Of a stretch of 64,000 bases of DNA, positions 1 to 64,000 are shown one piece after another. This stretch comes from Ascidia mentula. Taxonomy: Eukaryota; Chordata; Ascidiacea; Phlebobranchia; Ascidiidae. Each line of letters begins with the position of its first letter. The stretch's first letter is position 1. The notes beneath the pieces were generated by a model. That model was not told where the DNA came from. It saw only the letters and a program-made list of their open reading frames with translations, and ran no database searches. Position numbers and translations under genes: made by a program. Location: NCBI GenBank assembly GCA_947561715.1, contig OX387197.1, forward strand, positions 23,648,266 through 23,712,265. The letters are read 5' to 3'.

Positions 1-1719
1 GCTGCAGAAACACACCCAAGACTTATCTAAAAACACAAACGTTAAATGTAAAAACAAATTGGTTATGTTAAGTTCCAGATATACAGTGACCATCACTTTT
101 GGTGGATGCATTTTAATTTGTGCGGTGGTTCATTTGTTTATTCATTTTGTTTTAGTGTTGTCCCGTCGATGTTTGCGTGGATTTATGGAAATCGACCGAT
201 TGTTAATTAACATCAAAGCGTTTCGCGGCGCGCAAAGTCTGCGAGATTGACACCCACAATAAAACTGCGTGGGGGTCAAGTCGACCCAAGGGAATTCGCG
301 CATGTCATACGAATTTGAACATGAACCCAGGGCATCCTGTTTTTTTACGAAAAATATACATTTTGGTAAAGTCTACGCAATGCTTCACTGTCGCTCATAT
401 ACACACATTTTGTCCTCAAAACAAATATTTGTTCTGAAAATGTTTCCAAAATAAAGTCTAGAGATGACGTCATATGAAACCTTTCAAAGTGAGACGAAAC
501 GCGTGCTGTCAAGATATTCTGTTCTTTTAGTCAGATTCTCTGTAGTGTTCGTGCCGTGGAAGCATGTAAACCAATAGGCGATTGCTGTATAGCAACATAA
601 ACACGCCTTCCAACTCAAACAAACGCACTATAACGCTCTGACACAAATGTTAGGAATCTCCGGGAGTTTCCCCTTCGAGATAACATGACGATGACGTCAT
701 TGTGGCATGCGGTCGTGACTTGTTCTTCCGTCCGTCCTTCCTCGTCCAATACGTCTTGGTTTAGGCCTGATGTCGTTTAATCGCCGCATTGTCCTTTTGT
801 TTGCCTAATCTGTCCCAAGGCGTGGCCTTTTAGATTGCTTGTGTATATTAGGCAGCGCGATCACTTACCAATCTTGATTGCAAATGAATGACAGATTGCC
901 AGATAGCATCTGAGCGCATTTTGCGCCCACTTAGCGAAGCGCCATGAAATTGATTTGCACCGATATTGATCCAAGACTTTATTGGCTGTCGATAAGTCGC
1001 GGCGAGCCAGTTACTGCCATGCATATGGGTTGGTGCAATATCGTTGCGGCTTCATGGTGGTTTGAGCTTCAGGGTAATTATCACCGGGGAGAAAACAACC
1101 TGCGATATGTAATGATTCCACGAAAAGTCGCTAATGACTTTTGTTTGATAATCCGTGTGCTTAGCGACATTATTTAGGGTTTAAGGTGCTCTATTTGCCT
1201 GACCTGTCGGAAAAGCGCATAGTGTACATTACTTCGCACAAATTTGGAAACAAGCGCTCTATTTTTGCACTAATGAAAATATGATTCCAGGAACGAGCGT
1301 GGAGGGGCATCATGTTGCGTGGATATGTACGTGCTCTTGTGTTTGGTCGTGTTTACGTTCCCTCTTTTTTCCCCATTGTTTATCCATTTGAAACTTGTAA
1401 AGTACAAGCGCTTTTTTGACATCTCCTGAGGAATCGACAACTCGTGATGGGCACCTTCTTTTAGGCGACGCCTTTTTTTCAAACAAAAATTTAAAAATTT
1501 TCTGTTGCGGCGGTGCTAATTTCCTCGGCAAAAGAAATCAGCCTGTCGCCCCATCCAGACACGTCCTTCTCTCCAAAACAGTATGACGTAAAAGTCCGGG
1601 CTGAAATCATGTTTCACCTTACATAACGTGGAACACGCGCCATTTTGTTTTCGAATCTCGCACGAAACTTCTGTGACGTAACGACCCGAGACCTTATTAT
1701 GTTGTGTGTTGTCCAACAG
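1..1719. other. Upstream stretch, no gene established
   Basis: The first recognisable RNF220 exon begins at 1720 in reading phase 1, so at least one earlier coding exon must exist, here or left of the window. I found no upstream exon with homology I could support. The short open frames here have no splice context or recognisable motif, so I call nothing. Confidence 0.4.
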
Positions 1720-4700
1720 GCAAGAGGAGCAGTCCGATGGTAGAAACTTGTCCTGTGTGCGGTGTGACTGTTCGTCCCTCCGAAGTCGCTTCTCACATTC
1801 AACAGGAGCTGGAAAGCCTTGGAAGGATACCGAGGTGATCCACAATATTTTATGTGATTCGCTTGACCACATTTTTTGTTTATGAAACGTGAAGCAAATC
1901 AGACTGGTGATGAGTGATCTTTTAACAATTCTTGCTTGATGTTGGTTGAAACACACACATTGTTAATTGACACTATTAAAATGTATAACGTCATCACTGC
2001 TTTGTTGTAGTTTGCTACCTTTAATATTTACCTGGATCTAAGATGATTCTATATTTTAATATTCTTCTTTTTTAACAATTGCAATTAATCTATTAGTGAA
2101 ACAAAGAGGAAGAACGCCACCTATCGTCGAAGTTCGACAGAACGACGGTCGTCTGTCTTCAGGGGGCAAGGGGTAAGTTGTATTTTTCTATGTAGGCTAA
2201 TTGTGTAAAACATTTGACCCTTAAATAACATAAAACGTATAAAGAAGCAACGAAAATCTTAATCTAAAAATAAGAGCAGCCTCAATGATTGTAAATAGTC
2301 TACTTTGGAAAAACTGCACAACAGGATATCTCGAGGTTATCAACGACCATCGCAATGCCTTCGGACGTGGCAATTAAAAACGTGCATCATTTGTGCGTTT
2401 GTAACCACTTCCAGAAGACACCGCGATACGCGCAATATCGATCTCCCCTCGCGTATGCACACAAGCAGTGCGATAAAACGGTATTCTTTATCCCATCAAC
2501 AAACTGTAGCGGATAAACATAAACGTGCGCTCCAAAAACCGACGCTAATTACCTGCAAGTCGAGTTGGCTTAAACGACAGTTTTGGGGTGCTACATGCAT
2601 GTGAAAGCCGGGACCCCGGCCTATGTTGTGGCCAAAGAGTCAACGGCTTAAGACCTCGTTTCGAGACCGCCAGAATTTTATCACTGATAAATGTTTATCG
2701 TTTTGCAGTCGTCGGCGACCAGCGCGACTTCGAGCAGTAAGAGATTGTCTGATCGTGACCTTTCCCCGAAGACAAACAGGAGTAATCGACTTAAGGTACA
2801 GCAACTTACTGGACAATCATAAATGTTTTTTTAGCAAACACAACCCAAACAATGTAGACGCTTAGGTTAAAAAATACGTTGTTGCTGTCTTAGCTCTTTG
2901 CTTTGTCCTCAATAGAAAACATCAGTAATCTTAGTCTATATTGCAGTTGCGAATCAGTGCGTGTTCTTCCAGTAATTTGTCCGTAAATTTAGAACCTTTT
3001 TAGTATTTGTAATGGACAATAGCGTATTATGTAACGGTAAACCCTGTTATCAACGGAATCAATCGGGGTCGTCTAGGTTTGGAAAACATCGCCTAACGAT
3101 AATTTGATTGCGATGCTGTTTTCGAGAAACGTGACCCGGTGTGTGGTGGCGGTCCATCAGGATTGGGCGCTTGGAGCTCATACGTTTTCTCTTGTTCTTT
3201 CCGCATGGTGGAATGATACTGATGGATTTTATTTTGTATTATATTTATGGATACAGAAAGTAATGGTGGAAGGGGCAAACAAAGTTGCTAAGGTTTATCT
3301 CGCAGGACGTTTAATTAGGATTTCGTGCATCTTTTTATCTCTCTTTTTGAAAGTAAGTTTCTCGCAATATTTATTATTCTTTTGATTACGTCAAGTTATC
3401 ATGCACAGAAGGAGTTTGTTTCTGGTCGTCATGGCCTCACAACACGTTTTCCAATCGACAGTTTGTGTCAACAACATAGTGTATTTAACTTAAGTATACC
3501 GTCGCTATGAAACGTTCCCCAGCCCAGACCCAGTCGGCGACTGATAAGAACTTAACAAGTCTTCGCGTCCAATCAAACGAGCACCGCGTGAGTAATAGAG
3601 TGCACAATCGAAAACCTGGAGCGCCGACCTCGCCAAACATTCCGCCGTTCGATTCCGATACATTATGAAAATCGGGCAACGTTCTGTGATGGCGGCCGCG
3701 CTTATCTGTCTCGACAAACACGAATAAGACGCCCGCGGAAAGTGAGGCAAGTCGATCGGGCAACACAAACTGGCTGTAAATCAGGCGTAAGTGGAGTAGC
3801 ACACGGAGACCGGTGGCACACGGGGGTTGACAACTTTCACCTGTCGTTTGCGCCGACGTCACTTTTCACAAAAAAATACACACACCAAACAGCGCGCCGT
3901 CTTCATGGCAACCTCGCCAGGAGCTTGCGTCACGCCGCGATTGAAAACTAACAAAAATTGCTCTGGAATCACCGGAGCACCTTGCAGAGGTTTATTAATG
4001 GCTCTTTAACTCGCTTCCTTCGTGTCGCCGCCGCATCGCGACCTGCGCGCGAGGTAACGCGTATTTGGCTTGGCACTTGTGGAGCGTCGCTCGGTGTGTT
4101 TGATGATCTCTAGACCCGCCCATCTCGATTTATGGCGTCATTTGTAATGCGAGCTACCGTGTGCTGCGGTTTGCGTGGCGTCTGGACATGTGCCAGCAAG
4201 TCGCAAATACGCTTCTGTTCTCGTGTAACGTCAGCGAAGATCACGACTTTCTGCTGCTTGGCAATAGACAAACTATCGGCCGCGTGTGTTTGCGGCTTGG
4301 AATGCGGTCGTACAAAAACCTCTAGTAAAAGCGCCATACATTAAATTCCAAGTTATCATGATTTTAAATCGCTGTTTAGTATTCTGCACCAGCTCCTGCG
4401 ATTTTCAGGTCTTCCACGCGCCGCCATCTCCTTGGGGTTTAACTACACGAAGGTTTCAAAATGTCGATTAAAAACATGTCGTAATTTCGATTGTGGTTGT
4501 TGCTTTAAATTTAGATAGCTGCACAGTGGGGTGTTCGGCAGATGGCCTCCAGTCGTAAATATGTCAACCCCTATTTCCTGCTTTCGTGAATAAATGTTTG
4601 TTCGCGCCCGAATAATGAATGTTTTTATTTACTTCTCCCATGCTTGCCATTCATCAGAATGCCTTCAGTCCGTTATTTCACCAGCTGGCAAATTTTGCCT

Positions 4701-7399
4701 GTAAACGAATACGTGAGATAAAACTGGCGTCATAAAAAAAAATCCTAAACAAGATTTGTGATCACGAAAATTCCACAATTGTGTTTGTGTGCTCAAAAAA
4801 AAAGAGAAAAAGGAGCAGACAGATTTTCCGAAGCGTCAGGTAAAATTCCCCATTCTTTCTTCTCCAACATCAATTAGACATCACGCTGTTCGCCATACAC
4901 CGGTTTAAACGAGATTACGCGACTTGTGATTTTGCATTCGTTCGACAAACGGATAATTGCTGTTCAACATTAGCGCTTGGGCGGCCGGCTGCGCACCTGA
5001 AATCTAATTAGGCGATCGACCTGCGGCCCGCACCATTCGAAAGGTCGTTATTATTCCGTATGTCGTTCTGCGCTTGTGACGGGTTCGGGTCGCGTGATTT
5101 ATGGCCCGTGGTGCCGTTCGAACACCCCTCGCCGAGAATAAGCCTCCAATTCTTGCCTGTCGACCTGCCCGATAAACGATTTGGCACTTGGTGGATTTCG
5201 AGTAAAGGCCCGCAAGCGATGGGTGATTAATCACCTAAGTTGTGACCGCGGCGCTTTGGAGCTTTGCTCGAGGAACCGTTTAACGAATCTAATGTTATGC
5301 TCACCGAAGCAACGCATTTTTGAGTTCCCCGCTTCCTTGTTGTCGATTTAGATGAATGGATTAGGGCGCCGCGAATTACGTTTGACAGATCGTCGACTTT
5401 GTAAAATGTCCCAGTGGGATTTTCCCAATAGGAGTTCTCGAGACTCGGGTCGAGGTAAAAAGTTCACGGAGCGGCCGAAAGGATTTTGTTGATTTCGAGT
5501 TTTTATTACTTTACATCAACAAGTTTCGGTTACAATTTTTTAACGCTTATTAGTGTTGATATTTTAGTTCACAAACTGCAGTGAAAGATGTTCTTTATAT
5601 GCCCTCGTTGTACCACTGTTTATTAAACAAGGAACAGTTTCTCAGTGTTTGTCTAATGCTGGATATTATGTGGTACATTTTTTATATAACACGTCCATTT
5701 CTGAAAAAACTAAACGTGTCTTGAAAACTTCCGATTCATCTCCATTTCATCTGCGCAGACTTACCATAAAGTGCGAGGCAACAGGATGGACCGCTTGAAT
5801 GCGAGGGTAGGTCACTGTATGCAGCCCACATCCCTCGCGATGTTGGGAGCCACTGGTCGACTTTGGGCCGCGTCGTCCAGCAGCACTGCTTCACATATGG
5901 AGGATACCTGTTGTCCTGTGTGCTCGTCACGCCTGAGCGGTTCGATCGCCAACATGAATGACCACGTGGAGGCGTGCTTGCGCAGGGTAAGTCGCTAATT
6001 GGTTTGTACTGTGTGAACTATCCTTTGGTCTATAAAGAAAAAAACACCGAAATTTTACTATTTTACAAGATGATTTTAGTGGTTGTAACGTGCACGCTTT
6101 CTGAAGCTACAATGATGATACTTTTAGAAAAAATGGAAAATATTTTTATGTGAAAACTAAACAACAACAACACACAAACATGGGTGATATCTTTCAGCAA
6201 AGGGCTACATCGAGACAGTTGGACGAAGACGAGCTTGTTGACGTAGAAGGAAACAACGACAACCCAACAACTCACAACTTCGTGGGTTTAGGCGGCACTG
6301 GATGCAACGACGACGACCGAAGCAACAAGAGTTTTGGTTCTGAGTACGAGTGGTGCGGACAGTCGCGGGTTCGAGTCACGGGGTTTGCTGAGAGCGCCTC
6401 GCGTCTCGCTGTATCTTCCGGTTATCACGTGGTGCGCCCATCGTCGCCCGGCGCTGACCAGGTCAGTTTTCTGACCCGCATGCGATAAGAAAACCTGATC
6501 GGGATTCGTGCCCTGGGTTCAAATCCCGGTATGGTAAACAAAAATAAAAAAAATCTAAAACTAAGACACCACAGAACAATGATGAAACATTTGCTACGTA
6601 TTTTCACAATTCGAACGCTGTTTGATGACACTTAAAAGGTTTGTGTGGGGTACATTGGTCTTTGTGACTGTAGTCCTTGCTGCTGCGTACGGTTTGATAA
6701 TTATTTATGGTTTAGTACTAGAACTGAATTGCAAAATGTTGTAAATACAAAACGGAGCCATGTCATTTTAGTTTTTGAATGTCGAATCGGACGACACCCA
6801 ATGTTTTGGACCAGTGCAGTTTACCGAAGAAGATCTCAACGCTTGTCGAAGTCCCCAAGACCCAAATGAGAGAGGCAGAACTCCAAAATCATCGTAAGAA
6901 TCTCACCATTGAGCAATTTTGCCAAGTTTCCTTTCGCTAAAAAACGTTTCACTCTTTGTTAGAACCAAACCCGGCACTTCGTTTACCCCCACTTGCTCCC
7001 CTGGCGTGGAATCACGTGACGAAACGGATGACTGCCCGCCGTCGCCAAACCAGCACACCACCGAGCAGTCTTTGCGCTGCAACATTTGCATGGTGAGGAA
7101 GTTTCGTTGTTAAAACCAATACCACAAACACTGATAAGAAGGCGCTTTCGTGCGTGTCTCATAATACTAGGTGTTATTCGTGACAAATGATAGTTTTTCA
7201 ACAAAAGCGCCGATATTGTGAAGCTATTTCTTCATCATGTTCGTGTTTACAGGACACATACACCGACCCGGTTGCCTCGATCCAGTGCTGGCACGTGCAC
7301 TGTGAACGTTGTTGGCTACGAGCGCTTGCTGTGAAAAAGCTGTGCCCTCAGTGCAACGCAATCACTACTGCCACCAAGCTGCGAAGAATTTTTCTTTGA
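1720..7399 (+). CDS. RNF220: RNF220-type RING E3 ubiquitin ligase, 5' end missing
   Basis: Eight exons keep phase throughout: 1720-1834, 2097-2172, 2709-2795, 5759-5986, 6198-6461, 6772-6893, 6963-7092 and 7253-7399, giving 389 residues plus the stop. The first exon carries a CPVC zinc finger followed by RPSEVASHIQQELE, like the N-terminal finger of RNF220. The 5759 exon encodes VRGNRMDRLNARVG and a second finger (CPVC...HVEAC). The 6198 exon has EDELVDVEG and EYEWCGQ. The RING is split after NICM and continues DTYTDPVASIQCWHVHC to CPQC, ending LRRIFL, very close to vertebrate RNF220. RNF220 family ligases act with E2 enzymes on nuclear and signalling substrates. The first exon starts in phase 1, so an upstream exon is missing. 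A poly(A) signal AATAAA lies at 7722. The human coiled coil before the RING is not evident. Confidence 0.9.
2796..5758 (+). other. Large RNF220 intron, no embedded gene seen
   Basis: This 2.96 kb intron separates the third and fourth recognised RNF220 exons. Short open frames are present on both strands but none has matching splice sites and family motifs. The left edge of the segmental duplication falls near its 3' end at about 5530, so the duplication begins within this intron. Confidence 0.6.
6463..6572 (+). mobile_element. Possible tRNA-derived SINE fragment in an RNF220 intron
   Basis: The matching intron of unit 2 (after 13136) lacks roughly 75 bp present here. The extra sequence contains GGTTCAAATCC at 6516-6526, a match to the RNA polymerase III B box, followed by an A-rich tract (AAAAATAAAAAAAATC). 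That is the layout of a truncated tRNA-derived SINE. No convincing A box is visible, so it may be a 3' fragment. The insertion is supported by the paralogous empty site; its identity is inferred. Confidence 0.45.
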
Positions 7400-8285
7400 T
7401 TGTCGGTTAGACTCCGTGTTTTTCGGTGTACACAAACTTTTTCGTGTGTGCATGTAGCCTCATCGCTTTACATTGAGGTCAATTTAATCGGTGTCTTACA
7501 GTGTTTCCCAATCCGGAAGGTACAAAGTTTTGTGTTGCATGGGGAGGTATGAAAAGATGGTCACGGAGAGAAATGTATCGAAAAAGTTTTCGAAACACTG
7601 GTCTGAAGATACAAGATAAATATCGCTACAAAGCGTTGTTGTATTCATAGAGTATTATTTGTGGTGTGGTCACTTTCAAGCGAATATATTTTGCCTGTGC
7701 GTTGTGTGATTGTAACGTTTAAATAAAATTCCTACACGATGACAAGGAGTAAAAAAGTTTGTTTTAAAAGTAGGGAAGACAAATGCTTGCAAATCTTCTA
7801 TGAAAACTGATCTGATCCTTGATCTGGGTTTATGAATTCCACCCTTAGGCTCTTTATTTGTGACCTTAGTGAATTGTATGGTTGCAAATATACAAAAAAA
7901 GTTTGGATGAGGAAGAAAGTAAAGTTGTTAATTTTGTCATTTTTGAGGCAGGGAAAACACCGCCCGCTCCAACAGACATTTGCGTTGCGATTTTTTCTGC
8001 TGATTGAAGTGTTGGCCGTTTGGCCCACTTTGAGTTTCGATAAACTTTTTAATTAGAAAGAAACTTAGCTAAATAGTAAGTGACATTTTAAAACAACCTG
8101 ACAGTAGTGTTGCAAAATAAAATTTAATTGAGTCTGGGAGGCAATTCAGTACAGTACATTTAATGCATCAGAAAACGGCCGGAATATAGGTGTATAAAAC
8201 AAACAAACAATTATTTTTTCTCATCTAATTTACTCAGATTTTTATATATCCAAATTGTCCAACTCTTAAAATTTTGAGCATTGCA
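7400..8285 (+). other. RNF220 3' flank and spacer before the PNGase F-like gene
   Basis: It holds the probable RNF220 3' UTR with a poly(A) signal AATAAA at 7722-7727. About 110 bp before that signal (7632-7740) is sequence also found at the end of the FHIT unit 2 copy. The last 200 bp are AT-rich; a pyrimidine stretch ending TTTACTCAG at about 8238 could be a splice acceptor for a 5' UTR exon or trans-spliced leader. Confidence 0.5.
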
Positions 8286-10355
8286 ATGAAATCAATAGCT
8301 GTCTTGGAATGTTTCTGTTTCTTTTTTGCTTCTGTTGTGGCTGTTAACAGATTACGATCCACACTCAGCTCTACTACAGAGAGTCACAACTTTCTTGACT
8401 CAAAAGATAGTGAACTTCACATAAAGGCCAGCTCCTTCAAACCTGGCTCAGCAGCACAACCTTTTGATCTTTGGACTCTCAGAAAGGGAATGGTAAAGTA
8501 CCCCAGTGATGCCTTTCCAAACGGTGTCCCAGTTGGGCTTCATGCTTTCTCCAATGAATCTGCTTTCCTGGAATGTATGTGGACTAGCAGTGACTCTCTT
8601 GCAGACTTTGTTAAAACAGCACCAATTGATGCTCGCTACGTATTTATGACCTTTGAGAAAAATGCTGTGGATGTAGTTACTAGGATGGAATCAACATTAA
8701 ATAATGCCTTGGACAATTCTAATCTATCCCAAGTAGACCAGGAAACTTTCCGCAAACATTCTTATTTTGTTGTTACACCAGTCGATGAGATGGGAAACTG
8801 GATAACATCCTTGCTAAATGCTTGGTCTTGCAGTGGTCACGGCTGTGGGTACGACCAAATACTTTTCCATTCTGAGCAATGGTTCCCACAAGTCAATACA
8901 ATCAAGCGTCTTGATGCTAGATATGATTGGGCCTTTAATCATCAGTGGACCCCTAAAACTGCTACTTTGTCACCAGTAACAAACCCTTGCATCTCAGATA
9001 ACCTTGGGGCATTTAAAAATGGTACAGTAGCAGTAATTTCTGCCTCAGAAACCGGCTGCTCAATTGGAACCAGTGTTGCAAATTTGCAAGAAGCTGGAGC
9101 TGTCGGTGTTATTGCATACTCCATGAATGGAGAGCCAGTTAAAGAATTAAACTGCATTGGTGATGAGTGCAACACTATGATAAATATACCTGTCATGAGC
9201 ATTGACTTCAATCAAAAACTTATTGATGCATTAAACAAAGGAAAAGATGATGTCACCGCTACACTGCAAACAACACCATCCCCAAACTTCTACTTTACAA
9301 TAGACAGCAATGGAAATCTAGCAGAAGCAGGCTGGTTTTTATACCCTTCTCTTCAGTTTTTAGCTTGGCAAATGCAGTGGCTTGAGTATGTGCGTGCACT
9401 TCAAAATAACATATCTAGCTTGAATGATTATGTAGTTCCAGTCTTTAATAATACAAAAATGCAAGGCAAAAATGGTACAGGATACACTGTGTTAGAACTC
9501 AAAGACTTGCATCTTTATGAGTCACTGTACCTGGACATGCATTTAGGATGTCCTGGAGATATGGACGAGGATTGCCCACCATGGGATCACACTCCAACTT
9601 TGTATGTTTCTTGTAACAAATCCTCCTCTTCGATGGTGGAAATTGGAAGATGGATTACTGCATTTCGTCGAAGAATCGGTCACTGGTTGACTGATATAAC
9701 ACCTTTGCTCCCAGTACTGGCATCTTCACAAGATACGTCTCAGTGCACATTCCTTCTAAAAATGTCTTCCTGGTGGGCACAACCATGGCTTGCAACCCTA
9801 AATCTCAGATTTGTACGAAAACCACACTCATTTAGTGTTGTCGGAGGTTGGTCAAATAACTTGGCAGTGCTGTACCCATATACAGTCTTACCTCTATTTC
9901 AAGGAGGCACGTTTGACAAGACATATAACCAAAAATACAAACCCTACCCTCTTAAAGTACCCAGTGGCACCAAGCAAGTGAAGATTTATGCAGTCATCAC
10001 AGGGCATGGGTCAGACAATAACAACTGTGCTGAGTTTTGTGTGACATCCCATCATTTCACTGTCAATAATAAGACATATATCAAGACCTTCAGCAATGCT
10101 GGCACACCATTAGGTTGTGCTGAGCGTGTACCACAGGGAGTTGTACCCAATGAGCACGGGACATGGCTGTATGGTAGAGATGGTTGGTGTGATGGCCAGC
10201 AAGTGGACCCATGGATTTTTGACATCACAAGTGACTTGTCTATGACCTCAACCAATTCTATTTCTTATCAGGGCCTGTTCAATGGCCATGATCCAAGTCC
10301 TACACAGAATCCAGGCATTATAGACATGGTGTCATATGTTGTTTTCTATCATTAG
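8286..10355 (+). CDS. Secreted PNGase F-like protein with PA domain, copy 1
   Basis: One uninterrupted frame of 689 codons from ATG 8286; the frame stays open only 12 bases upstream and has no other ATG there. Residues 1-22 form a hydrophobic signal peptide. Residues about 40-215 belong to no family I recognise. Residues about 225-335 resemble a protease-associated (PA) domain (GTVAVI, LQEAGAVGVIAYS, IPVMSI). Residues about 395-689 resemble both PNGase F domains: CPPWD (Asp434) followed by YVSCN and EIGRWIT, then ITGHG, CAEFC (Glu583), VNN, GCAERV and GRDGWC. By memory of bacterial PNGase F, Asp434 and Glu583 match the catalytic Asp60 and Glu206, while the Glu118 position appears to be Ser. 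PNGase F releases N-glycans by cleaving the Asn-glycan amide bond; activity here is inferred. It is unusual in having no introns among intron-rich neighbours. Confidence 0.85.
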   Translation: MKSIAVLECFCFFFASVVAVNRLRSTLSSTTESHNFLDSKDSELHIKASSFKPGSAAQPFDLWTLRKGMVKYPSDAFPNGVPVGLHAFSNESAFLECMWTSSDSLADFVKTAPIDARYVFMTFEKNAVDVVTRMESTLNNALDNSNLSQVDQETFRKHSYFVVTPVDEMGNWITSLLNAWSCSGHGCGYDQILFHSEQWFPQVNTIKRLDARYDWAFNHQWTPKTATLSPVTNPCISDNLGAFKNGTVAVISASETGCSIGTSVANLQEAGAVGVIAYSMNGEPVKELNCIGDECNTMINIPVMSIDFNQKLIDALNKGKDDVTATLQTTPSPNFYFTIDSNGNLAEAGWFLYPSLQFLAWQMQWLEYVRALQNNISSLNDYVVPVFNNTKMQGKNGTGYTVLELKDLHLYESLYLDMHLGCPGDMDEDCPPWDHTPTLYVSCNKSSSSMVEIGRWITAFRRRIGHWLTDITPLLPVLASSQDTSQCTFLLKMSSWWAQPWLATLNLRFVRKPHSFSVVGGWSNNLAVLYPYTVLPLFQGGTFDKTYNQKYKPYPLKVPSGTKQVKIYAVITGHGSDNNNCAEFCVTSHHFTVNNKTYIKTFSNAGTPLGCAERVPQGVVPNEHGTWLYGRDGWCDGQQVDPWIFDITSDLSMTSTNSISYQGLFNGHDPSPTQNPGIIDMVSYVVFYH

Positions 10356-10520
10356 AGATGCATTTGATTGAATGTCATTCATATTATATGCAATTATGTT
10401 TACTATTATATATATGTTGACAATTTGTTATTTCTTCATTTGGCACTTTTGTTTCATGTTGTATATCAACAATTTTAATTACCATTCTTTTTGTTTGCAT
10501 AGGTATTATAACAAAAAATT

Positions 10521-11532
10521 ATGTCATCATCAGTTTTGAAATTTGGCACAAAACTAATTCCAGTTTCAACAACCTTTCTACAAACTAGCCTTAGCTATGC
10601 TGTTGTAAACATCAAACCTATCCTTCCAGGACGTATCCTTTATGATTCATGGTTGAATTTACTTGCGTTTTGCCATGTCGCAAAATTGAGATCAATTCTA
10701 AAATGAGTTTTTGTTGCAAAATCCGTCAGAGATGGAACAACACCAACATTAAAATCGAATCTAAAAGTTTTGTGTATATCTTTACGGGGGGTGCTTGCCG
10801 CATGCCGAAATGTAGAAAAATCGACAAAGATTGAAGTTTAATGGAACCTTGACGTAAGTTTGAAAGATGTCCTCGTGTGCTCCCAGCGGCCTGTGGCCAG
10901 ATTCAAAGATCTACGGTCGGAGGAAGTCTCGGATTTGTTCCTGTGTGCGCAGCGTGTTGCCAATGTCGTGGAAAAAGTGTACAACGCTACTTCTGTAACC
11001 ATGGCAGTGCAGGTGTGTCTGGAGCCCTTGGCGTCGAGTAATTTAAAATGAAGGGAAATGTAGACGATACATTATCCATCATGGCCACATTGTAAACAAT
11101 GCATACGTCTACAAGACTTGACCAAAGCTTTATATTATTCGACAGGATGGTCCAGAGGCCGGACAGACCATACGACATGTACACGTGCACGTTTTACCCA
11201 GAAAGGCTGGTGACTTTTTTATGAACGACGACATTTACACAGAGGTAAGGAAAACAAGTATAAAAAATCTAATATGCGTTGTCGTTAAACATATAAATAA
11301 CGCCACCGCTAATGTGGTTCGTCCGTGGTATCACCCGTTGATAATTTTGTTTAAACCGCTTGGTGGCTCTAAGGAGCAATACGTTTTGTAACGTACGTAT
11401 TTTTTCACTGTTGCTTGGCAGTTGCAAAAACACGATAAACCAGACGAAGACGAAAACGTAAAAGGTTTAAGATCGTTAGCCGATATGGAAGAGGAGGCAA
11501 CAAAATTGCGCAAATCAATGGAAAGGGAATGA
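10521..11532 (+). CDS. FHIT: FHIT, diadenosine-triphosphate hydrolase, intact copy
   Basis: Four exons: 10521-10632, 10867-11012, 11146-11244 and 11422-11532, predicting 155 residues (human FHIT is 147). The N-terminus FGTKLIPVS...[14 protein letters not shown] matches the FHIT start. Exon 2 reads [20 protein letters not shown]. Exon 3 carries the histidine triad [14 protein letters not shown], whose central His is the nucleophile that hydrolyses Ap3A. Exon 4 has [11 protein letters not shown] and [15 protein letters not shown], like the FHIT tail. All junctions are GT-AG and in phase. The ATG lies only 165 bp after the PNGase F-like stop, just downstream of a strong acceptor-like TTTTTGTTTGCATAG (ending 10501), which would fit an operon-like or trans-spliced arrangement; that is inference. 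The poly(A)-containing tail kept by the second copy is absent here. Confidence 0.93.
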
Positions 11533-12313
11533 CGTCATGTTGATGTGCGGGTCACAAAATGGATCTTTTTTATCAAATTTTCCAATGAACAATGGAAGAT
11601 TTCACGCCTTGCGCGGGCCTTCATAAATTTAGGCAATTTTCATGTGAAAACTGTTACCTTGCTTTTTTTCGAAAAAAAACAATACCCTTTACTCTTTACC
11701 TGCAAGTTAAAAACCCTGACAAAGGTTTTGTCCATCCTAACAGAAGTGAAATATCGCTGATAATCATATACTTACACCTGAACGGCAACTGGGGAGCAAA
11801 ACAGGTTTGTGCGTCACAAAGGCTATTATTGTGCTGCCTTTTTTACTATTGGGTCAGCGCTAATACAATCATTGAGATTATTTCTAAATTACCTGTGGTA
11901 AAGCGTTGTTGTTTGCATACAAAGTGTTATGTGTGGGCCTCTATGTAGAGCCGATATGGACAAACTTTGGTCTGCTGTGGCAAACCTTTTGGTCTCGTTC
12001 GCCAAACATGGTACAAATACAGTGGCGTCTGGAAAATTGTCAGACAATTTTTTATTCTGGGTTAACAATTTTTTGACGCCTATTATTGTAAATATTTTGG
12101 TTCACAAACTACAATGAAAGATGCTCTTATTTATATGCCCTCGTTGTAAATGTTTTTTTTAAACACGGATCAAAAGTTTCTTAGTGGTAGGCTAATGCTA
12201 GATATTATGTGGTACATTTTTTATATAATACATCCATGTCGTGCCAACTGACAAAACTAAACGTGTCTTGAAACTTTCCAAACTCCCGATTCATCTCCAT
12301 TTCCTCTGCGCAA

Positions 12314-14060
12314 ACCTACCATAAAGAAAGAGGCAACAGGATGGATTGTTTGAATGCGAGGGTAGGTCACTGTATGCAGCCCAGAACCCTCGCGATGTTG
12401 GGAGCCACCGGTCGTCTTTGGGTCGCGTCGTCCAGCAGCACTGCTTCACATATGGAGGATACCTGTTGTCCTGTGTGCTCGTCACGCCTGAGCGGTTTGA
12501 TCGCCAACATGAATGACCACGTGGAGGCGTGCCTGCCTAGGGTAAGTCGGTGGTTGGTTTGCACTCTGTGAATTATCTAAAGTGGTGGCTGATGGCTGAA
12601 CTGTAAAGATGAAAAACACGCATGGATGTCTGTACCTTGCGAATCTATGTATAAAAAGTTTAAGTGTCCCGATCGTATGCTATTTTACAAGACGATTTTA
12701 GTGGTTGTAACGTGCACGTTTTCTGCAGCTACAATGATCACACTTAAATATTTATGTGAAAACTAAACAACACACACAAATTGGCCAATTTGCAGGCTTC
12801 ATTGCACGCCATCCGAAAATGTCCTGATAATCGTCCAAAAAATTAGCCCTAAACATGGTTTATATCTTTCAGCAAGGGGCTACATCGGGACAGTTGGACG
12901 AAGACGAGCTTGTTGACGTTGAAGGAAACAACGACAACCCCACAACTCACAACTTCGTGGGTTTAGGCGGCACTGGATGCAACGACGACGACCGAAGCAA
13001 CAAGAGTTTTGGTTCTGAGTACGAGTGGTGCGGACAGTCGCGGGTTCGAGTCACGGGGTTTGCTGAGAGCGCCTCGCGTCTCGCGACATCTTCCGTTTAT
13101 CAAGTGGTGCGCCCATCGTCGCCCGGCGCTGATCAGGTTGGTTGTTTGTTGACACCGTTGCTTGATAGAACAATGATAAAACATTTGCTACGTATTTCCA
13201 CAATACGAACGCTGTTTAGTGACACTTGAAAGGTTTTCTGTGGCGTACATTGGTCTTTGTTACTGTAGTCCTTGCTGCTGCGTACGGTTTAATAATTATC
13301 AATGAATTTGTGGACCAGTCCAGTTTACCGAAGAACGCTTGTCGAAGTCCCCCAGAACCAACTGAGAGAGGCAAAACTCCAAAGTCATCGGAAGAGTCAT
13401 GCCATTTCGCAGTTTGCCAAGTTTTCTTTCGCTAAACTACGTTTTTCTCTTTGGCAGAACCAGACAACTGAGAAAGGCAAAACTCCAAAATCATCGTAAG
13501 AGTCTCGCCATTTGCGCAGTTTGCCAAGTTTTCTTTCGCTAAACTACGTTTCACTCTTTGGCAGAACCAAACAACTGAGAAAGGCAAAACTCCAAAATCA
13601 TCGTAAGAGTCTCGCCATTTGCGCAGTTTGCCAAGTTTTCTTTCGCTTACCACCACTTGCTCGCCCGGCGTGGAATCACGCGATGACAAGGATGACTGCC
13701 CGCCGTCGCCAAACCAGCACACCACCGAGCGGTCTTTGCGCTGTAACATTTGCATGGTGAGGAAATTTCGTTGTTAAACCAATACCACAAACACTGATAA
13801 GAAGGCGCTATTGTGCGTGTCTCATAATATTGGGTTTTGTTCGTGATAAATTATTTCGTTTACAGAATTGGCAAAATTGTGGAGCTATTTCTTCATCATG
13901 TTTATGTTTACAGGACACATACCCTGACCCGGTTGCCTCGATCCAGTGCTGACACGTGCACTGTGAACGTTGTTGGCTACGAGCGCTTGCTGTGAAAAAG
14001 CTGTGCCCTCAGTGCAACGCAATCACTACTGCCACCAAGCTGCGAAGGATTTTTCTTTGA
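12314..14060 (+). pseudogene. RNF220 3'-end duplicate, decayed
   Basis: This copy has only the last five exons, so it never had the N-terminal finger. The acceptor matching 5757-5758 reads CGCAAA instead of CGCAGA. The exon ending 12541 still codes the second finger, and 12873-13136 is a full-length open match to the 264-nt exon. The next exon lacks its acceptor and first third, has lost about 8 nt before NACRSP (frameshift), and its donor GT is changed to GG (TCATCGGAAGAG). Part of it plus intron is repeated three times. The RING exon 13914-14060 is otherwise open, but the codon matching Trp of QCWHVHC is TGA at 13950-13952. Any protein would lose the RING. Confidence 0.9.
13353..13648 (+). 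repeat. Three-copy tandem repeat of about 100-107 bp
   Basis: Copies begin at about 13353, 13455 and 13562, each starting CAGAACCA and running through GGCAAAACTCCAAA and GCCAAGTTTTCTTTCGCTAA. Unit 1 has one copy at the matching place (about 6865-6965), where it spans an RNF220 exon end, a short intron and the next acceptor. The triplication therefore arose after the segmental duplication, in the dead copy. The last two copies are nearly identical. Confidence 0.85.
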
Positions 14061-15174
14061 ATGTTTGTTGGATTCTGTGTTTTTCGGTGTACGCAGACTT
14101 TTTCGTGTGCGCATGGAGCCTCATTGCTTTACATTGAGGTCGGTTTGATCAGTGTCTTAATCTGGAGCAGTGTTTCCCAACCAGGGAGAAGTAAAGTTTT
14201 GTGTTGCACAGTGAGGTATGAAAAGTTGAAACATGGACATAGAGAGAAATACATTTAAAAAGTTTGCATAATACTGGTCTTGAGAAACAAGATAAATATT
14301 GCTATGAAGAGTTGTTGTATTCATGCAGAGTATTATTAGTGGTGTTGGTCACTTTCAAGCGAATATATTTTGCCTGTGCGTTGTGTGATTGTAACGTTTA
14401 CATAAAATTCCACCGCGTTGACGACGGGTAAAACGGTTGTTTTGAAAGTTGGAAAGACAAATGCTTGCAAATCTTTGGCTTTTTATTTGTGACCCTTATA
14501 AATTGTATCGTTGCAAATATATAAAAAAAGTTTAAGATAAAAATAAAGTAAAGTTGTTAATTTTGTGGCAGGAAAAACACCGCCCGCTCAAGCAGCGGAA
14601 GATACCCTGACTAAAGAACGAGGGCATCGACGCAAACCAGATTATGACGTCACAATCAGTTTTAACAATGGCCAAGGTTGTGCGTGCAGCAGACATTTGT
14701 GTGGCACTATTCAGCTAACTTTCTTTCAAACTAAAAATATTTGCTTATCGAAACCAAACATGGGCCAAACGACCAGCCAACAATCCAACGATCGCAACGC
14801 AACTGAAAATGTCACCTATTATGTGCCACACGTTTGTGTGACATTTTCAGTTGCGTTGCGATTGTTGGCTGGTCGTTTGGCCAATGTTTGGTTTCGATAA
14901 GCAAACCTGTTTAGTTTAAAAGAAAGTTTGCAAAGTGTGTGACATTTTAAAACAATATTGCACTAGTGAGGCAAAATAAAATTTAATTGAGTGTGGCTGT
15001 TGGTGTATGGCAATTGTCTGTGCTAGTTCAGTACATTAGTAATGCATCAGAAAATAACTGGAATATAGGTGCATAAAACAAACAATCAATTATTTTTTCT
15101 ACATCTTATTTACTTAGATTTTCGTATATGCAACTATTAAAATTCAGGCAACTATTAAAATTTTGAGCATTACG
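14061..15174 (+). other. Spacer between RNF220 pseudogene and PNGase F-like copy 2
   Basis: Collinear with 7400-8285 but longer. It keeps the 3' UTR-like segment (TTGTGTGATTGTAACGTTTA at about 14380), although AATAAA has become CATAAA there. Around 14600-14930 it holds extra sequence not found in unit 1, including the long inverted repeat listed separately. The open frame across 14565-14900 is created by that repeat and is unlikely to be a gene. Confidence 0.6.
14718..14927. repeat. Long near-perfect inverted repeat (hairpin)
   Basis: Left arm 14718-14815 and right arm 14838-14927 are reverse complements with few mismatches (for example TTTGCTTATCGAAACCAAAC against GTTTGGTTTCGATAAGCAAA), around a spacer of about 22 bp. 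The right arm is the part related to unit 1 (about 7980-8060); the left arm is an inverted copy not present there. A transcript would form a stem of about 90 bp upstream of the second PNGase F-like gene. Confidence 0.9.
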
Positions 15175-17241
15175 ATGAAATCAAAAGCTGTCTTGGAATG
15201 TTTTTGTTTGTTTTTTGCTTCTGCTGTGGCCGTTGACAGAATACGATCCACACTCAGCTCTACTACAGAGAGTCACAACTTTCCCAACTCAAAAGATAAT
15301 AAATTTTACATGAAGGCCAAGTCCCTTAAACCTGGCTCAGCAGCACAACCTTTTGATCTTTGGACTCTCAGACAGGGAATGGTAAAGTACCCCAGTGATG
15401 CCTTTCCAAACGGTGTCCCAGTTGGGCTTCATGCTTTCTCCAATGAATCTGCCTTCCTGGAATGTATGTGGACCAGCAGTGCCTCCCTTGCAGACTTTGT
15501 TAAAACAACACCAATTGATGCTCGCTACATATTTATGACCTTTGAGAAAAATGCTGTGGATGTAGTTACTTGGATGGAATCAACATTAAATAATGCCTTG
15601 GACAATTCTAATCTATCCCAAGTAGACCAGGAAACTTTCCGTAAGCATTCTTATTTTGTTGTTACACCAGTCGATGAGATGGGAAACTGGATAACATCCT
15701 TGCTAAATGCTTGGTCTTGCAGTGGTCACGGCTGTGGGTACGACCAAATACTTTTCCATTCTGAGCAATGGTTCCCACAAGTCAATACAATCAAGCGCCT
15801 TGATGCTAGATATGATTGGGCTTTTAATCATCAGTGGACCCCTAAAACTGCTACTTTGTCACCAGTAACAAACCCTTGCATCTCAGATAACCTAAAGGCA
15901 TTTAAAAATGGCACAGTAGCAGTAATTTCTGCTTCAAAAACTGACTGCTCATTTGGAATCAGTGTTGCAAATTTGCAAGAAGCTGGAGCTGCAGGTGTTA
16001 TTGCATACTCCATGTATGGAGAGCCAGTTAAAGAACTAAACTGCATTGGTGATGAGTGCAACACTATGATAAATATACCTGTCATGAGCATTGAGTTCAA
16101 TCAAAAATTTATTGATGCATTAAACAAAGGAAAAGATGATGTCACCGCTACACTGCAAACAACGCCATCTCTAAACTTCTTTACAATAGACAGCAATGGA
16201 AATCTAGCAGAAGCAGGCTGGTTTTTATACCCTTCTCTTCAGTTTTTAGCTTGGCAAATGCAGTGGCTTGAGTATGTGCGTGCACTTCAAAACAACATAT
16301 CTAGCTTGAATGATTATGTAGTTCCAGTCTTTAATAATACAAAAATGCAAGGCAAAAATGGTACAGGATACACTGTGTTAGAACTCAAAGACTTGGATCT
16401 GTATGAGTCACTGTACTTGGACATGTATTTAGGATGTCCTGGAGATATGGATAAGGATTGCCCACCATGGGACCACATTACAACTTTGTATGTTTCTTGT
16501 AACAAATCCTCCTCTTCCATGGTGGAAATTGGAAGGTGGATTTCTGCATTTCGTCGAAGAATCGGTCACTGGTTGACTGATATAACACCTTTGCTCCCAC
16601 TACTGGCATCTTCGCAAGATACGTCCCAGTGCACATTCCTTCTAAAAATGCCTTCTTGGTGGGCACAACCATGGCTTGCAACCCTAAATCTCAGATTTGT
16701 ACGAAAACCACACTCATTTAGTGTTGTCGGAGGGTCGTCAAATAACTTGGCAGTGCCGTACCCATATACAGTCTTACCTCTATTTCAAGGAGGCAAGTTT
16801 AACAAGACATATAACCAAAAATACAAACCCTACCCTCTTAAAATACCCAGTGGTACCAAGCAAGTGAAGATTTATGCAGTCATCACAGGGCATGGGTCAG
16901 ACAATAACAACTGTGCTGAGTTTTGTGTGACATCCCATCATTTCACTGTCAATAATAAGACATATATCAAGACCTTCAGCAATGCTGTCACATCATTAGG
17001 TTGTGCTGAGCGTGTACCACAGGGAGTTGTACCCAATGAGCATGGGACATGGCTGTATGGTAGAGATGGTTGGTGTGATGGCCAGCAAGTGGACCCATGG
17101 ATTTTTGACATCACAATGGACTTGTTTATGACCTCAATCAATTCTATTTCTTATCAGGGCCTGTTCAATGGCCATGATCCAAGTCCTACACAGAATCCAG
17201 GCTTTATAGACATGGTGTCATATGTTGTTTTCTATCGGTAA
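15175..17241 (+). CDS. Secreted PNGase F-like protein with PA domain, copy 2
   Basis: Single-exon paralogue of the 8286 gene: 688 codons from ATG 15175, one codon shorter (FYFT to FFT near residue 304). The two proteins are very similar along their length; differences are scattered substitutions such as NRLRST to DRIRST, ETGCSIG to KTDCSFG and HLYES to DLYES. The signal peptide, PA-like segment, CPPWD and CAEFC motifs and all cysteines I compared are kept, and the Ser at the third putative catalytic site is shared (MPSWWA against MSSWWA). It has no stop or frameshift, unlike both neighbours in this unit, so selection appears to have kept it. Expression could rely on its own promoter because the upstream pseudogene is broken. 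A functional enzyme is inferred from conserved motifs only. Confidence 0.85.
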   Translation: MKSKAVLECFCLFFASAVAVDRIRSTLSSTTESHNFPNSKDNKFYMKAKSLKPGSAAQPFDLWTLRQGMVKYPSDAFPNGVPVGLHAFSNESAFLECMWTSSASLADFVKTTPIDARYIFMTFEKNAVDVVTWMESTLNNALDNSNLSQVDQETFRKHSYFVVTPVDEMGNWITSLLNAWSCSGHGCGYDQILFHSEQWFPQVNTIKRLDARYDWAFNHQWTPKTATLSPVTNPCISDNLKAFKNGTVAVISASKTDCSFGISVANLQEAGAAGVIAYSMYGEPVKELNCIGDECNTMINIPVMSIEFNQKFIDALNKGKDDVTATLQTTPSLNFFTIDSNGNLAEAGWFLYPSLQFLAWQMQWLEYVRALQNNISSLNDYVVPVFNNTKMQGKNGTGYTVLELKDLDLYESLYLDMYLGCPGDMDKDCPPWDHITTLYVSCNKSSSSMVEIGRWISAFRRRIGHWLTDITPLLPLLASSQDTSQCTFLLKMPSWWAQPWLATLNLRFVRKPHSFSVVGGSSNNLAVPYPYTVLPLFQGGKFNKTYNQKYKPYPLKIPSGTKQVKIYAVITGHGSDNNNCAEFCVTSHHFTVNNKTYIKTFSNAVTSLGCAERVPQGVVPNEHGTWLYGRDGWCDGQQVDPWIFDITMDLFMTSINSISYQGLFNGHDPSPTQNPGFIDMVSYVVFYR

Positions 17242-17383
17242 TGATGCATTTGATTGAATGTCATTGATATTAGATGCAATTATGTTTACTATTATATATA
17301 TGATGACAATTTGTTATTTCTTCATTTGCCCACAATTTTAATTTTCATTCTTTTTGTTTGCATAGGCTTTATAACCAAAAATT

Positions 17384-18853
17384 ATGTCATCATCAGTGTT
17401 GAAATTTGGCACAAACCAGTCTTAGCTATGCAGTTGTAAACATCAAACCTATCTTTCCAGGACGTATCCTTTGTGATTCATGATTGAATTTACTTGTGTT
17501 TTGCCATGTCACAAAATTGAGATCAATTCTGAATTGAATTTGCAAAATCCATCAGAGTCAGAACAACACCAACATTAAAATCAAATCTCTAAGTTGTAGG
17601 GAATTCGGCTTGTCACACTTCGAAACATTTTAATATTTTGTTTCAACTTTTGAAACTGCTTTCTAATCTTTAAATTTTGTCTTTCTGGCGCCTTCGCTAG
17701 TTATCTAGATTGCATTACGTCTTTCAACTTGCGCTAATTTTTCTAAGTTTCCTTTGTCGCGTAATCGCAGCTATTATTTCTTTGTTTCTGCCTCGAGACT
17801 TTGATATTTGCGATTCTTTCCACAAATAAACAGATCACGGAGTTCGATCCCAGATCTCTGTTTTGGTCTTAGACCGAGCTTCGCTCCTCTGAAGAACAGA
17901 CCATCGGTGTCGGTACCTCCTGCCAACATGCTGGTATCAGAAGCTTGATGTCGGGTCTTCGGCTATGCAGAACCCTTCAAAGTGTTGTGTATAATTTTCC
18001 TTGCCACATGCCAAAATATTAAAAAATCAGCAAAGCTTCAAGTTTAATGTAGCCTTGACTTAAGTTTGTAAGATGTCCTCGTGTGCTCCCAGCGGTCTGT
18101 GGCACTGTTCAAAGAACTGCGATCGGAAGAAGTTTCGGATTTTTCCTGTGGGCGCAGCGTGTTGCCAATGTCGTGGAAAAAGTGTACTATGCTACATCTG
18201 TAACTGTTGCAGTACAAGTGAGTCTGGAACCCTGGGCGCCGAGCAAGAAGAAAATCTGAAGGTATAATAACGTGTAATGCAGACGATACATTATCCCTTA
18301 TTTTATCTGTAGACATTGAGCGGTGTATTCGTCATAAATGGTATGACAAAAACTATTGCATTTGTTTTTTATGGTAATGCACTGCCATCGAACGTGACAA
18401 AAATTGTGTTGAGGCCTTATCGTAACAATGCATACGTCTACAGGACTTGACCAAAGACTCATGTTATTCGACAGGATGGTGCAGAGGCCGGACAGACCAT
18501 ACGACATGTACACGTGCATGTTTTACCCAGAAAGGCTGGTGACTTTTTTTATGAACGACGACATTTACACAGAGGTAAGGAAAACAAGTATAAAAAATCT
18601 AGTATGCGTTGTCGTTGAACATATAAATAACGCCACCGCTAATGTGGTTCGTCCGTGGTATCACCCGTTGATAATTTTGTTTAAACCGCTTGTTGGCGCA
18701 ATACGTTTTGTAACGTACGTATTTTGTCACTGTTGCTTGGCAGTTGCAAAAGCACGATAAACCGGACCAAGACGGAAACAAAAAGGTTCAAGATCGTTAG
18801 CCGATATGGAAGAGGAGGCAACAAAATTGCGCAAATCAATGGAAAGGGAATGA
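17384..18853 (+). pseudogene. FHIT duplicate, frameshifted
   Basis: The four exon equivalents are 17384-17463 (80 nt against 112 in the intact gene, a 32-nt deletion), 18073-18217 (145 against 146), 18475-18574 (100 against 99, one extra T in the T-run) and 18744-18853 (110 against 111, causing an early stop). Every exon therefore carries an indel not divisible by three. Splice sites and the histidine triad codons remain, so the decay is recent. The first intron carries an inserted element. The 3' flank keeps an AATAAA at 19319 that the intact copy has lost. Confidence 0.95.
17595..17985 (+). mobile_element. Inserted LTR-like element in FHIT pseudogene intron
   Basis: The matching intron of unit 1 (10633-10866) lacks about 390 bp found here. 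The insert begins TGTAGGGAATTC and a TG...CA-bounded piece ends CTGCCAACA at 17928. It is followed by TGGTATCAGAAGC at 17932-17944, which resembles an initiator-tRNA primer-binding site of LTR retrotransposons. It includes an AATAAA. This fits a 5' LTR plus primer site from a truncated element. Short similar flanks (AAGTTG and AAGTGTTG) may be a target duplication. No coding part remains. Confidence 0.5.
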
Positions 18854-19218
18854 CGTCATGTTGATGTGCGGGTCACAAAATGGACGTTTTTATCAAATTT
18901 TCCAATAAACAATGGAAGATTTCACGCCTTGCGTAGGCCTTCATAAATTTAGGCAATTTTCATGTGAAAACTGTTGCCTTGCTTTTTTTCGAAAAAGAAA
19001 ACAATACCCTTTACTCTTTACCTGCAAGTAAAAAAACCCTGGCAAAGGTTTTGTCCATCCTAACAGAAGTGAAATATCGCTGATAATCATATACTTACAC
19101 CTGAACGGCAACTGGGGAGCAAACCAGGTTTGTGCGTCACAAAGGCTATTATTGTGCTGCCTTTATAACTATTGGGTCAGTGCTAATATAATGATTGATA
19201 ATACTTCTATATTACCTG

Positions 19219-19340
19219 TGGTAAAGCGTTGTTGTATGCATACAAAGTGTTATGTGTGGTCTTAGTCAACTTCAACCCAATATATGTCCCCCTGTGCGTG
19301 GTGTGATTGTAACGTTTAAATAAAATTACCACACAACAAC
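19219..19340 (+). repeat. Shared 3'-end segment with poly(A) signal
   Basis: This segment after the FHIT pseudogene (AAAGCGTTGTTGTATGCATA to GTGTGATTGTAACGTTTAAATAAAATT) resembles the ends of the RNF220 copies at 7632-7740 and about 14306-14410. A truncated version follows the intact FHIT at about 11897-11940. The similarity is too long for chance and links the 3' ends of two unrelated genes. Confidence 0.7.
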
Positions 19341-20450
19341 AAAGAGTACAGGTTTTATTTAAAAAATAGAAAATTCGTGATATTTATAACTGATCTAACC
19401 TCTATATTGTTTCAACCACAGATACAGTCTGGCAATGAACGGTATCTGCTTATTCGTTTACTTCATCTCAAAATATATCAATCAGTGTGAAACTACTTGA
19501 TTTCATGGAACGAAGAAGAAGAAGAACGAAAACATTAGGAATTTACAAACTAGTCATGCAGGCCGGTAATGTTAGCGATTGCAAACTTTTAACTTGTCTG
19601 TTTATGAATATTACAGTGCCCATGTGCTGTCGAAAATTATGTGCATTACAGTGAAATCCACAGCTATTTGGTGCTTATTGTGTTGCTATCTTTATGGCCA
19701 TGCTTACTCTGATTCTATCATTCCTATGAAAAAAAATCCCATAGATACAAAAGAAAATAGGTGATGGCAGCAAAAATTGCGCAATTACACTTATATTGAA
19801 GGAGATTGACACCTAGCTAAACTTTTTCAATGAAAACAACGGAAGATTTTCTGTTGCAATTATTTTTTTCGTAAGCATGTTACCATGAATGTTTTGGAAT
19901 GAAATTTCAAATTAGCCTTCACTTTCTACCTGAAAACTTGAAAATGCCCCCAACACAATGCATTACAAAGCTTTACCCACCGAAACCATTAAAATGTGAT
20001 TTTATTTGATGGGAAATTTCTTGCATACAATCAAATAAATCAGAAGGTATTGTTTATTATTACACAACCTTCGCAGGCAATAAACGTATTATATTGTTGC
20101 ACACGTTGCATCTCCTGCGCGAGTCTTTTTCTCGTTATATGGCAAATGCAGCAATGCAGTTGTAATACAAACAGACACCAGTTGAAATGAGGGTTGTATT
20201 ATTTTATAAACCTGTGTACATTGAAGAAAAGCAGTCTTACTATTGTATATATATATTGATGACAACCTGCAACTTTTTTACATTTATACGGTAACAGATT
20301 GAAAACAAACCTACAATCAAAATATATATGCGTCAAGGCGGTTGGTTTATGAGGCTGGAGACGTAAAAATAATGAACGTAGTTATGATCGACTATAGGCA
20401 GCCTTGCAGAACATCAATGTAACGCAAGATCATTGTATGGTTGCTTTCAG
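19341..20450. other. Intergenic stretch, nothing identified
   Basis: AT-rich sequence between the FHIT pseudogene tail and the terminal exon of the minus-strand Ly6/uPAR-type gene. It includes a GAAGAA run near 19509 and a short TATATATA run near 20247. No exon with matching splice sites was seen. Confidence 0.5.
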
Positions 20451-23400
20451 TTAGGTACAATGCATGGCATCACGGTTGCATAGATCGTCACCGCAACAAC
20501 ATCGACAAACACTGTTTGGCATTCCGGGTCGGCACTGCAGACGGTTGTTGTTGAGAAAGTTGTTTTCGCACGCGCGAGACTGTTTGCACGATTTCCTGAT
20601 AACAACCTGCGATTGAGAGGGAGAGTTTGATAATCATACATGGATGGCTTCTACCAACCGTTCCTTTCTCAATAGGTCTATCAGTTCTTATATTTTTGCT
20701 TCGTTGTTACTCTTGCCACTCAGTGAACCACAGCACGCTTTTAATAACTGTTTTGAAGCCATTACATCTTTAGCACCAACCAGAAATTTAAAACGTGTGT
20801 TGGTTTCATTGGCGGGTCGTGCACCGTATAACATAGTACTACGAACCGCACGTTGCATTGCGGCGGTCAACTTAACCGGCGATTAGAAGTTGGATTCCAT
20901 TTCGACGAGTCAGGGCGGTTGTGCGGCATGTCACCAGCTGGTTATTAACGAGACTCGATCATTAACCGTCTACTTTCAAACGTCACCGTTGGCCTTAACG
21001 TGAATGCTTACCTGTGACAGTGTTATATTGGGCACAGCTTCGTGCAGATATAGATACCAGCGTTTGAAACGGACCTTTGACTACTTAAAATAGCACGAAA
21101 CCTCACAGGTTACAAGCACTTGGATGAAGTGCCGGACTGGCAACTTTTGCCGAGTATTCATTTCATACCTTGCCGTGTGAAATTTGTCGCACTTCGCTCT
21201 GGCAAATCTCCCCTTCATGGCAGAGTACGGTGTTTTCCTGGTTGCAATCTTCTTCCGAATCGGCGTTGTCGCACACGTGGCAAGTTACTCCTACGTACAC
21301 ACGTTTCAGATATTTAATGAAATAAGAAATACAAATATATTTAAAGCAGTATTAAAAGAATACCCTGCTTACCATGGCATTTTTGTAGGCAACACACTTT
21401 TGTGTGTACTGTCTACGTGCAGCGAATCATACTGGCATGACGTCTTGGGTGCATACACCTTTGGGCAAATCACGTGCACCGACAGACGTTCACCAGCGCC
21501 CAATGCAGCCGGAAGTCAAACTATTTTTGATTGCGGATCGTGAGAAGGAAGGAGGCGCCTTATACCCCATACACTTTTAACGTCTCAAGTTGACAACTTT
21601 ATTTTAACTTTGGCATCTGAATTTTGACCTCCCTCTGGTTAAATATTTCAAGGTTGCGGTGCCCACAACACAGCAGAAGTAATGAATTTAATGCCATATA
21701 ACTACTCAAGCTGTATTTGTAATGTCGAACTAAATACTATCTATCGTTTTACAAGAAAAATGTGAAAATACATAAAAATCCACATAAATTGCACAGAAAT
21801 TATTTTACAATTACGTCCAATTACATCAACCCAAATCAATCGTGTTGAAAGTCAAGTTCTGGTTCTGTAACTTACACACCAAAAATTACCCGCAAAGCAT
21901 GTTTAATGCAACAATTCTCAACCGCGGCCCTTTTCCACGCACTCTTGTGGCTCATATTTACCTGCATGAATCATCAACTTTTAAACACAAAGTTTCCTAT
22001 TTAAATTGCAAGCGCAAAAATCATGCTGCGTTCTTGTGGTTTGTTCTTTGTTTTCTGCTTTTTTGTTTTTAAATAACCTGCGCTGCTGTTTATGCAGTTC
22101 ACTAAAAACGTGAGATTTAGGAGTTGGCTGTCACATCTTCAATTTTAAACGCCGCTGGTGCGGAGAATCTTTGATAGTTTTTCCGCAAGAAATTACTTAC
22201 GCTTACTCGATGTTAGCCAGCCATCCCCCGGTTTTGGGACCATTTTGACTTCGGACGGTCCGAAAAAGCAACCATTGGTGCCGTAATTTAGAGTAAAGTT
22301 AAGTGTTGTGATATCCCCTGTCATTTCGTACACCCCGTTGTTCAAACTCCAAAAGCTGCTTGTATCGATGAGATATCTTTTCTTGTTGGACGCCACACTC
22401 ACTGCTCGTCCGGTGGAATCCGTTATCTGTACAAAACCATAGCTTTGGTTACATTGCGCTTAGAACAGGACGTGGGGCATTGAGAAAACGTAGGGCGTGT
22501 TTGAATACTATAGGATGCCTGTGGGCAACTACGGGGCATTGTGATTTCGTTTATATGCTTGCAACTTGTGTTTTGTACGCATAGTAACTTTGAGAAAATT
22601 TTTTGTCATTCTGTGAAATATATTAACTTTATTGACCCTTCGGATTGGCTTAAAAAATTAGTAGTTTTTTTGCTAGGCATATTTTTGACAAAGACAGTGC
22701 AACATCTATAAAAAGCATAATGAAGTAATTTGTATCAATCCTAAATTATGGCGACTCATCGCTTCTTACTTAAGGCGAGGCAAAGTGTCGTTGGGTGTGT
22801 TTGCGCATTATGCCCAGCTCTGTCTTGTTATGTCATTGTTGGCTCTCCTTTTCAAGTAAACTAAATTAAATTTTTGCCAAATAAAAAGGTAAGACATCCA
22901 CCGCAAATACGCATGATAGCGTTTAACTCTTGGTGGCGCAAAAAGCCTTTTTATTGTTAACGAACATGAGCTACTACCCCAAGATAAGCCGCAACGTAGT
23001 TTAAAATCGTGTCGTCTTATCAGAGTTCGTTAATAAATAAGCACAGTTCGTTAACATAGAGCAACTTTATGCATCAAGTTTTAGGCAATGTTTTCCACAG
23101 CTCAAAAATGATTTCAACACTGTTAGCTTGTCTTAACATTGAGAGTAAAATATGTCTATAAAACGACAATATGATTGTATTTACTTGGGTTTTTTATTGA
23201 CAAGTTCTAGCAAAATACGACAGTTTTACCTTAAAACTGTCCACAGTGCAGGGCATGAGCACGCCAAGTTGGCTAAACTGCCGGGCGATGGCATTCCTCG
23301 TTTCTTTGCTAATTTCCCTCTTCCCGCGTGTTGTTGATCCAGGCGATAGAAGTTCCTTGGGAACTTGACCTCCGTCCGCCACCTCAAGACCGGCGATAGC

Positions 23401-26400
23401 TTCAGTGTCAAAGAAAATGTTGCCTCTCTGGTCGCCGTTGTGGCGGGCACCAAAGCTTGACAACTGCGGCAGTGCTGTTACATATTTAAATAGTCTTTAT
23501 GTGTTGTACTGCTGCTTGTTGTTAAATGAAAACATTTTGAAAACAGTATGTCTGTTATTTTCAATATTTGCTGTCTTTTTGTCAATTTAGGAAGTCATAT
23601 AATACCCCATAGTTTGTTAACAGTCTAGTTTAACCATAAATTAGACTACAGCTGATTTCCACTCAGCTTAAGGTTGTCCGAAATGATCCCTATTTAAATG
23701 CATCAAGATTTTATGACTAAACGCAAGATAAACAAAAGTGGTTTCAAAAACAGACGTTTACCAAAAGACGGAACGGACTCGCTCCATACGATTTCGATGT
23801 CCTTGGCTTCGAAGCGACACGCATCGTTAAACGTGGCAAGAAAAGTTATGTCGCCCACTGTGAGTCGATTTTGCGCCAAAACAAAGTCTCTTGATCTTAC
23901 GTCGTCGGCGAAGGAGTTGATGCAGTATGCGTTCCAAAACTGTTGAAAGATTTTTGAAAGTTATTATCAAACTTATGTGGGCATGCGCACATTGGAATAA
24001 GTAAAACGTTTCAAAATGACGTCAGATTTAAGTGTGTGGATACTATTGTTTCCAAGTAATGCGCTACAAGCCCACACAGCTTTGCTGAGCCATTCATAAT
24101 GTCTCGTATTCCAAAGCACATTAGGCTCTCTGTTATCGCACAAAGGCGACGTAACAATGCAAATTTGTCACAAACAAACGTGTAATACTAAAAACAAAGC
24201 AGTTCATTGTAGTTTGTTCTACTGTTCACAAGTCATAACTGAAGTCTATGTGATCATACCTGAAAAACGGGTGGTTTACATGGCAATTTCACTGTAACGG
24301 ACCACCAGTCATTGGCTGGCCTGAGCTCTGGCAGTCTTATAACGCCTCTCTCGTTTGAAATTACATCGAACGTTGGCAACTCTGCAAGAAGAAGTGTAGC
24401 CTACTGTTAAAAACGTGAATCCTTCTAGTAAGCTTGATTGGCCTATGATGCATTAATAAAACGTAGGGTGTTACATTCCAACATGTTTGTGAAAGTCAAC
24501 AATGGATAGGTTTACGAAAACAAGCCTATAAATCGTGTGGTTTGGTAAATCGACGGTGCTCAATAAAAAACTCGCCTTGAAAAATCACCTTTTCGCCTTG
24601 AAGGAAGTCAATTCTTGTGAAAGAACCATAATTTTGCCTAATTACGTTCGCGGAAATATGATACATCTCCTCTAAACCGGCAGTACACCTCGCAGGAAAT
24701 AGTAATTATGTGTAATATTGTGCGCTGTTTGCACCGAATTTCGGCTGCGAATTTGTGATAAGTGCAGCAATTACACGGCCAACATGACCGCACCGCACAT
24801 TGACGTCAGTTGCATTATTAGCGTATAATGCGGAATACAACACGATATTGTTGGGCCACACCGGCCAAGGCGCTGACTCGTATATCATGTTAAAACTGTG
24901 ATTGGCATAATTGCTAGGTGTAAAATCCACGTTAACCAGAGGTGTTGGTTGTTCACCAAGCGCATAAAGTGATTTCATATGCAACACATGTATAAATAAA
25001 GCATTTTTTTATCCTGATAGCAAAAATATCACCAGCACTTTGCATGCATCAGATCATTACCGTTGCTAAGTGCGGCGTAAACGTATTGGCTAATGCAGTG
25101 CTGAAGTAGAGGCTGGCTCACGTTTTCAGACCTCATAATGCTGGATCGGTTTAATCGCAGAAGAAAGCAATCCACGCAGTCTGTGATCTCGAACATGCTT
25201 GTGGTTCCCATTCGAACTTGTGCACAGCTCTATATGTAAAATTTTGAGGTTAGATGAAGAGGTCGCGTTTTTTTGTGTTTAAAACAATTGCCCCGTTGAA
25301 CGCTATATCCCGTACCCTGCGTACACACGCCTGGGGGCCATTGTACAAATGTCTTTTGCTTTGACTGAATTCGGTTAAAGAAAAGTTAAACCATTATTGC
25401 AAACAGAAAATAAAATTGAAGTGACAATAAAAAAATATCTTTGCCTCAGGTACGTTAGCGGCTTTCAATCCAGGGACATCTTTACAGGTCAGACAAAATG
25501 TCACTTTTTTTAACATTAATTTTCTCAAGAAACTTTGCCATGGTATTTGAATGCATATTTAAATTAAAAAGCTTCCGTTTTGGTAAAAGAATATTACGGC
25601 TCAAAAAAGCTGCATCAAATATTACCCAGGAGTTTGTGAACAAGACACACACGGCCATACATAGATCAGAATTAACAATCTGTAAAAACAGATTACACAA
25701 AGGCTAAAATATAGCTTTGCCAAAAACCCATGCACAGTTCAAAACAGTTACAATAGGACTAATTTACAAAACCGGACAAACCGTTCCCACAGTACAACTT
25801 AATGACTGCCTTAAGATTACCCGAATAAAAGGTCATGACATGGGTCACCGCCGGCTTAACATGTGATTCGCGGAATTCAAGCCGGCCCAAGAATAATTGG
25901 CAAGCGTGACCGGTTGAGACATATCCGGGTGCGTTGACCAGTTGAAAATCAGCCACAATTGCAGATTTCGGGAATAGTGAACAAAAATGGCGCTTCAATT
26001 GGGTGGAGAATGAACGGGAAAGCGCGGTTATACATTCTTAAATCTACGCGGATAATGTGACATGTAACCCAGTTGTTCATGTTTCAGTGCCTCAAAACAC
26101 GAACTCTAGGTTACAATGTCAAGTCGTAGAACGAATATTTAAAACTTCCGTAAAGTAATTATTACCGCTCATATATTTTTGGCCAGTTTCTACAAAACCA
26201 AAGTAATTTGCTATTAGTGCCGTATATAATTTTGCTAATAGTGCCGTTTGCATTTGATGGCGTTCACCATTGCGTATAACATCCTCTGCGTACAATGATT
26301 CCGACACGAACCGTCACTGCAAAGTCACGATCACTTCACCACAGCCAAGCGTTATTATTATTGTTTTGATAGTTCGTGACTATGAATGCTTGACTGGACC

Positions 26401-29400
26401 GAAGCCGGAGGCTCGTTGTTATACGTTTGTGACCTGCCCTCAAGTATCACGCCAACGAGCTTAAATCTGCCAGGCCGCATGCGCAAGGATGTGGCAATCA
26501 GAGACACAAATACACTGGCATTAAAGCACCGTATCGAGTATTAGAGTCGGAAATGGACGCGTCTTATGGCACATAACCACGCATTTCCCGTGCCTACTGC
26601 TATTATTGAGTTATGTCTTGGCAACAAAAGATTTAAAAATACGTTGCTATTGTGCACGTATTGGTACAAAGACATTTTTTTTAAATTAACGTTTGAAGAT
26701 CATGAGCAATTCACGATTTTGAAGTTCGTTTATACGTAATGAAACATTTCCGCATGTTTCATTTCCTCACAATGTTTGTCTCCCAAAAAATCGGAAATCA
26801 TTAAAATTGACGATTTGACGCCATTCCAAGAGTATGCAAAAGCGCTTTAGGCCTTCACAAATCCCACGTTTACATTATGAAGTATTTAACATTTCCATGG
26901 AATCTATGTACACGTAAGACAAATTTTAAAGCCAATCTGTCATCAGGTTAAATTTATTACATTCCACAAAATTCTCAAATATCAACGTCACATACCAGTG
27001 AGCAATCCATGTACGTGTTTTTGTACCAATTCTTTATTCTGTTAGCAATAGCGGCAGTACTTTTTTCCAAACAGTACGAGAGCTGTCGTAACCAAGGCTT
27101 GGTGCGTCCAGTACATCCCGTAAGGCTAAGGGTGACCTCATCTTGAGTAACTGATCTTCGTCTTTTACAAACCTCCGACCTGCAACCTACAAAATCAAGG
27201 CTTTGTTTAGTCATATATATAATGTTTCTGTTGCTGCCAGGCATATTGTATTTTAATAGTCTGTTCTTCTAGCACAGAACAGACTAATGTTCCAGAAGAA
27301 CAGATTGTTAGTCATTTTCGAACTAAATTTTCAAGAAATATGACAAAATTTGCTGCAATGACGCCAAGTGACGGCAAAAAACTATTTTGGTTATCTGTTA
27401 GGTGTTGTTTTGTACGAATTTTTTTTCTGTCAATGCCAAAAAGTTTTTTTAAGCTAATCATCGGAATATTTGTCGGATACTGATAAGATTTGCATATTAG
27501 TGGTTTATTACAGGAGTTTCCCGACTTCATCGACACCTTCGGGGCATTTTGGTAGGTTTGCGTTTTGCACTAAATTGTGTGGCAACATTTTCAATTGGCA
27601 TCCATGATTCGTGCCCAGCTTCAAAACTTTTACCTATATCTACACTTCACAGTGCAACCTACCTCGCAAAATACCTCTTGCAAGAAGGGAGTGAACCCTA
27701 GCTACAAAGCAATAAAGTGTGTCTTGAAACTCTACAAAATGATTAGGCAATGATCTAAGTATAAGGAATAGTCATTGGGCCTCATGCGACAACATACTTT
27801 AGTTAATATGGATAAGTAGATTGTGCTTTATCCAAAAAGTTTGGTGTGACTCAGTCATAAAGTTCAACCGTAGGGAAACGCTTTTCATCCCACACAAAGA
27901 TGAAGGTCAAGCAAAAATTATCTGTCATTCCATATGTCCGCTGAATCATTTAGTAAACAGAAAGTACACAGATGACTAACCAGAAAGTTGTAATCGCATT
28001 CTCGCGTGACAGATTCGTTTAAATTCCTATGATTTTTGTCGTCTTTTACCCAATAGGTTTGGACATGCCGAAAATTACAAATATACTTTTTTAAGGTATG
28101 CGTCAGTAAAAGTCTTAAATTCGGAAAAATTTAACGTTCGAGGATGGTGGGAGAAATAAAATTGTCTTGCAAAAAAAAATACAAAACAAAAAAGTTTACA
28201 AGGTTGCAAATTATAAGTTAATCTTTATTGTGGCCAATATTTAATCTTTATTTTTTATCACTTTTGCAACAATATTTTCGTGGCTAAATGGAATGAAAAC
28301 AGGACAAAATTCACTGCAAATTAAATCAAACCATCCTAGGTTACACCCTAGAAATTAAAATATTTGCCACAATAAAGTTTACAGTTTATAACCTTGAAAA
28401 ATTGTTTTTTTGTTTTGTATTTTTTCTGCAAGACAATTTTGTTTTCTGACACCACAAACCCTAACTTAAATGTTTTGACACTAAATCAAACTATTCCTGG
28501 GTTACTTTAGCAAGGCATATAACAAAGGAACTGGTGGAAATTTGCCACCCATTATGCAATGTTAGCCTTTAATGCTTGCCCCATTCTTTATTGGGACCTG
28601 CCACCATAATTTTATGTTGGCCCCGGTAAATTATATCGGCAGCAGGAATTTTTTTGGGGGTCGGACGAAACAATCGAGGTTGCTTAACATAAAAGATTAC
28701 GCGACCGTTTATCTATCAGCCTTTAGATTTAAAAACAAAACGGTACAAAAGCAAGCAGGTGCATGATATCGTTTTGAGTCACATTTTTTCCATGTTTTGT
28801 AACGTTTATTTGATCTGTTTAATGTACGACCGATTACAGTTAAGTAAGAACAGATTAGAACAAGTAGCCTCTCGTCACTTTGTTTCTGGGCCGTGTCACC
28901 TTTGCATCACACCCAAAACGTGTCATAACTCCGAGATGCGTTTGACGACCCTGAGAAATGACCGCATGACAGGTAGCAGCCAGACCTGTTTTGCCGGTCA
29001 CGTAAGTGCAATACGTCCATAATAATTCGATTTGTTTGCTTAAACCACTGCGTTATCGTCTTTTTGCTCGGGGCCAAACTCTCAAGAGATACCTGTGCAA
29101 AATTTTCACCACGTTATCTGTCAGCCTGCTGTCGCACTGTTGGGGAATCCCCAAAACGATTGTTTCACTGCATGATATATGGAAACATGATGAGGGGGCT
29201 TGCAACACTTTTGTTGCCTTCGGAAACGTAGAGTGGAAAAATTTACTGTTGTTTGTCAAATATAATTGATTATTTGGGTGCAAAATATCTGGAGTTAATA
29301 ACTTTGAAAAGGAAAGCCAAAGCTAGGATGCTGTTGATCATATTCTTAGTATACGTTTTCTAACTCATACTGGGTTAAAACTGTGAACTGTATAGTACAC

Positions 29401-30650
29401 TAAAACTGCAGTTATTTGGTCACAACACACGCTTAGACGTTTTGTTGAATGACAGGGAGCTAAAAAAGGTTACTTCACTGTATTTTACAAACAATATTAT
29501 TTACGCACAGACGTAAATCGGTTTAACATGCGCTTTGTATGCAATAGGAGTGGTTCAGGAATCGGTTGAAGATCATGCGTTTAAGGCCAAAGCCTATGTG
29601 TACAAGTCTAGACTTTGACATTAGGCCCAGACACGCTGACATGGCGTGAAACAGAGCATTCGGCATATTATTAATCAATCCTAATATTCGTGCCAACATT
29701 TTGCCGCGCCCGGAGCAGTGCGGTTGCAAACTACATGCCTTGTCCACGAGACTGGCATGAGATATTATATATCTTGAAGACAGCTGGTTTATTCAAATTA
29801 TTAAAAAATTGATTTCACCTCCACAGGCATCATCAGTTTCTTTTTCAAATAAAATGGAGTATGTTTATAGACTTTCTGAACTGTAAACTGTGGTATAAGG
29901 AAAAATATCCTACACGAATTTCGTCACATATCGTGGAAAATACTGAGACGAGCGAATAGACGATAATCCGCTGTTACACGTGTTTGTGTGTGTGTACGAT
30001 TACACTTGGGCTAAGCTTATATTCGATTGTAATAATTCCTGGAAGAAAACAAGTGTTTATTATTTGCTATACCGTTGAATAAAGTTAGTAGATTGTGTGT
30101 GTCATGTAGAAGTTTTCATTGTTGACCTCTCAGTAATGGCAAAGATGCAAGAACACGTTTTTTTTTCAGATTTTAAACTGTGAAATTAACGATCGAAACA
30201 CTGAAGCGTCATGAACTATCGGGCCATTAAACTTCAGCCGGACTAAAAAACATTGAACTTGTTTCAATATCTTGGCATTTCGCAATCCGATTTTACATGA
30301 ATTGTTTATGACATAACCCTATAATCCCGTTACGAATCTTTTGGGAATTCGTACTTCACTACTTCACGGTGTTATTTAAATATTATTCAGATTTTCATCC
30401 CATTTACAATAAAAAATCTGTGTCATGTAAAAGGTGTTGTCTAAATCAGTCAGAAATCCATTTTGTGGGAACAAAATTGTAATTTTAATTATGTAACTAA
30501 AGCGAAATTCCACATTTGATCGATGTAGAATTTCGACACACAAAATATACACTTAGTGTTCTGTAACTTACCTTGCGCCGGCTTGCTCCAAATCACCAGC
30601 AGCACAAATATGAGCAGGGTCAACACCTTTGTAAACCTAGCACCCTCCAT
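20451..30650 (-). CDS. Secreted multi-exon protein with C-terminal Ly6/uPAR-type domain
   Basis: The start exon 30650-30572 encodes MEGARFTKVLTLLIFVLLVIW, a clear signal peptide, and joins in phase to 27186-26996 (starting GCRSEVCKRR). Likely further exons are 26283-26166, about 25990-25815, about 25225-25035 and about 24985-24735; their joins are ambiguous. From 24381 onward phase is continuous: 24381-24260, 23939-23762, 23474-23230, 22426-22201, 21290-21169 and 20606-20451. The last two exons encode TCHVCDNADSEEDC and, after further cysteines, CCCGDDLCN near the stop, the cysteine pattern of a Ly6/uPAR three-finger domain. The middle holds several N-glycosylation sequons and paired cysteines but no family I recognise. 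No C-terminal membrane or GPI segment follows the domain, so the product is probably secreted. Exon 1 to the 24735 exon could conceivably be a separate gene. Confidence 0.6.
28158..28445. mobile_element. Fold-back (MITE-like) element
   Basis: Arms 28158-28240 and 28357-28445 are inverted copies (AATTGTCTTGCA, ATACAAAACAAAAAA and CTTTATTGTGGC on one, their complements on the other), enclosing about 115 bp. It lies within the first intron of the minus-strand secreted gene. There is no coding capacity. The shape fits a non-autonomous fold-back or MITE element; target duplications were not clear. Confidence 0.7.
29523..29760 (-). other. Candidate coding exon, uncertain
   Basis: A minus-strand frame of 74 codons with cysteines (VDKACSLQPHCSGRG) lies between the signal-peptide exon and the 27186 exon of the secreted-protein gene. 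The only open frame does not match the phase leaving the signal exon, and the signal exon joins perfectly to 27186 without it. It may be an alternative exon or chance. Confidence 0.2.
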
Positions 30651-33400
30651 TACAACAACCTCTGCAACACAACGGCGGTAAACACTATTTAAACAGTTTT
30701 ACATATACAGTAATACTGCCAAACTTATATGTGAGGCAATGACGAAACTGTTTAACATTTTCCTTATTGCGCATGCGCGAATGTCGCAACCCACGGCTTG
30801 ACGCAACGTGTCCACGTTCCTAAGCGTCAGAAAGAGTTGACATTCGCTGAAAACGTCGGCCTTATAAACCACCGAGTCGCCCATACGTGCACAGGAAGCG
30901 TGTAACACATCATGTCAGTTCCGAAATTAACCAAGACCAGGATCGCCTACTTGTACCTTTTTTCTTCAAAACTCGACAGAAAACTGTCCATATTACGAAA
31001 ACTAGTGGTATTCAATCACTTGGTATTCTTGACAATAACACAAGTACTAATTGATGTTCTGTTGTTCATCCACAGCGTATTTTTGGTTTAAATGGCGACA
31101 ACTTCACAAAAGTTTAGCCCTTTTTTAAATTAATTGAGCACTTTCAATAATTCGTGAACTCAGTAAGCTGTATCTCACAACTTCAGTCCTTCAATGCGTG
31201 TCCAAACAGTCACGAAGCACTAGCTAGGGCCCGGTTGTGTGACATCGTTTTTTGCGGCGATAAAGACGTGCTTGCAGCAAAACTCCCACCACGCTCACGC
31301 GACAGCGAACCACAAGATCAAAATCTCTCCGCAATTCCCTTTCTTTGCGGGTTTGTTTTTTTAACCGTCGTTTGCACTTCTATTAGGTTGTCCAAAAGCA
31401 TATACGACAGAGCGGACAATCTCAAACAAAATCCCTCTTTTGTAGCGCGAGTGAACTTCAAAACAAGTAAATTATTAGAGCGGTTTGATTGAACAGGAAT
31501 ATGTTTAGAGAAATCCATTACTGTTTCGCAATACAGCACTATGTTTACAGTCATGAACCTCCAGTAACTTACACCTATTATCCTGAGCTTCTATAGCGAT
31601 TTAGGTAAAGCTGAGGATAGGTGTCGTCTAAGCTTCTGACCACAACTTTGTTCCCATGCACGTAGGTCTTAACGACGAACAAGCATATAAAAGCGTTAAT
31701 GCCTTTGGCTGTGATTGGTCTGCTCCCAATTCAATAAAATATTACCCAAGGCGCACTTCACAAATAGTTGATTAAAATGAAGGCGGCCTCAGTCCCTTCT
31801 GCTCAAATGACGTCGAATAAAACTTCTCGCTTCGTTTTATCGAAAATCTCCTCACAGAGGGAATTTTTTTGCCGCCTAATTCGCCGTCAGCTGATTCACG
31901 GTGATTCATGATCGCGTGTCAAAGCCTTGTGAGCTCTTGCAGTAATTGCAGATTTGTCCATCCAATGCATGCGAATTATAACAAAATACTGAAACAGCGA
32001 ATATTTTAAACCAAGTTCGCTATGACTCACGCAGGCCCGTTAATCAGCCGCACTTAATGTTACGCAAAATTTCCCCACTTCGAATCACATATGATGGCAC
32101 GGTTTCAACACATTGGCATTTAAAGGTTAAATTGCGCCCGGGACACTTGCGACGATAAATATTTCTGAACCGCGTATTTTTTCTGTTATTTTGTAAAAAT
32201 GTTTGCTGTTCATGTCAAGTTTCCTCCGAACTTTCCATCGACCTGGAACCTAAAATAAGGTTTCCGAAAACGAATAATATTTTGTAATGGTTGTTAGGAT
32301 GCTTGCTAATGAACGCAGCAATGTGAATTTGCCCAATTTGAACACAGAGAATTTATTAAAACGAAATTTCCCAGAAATAAGAACAAGAATATTTCCTGAG
32401 ACGTTGTTCAAAAATACTGGTAAATCTTATGAATTACAAGCGCTATGTATATGTCCCACTGCCATAAAAGGCGTTGTTTAGTTAATTGCGAGCAAACATA
32501 TGCCTATGTAAGGAAGTTTAACGATTTCATATTAACTTCGACATCCAATAATATCTCTTAGCCGAACGACTCAAAAGGCAGAGAGGGAATACATGTTTGG
32601 TCGGACCACTTACCGAAATCGTGAATGGATCAAAATAGCCGACAATTTGCCAAGCAATTTCCATCGATGCCTCCAAAATGTATGACGAAATGTAAACAGT
32701 TCAATGCCGTGCTTGTAAACTGGTTTTCGGGCTGTTAGCTCTGATCCTGCAGGAATGCTATGCAGCGTTTCGCATCATTAGAAAAACCAAAACGGTTAAT
32801 ATGGTAATTCCTAGGATTCAAAAACATGAACATACGATTTTATAATACTTGTTTACTCGAGACGCAGGAAATTACATTTTGTTTACTTTGGTCTGCTATC
32901 TGTTCCAAGCAAAAACGGCAATCTTTTTCAGGGACCCCTTGATGTTTGTTCTAGAATAACATTTTCGTCAAAGGACTGGTCTAAGGATTACAGAAAGTGG
33001 TTAATGTTGCTTTTGAAGTTGTTGGAATTCTCATTTCAAAACTGGCGTTTATAATGGTCATATTTTGGTTTCAACTGGGCGGTGCTATCCGATATTAATA
33101 CGATACAAATCAAGCTTAACCGACACTGGAGGCACGAGAGAGGCGACATGACGGAGTCAGGCAAAAATACAAAAAAAATGGCCATACCTACTTAACAAGC
33201 AGAGGCGAACTTATGTTTTGAAGAACTGGTTATCATCATTTCTGTGAGGAAACAAAATGACCCTCAGGGTACGTGAGTGGATCTTGTCATGTTCAATGTA
33301 AATACATCAGTATTGGTCGATACGACACCAAAATCAAGGATTTGCGAACCCACTACACTGAATATTCCTTATTACCTAACGATAAACGGATACGAACGAA
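30651..33400. other. Intergenic stretch, nothing identified
   Basis: Region upstream of the secreted-protein start. Short open frames on both strands (such as 31154-31492) lack recognisable motifs or splice partners. It probably includes the promoter of the minus-strand gene, but I could not place any specific site. Confidence 0.4.
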
Positions 33401-33410
33401 ATATTTTTTT

Positions 33411-33500
33411 AATAGTCTGTTCTTCTGGCACATTAAAACGGAACTTGTATTGACCGACGTTTCGCCTGCTGACCAGCCAGGCTTCCTCAGGGTAATGGAA
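33411..33500 (-). ncRNA. Hammerhead-ribozyme-like motif from a retroelement
   Basis: Read on the minus strand, CTGAGGA (33490-33484) is followed by GCCTG, a nine-base loop and CAGGC (33482-33464), then GAAAC (33463-33459) and GTCGGTC. This is the order CUGANGA, stem II, GAAA, cleavage triplet of a type I hammerhead with a minimal stem III. Such motifs are known in Penelope-like elements and retrozymes. The flank AATAGTCTGTTCTTCT also occurs at 27255-27270, which supports a dispersed repeat. Stem I pairing is weak, so this may be a degraded copy. Confidence 0.45.
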
Positions 33501-33537
33501 CTAAATTATTTTTTCAGGTTCCTTATTGTAACGAGGG

Positions 33538-34205
33538 TCAAACACACTCTTCAAAGCCTACCTTAAATTCAAAGTACAAATAATGGAAACGTCCAAACGT
33601 ATTCAATATGTTACCCGCTGACGCCACATAGCGGTACAGCCCACAATTATGCTCCTTACACAAAAGGAGCACGCGGTGGCATTGCGAACTGGTCCGGGCT
33701 GCCTTTTTTATATTCCACAGAGACATATAATTTACAATGAAGTGCAAATTGCCACAACCATTGCTGGTTTTTGCGTAAGCTCTGAAAGCGCATTATTACA
33801 AATCAGAAACAAATACGCGAGATGATTCAGCACTCGCACAACAAGTTTTCTGAATTTCTATGGTTTTGCACGCAAACAAATTTGCATGTAAACCCCATCC
33901 CGTTTACATTTTTGCCAGATTTCCGCCTTGTTTGTTTAACAGGCGCAATGATGAGGTTCAAAAGCGAAAATACAAATTACCAACAACCTGTGATCGAGCC
34001 GGGAGAGAAAAGGGCGACTTCCTGCGGATGTTTCGATCAAACTGCAAACAAAGTAACACGCGGCGGTGACGTTCTCTTTCACATTTACCGAGCGCCCGAT
34101 TTGAATTACCACCACTATCGCAACCACCAGCAGCATCTGCAGCTGCAAACAGACGAGCGCATCACGGCTTGCACTGCGAGCATCTGCTCTCTTTGAGGAA
34201 GCCAA
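33538..34205 (-). other. Candidate exons of a second minus-strand secreted gene
   Basis: On the minus strand near 34137 the frame reads MLLVVAIVVVIQIGRS and then meets a GTAAAT donor, which looks like a signal-peptide exon. Another frame (33747 to about 33612) with KKAARTSSQCHRVLLLCKEHNC ends at a GTAACA donor. These could belong to a gene related in layout to the one starting at 30650, but I could not join them in phase. Confidence 0.2.
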
Positions 34206-34347
34206 CTTCCGTCGATCAATAAACCGAATGAGGCGATTGCGTTGCTTCCTCCTCAGAGATGATCTTCGGTCCAGGAAGCGGCCCGGGATAATTGTTGCTG
34301 CAGTTACTGCTCTGTAACTACGCTATTTAGTTGATTTGAGAAAATTA

Positions 34348-34551
34348 AAAGGTGCCGAAACTCACCATTTTTACACCCTGATCAAGGCTGCTGCATGGTG
34401 GTGACCGAAACGTCGATATAATAAAATTATTGCTTGAAGAACCGTATTGCTGCCATAAAACATGCCTGACAGCATCGGCGATAATTTGTTTGTGAAAGTA
34501 TTGAAATGTACACCCGTCAGCGTGCTTTATTCGATCCTCAAATGTGGACAT
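34348..34551 (-). other. Candidate coding exon with canonical donor
   Basis: A minus-strand frame (MSTFEDRIKHADGC to SLDQGVKM) ends exactly at ATG|GTGAGT, a canonical donor. I do not recognise the protein. No acceptor-side partner was established, and it may instead be a start exon at the ATG near 34551. Confidence 0.25.
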
Positions 34552-35573
34552 TTACTTTTTTGCTGTTCTCACATTTCTTGCATTTCGTAAAAATCACACA
34601 ACAGGTTTGCTTGCAATCGTTTCTTCTCTTTGTTCACGCACCGCCGGAAAATAACTTACAGCTTGAAAAACACAACTGGACAGAGTGAGTGCCGTGTATG
34701 TACACGACCGGGGCATCACAGGGCAACGGAAAAAATAATGAAAAACGACAAAAAAATCAAGAAAAAAGAGGGCCAGCGCCAACAAAGGGAATAGAAACGT
34801 GAACTTTGTGTGCTTCCCCAAAGGAAGAAAAAGAAGGTCATCTTTACAAAATCCCAACTTATCGTTCCTTCCAGGGAAGACTGACAGGCGGCCAAGTACA
34901 AAGACAACAGCATTTTGGAGGTTTGTACAAAAGGAAACGGAAAACGAACAATTGTAACTTGTGGCACCGTGAAACAACGTCTCAGTAGCTGCGTGGACAG
35001 TTCAAAAACAAATTTCGAGTACTAACAGTTCTTCGGGGGTTACTGGCGGCAAAAAGAAGTATTCGAGTTCATGCGCAAAACGCGTTGAGGATGTGATTAA
35101 ACGGAGGCTGGTTATTTACATATGGCAACACAGGAATATTATACGCATGTGCGCGCCAGTACTATATATCTATTATTTTTCGGATACCGCTTGTGTTGAC
35201 GGTCTAGGATGTGAATCCTTTGGCAGCAGAAGAACGCACACAGTCGTCAGTACGTGAAAACAGGGCAGACATTGGTGGGAAGCATGTAGACGGACGCAAA
35301 ACGATATGTGCGGGTAAACAGGGCGCAAAGGTACCGCGGCAACTGGGTGCCAAAATCGGCCGAAAAGATCAAAAAAATGTCATGCGAGCATATAGAAAAC
35401 AAATAATGAAACAAAAGTCCCTCGCTTGATCGGCGAGTGTATTGCAGCGCATAGGGCGTAGGCAAATCTTCAAAATCTGGCAATATTGCGAAAAAAGATG
35501 CGGCGAGATACTTTTTTTCCGCTTATGAAGACTCCGGTGCGGTTAGTAACAGTTTTAACCGGACATAAACCGA
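34552..35573. other. Intergenic stretch downstream of ELK
   Basis: Likely includes the ELK 3' UTR on the minus strand immediately below 35574. No supported coding exon was found. Open frames at 34594-34977 and 35211-35429 lack splice context and known motifs. Confidence 0.4.
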
Positions 35574-38500
35574 TTAAGATGTCGTCATCGTGGCCAGCGA
35601 ATTCGGGGAAAGAAGCGTAAGTGGCGATGCAACACTGGACATGTGTGACGTCAGCTGTGACGCAACGCTGCTAACCTGGCTGACAGGAATCGGCTGACCC
35701 AGGGCGGCGGCAATGGGACGTACAGGAACGCCTGCGAAGGTCATCTGGCCGTTGACAACAGTTGGAAACTGAAAGACGGTGCTGGATCTTGGTGAACTTC
35801 CAGGCTCGCTCCCGTCTTCACTTTTCTTTTCGTTTCCTGCTGCTTGTTCCTCTCCTTTTGCCGCTTCCTTGGATGCGAGCAGAAGATCAGGACGCAGGGC
35901 CGGGCCGTTGTGAGGCATCGGGCTCAGAGTGCTCCAGAATGTTATGCTTGGTATCACCTGATAAAAAAAGAAATCAACCTTTTAATGTTGCGCCCGCCAC
36001 TACTACAAACATAGTGTTTACATTTAGTTTGATTTTGTCAAACCCGGTGTGTTTCCCTAAGCCAGAATAAAATATTGTGCGATGAGGAATTTAGTTTACA
36101 AGCAGATGAAAAAAATAGCTAAGGTCAGCGGACATTCAGCACAGCATAAAACAGTAGTTGATCTCACCATTGGAGAGGGCGTCATGACAGCTGAACTTGG
36201 AAAAAATGTCCCTGTCATGTCGGATGGCGTTTTTCTGCTCACGGCGTCTGGGGTGTTTATTGACCGACCGTCGTGAGAAAAATACGAGCCTCTGAGTCCT
36301 GGGAATTGTGCGAACAGAGCTGATGAAATCCCTTCGTCGTCCACGTCCGTCCTGGTTGACTTGCTCAGGTCGATTGGACTCGGCTTGCGGTCAAGCGATT
36401 TCTTTCCTGTCAGCCGTCGGTGCGGAATTGAAGCTTTCACGTCGGGTTTTGGTTCTTCGCGCTGTTCAGGAGCTGGGATCAGTTCTGGCGATTTCCTTTT
36501 AGGTGTCAGACTTCTGGTCGACGCGTTGTCTTCGTCAGTAGCGCCTGGCTGTGCCGGTGAGCGCAGTATTGGTGTCATGCTGGTGTGTAGCGGTGGCGAA
36601 TCGCCCATAGGTGGGCTTGGGGCGATTGGTGGAGAATCGGGAGCTGATTCGGAGTTTTTCGGTGAAGTGCACAGATCCAATGGTGCCTCGCCCTGGCAAC
36701 CTGACTGATTCCCGCAAGGTTCCCGTTTCACTCTTGAAGCGTGGGTGGAAGAAGCATGCTGTCGGTCGTTGAGCATCATCATCAACGTGGAATCTTCGCC
36801 CGAATGCGGTTTCTCGGTGTGCTGGCGTTCGGCGAAATCGCGATGTGGTGATGTTGTTTGGGAGAGCGCGCCGAATGGAAAGCTTCCCACCGCCCCGAAG
36901 CTCCCTTTTGCTTCTTGTTTCGGTTTCTTTAATTCGATGTGGTGTCCAGGCGAAGTGCTCTCACGGTCTCGTGGCTGCTCCTCGCGTCTTCTCACAGCGG
37001 GAATGGAAGAATCATCCCCGTCATCGGGATAGCGGCGCTTGCTGGTGGAGTGAGAGTGAAGCAGTGGCGGCGTTCGGGAACCGTTGACCATCAACGGTGC
37101 ATGCGCCAGGAAGGCTTCGGCAAGTTTCTTCTTATTCTGCTTGATTAGGTCTTCATGTGATAGCTCGGGCGGCGCCTGGAGTCGCATGTGGGAATCTTCT
37201 TGTTGGTGGAACTGGTAGCGCCTCATCTGTTGCTGCTGGGTAGAATATCGAGAAGAAGTGGATCCCGAGTCCATAGGCGACCTCCGGAAGGATGAAGACG
37301 CCAATGAAGATGAAGAGGATGAAGAACCCTGGTGAAACGCCGCATCTCTCTGCTGATATTGCTCGTTAGGGAAAGACTGGGCGTGGTGGTGACGCTGACT
37401 GTGCTGTTGCTGCGACTGTTGTTGATGGTGTAAATTGTGTCGGTGATTGTTGTTGCTGTTATTGCGGTCCATCGCAGCCGATTTCTGGTTGTGCTGAAAC
37501 TTCCTTCCCGGCATCTGCGAGCGGAACAGATCGCTATCCGAGTCCACGTTGACTGCAATAACAAAAACAAGCGCTCGTGTTACACCACCGGCTGAGCATA
37601 TCCGCTGTACTTTGTGCGGATATAAATTCACCACACAGGGCGTGCCGCGCGTCCATAACACACCGAACATGACGTTCATGTTAGGGCACTTTATCAATAC
37701 AATAAACTTCCTGTTATTTTAGCAGGTTGTTATTATGTGGCAGTATTCACACGAAGCCAGTAGCCGACAATTACCTGAAGGTGAGTGAAAGTTCTGTGGA
37801 AGAAGGTCTTCGGATTTGGAGGTTGAAGCGTTGACAGCGGCAACAGCGGCCTGGCGGAATCCAGCCCAAAATGCTGCGGTTGCTGCCGCTGTTCTTGCGC
37901 GCTCCTCATCACTCATACCGGCTGCGGTGAGAGCAGCGGCAACCGCTGCTGCTGATTTTGGATCCAGTCCAATTTGAGGTGCGTTCTCGGCGCGAGAATG
38001 TAGCGAGGACGGTGAGAAAACGTTCTTTTCTTCGCCAGGATCAATTCCACTGTCCTGTAGACGCCAGGTTTCATTCGATGACGAGGCGGTTGAAAACCGT
38101 CCCTGGTAGTTGCGACTTTTGCCGCCGTTAAGCGATCTATGCTGATCTGCGAGCGAATCATGATTTCCCTTGCGCTGCTGGTTCACCTGCCTTGTGTATT
38201 GCTCTAGGCTGTGTGTAGAATCACTGTTGTGTTGCCTCTGAAGGTAATAATGGTAATCCTCTTCATTAACATCAGGGCGACTGACCACCATCGACGGCGG
38301 GGAATTAGAGAGAGTGGGAGACGGAGGCTCTCCGTCGTCGTCATCATCTCCTGTCATGCCGGACCCACCGTCGTTATGAGAGAGGCGTTCCATTTTAACG
38401 CGAAAGGGGATTTTGGTCTCGGTTTTGATGATCTCGGGAAACGACACGAACTTGTACACGAACTTTTGTCCGTTAACCTTTTTGATAATGTTCTGCGAAA

Positions 38501-41314
38501 AAATAAACGTCGATAAAATGTGGAACTGACACATCACGGTTGATGGGAATTAATCACATCTATATTCATCGTATAAATGTCCCTGTGGCCGATATGCAAG
38601 CTAGGGTCGTGGTCGGGTCAACAGGAAGCCACTGACCCAAACTTAGAAGGTCGGAACGTTGGCGAGGCGCTGGTTCGTTTTGATTTATTGAAAAAAACCA
38701 AGGCGGTGCGCCGTACTTTGTTTCTCGGCGCCGCGCGGAAATGCCTCAACATCTGTTCGTCTTGTCGAGAAGCCCAGGAAGGACATATATGGGCAGAGGC
38801 GGTGCTTGGAGCTAACTGGGCGCTTAGAGATGGGTAAGCGAGCAAGCGCTTGCGTCATTATTTTCGTTTCCTGTCGATGAGCGCCGCGCGCGATCCCTTG
38901 CGGTTTTCGCCCCCGCCTACCATTAACACGGTCTGCGCTCTAATAAGGCCGCGCATAGGGAAAGGTAATACTTCGGCGTGACCGAGGGTGGTGACGCGAC
39001 TGCTGGACAAAGAGGAACAGCCGCGCGCGGTCTGACAGCGCGTAGACGGACGGCGATAACGGCTCCGCGCCAGGGGCAGGAAACCGGACGAGCGTATATA
39101 CATATATTCCCAATTCATCCATGACGTCAGATCTGTGCTAGCTGTCGTGGTTCCAACAAGCGCCCGGAACCACTTACCCTGCTGCAAGACTTTTGCTAAA
39201 TCGAAACTCTTCAACCCCCGGCGATAGAGAGGGCCTGTGGGTATGGACGAAAATATATGGCGGCCAGGCAACAACAACGGGCAGTCACTGCCAGGGCTAA
39301 TTGCAACAATCGGCGAGGCGTCGATGTCGTCATTATCATCGCGCTTGAGCGTGGGGGAGGCACAATCGAAATTGCGCTGCGCGGCAGGCCACTTACCGAA
39401 TCGGTGTCAATCCAATTAAGGCCTAAATTAATCGCGCCAAGCATACATGGGTGCGTTTACGTCATGGCCCAAATAGGATGGATGACTTGTTCCACGACGC
39501 TGCCCCGTGTTTAAGGGGATAGGCCGTATTAACGTACACATTCGCCACACATTCGAGAAGCGGCGAAAGGCCTCGGTCGCACTTTATCCTTCCCTCCCTC
39601 AAACACGGCAAAAGGCACCGGAAGCACCGCCCACCATCGAACAAATGTCGACATACTCAAACAGATTATGGTGTGGTGACAAGACAGATTGCACGGGCTG
39701 TACCAGGAGGTCAGGCCGTGACGCAGGGACTTATTTAAACAAAAAGGTGGTTTCTGGTGGTTCCGGAGCCGTCCCTGTTATTCCTATTTATACACGGTAT
39801 GTTGTGTCTGTCACGCATCACTTTTTACTTACAACGGACTTTTGGCCCCTCGTAAAAATGCGCAGACACATGGGTCTTTCCGTTAGATGCGCGGTAGTGT
39901 ATGTGTGTACACAAGTGCTCGAGTGCACGCGTTCACAGGTGGGCGGACAAAATTGCATTGGCAAGGAATTTCCGGCGACGTCATTATGTTTTACTCTTTT
40001 CATTGCATTCACTCTTAAGCACAAGCAGCGTTGGATTGACTTCCGGCGACGAAAACCCTCAATCGCTCTATGTATACACTATCAATTTTAGCCACTAAAC
40101 CTCGCATAGATTTTTGTTTCTCTCCTTGCCAAGCACAGAGCGTTTGTTTGCGCAAACGACGCCATTAAGTGAAGGTTAGACAATTCTCAAACACGCTATT
40201 ATTTTTCTTCGCTGTCAGATTTCCAATGTTGTGGAGGTTGCGCCAATCGTCAGTTCTTGTGCTTGGCTATCGTAATGGCCAAGAGGCAGGAAAGAGTTAG
40301 GAAAGAGTACCAGGCGGGCGTTGCCATCTGCATTGAGGGACAAGGGACGTGGGCGTATCTTTTTCCGTTGCAATCACGGTCCTGTGCCAGTTTGGAGACA
40401 GGATGTCGAACAAACGCCACCCACGCCATCAGCACGAAAGCGGGTTTGGGTGCAATAGGAAGGAGGGTACGGCCACCGCGCGATACAATTTAAGCAACAG
40501 AAACGGGCTGCGAAATAGCTGCAATGCTGGTGTAATATTACAGGAAGCGGAAACGAGGGCACGTGACAGGGGCACCGCGCGGGGGAACTCGTATGGAAGG
40601 ACTGGCGTGTTCGTGTCGTGCCTCGATCGCGTTTGCTTCCAGTGGCTAAAGGAAACCCGTCCGTTTCGCAAGAGCGCCGGTTGTGTGTGGTATATATGCG
40701 GCTGTCTGGAGACGCGCAAGACTGCATGACAGCTTTGTCGTTGTCATTTTCAGCGGAAGTTTCAGTCTTACGCTGGGGGAATAGTTGTGGCATTTCAGGA
40801 GGGGACGGAAAAGTTTCGGACAGTCCGCTTGCGCACGAAAGCACAATTCCACGCCAAGACGTCCTGCGTTACGCCCTGGCCCAGTATTTGCAAGTTAAAT
40901 TCAAACAATAACGAAAGGTAACAATAGGTTTCATAGGCTATAGTTTGGTTTAAATTACTCGAGTTTAATCCTTCCAGAAACCGCTATGCTTGGCAGCACA
41001 AAAGAAACCACCAATCAGCGCCATTTTGCCAGGATGTGCGCATCCCAGACTGCGGCTGATTTCCAGCCAATCACGGGTCACGGCGCGAGTCACGTGACGA
41101 CCATCCGTACCTTGTCGTAGTAGTAACGCAGCGCCCGACTGAGCTTGTCGTAATTCATGTTGGTCTTGTTCTTGCGGAGACCCCACAGTCGCGCGACCTC
41201 CTCAGAGTTGTGGAGCTTGAACTCGCCATCTGTTGATGTCCAGCTTATGAGGTGGCTGTTGGTGGTCGGGTCCATCAGGAGCTCGAGGAGAAACTGCCAC
41301 AAGGTGACGTTCAT
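35574..41314 (-). CDS. ELK: ELK/TCF-subfamily ETS transcription factor, long form
   Basis: Four coding exons, all in phase: 41314-41111, 38492-37775, 37552-36168 and 35957-35574, predicting 896 residues (human ELK1 is 428). The ETS domain occupies about residues 2-86, with [16 protein letters not shown] and the recognition helix [14 protein letters not shown], split before [17 protein letters not shown] as in ELK proteins. The tail holds VKME (Lys101) and VKRE (Lys583), both SUMO-type sites; PLDLC (598-602) and PIDLS (700-704), both CtBP-type; FWSTLSP (776-782), the ERK-phosphorylated transactivation motif; and FQFP (831-834), an ERK docking site. The middle is rich in Ser, Gln and His with an Ala-rich run. 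I could not find a clear SRF-binding B box. The acceptor before the start ATG shows that a 5' exon exists upstream. Confidence 0.92.
38493..41110 (-). other. First coding intron of ELK
   Basis: This 2.6 kb intron interrupts the ETS domain after the recognition helix (YYYDK). It is fairly GC-rich. I found no embedded exon; an open frame at 39507-40091 on the plus strand has no motif or splice support. Confidence 0.6.
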
Positions 41315-41325
41315 GTCCAACACTG

Positions 41326-44300
41326 CATGAATAAAAAAAAACATTGGCTATTTCCGTCAGTAAATGAATGTTTATTTTACTTATGCCAATGTGGTGGAAC
41401 GGAATTGTCAACTAAAATTAGCACATGGTTTTGCACATTCAATACCAACACCGCGGGTTCTGCGTGCAAGTTAACCATTTATCCAGCATGTCCTAGTTAG
41501 ACACTGCTAGCCGCCAAGCCGATCAAATTATTTTATGCTGTGTTGATGGGGTGAGCGACGAAAGCAAGACCACGACAGACCGGATTTTTTTGACAAGCCG
41601 TTACAGCGCACAATTCCTGGCTGGAATTTGACACCGGGACGAGGTAATGGAAGGGTGGCTTAGAGTAAGGGAATGGGAGCTTTGCTGGCGGTGCAACGTC
41701 TGAAGCATGGACTCGGTATTCCAATGTCCCACAGCAGCAAAGAGCCGGTTATAACAGCGCGTGAGAGCGACAGGCAACATCCCGTTGCACCGCGGCATTC
41801 CATTTAGATTTCTAAACGGTCGCATACGCATTATGAGGGGCGGACGGCGCGGTCGGCTGCTAATTAATGGCGGCTTTCCTTCCGGGGCCGCTGCCTCTCC
41901 CGCTCAAACCCAACAGGACGCCGGCCCGGAGTTTGTGACAATCGCGGGACCTCGCGGCACAGCGTTGTTTTTCGCCGAAAGGCTGCGGAAATTTGCAGCG
42001 ATCCGCACCCCCACGCCTCGTGTGCAGCGCCATGCCGACCCAAACGCTCATCAAATCAAGTAGCTTTGCTTCGACACGTCGCAATCTGACGGTTGCAGGG
42101 ACGGAGTACACAGTTGTGTTACCTCAGCCTTGGTAATGCGACTGACTTGCTCAGGAAATACATGATTTGACACTACGTAAAGAAATATAGTTTGGGATAG
42201 AAGGTTTTCTTTAAAAAAAAAGGAATGATGCATCGGTCGAATATTTTTGTTTATGTTATTTGTGTGGGCCTGAAGTTAAGACCAAAACTATTCTATTCGC
42301 AAGCACTTTGTGCTTATTTTATCAGAAATAAAAAATATTTACAGAAAAATCGTCCAAAATTACCATGTAGTGTAGACGTGAAGTCGGATTGGGGATTAAA
42401 TTAAATGTGTTCTATATGCAGCTACAGCAGTGCAACTTTGCGTACTTCGACTACAGAGAACAAACAGTATCCAGATACACAAAATAAGTTTCCAATTTCC
42501 AATTACACAACCTTCGTTCATATTACCTCAGTAATGGTACCGATAATTATTTTGCGTTATAGCTGCTGTGACACATTTGTACCGAGAAACCGTTGCTTTC
42601 ACAGTTTACTCAGCGACCGCATTAATAATATAAGGTAAAGACAAGGTGGCCCACATGTTACGAGCAAAAGCAATAATTACGAACAAAATTGTAAACTTAG
42701 GTTTCGGGACGTGAGTAAACTAAACCACGCACCCCTTAAAATACGGTCAATTAACTTCACCACTCACGACTTGGTTGCTACAAAGGAGCAGCGGAAGCGT
42801 CCAAAGGAAAAGCGACACGACCTGATGGAAACTTAATTTCGCCGCTGGCGCAAAAGATTCTATTACTTTTTTAGGAATGAGGAGGCAGAACCGCAAACGA
42901 ATGCCTGAAGCGCTGCTCTCTGCGACGCGCATTGATGCTGTCTTAAACGACACAAACAAATACAATAATTATACAGTCATAACAAACTCGCCCACAGCAC
43001 GCAAGACGGAACTGGCCGGTTGATGGATATCTTAATATAGAAGATATAAAGTCGACACACGCATGAGAGGACATCACTTGCAGATTTCGATGGGTTATAA
43101 ATAGACCCCCCAGAGGTATTTGTTTCTGTCCTAGCTGCAAGCGTCAGATTTGGCAGGAACCGTGGGCAAAGATTGTTGGTGTTATTTGGGGTGCGGTGAC
43201 AGACGCAAAATTGTCGGAAGACGCCGATCGCTTTGACACAAATCGACGCACAGTCACACTGTAATAGACACTGCCTGCTGGCCGAGGCCAGGATTGCGTG
43301 CCAAGGCTTTAAAGCGAATTAGCGACTTCCGCCAATCAGCGATCGCATATCTTGTCAGGTGCGTCGGATTTGCTGCGTGGTAAAATGCCCTTCCACTGCC
43401 AAGAAGCCCTTCCCAGCTATCCGCATCCCACCATTCGTTTCACTACACATCTCCTCGGCTGTTACAACGCGTCACATTTGTTATACGAGTTACTTGAATC
43501 TGACGTGTGACCGGGCCATCAACCGACTCAAAATGGCAACTCGGCAGCTCTGGGAACGAAAACCGCTGTCGTTGCAATGTTTTATCGGCACGGGTCTTCG
43601 TCGCGACGTCGCAAGGATACGTTCCGGACTACAACGACTTAATCATAAGGGATTTCAAAGCGACGGCCTTAATGAAGAGTGGACACGTTGGTCATTGATC
43701 TTGGCGCCGGGCGGAAGAGAAACACCGCCAGAAACACGTTAATCGTCGCTAACCTGGTGACTTAATTAAGCATTAAAAACTTTCGGTATCCCCAAAAGGT
43801 TGCGACGCTGGCGACAAGGCCCGAAGCGAAACGCTTTCAGAGCAACAAGAATTCTTTGCGGAAACCCGGTTTCCAATAACTCGGTAACAAGGGTCGGGGT
43901 AAATACAACCGTCAGGCCACATACACAACCTAGCCGGAATAGGTGATCTTATATGTGCGAAATGTGCGCTGCCTCATCGGCATGAGTCAGGCGATTGTTC
44001 TCGAGTGACCCCGCAAACAAAGGGAGCGGAGAGGCGCGCGGAAGGGCCGAGCGCGTTAAGAGAATGCAAGCGGACGCCGTTCCGGTTCCAGCACCCTGTG
44101 CCTGATAAACAAGAAGACCTGTGTGTGCCTGCGCGCGATCCATGGCCCGGAAATTCCGCCCGGTGGTTTAAAACGCACTTTAGGTGGAAAAGGTGACTCA
44201 CCATAGCCTCACATAAACAGAACTTTTGCCCGTCAGGCCTGTTCTCAGGTAACGACCTCGGTTTCTAATCGACCGAAACCAAAACGGCGGCCTCACGGGG

Positions 44301-47300
44301 TAATGGTAAATTCCGGCATGGAGTTGTATGTGTTCAGTTTACGGGCTAAAAAGGGGGGGAAAACAACGCGCAATACAGAACAAGTGAGTATTGGTGGTTT
44401 GTTTATACCGTCTGGTTGGGAACCTTCCGCCCACCTATACATGGGAAAGCGAACGCGGAAGCTGAGATTATGGTCTGTACGCCGCGTATGTGTGGTGGAG
44501 CGAAACCCGCTCGCCAGACGGTTGCACCTCGAAGGCCGTCGCAGGTAGAAAAGCGAAAACACAAGGCACAATACATGTGTTGGTTTCCGGGCGCACTTCG
44601 ACCGCAAAGGAGATGAAACCAGAGCAGTGGGGACATTGTGATGTTCCTTATTTTCCGCCGTGCGCGCTCACCGGTTAAAGCCTACTCGTTTCCATCTTTA
44701 CGACACTCCAGCGCGACGCCGACCCTTCCGCCCTAAGCACCACCTAGGACGCGCGGCGGTAATTAACCTCGTCATAAAAATTACACCGGGAATAAAGGAC
44801 CGGGCTGCGGCGTAATTAGCACTCGGGGGTCGGGATAATGCTACACGCAGCCTACAACACCGGGATGACCAGAATGGCCTGCGAGAGCGCAGAACAGGAC
44901 AGGTTAAAACCACAGCACAGTCCGAGGCGCAGCCGGAAACCTTTATATCGGCTTGAAAGGATCCTAGCCGCAGAGCACGGGAATACTCTAAGCGCCAAAA
45001 CACACCACGAGCTCACGCGCTCAAGCCGCGGCTTTTCAGAGCGCCGTGATTTGCGTGTCGCGCGTGAAAAATTGCCTGTTTCAGTTTTATGCCTATTTGT
45101 GTTTTTTTGGGGGGTTAATTAAGATCCAATGTAGGCTACTTTCCTCGATGTAACTAAACCAAAACGACAGTAAAAAACCTTTGAAGTTTATATTAATTGA
45201 ACAAACATATATGCGTTTTTTCGTTGCGCTGTATCAAAAAGACAAGTTTCTTAACAATAGAAACGGCACCTGATGCCTATGTTATGGATGCCTTAAAGAT
45301 GCGTGAACCAGACTTTCGTGACTAACCCCAACCTACGCTGGTGACCAAACAGACAATTACAACCCTTGTGTCTGCGCGAAGGAAATGGGGCGTTGTGTAG
45401 AAGAAGATGTGTCGGGGGTAGAAACCAGACGCCCGTTCGAAAATAAAATGACACCTGATACGCGAGACGGGAGCGCGGCGTTTTGGGGGAGGAGCTTATG
45501 TGGCGGTCAAGTGCCGTCGAGTGTAGGATCCGGGTCCCGGAAATAGGAGGTGTTTTTGTTTGTTGCCTGTTTACGAGCTCGAAGTGCTTTGTTCAAAACC
45601 CAAGCGCTCGCGGAAACCGTGCTCTTACACTCAGCGATGAGTTTAATTACGATAACCGTCGCGATAATCGCCCCCTTTTCCTTTGAACTGTTTCCGTATG
45701 TAATGACGCCCGAGGCTGTTCAAGTCGTCGTATTCGTGGCCTTAACAAATCCTGATAATTACACCACAGGCCTTTATACACGCAAATGAGAGACCGCGGG
45801 TGTATGTTCAATAGCGGTTTATACGGGGTGTGACAAAAACGTGCAATTCGCCGCAAAACCCACATTGCGCACCTACAGCAACCGCTGCTCTTTGCACACG
45901 CGCAGTCGTCCGCATAGCCAGCATGCGCTTTAATGCAACGCAAAGGCGCGTGTGCTCAGGCACAGGCAAGCGGCGTAGTCCACGCAGGCGAGGACCTGTT
46001 TCCGGCGATTGTTAGACGGCTGGAAATACGCAGAACAGTGGAACGCAAGCGATTGCCTGATTCTGTCTGTGTTCAGAGCGCCGCGTGAAAGATCAACCGC
46101 GCACTTAGAATGACGATAGCCAGCTGCAAAGCCCAGTAGGGTTGTGATGTGTCACTTGTACAGGTTCATGCTAATCTGCGTCAATACAAGACACGGACCT
46201 GCTTGTTAGCGAAGGCCACTAAATCCCAAGCGACGAACAGAGCACCTGTTTACAAACGCTAATCGGAAAATGGCGCCTAATCGATTGGTGAAGCCTACCA
46301 CCGACACGTGTTCGTTGTGCCCATCTGAGATAATTCATCGACACAAGTTGAACCAAAGCGAACTAGGGCGATATAAAAACGTGCTTATGTGTATCGAAAC
46401 CACGCGCAAGGACTGTGGTTTATCCAACCGTTACATGACTGCTTGCAAAAGGGCGGATGATGTGTGGGCACAAAAACTATTACCTGTAACCAGGTTAAGA
46501 TAAATTGATAATTACACTACTAACCTCGCGGCAGATGCGCTCCAATCTGTTGTTGCATTGCGTTAATGCAAAGGCGCTTGTCAGTCTGGGGACCGTGCAA
46601 GTCCAGATCGTCCATATCTACCATTGACCTCTGTTTCTTGTTGTTTTCGGGCTTGTCTGTCGTTCAGATAAGTTTGCATAAAATTTAACGAAAAACAATA
46701 AATAAAAAACAAAAAAACACAATCGTTAGTGGGCAGCTGGGCTAATAAGTGGGTAAATGCCAGAAATGCAACGACATAGAAGCCTGGCATTAAATATAAT
46801 TTTATATTTTTTACTTTAACGTTTTTATGTCGTCCAACATTAATTGCTAAACACAGAAGATCCGCTGATACTCTGAAAACGACGGAGCGCTTTCGGACAT
46901 GCAAACCTCTAGAACTCTCTGTCTAAATGTCTAACCACCCAGCGTTTGACTGGCACCGCTACCGGGCAAAACACATTTCGCATTCAAAACATCCGACAGA
47001 CGAAACACCGGGAGCATCTGTGGACGCACTAAAATGACTAACTAACAACCGACACCCGCCCGTGAGCCCTGGCTCCTGTTTGCGGGATGTCGAGCGAACG
47101 TTTTAGCGAGCGCATCCTGCCATGGTCGCCCATTCACCCCAGAGCGATGCCTTCTTCTAAAATTTAATTACACCTGCGTTTCCTGCCAGCGCACCCCTTC
47201 TTGCTTTGGTCGCGTTAAGAAGCCCGGCACGTTGCTTTTCTGTTGCCTTAGTTGCTGCTTACCCTGGCTAAGGGTTTTCCTATTGAAGCAGGTCCCGTAG

Positions 47301-50300
47301 ACGGGCAGGCTTAGCGCATGTGAGACGGAAACGGCTCGTTACGCCGATCAGGAAGTAGCTCCGAGTGCCGCGTCAATTCCTAAACCGCGGCGCGAGCGTT
47401 TCCAGCACGCCTGCACAATATTACTCCGGGACAGCAACGGGTGTCGGTAATTCTGGTCGCACAATTTGCCATTAAACGCCGCCATTGTTACGCTATTGAT
47501 TTTTATGTCGGTCGTTTGCGGACACTTCGTTTTGGGATCTTACACCTATGGGAACGGGTAAAATGGCTACAACCGTTCCAACGTCACGAGACTCAAAGCT
47601 AGAGGGTCTCCAAGGCCGCTGGCGGGCACGGAAGCAGCTGCAAAAACTGCGCATCATCGACTGCAAATAGCGCGTCCGTCCGCTGCTCGTAGCATAACTG
47701 TCGCATTTTGCCGCGGAGCGGTGACGATTGCTTGCAGCAGAAGCGGCGGTGACAACACGAACAACAAGATAAGCTACGCCTGGCGACACCGCGTGGTCGG
47801 ACTATTGGCACATAAACACGGCAGCTGGGAGTTTTGCCTCAAAGAACGCGACGGGAACGGTTTCCGTTGCTATTGACTTCACTCCAGTTTGCCTGACGTG
47901 GCACAACAGGGTGGTGCGCGGTCATTCAACAGCCAGTTGGGCTGAATATTATACACTGCGCAGAAGACCGTTGTGACAAGGAGCGCAATGGGATACACTG
48001 ACGACTTGTCCATGCCATACATCGTAGTTTGAAACGAATCTTGCTTGCACTGATTCCGCATAATCTTGCGCTCGCCTGATAAATACACCTCTTTTGTTCG
48101 TGATCGACTGCGACAACCACTAGTGCTGCTGCTGTAACGCTTAAACCTCTGGGAGCCTTCCACAAGCGTTGTCACCGCCAGTCTGGCACAGGAAACATCG
48201 ATAGAAGCATAAACCGCGGACACACAGCGCCCCGACGATATGATCGACAGGGCGCTGCGTTGCTACGGGATTCATACCAGCGGTTTAGTGAAGAAAGAAT
48301 GGTCCATTGTAAAGCCTGTCGCCCACTTCCGTTACCGCAACCCCGGGCCCGGCATAGGTTGGGGTTTCCTTTGTTCGACTCCGGAAACGCGCGGTGCGGC
48401 GATTAGCGTGTCGACGCCCATTGTTACGTCGACGAAGGCTGGCGTTTCTGTTTACGGGGGTTCGCGAGCGGAAAGGTGAAATGGTGGACAGGAAACGAAC
48501 GCAGGTTAAAAGAATTTGTCTCCTGACTCTGAGGGGTTCCCCGTTAATGAGTCATCGGGTTTGTTGGGAAACGTTCTGCTGCATACAACCACGTTTACGA
48601 GCCGGGTATAAAACTGCTTTTCCGTGGTTAAATTCTAGGAAAAAGCGATCAAGTTAAATTCTCTAAAAGATTAAATACGTTTTGTCATGTCGTTTCGATT
48701 TTGATTCATTTCGTTTCCGGCGTCATTCCAAACAAAAACCAGACGTTTTAAAACTACATGTGGCATTTCATGCGGAACAACGTTGGCTCCCCTGTTATAA
48801 ATTCTTCAATATACTGCGCGCAAATCTAACAACATGTGGCGTTCAACCACTCACGTGTTTTTCATTTTTGAAGGGGTCACAGTCATTTTTGAAGGGGTCA
48901 CAGTATAGTGTATTGAGGTATGTTATGCAACACGTGATAAAAAAGATCATCTAAAATGTAGACATCAGACAGTGGCACATAATTTGTGCGCCACAATTGC
49001 ACCACCCCCGTGCATATGCTAATCGGTCTCCTACCGGTGGATTCAAATTCAATCTTTTGGCATACATAAAAAACAGGAACTCCGCTCCGTTGAATTTCAA
49101 CTGTTTTGATGTCGCAACACAACGTACAGCATAGGTCGAATTGGCCGAGACAACGGCGCAAAAGCGGAAAGAAGTCATAACAGATGGATACCGGTGGAAC
49201 GACGCGGTCCGGATGCTCACGCTTCCTGGCAGCGCCTGTTTTTAGCACCCGGGCGTGGGAACGGATGGAAACTCCACTGCCGGGCGCCCAATTACGTTTG
49301 TGGCGGGAGGGCATGTTTGTTGCGCTTGTGTTACGGCCACGTCAGGGAGTCGACGGATCCGGAAGGCACGCGACAGGAACGACCTCCGGTGCAACCGTTT
49401 TATTATTTACTCCAACAATCGAGAGAAATTTCGCGATTCAACCCAAAACAAGAGCCAAATTGTTGTAATAATTACAGAGAGAGTATACCAGTAACCTTGT
49501 CGCGGGTTATCTGCAATCAAGAAGTTTTTAATTTTGGAAAATTGCCTCCGTCAGAAAAACTGCTTTGTTTAAACAATGCCGCCTATGTCCTTGTTTTAAG
49601 CGGACAATTTGGACCACACAAAGTATCCTATAATAAAGGGGAAATGACGTGGTAAATTACTTTCATCAACCACAGCTAGCTGTTTTCCCTCGACGTTTTT
49701 CTATTGTTTCCAGAGTCTGTGGCTTCCCGCGTAATCGGCCAACGCTACCCTGGCGGCCACAGTAATTATGAGCCAATTGCTTAGGCGCTTCGACGTGAGC
49801 CCTCGCGCGTGCTCGATCTCGGGGTTGGGTCGGTCCATTAAAAAGGGCGAAAACAACTCAATTTCCTGCCCGACTGTGCGAGGGCCTTTCCGTTCGCGCT
49901 CGCCTGCTCCACATCATTGCCGGCGCTCATTTCCGGCACTTTTGGCCCGCGTGCCCCGTTCCCACGGTCCCGGGGGACGCCAGGGCCACGCCAGTGACTA
50001 CACAACAGCGAACAGAAAGCGGTTTCGGGTGCGGTTTTAAGTAAAACATACAATGCCGTGACGTTGAACCACGTCGAAAATCGATAAGAACCGGACGTGT
50101 TGTTCCTCCCCCCGTTGTGACACAAAACAAATAATCACTTGCAAATGTAACAGAAATAGAATTTACAAAAGTCTTCGACGGTTTTTAACCTCAGAAAGTG
50201 TGGTAAAGACCATATAATTCACATAATTGCGAACTCCACGCAACGCGTTTGCAAATATAACACCACCTATAAACTTTTTGTTTATGTGACTCATTGTAGT

Positions 50301-51182
50301 TAAAGTTCGGCGCTCGGTGCAAATATAAGACGAGCCGTGTCGTGCGCCGATTTTAGAAACCCTGCCCTTGCGTTGGTATTAACCGTCTGCGTCACGTTAC
50401 GCACAAGTTGGTGAGTTGCCTGGCATTGTCGTTGCGTAAATCGATAAGAAGCGCTCCGGCTGACGTATTCGCAGTTGAATCGCTGCCTTCTATTTGTGGC
50501 GTGTGAGCTAGCTTTCGGACCGGTTTTCGTAAGATAAACCTTGGTGTGAACGTTCTACCTGCCCGACTGACGTCAATCAGCACACCAGTATTTCCGACGA
50601 ACTGTTGTAAGTCGCACGGCGGTGCTGTCTCGCGCGGGTGCAGCAAACAAAAACAACACAGTGCTCTCGAATGACCGCCGAGGCCCGGAATTGCGGATTT
50701 GTCGCACAACGCCATAAAGAAACAACACGGAGCAAGAGCGACGGCAAAGCGCCCGTAAAGTGGAGCGAATCCGTCGCGATAAATCCGGAACTCTGAAGCG
50801 CGTAGGCGGAAGCAAATTACGGCGACAACGACATATGCGCGACGGGACGACTGACGTATTACGGCCACAGCCAAGTCGTCCTTGCCTTCCCCTCACCCAG
50901 CTAACGTTGATGCGTTAATACAGATGTCCGCACATGCTAATCAAACGCGCCTGGCGACCTCTGTTGAACCATAGACGTGCTTATGACGTAATCAACTTGG
51001 TTACAAGAGCAAACTGACCTAAACGTTAGCTAATACGGTATGAATGGTGCAAGTTACACTTTCGGCAAAGATTTTACATGTACACTAAATGTCAACATGC
51101 AATGTCAAGGTCCCAATTGAACCCTATATGTTCGTATCACAAACAAATAGCCCACAGAGCAAACTAAAGTAATCTTGCCCAC
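41326..51182. other. Gene-poor, relatively GC-rich region upstream of ELK
   Basis: About 10 kb with many overlapping open frames on both strands, as expected by chance in GC-richer DNA; none shows family motifs and splice partners together. Since ELK needs at least one upstream 5' exon, its promoter and regulatory DNA probably lie here. A perfect two-copy 24-bp direct repeat (TCATTTTTGAAGGGGTCACAG with its spacer) is at about 48860-48905. Confidence 0.4.
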
Positions 51183-51467
51183 CTTGACTGGCCTCGTTTG
51201 ATGATTTATCGCCAAGAAATTTCCGTGGGGCTGATAGTGTCTGGTCTTCGTATTCCTGTGCTTCTAGAGAGGTGTTGCACTGTTCGTTTGCGCTGTCCAG
51301 TTGTGGCTTATGTTCGCATTCAGCATTCCTGTATTTCAGTGTCATCATTTCCACAGCGGAAATATTAGAGCAGGCGTCACACGCACTCAATATTTTGCGA
51401 TGAGTTGTAGACACGTACTGAATGTCGCAATGCAAGGGGTTTATACGTTTGTGGTTAAATTGCAAGT
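51183..51467 (-). other. Candidate internal exon, possible ELK N-terminal extension
   Basis: A minus-strand segment bounded by an acceptor (TTTTTATCGCAG) and a donor (GTCAAG|GTGGGC) is open for 95 codons and symmetric in phase 1. It reads DLQFNHKRINPLHC to NEASQ, rich in Glu, Ser and Asn, with no known domain. Spliced to the acceptor at 41325 it would keep frame through [11 protein letters not shown] into the ETS domain. The distance of nearly 10 kb and the one-in-three chance of matching phase make this tentative. Confidence 0.25.
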
Positions 51468-53584
51468 CTGCGATAAAAATAAACAGGCCTTTACTGTGCA
51501 TCGAAACTCGATTCATCGGTCGAACTAAGTAAGCTCATATAGCTAAAAACCAATGCTGTGATACAAAACTAAATAGTTTCTTTTGGCAGTTTCTAACTTT
51601 CCTTCTTGTATCCGGGATCACATTGCCTACAACACAACCACATCCTGTATACGGTTCCTGTGTGTGTCTAACGCATTTCTTGTCTGTTCCGCTTTGTCGC
51701 CTATTCTTGCGCCAGACGACGGTGATAGACTGAACAATTCGACGAACTGTTCCGTATCTTGGCAACTGACTTTCGACTGTCTATTGCTGTTAGTTTACAT
51801 GCCGCTTGAGATGAAACGAAATCGCACGTCCGTGGCGATACCATCCCCCCTTCGCACTGTACGAAAGCCCTTCAAGCGAACTCCGGCAGTCGGAACAGCG
51901 GAAGTACACGCGGCGGAGCGCAAACAAATCAACGGAGTGCGCCACTGCGGACAAAGACCAGCGCGCCAGAGAGAAAGGCGCCCGGAGGAAGACTTGTTTC
52001 TTAAAGCGCTTTTTTCCTTTTCCGGCGGACGGCTTCTGTCGACGGCAGCGAGGGGGTTTCTCGCAGCCAGATAAGCTCAACTCTGGGAGAGAGGGCGATG
52101 ATTACAGCTGCCCTTCCGAACAGTTGGAGCCCGGCTGATGATTTCATTTCCTTTTCACTCACATGCCTTTGAGGGGAAGATACAGCCGTTCGAAGCGCTT
52201 TGTGGCCACTGATAATGGGAACGCCTCAATTAGATCCCTCTGATTGCAGCACATGTAAATAGTTGCCAGCTGCCTGCCGACCTAAATGCAATAATTTCAT
52301 ATTTCCTGTGGACTACTATCAAGGTTTGCATAAGTTATTTCCACTCCGGAAGTCGAGGATAAAATGTAACGTGGTATAAACGCAATTTGTTTTTATAAAT
52401 TTCCAAATACGTATGGGTAAGGCATATTGACGTTTGCCAATGTGCATTAAAAATACGACCAAAACGGATAAAGCGGACTCATCCGCATAAATGCAGAAAT
52501 CTTATTTTCACTTGATGGGCAACAAAAAGAAGGAAGATAGAAGATAAATATTAACGCGAGATATTTATTATTCATAATAGGTGGTAAAAAGTAAATTATG
52601 ACTCATTCTTACGTAACCGGTCCACCTCACAAAAGGAGTATGTGGACTTTAAACAAATATGTGTTAATAATAAACAACTCCTTTTATGAATAGTGATTCA
52701 CACCATACCACAATTGAAACATCTCGACCTATTTAAAACTAGTGACAAAAATATAACAAAGAAAATATTTCAACGTTAGCGGTGACGAACAACTGGATTG
52801 AATTTAATCCGACCAATAACAATAAAATATCTGGGACACCGGTTTTAAATCGACAAAAAATCCAAATAAACACAGTTTTGATTGAAATGAAAGCAACATT
52901 TATTTGGCTAATGTGCGCTATTTGACAAAAAAGACTCGAATTAAATGCCATAAGTTAGATATTGTACTGTTTTCAAAAGTAGTTCCCCCGGCTTTGCGCA
53001 GGGTGACCAGATTCGCTCTTTTTAAGACATTTTTTAAAGCGATTTCGCGTTCAAAAATGGTGTTTGGTTCGTACGATTATTTTGAATGAATATATATACT
53101 AAATAAATACAAAGCATGAATTACAAAAGATTTTCTTACTTTTGAACATATTTGTTTGTTTTGGCTTTATTTCTAAAATTTTGGCCACCTAGTTTTGCGA
53201 TTAAATATACGAACTATATTCACAAGCAGAAGTCGTATAAATAGGGTATCCTGAAACATACTTTCGTCTTCTTGCGCTGCGCGGCGGCCCGCGGGAAGTT
53301 GATTTATTATTTAATTATCTTGCGGAGATTTTTTTTTCACTCAGTATTAGTGTTATAGGCGCCGTACTCGTTAATCTTTGTGTTTTTTTCGGTATGCGTG
53401 CCATTTTATTCTCATTGATATTGCATCTACACTTCAGCGTACCGGTAATTAATTTTGATTCCTTGTTTTTTTGTGTTTTATTGCCAGATTATAATTTTCT
53501 GCACTAAACTGTAGAATATTGTTTTAGTATACTTACGCCTACAGTATGGTAACATGCAAAGTGGGCTTTGTAGTTTAAATTGCT
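51468..53584. other. Intergenic stretch upstream of SFR1
   Basis: A GC-rich left part gives way to AT-rich DNA after about 52.3 kb. A short CpG-rich patch at about 53270-53300 (CTGCGCGGCGGCCCGCGGG) lies 300 bp before the SFR1 ATG and could mark its promoter. Nothing else was identified. Confidence 0.4.
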
Positions 53585-54138
53585 ATGGCTTGCTTGTCCG
53601 ACTCAGAGCAAGCTACAAATGATGACCTGGACTTAGTAAATGCAGTTCTGGCATGCGAACAACGCTTAGCATTGAAATCTAATGAAAGTGATGATAATGA
53701 AATTGAACCGGCAAAAAGTCAAGCATTACCAAGTGAGAAGATCTTACCCTCCAATATATCTCCTACAAATAGATATGATGAATTGGAGGAAAAGATTAAG
53801 AAACAACGCGAAACTTTGAGGAAATTAAAGTTAGTCAAAACATACAAAGAAAAGGTAGTTTTCATTCGAACTTGTGATTAATGTATAGTACAAAAGTTGT
53901 GTATGTTTTGTATCAGAACAACTTAGAAACTCTTGACAAACTAATAACCAAGTGGAGAAATGCGTCACAAACAGCATTGATGGAACTTCTTGAACTTGCT
54001 CCAAAGGATCAACCAACGACTTTAGGACAGCTCATTGGCTTTCTGGGTATAGATTGTCAAACCATTAAATTTGATTTACAAAATCAGTGTTTTGTATGTG
54101 ATGAGCTCAAAATGGACAGTAATACATGTATTTCCTGA
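53585..54138 (+). CDS. SFR1: SFR1/Mei5 homologue, recombination mediator subunit
   Basis: Two exons, 53585-53854 and 53917-54138, with a 62-bp intron, predict 163 residues. The N-terminal 60 residues are acidic and variable. From about residue 63, YDELEEKIKKQRETLRKLKLVKTYKEK forms a coiled coil that runs across the intron into LDKLITKWRNASQ, then LGQLIGFLGID, the conserved C-terminal pattern of SFR1. In known systems SFR1 pairs with Swi5 and stimulates RAD51 filament formation in homologous recombination. The protein is shorter than human SFR1 (245 aa), as if reduced to the Swi5-binding core. A poly(A) signal AATAAA lies at 54341, facing the STARD7 3' end about 280 bp away. Confidence 0.85.
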
Positions 54139-54622
54139 ATGCTCTGGTTGATGATATTGTATAACTATGAATATTTTTGTTTTGTCCAAAATGGTGCTTG
54201 TCTTTTTTACGAGTTTAGACCTGTTATTTCTGATTTTGTACAGTGGTATAGTTTTATTATCTTAATTTAGTACAATTTTGCTGCATAACACAGTCACAAT
54301 AGAAAAATAATTTATTTAATCATGCATTTGGGATTTTGTTGAATAAACACAGTACAGTTAAGTTCAATTCTACTAATTGTTTTCTTCACTTAAATCCTAC
54401 CAAAACAATACAGTAACCAAACATACATTTTACAGAATATCCAATTTAGTTCATTGCACATATCTAAAATTTTCATTAGACAACTTTCGGGAACTTTGTG
54501 ACCTTTGCATGATGACATTTTTTTGCGAATGACTCACAGCTCAGAATGCTATTTAGGCGCACACTTGTTAAAAGTTAAATGGAAGAAGTCTCATACACAT
54601 TATATTTCAGAAAAATAATCTG

Positions 54623-57600
54623 TTAAATAGTTTCCACCTCTCTTGTACCAAAACTTGGAAAATCACAAATACCAGGATTGTTTTGTGAATTTGAACCTTC
54701 AGTTTCCCTGTGTTTATGAATATTTAATGCAGCCTGGTGTAGCTTTTCAACATAATCTGGAAGCCCTAGAAATATTGAATAGTACAGTTATCCTGTCATA
54801 AATAAGGATAAGTTGACAATTATTACTAAATAGTCGCACAAAAGTTGTTTGTAATTTTACGATAAATCATAAGATGCCCCAATTTTTAAATTTTCCATAG
54901 TTTTTTCAGAATACAAAGCTCCACTCAAACAAAAAGTTTTCTATTAAGACTAGGAATATCTTATGCTTACTTTGAGCATTTGGTTTAAAAAACAAGTAAA
55001 TTAAAACGTGAATTTTGACATATATCATAAGGAAATATTTTCAAAATTAAACAAGTCTTTTAATGTCATACATTGCCAAATTATAAAAACACAACATGTA
55101 ACTTTCCTATACTTGGTAGTCACAAGGTCATTAGTTTTGTATATTGACAGTTGCACTTAATATAGCAATGGGAAAGGCAGCAACTGTTAACACCAGGTGT
55201 GAAGTGATTTACCTGTAGATACAACCCAGGACGAAAGTGAGGCTGGGATTGAAGTCTGTGGGTCATCACAGTACGTCAAAAGGTAATTTAAACCTGGCTC
55301 ATCCAAATTTGTGTGGGGTTTAATTATCATGTCAGACACATACAATGGAACACGAACATACTGTTTGTTCAAAATACATTTCGGGTGATCCACTGACCTT
55401 TAAACAGGGCAAAGTTCATTGTACATATACTGTTTCAACATTACAACAAGCTCAGGTAATAGAAGGCCTACCTTGCAAACACAGCAAGAACATTTTCTTC
55501 CTTATAAATCTGCGAAAAAAACACAGTTGTAATCCTTTTGAATACCTACCTTGTAAAACAACATAATCAGTGTGATGTCATAATGCCATTGTAAGCACAA
55601 TGAAACACATTACAATAATTGTATTATTATGTAACTAAGAGCATAAAGTTGCTTTTCCAGGACAAAGCATTGGAAGATTACCTGTTACCCCATGACAGCA
55701 AGAATGGGGAAACAAAGTGGCAAGAAAAAAAATGGTACAAAAAAGAGCAAGGGGCAGTCATTTATCAGTACTTTTTTGCGACAACCTGCACGAACAAGAT
55801 CGGGCAAACGATATTCCAAAAAGCAGCAAGGAAGCTCTTCTGAATCTATATTTGGATCTTTAACGAGCTCTGTCGGCAACACCCATAGGCCACCGAGCCT
55901 GGAAACAGCCAAAGATCGTTGCAATTGCCAACAGTGTTGTGAAAAGCGACAAAAGGAAGTGGAGCGAAAATGTACAAGTAAAGATAGTAAGATGAGCATA
56001 ATCCTCAAAAGTGACATAACACCAACAGCCCCAATAACTAAGCCAAGAGAAGCAGCAGGACCTTCATATCCCAGTACTGGACAACCACAATCAAGTCAGT
56101 ACTGTGAATGTGAAGAATGCACAGGAAAGGATGGTTCTTGTGTAGCAGAACAGATCATGAATTCGATGTTGCAGCAAAGTATGCGTTCACCCAAATCTGA
56201 GCAGTACCTAAAGGAATCAGTGCCCAGCAAATCTCATACAGAAAGTCAATTTTCTTTTAACAACCTAAAGCGCAAAATGACAAAAAACAATGGTGATATC
56301 CGTAAATGCAAAAGTCCCAAGAAAAGCAGTAGTAACGGCTCTGTTAAAAGAAAGAAAAAAAGCAAAGGAATAATGCAGGACAAAGCAAGCAGAAAGGTCA
56401 AGGTTAGACCAAAAAAGCATCCCTTGGAAGCAAGCATTCCAAAAAAATCAACCAAGCGCAAGCGAATGCTTCAAGAAAATGTAAAGCAAAAGCCAAAACA
56501 GAAAAGAAGGAAAATAATTAAAAGCAAGTCTCTTCTGCAATATGTACTAAAGAAACCAACCAAAACTAATGTAACAAATAAAAAATCTTATTCGAAGTTA
56601 AATGAGGGGGACTGTTGCTGCTGCAAACGCTTTGTCGATTTTCTTTCCTCCTTTCAAAGTGACAGACGTTCACAAGAAAATTTGCTTAGCAACTGGACAT
56701 CGTGTGATGGACTCAACATTGCCATTCCAGGTGTTAGCACTGGGTCAAAAAAATCCAGCAAAAAAGATGGACTGCAGCCAAGTGCAGGACCAACCCAAAA
56801 GAAGCCCAATAAAAGCACAAAATCAACTGAGAAGATATCCAAAAAACAGAAAGGGGCACCAAAACCGGCTAAAACATTAATTAAGAAGTCAAACAATAGT
56901 AATACTAAAAAAACTACCAGAGCACACACAATGAACAAAAGACAGAAAGAGTTATTGTTAACAGATCGGGTAATAAAAGTGTTGAAAGAACGAGCAAAGG
57001 AAGCTGCCCAGAATAATGAGAAGCCAAAACGAAGTCTTGTTACCACCAAGACAAAGAAATCTGATACTGTTCCTACCCCAAGCGCCAAAACTAAACAAAG
57101 GTACACCATTGCAAAAAGTCAGAAAAGTATGGGACAAGCAGTGTCAATGAAATCTCAAAGGACAAGAAGTTCAAAACAAACCAAAAGATTGAAAGGAAGT
57201 ATGTTTCCCAATGCACCTATGCCAAGTGGGCGTATACCAACATTCATTGCAATGGTAAAAACAGCAATACGTGATTTAACCCCATATCGGCTTACAAACA
57301 AAGAAGGCATATCAAAGTACGCACATTATGTGAATGTCTATGAAGATTTTGAACAAATTAGTAGCACCAGTTGCATTTAATTTAGGTACATCGAGCTGCG
57401 CTACAGGTTTAAAAATGATGATGTACTTTCCTATGTTTTGAAATGGTTGGTATCCATGGGGGTGACAAAAGTTAGAGGCGACAAATACCATTTCTCTGGA
57501 AAGAGGTAAAAAGCAATTATAAATACCAAAATAATTTTTGCGGACATGTAACATATTTTGGTTGTTACTATGTTTGTTATGCAGGTTGATTGAGAAAAAG

Positions 57601-59053
57601 ACTGTTGCTGTTCTTAAATCTAAAAAAAGGAAACGTCAAAAGAGAAAGAAAGTAAATATTTTGAGGTGTATGTTTAGACAACAACCAAACAAAACTTTTT
57701 ATGGTGTTCAGTCCAAGAAAAAGTCCAAAAGAAAGCATAAGAAAAAAAAGAAGCGCAAACACTCAAAAAAGAAAAAGGCTAAGAAGTGCACCTGTGCCAA
57801 AGAGATGGTGGCCAAAAAGAACAGAGTAAAAGTGCGCACACGATATGTGAGGAAAAATGGAAGAGTTTACAAACAGGAAGAATATGTGTAATGTTTCACC
57901 TTTGCTCGACGAATAAAGATGTACTCCCTTGAACTCCATGGGTACTGTATAGAAGAAACGAACACACCTATTAGTCACCCGGACTGTATTAAGCAGTCAA
58001 CCAACAAATGTTATATAGCATCTCTATTACCTCTGGTTACGATATTCATTACAGTAGTAAAAGAAATACAGGCTAGTTAACATAAAATTTAATATACTAA
58101 ATCATTAAAATACATAAACTGTGGTTTTTGGACAAATACTGGAAGAACTAAACATACCGGAAAATATGAAATCCAGCGCAAAATCTTTTCTCCTGTGTTA
58201 TTGTTTTCATCAACTACATCAACATCTAGTGCGAGCTTGTCCCACTTTTTACGATATTCAAGATCACATTGGACATCAAAAAACTGCCTTGCAGTAACAT
58301 CATGAAATCTTCCTAAAACTGCAATATAAATAGAGAAATTTAACTACCAAAGTACCAACAACTGTGAAAAAAACTGCAATAGCATATTTTTAAAATGAGA
58401 CACATTATGCTGGTACCTTTGTATTGTGTGTAACCTGTATTTTTAAATGGAAGTTTCCAGACTTTTATATTTGGTTGATTTACGACCGTTTCCCAGTGTT
58501 TCGGCACATTGTAATCTGTGCATCAAATGTGTATTAGATAAAACAAAACACATTTATTCCATTTCATGTACTAGTATGTAAAATACGCTACAAAAGTATA
58601 TAATAAGCCCAACGCACCCATTATTGTTTTGTCATTTTCACTCAACTTCTCCAAATCCTCCAACATTTTTAACTCATTAATGTGCCTAAAAAGATACAAA
58701 AAAATTATGTTTTAGGAAAGAAAACAGTTTTATGACACTTACTGCCATATCTCTTCATCTTTGATTGAATTATCATTCCAGGAAAATGAGCATAGTCCAC
58801 CAGCCAACATATATGTTGGTGGTCGATATGAATAAAAGTTACGTAGAATAAATGTCACTAATTTACTACTACCAAATCCACTGTGAAACTTCTGGTAGTG
58901 GCGCATAATCCATCTGAAACGCATTCGGGTACGATTCACAAAAACCGTTCGTAAGTCCTGGGTGAATGAAATTGTTTTTTTCTTTTGCGAAGAGTTTAAA
59001 ATGTTCTTCAATCCCCAGTTCCATTTTGAAGCGCTGACCAACGTTTTCCACAT
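54623..59053 (-). CDS. STARD7: STARD7 homologue, START-domain lipid transfer protein
   Basis: Eight exons, all in phase: 59053-58743, 58685-58618, 58515-58417, 58318-58158, 57944-57900, 55509-55472, 55397-55213 and 54765-54623, predicting 349 residues (human 370). The N-terminus MWKTLVSASKWNWGLKNIL is basic and amphipathic, suiting the mitochondrial targeting known for STARD7. MLAGGLCSFSW and HINELKMLEDLEK match the region before the START domain. The START domain includes HWETVVNQPNIKVWKLP, DVTARQFFDVQCDLEYRKKWD, WISYFPYPWSSREYIFIRR, NYLLTYCDDPQT and LPDYVEKLH. STARD7 carries phosphatidylcholine to mitochondria. The intron between 57900 and 55509 contains an entire gene on the opposite strand. 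The 38- and 45-nt exons are very small; phase and homology both support them. Confidence 0.9.
55692..57891 (+). CDS. Lysine-rich chromatin-type protein with H15 winged helix, nested in STARD7
   Basis: Three exons, 55692-57316, 57386-57505 and 57585-57891, predict 683 residues; the ATG at 55704 is an alternative start. The first 520 residues are very rich in Lys, Ser and Gln, with three cysteine clusters (CNCQQCC, CECEECTGKDGSC, CCCCKR). Residues about 517-580 form a linker-histone-like (H15) winged helix: PTFIAMVKTAIRDL, KEGISKYIELRYRF and VLKWLVSMGV...DKYHFSG, recovered only when the GTACGC donor at 57317 is used. The tail is a long Lys/Arg run (KKKKKRKHSKKKKAKK) ending VRKNGRVYKQEEYV. The composition suits a DNA-binding nuclear protein such as an H1-related or sperm chromatin protein; I recognise no specific orthologue. 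Its AATAAA at 57912 lies within an antisense STARD7 exon. Confidence 0.8.
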
Positions 59054-60731
59054 CTTGACGGCCGGAGCAGAGATGCAACTCCATACATAAACGACCAGAG
59101 CCGGTTGTCAACACTTTATCGAGGTGTAAGACGTAATGCCTGCCTCCATTGGCAAACCAGGCACTAAACATGAAACTCTACACTACATATAGGCTATACG
59201 TTGTTCCTTAAAATTAGTGTGTTTAAAACCAATGATTTTAAGACTTGTTAAAAAAAGAACAAAAAAGTCCAATTTCGCGTCACAAAACAAAACAGCCATA
59301 ACATTAAAACGACCTTCGTTACTTCGAGACGCACGTGCGTACAGAACGAAAAAAGCAACGAAGTCATTGCACGCTTCAGTGCATCATTCTTTTCTGACAA
59401 TAAACCACAAATATCATACATTAGCAAAATACCATGTATCGTCTTACCTTCAATACAATTGCAAGTTTCTGAAACAAACAAAATAATGTGCTTACATCTT
59501 ACTAAGTTGTACGAATACATGCATGCGCAGCCCTATTGGTTACTAAGAAAAAACAGATTCGTTATTGTTTTCAACGTGGCTTGTTACGCAATAAATGACC
59601 ATTGCACAAACAAAAGCATGTAAGTTTTATTTAACCAAAACAATTCTCATTTTCAAAATGCGGCATAGAAGTATTTGAAAAAACAAACATTTTCTCGGAT
59701 GACTTTTGGGTCTGTGAGGGTTTTATGGAAAAATTTGGCATTTTGAGTTGGCAAAGAAGTCAAACTACGAATATGAAAATTCATATTAATGTTCTTCTTT
59801 AAATGAAACATTACACGATACGAATACCACCATGACGCTATGATGTCATTCGAGCGCTTGTTGTTCTGAATGCAGATTATTGTCCGATGAAAGCATAAAT
59901 TTTGTTTTATGTTGCCATGTTTGTTTATTAACATGCTTGGCATTTAGAAATCTGGTCATATGAAAGTTGCGGTAACTAACTCACAAGTTACTTTCTCAGC
60001 ATGCATATTAGATTTAAGGGAAGTTGGATGTTGACATTAGTGCATACAGGCTAAGGCTGTCTTTGTATCGACATGGAACAAAGAAAAATTATCTTTTGCG
60101 AGCGCGTAATATACGAAAAGAAGAAGTACACAGTTATATTCAAAGCGATGGTTTTACTTTTTGTTGCCGTGAAAAAGGACTGTGGCTCGTCGTAGGGTTT
60201 AGAACCAATATATTTATGCAGGTATCCATCAGCATGTAGTAGACCGTAGGCCAAAGCATAAAATAAAAAAAAGATTGCGAGTGAACATGTTTTAGGACTA
60301 TAGTACTTTTCCAAAGTAAATGCATACTTAGTTGGGCAGAATCTATAGGTTGTTACGGAGAATCTTACTGTTTGTTGTAACGTTTGATAACAATCGGGCA
60401 TTAGTCCTAAAACTTATGTATTAGTTTCTACAAATCTATCACATAATGTGACCACAGTTCCCATTTGATGCTACAAATATATTTGGAAATAGTACGAGCT
60501 AACGAATATTGTTATTATTTTTGTGCTGATGTAGTTTCGACAAGGTTATCACATCAAACTTCTTTGCCGGTATAGCCTGAGGCATTTGAAAGTCACAGAA
60601 AAAGCTTCATCTGTTCACAAATACAGAAAACACTTTTTAATTTTAGCGAATATGGCATTTTCAAACCGAGGAGAGTCAATTTTTATGAATTGTATGTTTT
60701 AGTTGCTGCTATTGTTGTTTTTGAAAGCGCC
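59054..60731. other. Space between divergent STARD7 and MGAT5
   Basis: It separates two genes transcribed outward, so it should include both promoters. Minus-strand open frames at 59653-59943 (followed by AAATAAA) and 60051-60401 exist, but I recognise neither and saw no clean splice chain. A plus-strand frame ends at a possible donor at about 60220. None is called. Confidence 0.4.
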
Positions 60732-63700
60732 ATGAAAGGGCGAAGACTCTTTCCATATCGGCTCATATTCTATTTTTGTCCCGTTCTGCTCGTCGCATCT
60801 CTGACACTGTTTTTGGCATCATCGCTTTGTCTTCAAAAACCAAGTAAGTATGTACGTTGATTGCTTGTGAACTTGCTTGATTCTGGCCTAAGCGCGAATC
60901 ACAGTCTGGCTTTCTTTTTGTTTGTTAGACCGTTCTCACTGCTTTTCAAAAAAAACTCATACACAGCATGATTATAATGAACTCATTTCGTTGCGAAGTT
61001 GTGTTTTTTTCTCAAATGCTTGGCGCAAGTCGAGTAAATCTGCCGATATATTTGACTAATTGTTGCTGGTTCAGTTGTAGAATTGGTTTGCCTAGGCACA
61101 AAACAAGTAAACATATCATCATTATTTTTGTTTAATGTGCACTTATTTACATTGGCCTAAAAAGATATGTAATGCAAACTTCTACCATATGTGTTCTGAT
61201 GTTATAATGAAATATGTTTTTGCAGATACATTTCTGTCTACAGCGCATATTTATGCACTGGAGCAAGAAGTACATCGCCTGAAGGCAGAAATAAGTGCCT
61301 TGACCAGCACAGCGGATAAACCATCTACAAGTAAAAGCAGTATTTTGCTCTTATAATTGGCACAAATACAACAATTTAATGTAGCAAAAATCAGTGACAG
61401 CATTCTCAAAAAAATGCGCTTAATATACGGAATTGTATTGTTCTTGTTTGCATCGAACTTTGTCACCGCTTTGTTGTGTCATATAACAAACCAAAATGCT
61501 CTAAATCCTAACCAAGACCAGCAAATAAACTTGTATTTGTGCTGTCTGTTGATCTTAACACGATTTCTGCAGCTGTGGGCGGAAATCTACACATTGACAG
61601 ATCAACAAACGGATTGGAGGAATGTAAGATACCGAGTTTGCTGGGGTTTAAGGAATGCCAAGAAAAAATTAAGGTTTGAAATTTGTCTGAACGGTTTATC
61701 GATACTACATATTGTCACTTCAATTGGAGCGGCAAAGAAAAGCACGTGGCCTATAGGATATACGTCGAAATCAATCAAGTTCCATATACAATAAGTTCGA
61801 TTCTGGATGTGGATATTAATCCGTTTACAAGTCAACATTGGATTGGTAAACTTTTTGCGGGGCTGAATTAGGGTTTCGACGTTTAACTACCGCTTTGGTA
61901 CCATTTTTTAGGAAAGTATTGAAGTGTTTCTGACGACTGATGATTCGTTTGTTTGGTTTTAGGAGTATTAGTGGTTTGTACAAAGAGAGAAAACTGCTAC
62001 ATAAGTACTAGAGTGGTCTTTGATCAGACTGTGCCTGTTAGCATTACGTGCTTATTTTGTTTTACTTGTAGTGGATGAAGGAAATGTGGAAGTCGGATCG
62101 ATGCTACAGCGACTGGGGCGTAGACGGGAGTGATTGTTCCATATACAAGTACCTGAGCGAGGTGGAACGCTGGTGTCCACCTTTACAAACCAGTGAAAAC
62201 ACCAGTATGGCCGGAAGTGAACATACGGTACAGGGTTTTGTGTGAATTATGAGTTTCGTGCCGATTTCGTGGACAGGGCATAGGGTAGATATCGCAGACA
62301 TAGTTCTACAGCATAGTTGTGTTTTTTAGGTATTTTTTACAGTTGAGCTATTATTAGTTTTTCACAGTTAAGTCGTGAACTCAACTTCATTTTTAAAGCA
62401 AATAATTCAATAGGCGGCGGTGAGGAGTGATCTGACCGGACTGTACAACACGCTTGGAACGGACTTTCATTACTTGTGGATGAAAATGCGAATTAACAGA
62501 ATGGAGAACTATTGGATTAAGGCGGGTGATGCGTTAGCATCGAAGTTTGAAACGACGTGGACAAAGAAAAAGGTGAGGTTGTAGGTATAATAAAATAATT
62601 GGAGGCATTGGATTGGAAACGCCACATTGTGTTATTGTTTGACTGGTCACGATATTGGCACCTCAAATTTTCTCCAATTTTAGGAGATGAAGCGCGGTAA
62701 TTTTATCACGTGCAAAGCATTCTTCTGTCGCATTGAAATCACGATGAACCCAGGGGGTTTATTGAAAATATGTGTGATGTGAGAACTCTTTTTTCGACAG
62801 ATTTTGTTGCACATGGGTCTGCTCGCTGACGGAAACTTGGGCATAATGGCCTTTAAAGGTGGACCTCTGGGCGAACTTGTCCAGTGGGCCGATCTGATGG
62901 CTTCCCTTTACATTATTGGCCACGACGTCAGCGTTTCAACCACAAATATGGAATTGCATGGGTAAATCGTTGAAACACAAGTTTGATACGTGTTTAAATG
63001 TTACAGTTTTCGATAGACCGGCAAATTGCGGGCGAAATTTCTTGATGTTTTTATTCATATCCATGGTTTTCTGTGCAGCTTGTTCCACGAATACCTTGCC
63101 GAAACAAAAGGAAATTGCCCTTCAACACAGACACCTTTTGATGTCATCTACTTAGACATCTACGGCATGCAGGCCCTCAAACAAATTGCTGGTGACAAGT
63201 TTAGTCTTCTGCAGTAAGTGTATATGCAAAACAGCGACAAAATTTTCTGCAAAGATTTTCGATTTCTACAAAGCTAAATAAATAGAAAAAAATATGAACA
63301 ATTTTGTTCCACCAATGAATATACATTTGTTGCAGCACGTAAGTAGTTGGTATTTGGTTTGCAATATTTGCAGACCGTGTATATACGTTATATACTCTGA
63401 CTTTGATTTTTGGAACATCGAAAAACCTTTTTGGTACATTTAGATGCAGATTGAGAGTGGTTGACAGCTTTGGTACAGAGCCTGAGTTTAACAATCCAAT
63501 CTACGCCAAGCGGAATGGATTTGTAACCCCGTGGGGAATGTGGAACTTGTTTCCCAAACAATTTAACAACATGTTCCGTAAGTTTTCGATATGTAAAAGC
63601 TTGTATATACCCATTCTGTAGGCTATACTTTCGCGACAACACAAAGAAGGGATCCATATTACCATAACTCTGTAAATTAAAAAAAAATCTTTTTGTACAA

Positions 63701-63872
63701 AAGTAAAGGTATTTTATGTGTATTTAGCACAAAATATATTTATTATTCAGCTCATACGCCCGACAATACGTTCCTCGGCTTTGTGATTGAGCAGCAGGTT
63801 GATCCAACGACCCAAAACTTCACCAAGGAGAACATCGCGCTTGTGTATGGCAAGAACGACCCATACTGGCAG
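60732..63872 (+). CDS. MGAT5: MGAT5-family N-acetylglucosaminyltransferase V, first nine exons
   Basis: Exons 60732-60843, 61226-61330, 61573-61673, 62072-62227, 62414-62572, 62801-62961, 63079-63213, 63444-63577 and 63751-63872 join in phase; the gene continues past the window. Exon 1 gives a type II anchor (RLIFYFCPVLLVASLTLFLA) after a short basic cytosolic tail. Exon 2 is a coiled-coil stem. Then come CKIPSLLGFKECQEKIK joined to WMKEMW, WGVDGSDCS, GGPLGELVQWADL, DSFGTEPEFN, TPWGMWNL and HTPDNTFLGFVIEQ, all near matches to MGAT5. MGAT5 is a Golgi enzyme adding beta-1,6-GlcNAc to the alpha-1,6 mannose arm of N-glycans. It is shorter before the catalytic domain than the human protein. Vertebrates have MGAT5 and MGAT5B; I cannot tell which is closer. 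Confidence 0.93.
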
Positions 63873-64000
63873 GTATAAGAAACGATAACATCACAGCAGG
63901 CCCCTAACTCAATCTAAATACAAGCAATTGCAAATCTTCACCGCCTCACCCATGCATGTCTTGGTTAAAATTTATGTCAAAATTATTTAGTCCTGAGATA
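63873..64000 (+). other. MGAT5 intron running off the window
   Basis: The GTATAA donor at 63873 ends the ninth exon in phase 0. The remaining 128 bases hold no acceptor or exon that I can identify. Confidence 0.6.

What the first reader, a model, noticed from the sequence alone, without database searches (positions are those of the whole stretch)
8286..17241. Only the PNGase F-like genes survive intact in both copies of a three-gene duplication
The duplicated block carries RNF220, PNGase F-like and FHIT. In unit 2, RNF220 and FHIT have multiple disabling changes while about 2.07 kb of PNGase F-like coding sequence has none. If unit 2 were neutral, an open frame of this length would be expected to have acquired lesions at the rate seen in the 435-nt FHIT remnant (four indels). 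This points to selection for two secreted glycan-active proteins, either for dosage or for divergence.
Basis: partly seen in the sequence, partly recalled or inferred. Interest (0 to 1): 0.8.

Follow-up and report, generated by a model that had tools for sequence, protein, structure and literature searches.

The report
Duplicated sea-squirt acid PNGase (Ngly2) gene
A sea squirt carries two side-by-side copies of a gene for a sugar-removing enzyme, both still readable while the neighbours copied with one of them have broken down, but the usual test for selection cannot show that both are needed because the copies have probably been partly rewritten from each other and the second is changing faster.

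Summary
A tandem duplication (unit 1 ~5528-11936, unit 2 ~12060-19259) in an ascidian carries RNF220 3' exons, a single-exon PNGase gene and FHIT. Both PNGase ORFs are open (689 and 688 aa; one in-frame codon lost). FHIT-2 has four frameshifting indels. RNF220-2 lacks upstream exons and has one nonsense codon in the exons examined, so "multiple disabling changes" is overstated. The gene is an orthologue of zebrafish Ngly2, a lysosomal acid PNGase; all six active-site residues checked are kept in both copies. The selection argument is only partly supported. Pairwise dN/dS is 0.44 for PNGase, yet lower for the pairs with a broken member (RNF220 0.31, FHIT 0.16), so it is not diagnostic. Silent divergence is mosaic (0.155, 0.081, 0.240, 0.040), with low blocks crossing gene edges, as gene conversion gives. 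Absence of lesions since that resetting is still unlikely under neutrality (P about 0.001-0.01; 0.07 on nonsense alone), and unit-2 replacements avoid conserved sites (P 0.016). But copy 2 has 21 derived changes to 7 in copy 1, with a lineage dN/dS near 0.85 (0.49-1.48). Best reading: a retained, relaxed second copy. Not shown: dosage selection or present function.

The parts
5528..11936 (+). Duplication unit 1: RNF220 3' exons, PNGase (Ngly2-like) copy 1, FHIT copy 1
   Evidence: self-BLAST and global alignment
12060..19259 (+). Duplication unit 2: RNF220 3' fragment, PNGase copy 2, FHIT pseudogene
   Evidence: self-BLAST and global alignment
8286..10355 (+). PNGase / Ngly2-like copy 1, single exon, 689 aa
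15175..17241 (+). PNGase / Ngly2-like copy 2, single exon, 688 aa, intact ORF; model matches zebrafish Ngly2
1677..1835 (+). Open stretch holding an upstream RNF220 exon (CPVC motif near 1749; exon limits not set), outside the duplication
   Evidence: motif recognised from recalled human RNF220
5795..7399 (+). RNF220 copy 1, last four coding exons (5795-5987, 6196-6463, 6995-7093, 7253-7399; inner limits approximate), RING exon and stop intact
12350..14060 (+). RNF220 3' fragment in unit 2 (approximate limits): no upstream exons, nonsense codon at 13950-13952 in the RING exon
10521..11532 (+). FHIT copy 1, four exons (10521-10632, 10867-11012, 11146-11244, 11422-11532), intact 155 aa
17384..18853 (+). 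FHIT pseudogene, exons about 17384-17463, 18073-18217, 18475-18574, 18744-18853 (read off the alignment), four frameshifting indels
8343..10762 (.). Block of low silent divergence (0.081) between units, probable conversion tract; spans most of the PNGase CDS, the intergenic gap, FHIT exon 1 and part of intron 1
   Evidence: found in 3 of 4 alignment settings
11135..11936 (.). Block of low silent divergence (0.040), probable conversion tract; FHIT exons 3-4, intron 3 and 3' flank
   Evidence: found in 4 of 4 alignment settings
11900..11936 (.). First 37 bp of an interspersed repeat cut off at the right edge of unit 1; longer copies at 7621-7770, 14297-14448, 19223-19364

Best explanation
An ascidian Ngly2 gene (acid, PNGase F-type peptide:N-glycanase) was copied with its neighbours in a tandem duplication that started inside RNF220 and ended just past FHIT. 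RNF220-2, without its upstream exons, could not make the normal protein; FHIT-2 stayed under selection for a time and then broke. Gene-conversion events between the units rewrote patches, including most of the PNGase coding block and the 3' end of FHIT. Since then both PNGase copies have stayed translatable. Copy 1 is under clear purifying selection; copy 2 is probably still a coding gene but under much weaker constraint, with about three times as many derived protein changes. Biochemically both should be enzymes with a signal-like N-terminus that cut the N-glycan amide bond through the conserved Asp/Glu pair at acid pH, as in zebrafish. Shown here: duplication, intact frames, lesions, mosaic divergence, asymmetric protein change, conserved active site, predicted fold of copy 2. 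Inferred: conversion as the cause of the mosaic, coding retention of copy 2, enzymatic activity, signal peptide, lysosomal location.
For: Homology of copy 1 to zebrafish Ngly2 (9lwg, E 1e-169), Pfam N-glycanase N and C plus PA in both copies, model of copy 2 matching 9lwg with TM 0.82 by query and 0.91 by target, six of six checked active-site residues kept in both copies. Lesion-free copy 2: under neutrality 2.7 stops and 4.8 frameshifts expected, P 0.0014 (0.010 if only a third of synonymous change is in copy 2); indels per substitution 1:85 against 44:460 in noncoding DNA, P 0.013. Copy-2 replacements avoid conserved sites, P 0.016. Asymmetry: 21 against 7 derived changes, P 0.013; branch lengths 0.065 against 0.0094. 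FHIT-2 selected before it broke: 12.2 replacement changes in both lineages against 26.8 expected in one neutral lineage, P 0.0012. Mosaic silent divergence with edges off gene borders.
Against: Copy-2 lineage dN/dS of 0.85 (0.49-1.48) does not exclude neutrality; total replacement change in the PNGase pair (52.5) is no less than one neutral lineage alone would give (46.2). Nonsense-only test is weak (P 0.07). RNF220-2 exons also show no indel (0:31) and only one nonsense, though not functional in the normal way. Copy 2 changed near-invariant positions (G606V, P608S) and lost Y336, present as Y in 10 of 10 ascidian-side sequences (Phallusia and nine others) and Y or F in 13 of 14 others. Model confidence is low in loops beside the catalytic Glu of copy 2 (577-581, 604-606, 624-629), without a copy-1 model for comparison. 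The PNGase block was not split off in one of four alignment settings. No expression data, no outgroup DNA.
Confidence: 0.6

Rival explanations
1. Copy 2 is a neutral passenger. Gene conversion from copy 1 reset its coding sequence, and too little time has passed for a disabling change.
For: Conversion-like blocks; copy-2 lineage dN/dS compatible with 1; replacement change as expected with one neutral lineage; changes at near-invariant sites; pairs with a certain broken member have lower pairwise dN/dS than PNGase.
Against: About 7.6 lesions expected for the synonymous change seen since resetting, none found (P 0.0014-0.010); replacements avoid conserved sites (P 0.016); the still younger FHIT 3' block already has 6 indels per 30 substitutions against 1 per 85 in PNGase (P 0.0026).
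Confidence: 0.22
2. One reading: both copies are kept by strong selection for dosage or for a new role, in a block otherwise left to decay.
For: Both frames intact, active site conserved; lesion deficit.
Against: Equal constraint is contradicted by 21 against 7 derived changes; RNF220-2 decay follows from missing upstream exons and needs no contrast in selection; the FHIT pair has dN/dS 0.16, so its second copy was itself under selection before it broke.
Confidence: 0.1
3. The second unit is an assembly artefact: two haplotypes laid end to end.
For: I could not check reads, and ascidians are recalled as highly heterozygous.
Against: Noncoding divergence near 16%, insertions of up to 367 bp, four frameshifts in one FHIT copy, mosaic divergence and a unit that starts inside RNF220 and ends in or near a repeat are unlike simple alleles.
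Confidence: 0.05
4. Low synonymous divergence in PNGase reflects selection on codons, not gene conversion (a rival to the conversion step only, not exclusive of the readings above).
For: RNF220 exons have similar synonymous divergence (0.099), and one of four alignment settings does not split off the PNGase block.
Against: Codon bias is weak (ENC 52-54), and the low block continues into mostly noncoding DNA at 10356-10710 (0.093 against 0.214 just beyond, P 2e-4).
Confidence: 0.12

Closest known systems
Ngly2, acid PNGase of zebrafish (si:dkey-256h2.1, PDB 9lwg; PMC12753239)
   Same: Near whole-length homology, same Pfam domains, predicted fold, Asp421/Glu555, Trp420, His422, His546, Trp480 all conserved; the paper's text lists Ascidiacea among groups with orthologues.
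   Different: Two tandem copies here, one exon each; 44% identity; activity, pH optimum, ovary expression and lysosomal location untested in this animal.
Ngly2-like protein of Phallusia mammillata (P0003)
   Same: Closest protein found, 68% identity, similar length (692 aa), same domains.
   Different: The two window copies group together to its exclusion, so the duplication, or the last conversion, appears to post-date the split.
Duplicate ngly2 in five ray-finned fish (PMC12753239)
   Same: Second copies of the same gene were already predicted in five fish species.
   Different: Presumably independent (not tested); here tandem, with broken neighbours and conversion-like blocks.
Bacterial PNGase F
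   Same: PNGase domain fold and catalytic Asp/Glu.
   Different: Lacks the thioredoxin-like and PA domains and prefers neutral to alkaline pH.

Membership tests
Ngly2 (animal acid PNGase) | N-glycanase N and C domains (PF09112, PF09113) with a PA domain upstream | tested here: met
   both copies at or above Pfam cut-offs; PA exactly at the cut-off (23.9 bits) in copy 1
Ngly2 (animal acid PNGase) | N-terminal thioredoxin-like domain without Cys-X-X-Cys | tested here: met
   copy 1 aligns to 9lwg from residue 50, copy-2 model matches over 649 columns; the domain was not scored on its own; no CxxC anywhere in either copy
Ngly2 (animal acid PNGase) | Catalytic Asp421/Glu555 and Trp420, His422, His546, Trp480 | tested here: met
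   6 of 6 in both copies and in 26 of 26 aligned sequences
Ngly2 (animal acid PNGase) | Groups with metazoan Ngly2 in a tree | tested here: met
   joins the Phallusia sequence (support 100) among 24 homologues chosen by me; some deeper nodes weak (support 28-70)
Ngly2 (animal acid PNGase) | PNGase activity at acid pH, lysosomal location, homodimer | not testable with these tools
   needs protein and cells
Tandem duplicate retained by selection | Intact frame where neutral lesions are expected | tested here: met
   P 0.0014-0.010; nonsense alone P 0.07, and RNF220 alone as yardstick P 0.25
Tandem duplicate retained by selection | dN/dS of the second copy below 1 | tested here: inconclusive
   0.85 (0.49-1.48); site-avoidance test P 0.016
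Gene-converted paralogues | Blocks of low silent divergence with edges independent of gene borders | tested here: met
   four segments, split gains 30.4, 12.9, 9.9 against a 95% permutation level of 5.0 computed for the first split; PNGase block in 3 of 4 alignments, FHIT block in 4 of 4

The most novel reading that the evidence does not exclude
The two copies have decayed in complementary places and work as a heterodimer. Copy 1 has lost a near-invariant Trp (W133R) in the thioredoxin-like domain, which makes the dimer contact in zebrafish; copy 2 keeps that Trp but has changed near-invariant residues in the catalytic half (G606V, P608S) and lost Y336. Each would then need the other, which would explain why both frames persist although copy 2 is loosely constrained.
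Probability: 0.05. Interest if true: 0.55.

Novelty: new member of a known kind. Interest (0 to 1): 0.27.

Why it matters
It is a small, well-bounded case showing that pairwise dN/dS can mislead: the two pairs with a broken member look more constrained than the intact one, because constraint in one copy and earlier history dominate the ratio. It also adds a tandem pair to Ngly2, a recently identified animal enzyme tied to free glycans in fish eggs, in a group of animals whose eggs can be studied.

Tried and rejected
Rejected: pairwise dN/dS as proof of selection on both copies (controls go the other way). Rejected: RNF220-2 decay as a sign of contrasting selection, since it lacks upstream exons and its exons show low divergence like PNGase. 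Rejected: a retrocopy origin of copy 2, since introns of FHIT and RNF220 and flanks are duplicated with it. Considered: repeat-mediated duplication; the right edge of unit 1 lies 37 bp inside a repeat, but no matching repeat was found at the left edge, so it stays open. Led nowhere: literature searches for related genes in ascidians or PNGase-like genes (listings only) gave nothing beyond the zebrafish paper found; a claim that no more is in print rests on these five searches of an open-licence library. The window's own assembly could not be searched.

Limits of the numbers: noncoding counts in the lesion test (44 indels, 460 substitutions, 33 frameshifting lengths, added up by me) include a poorly aligned RNF220 intron (137 substitutions). 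The segmentation left out 6464-6994. The neutral replacement ratio used for FHIT and RNF220 is that of the PNGase codons. The polarisation uses proteins only, with one close outgroup: of 50 differing columns 21 point to copy 2, 7 to copy 1, 4 and 4 lean, 14 are unresolved. Of 216 hits 120 were listed; I chose 24 for the main alignment and 33 for the one used for the model.
Full report
What it is. The species is not known to me. Copy 1 matches zebrafish Ngly2 over residues 50-688 (9lwg, 1e-169), both copies carry N-glycanase N and C and PA domains, and copy 2 is predicted to fold like 9lwg (mean pLDDT 81.8; TM 0.82 by query, 0.91 by target). The zebrafish enzyme is an acid PNGase that co-localises with a lysosomal marker and is expressed almost only in ovary; of that paper I read the abstract, the first of three parts of the Results, the catalytic-site section, the Discussion and found passages (PMC12753239). 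Residues matching Trp420, Asp421, His422, Trp480, His546 and Glu555 are present in both copies and in all 26 aligned sequences.

The duplication. Self-comparison gives collinear blocks from 5528-11936 to 12060-19259. Unit 2 begins inside RNF220. An upstream RNF220 exon within 1677-1835 (CPVC motif, recognised from recalled human sequence) has no second match in the window by tblastn, and 1-5527 has no match in 11937-19400 by blastn, so the second RNF220 has no copy of the upstream part. Pfam recognises RNF220 and a RING finger in the joined exons of copy 1. FHIT copy 1 is intact over four exons with GT/AG junctions. FHIT-2 has four frameshifting indels and RNF220-2 one nonsense codon.

Pairwise rates. 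NG86 values: PNGase dS 0.076 (0.050-0.103), dN 0.033, ratio 0.44 (0.28-0.70); YN00 and ML give about 0.55 and 0.57. RNF220: dS 0.099, ratio 0.31 (0.14-0.65). FHIT: dS 0.231, ratio 0.16. The pairs with a broken member thus look more constrained than the intact pair (replacement to silent changes 52:33 against 28:34 for both, P 0.066; against FHIT alone 12:19, P 0.037; against RNF220 alone 16:15, P 0.40). A copy neutral since the duplication should by itself give about 26.8 replacement changes in FHIT, 21.3 in RNF220 and 46.2 in PNGase; both lineages together show 12.2 (P 0.0012), 16 (P 0.15) and 52.5. So FHIT-2 was under selection for much of its life and broke late, while for PNGase this measure gives no sign of constraint on the second copy. 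Pairwise dN/dS cannot decide the question.

Mosaic. Silent and noncoding differences split into four segments: 5532-8340 at 0.155, 8343-10762 at 0.081, 10763-11134 at 0.240 and 11135-11936 at 0.040; log-likelihood gains of the splits were 30.4, 9.9 and 12.9, against a 95% permutation level of 5.0 and a maximum of 6.6 in 100 shuffles, computed for the first split. Three of four alignment settings return four such segments; the fourth returns only the 11135 border. Edges do not follow gene borders: the PNGase block runs on through the intergenic gap into FHIT intron 1 (10356-10710: 0.093, against 0.214 beyond, P 2e-4), and the FHIT block covers an intron and 3' flank. Codon bias is weak (ENC 52-54). 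Gene conversion is the simplest cause; direction cannot be told without an outgroup.

Is copy 2 kept? Using only change accumulated in the PNGase coding sequence itself, a neutral copy 2 should carry about 2.7 stops and 4.8 frameshifts; none is present (P 0.0014; 0.010 if copy 2 holds a third of the synonymous changes; 0.0038 with an indel rate from the broken-copy exons; 0.073 on stops alone). Indels per substitution are 1:85 in PNGase, 44:460 in noncoding DNA (P 0.013) and 6:30 in the younger FHIT block (P 0.0026); RNF220 exons at 0:31 show that a non-functional copy can also lack indels (P 0.10). Twenty copy-2 replacements fall on less conserved sites than random mutation would (mean conservation 0.550 against 0.680, P 0.016; at sites at least 90% conserved 3 against 6.9 expected, P 0.048); they are not milder by BLOSUM62 (P 0.34). 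The seven copy-1 replacements show the same (0.435 against 0.683, P 0.009).

Asymmetry. With the Phallusia protein as outgroup, 21 changes (20 replacements, one codon loss) are derived in copy 2 and 7 in copy 1 (P 0.013; counting leaning sites 25 against 11, P 0.029); branch lengths are 0.065 and 0.0094. Splitting silent changes evenly gives dN/dS 0.85 (0.49-1.48) for copy 2 and 0.29 (0.12-0.61) for copy 1. Copy 1 is not pristine: W133R changes a residue kept in 23 of 24 other sequences, aligned with zebrafish Trp135, inside the thioredoxin-like domain (residues 58-185 and 319-343 in the paper).

Verdict. The sequence observation stands with a correction on RNF220. The inference to selection for two enzymes is weakened by conversion, by the control pairs and by the asymmetry, but not removed. 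A retained, relaxed second copy is the best account; a recently reset neutral passenger is the main rival.

Noticed in passing
7621-7770, 14297-14448, 19223-19364, 11900-11936: Interspersed repeat of about 150 bp; the copy at the right edge of unit 1 is cut after 37 bp, at the duplication breakpoint.
   Followed up: partly
14714-14931: Inverted repeat with 72-nt arms, 92% complementary, about 240-460 bp upstream of the copy-2 start codon; unit 1 has only a 106-bp, 74% match (7977-8077). Looks like a small mobile element near its promoter.
   Followed up: no
13359-13647: 107-bp tandem repeat, 2.7 copies, in an RNF220 intron of unit 2; about one copy in unit 1.
   Followed up: no
17596-17963: Insertion of about 367 bp in FHIT intron 1 of unit 2; no other copy found in the window.
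   Followed up: no
55647-57380: 577-codon open frame rich in Lys and Ser, with a second Lys-rich frame at 57535-57891; no Pfam match at E 0.01.
   Followed up: partly
35574-38549: Run of long minus-strand frames, rich in Ser and Pro with PLDL- and PIDLS-like motifs; no Pfam match at E 0.01 for the three frames tested.
   Followed up: partly
34000-52000: G+C of 46-52% against about 34-46% in the rest of the window.
   Followed up: no
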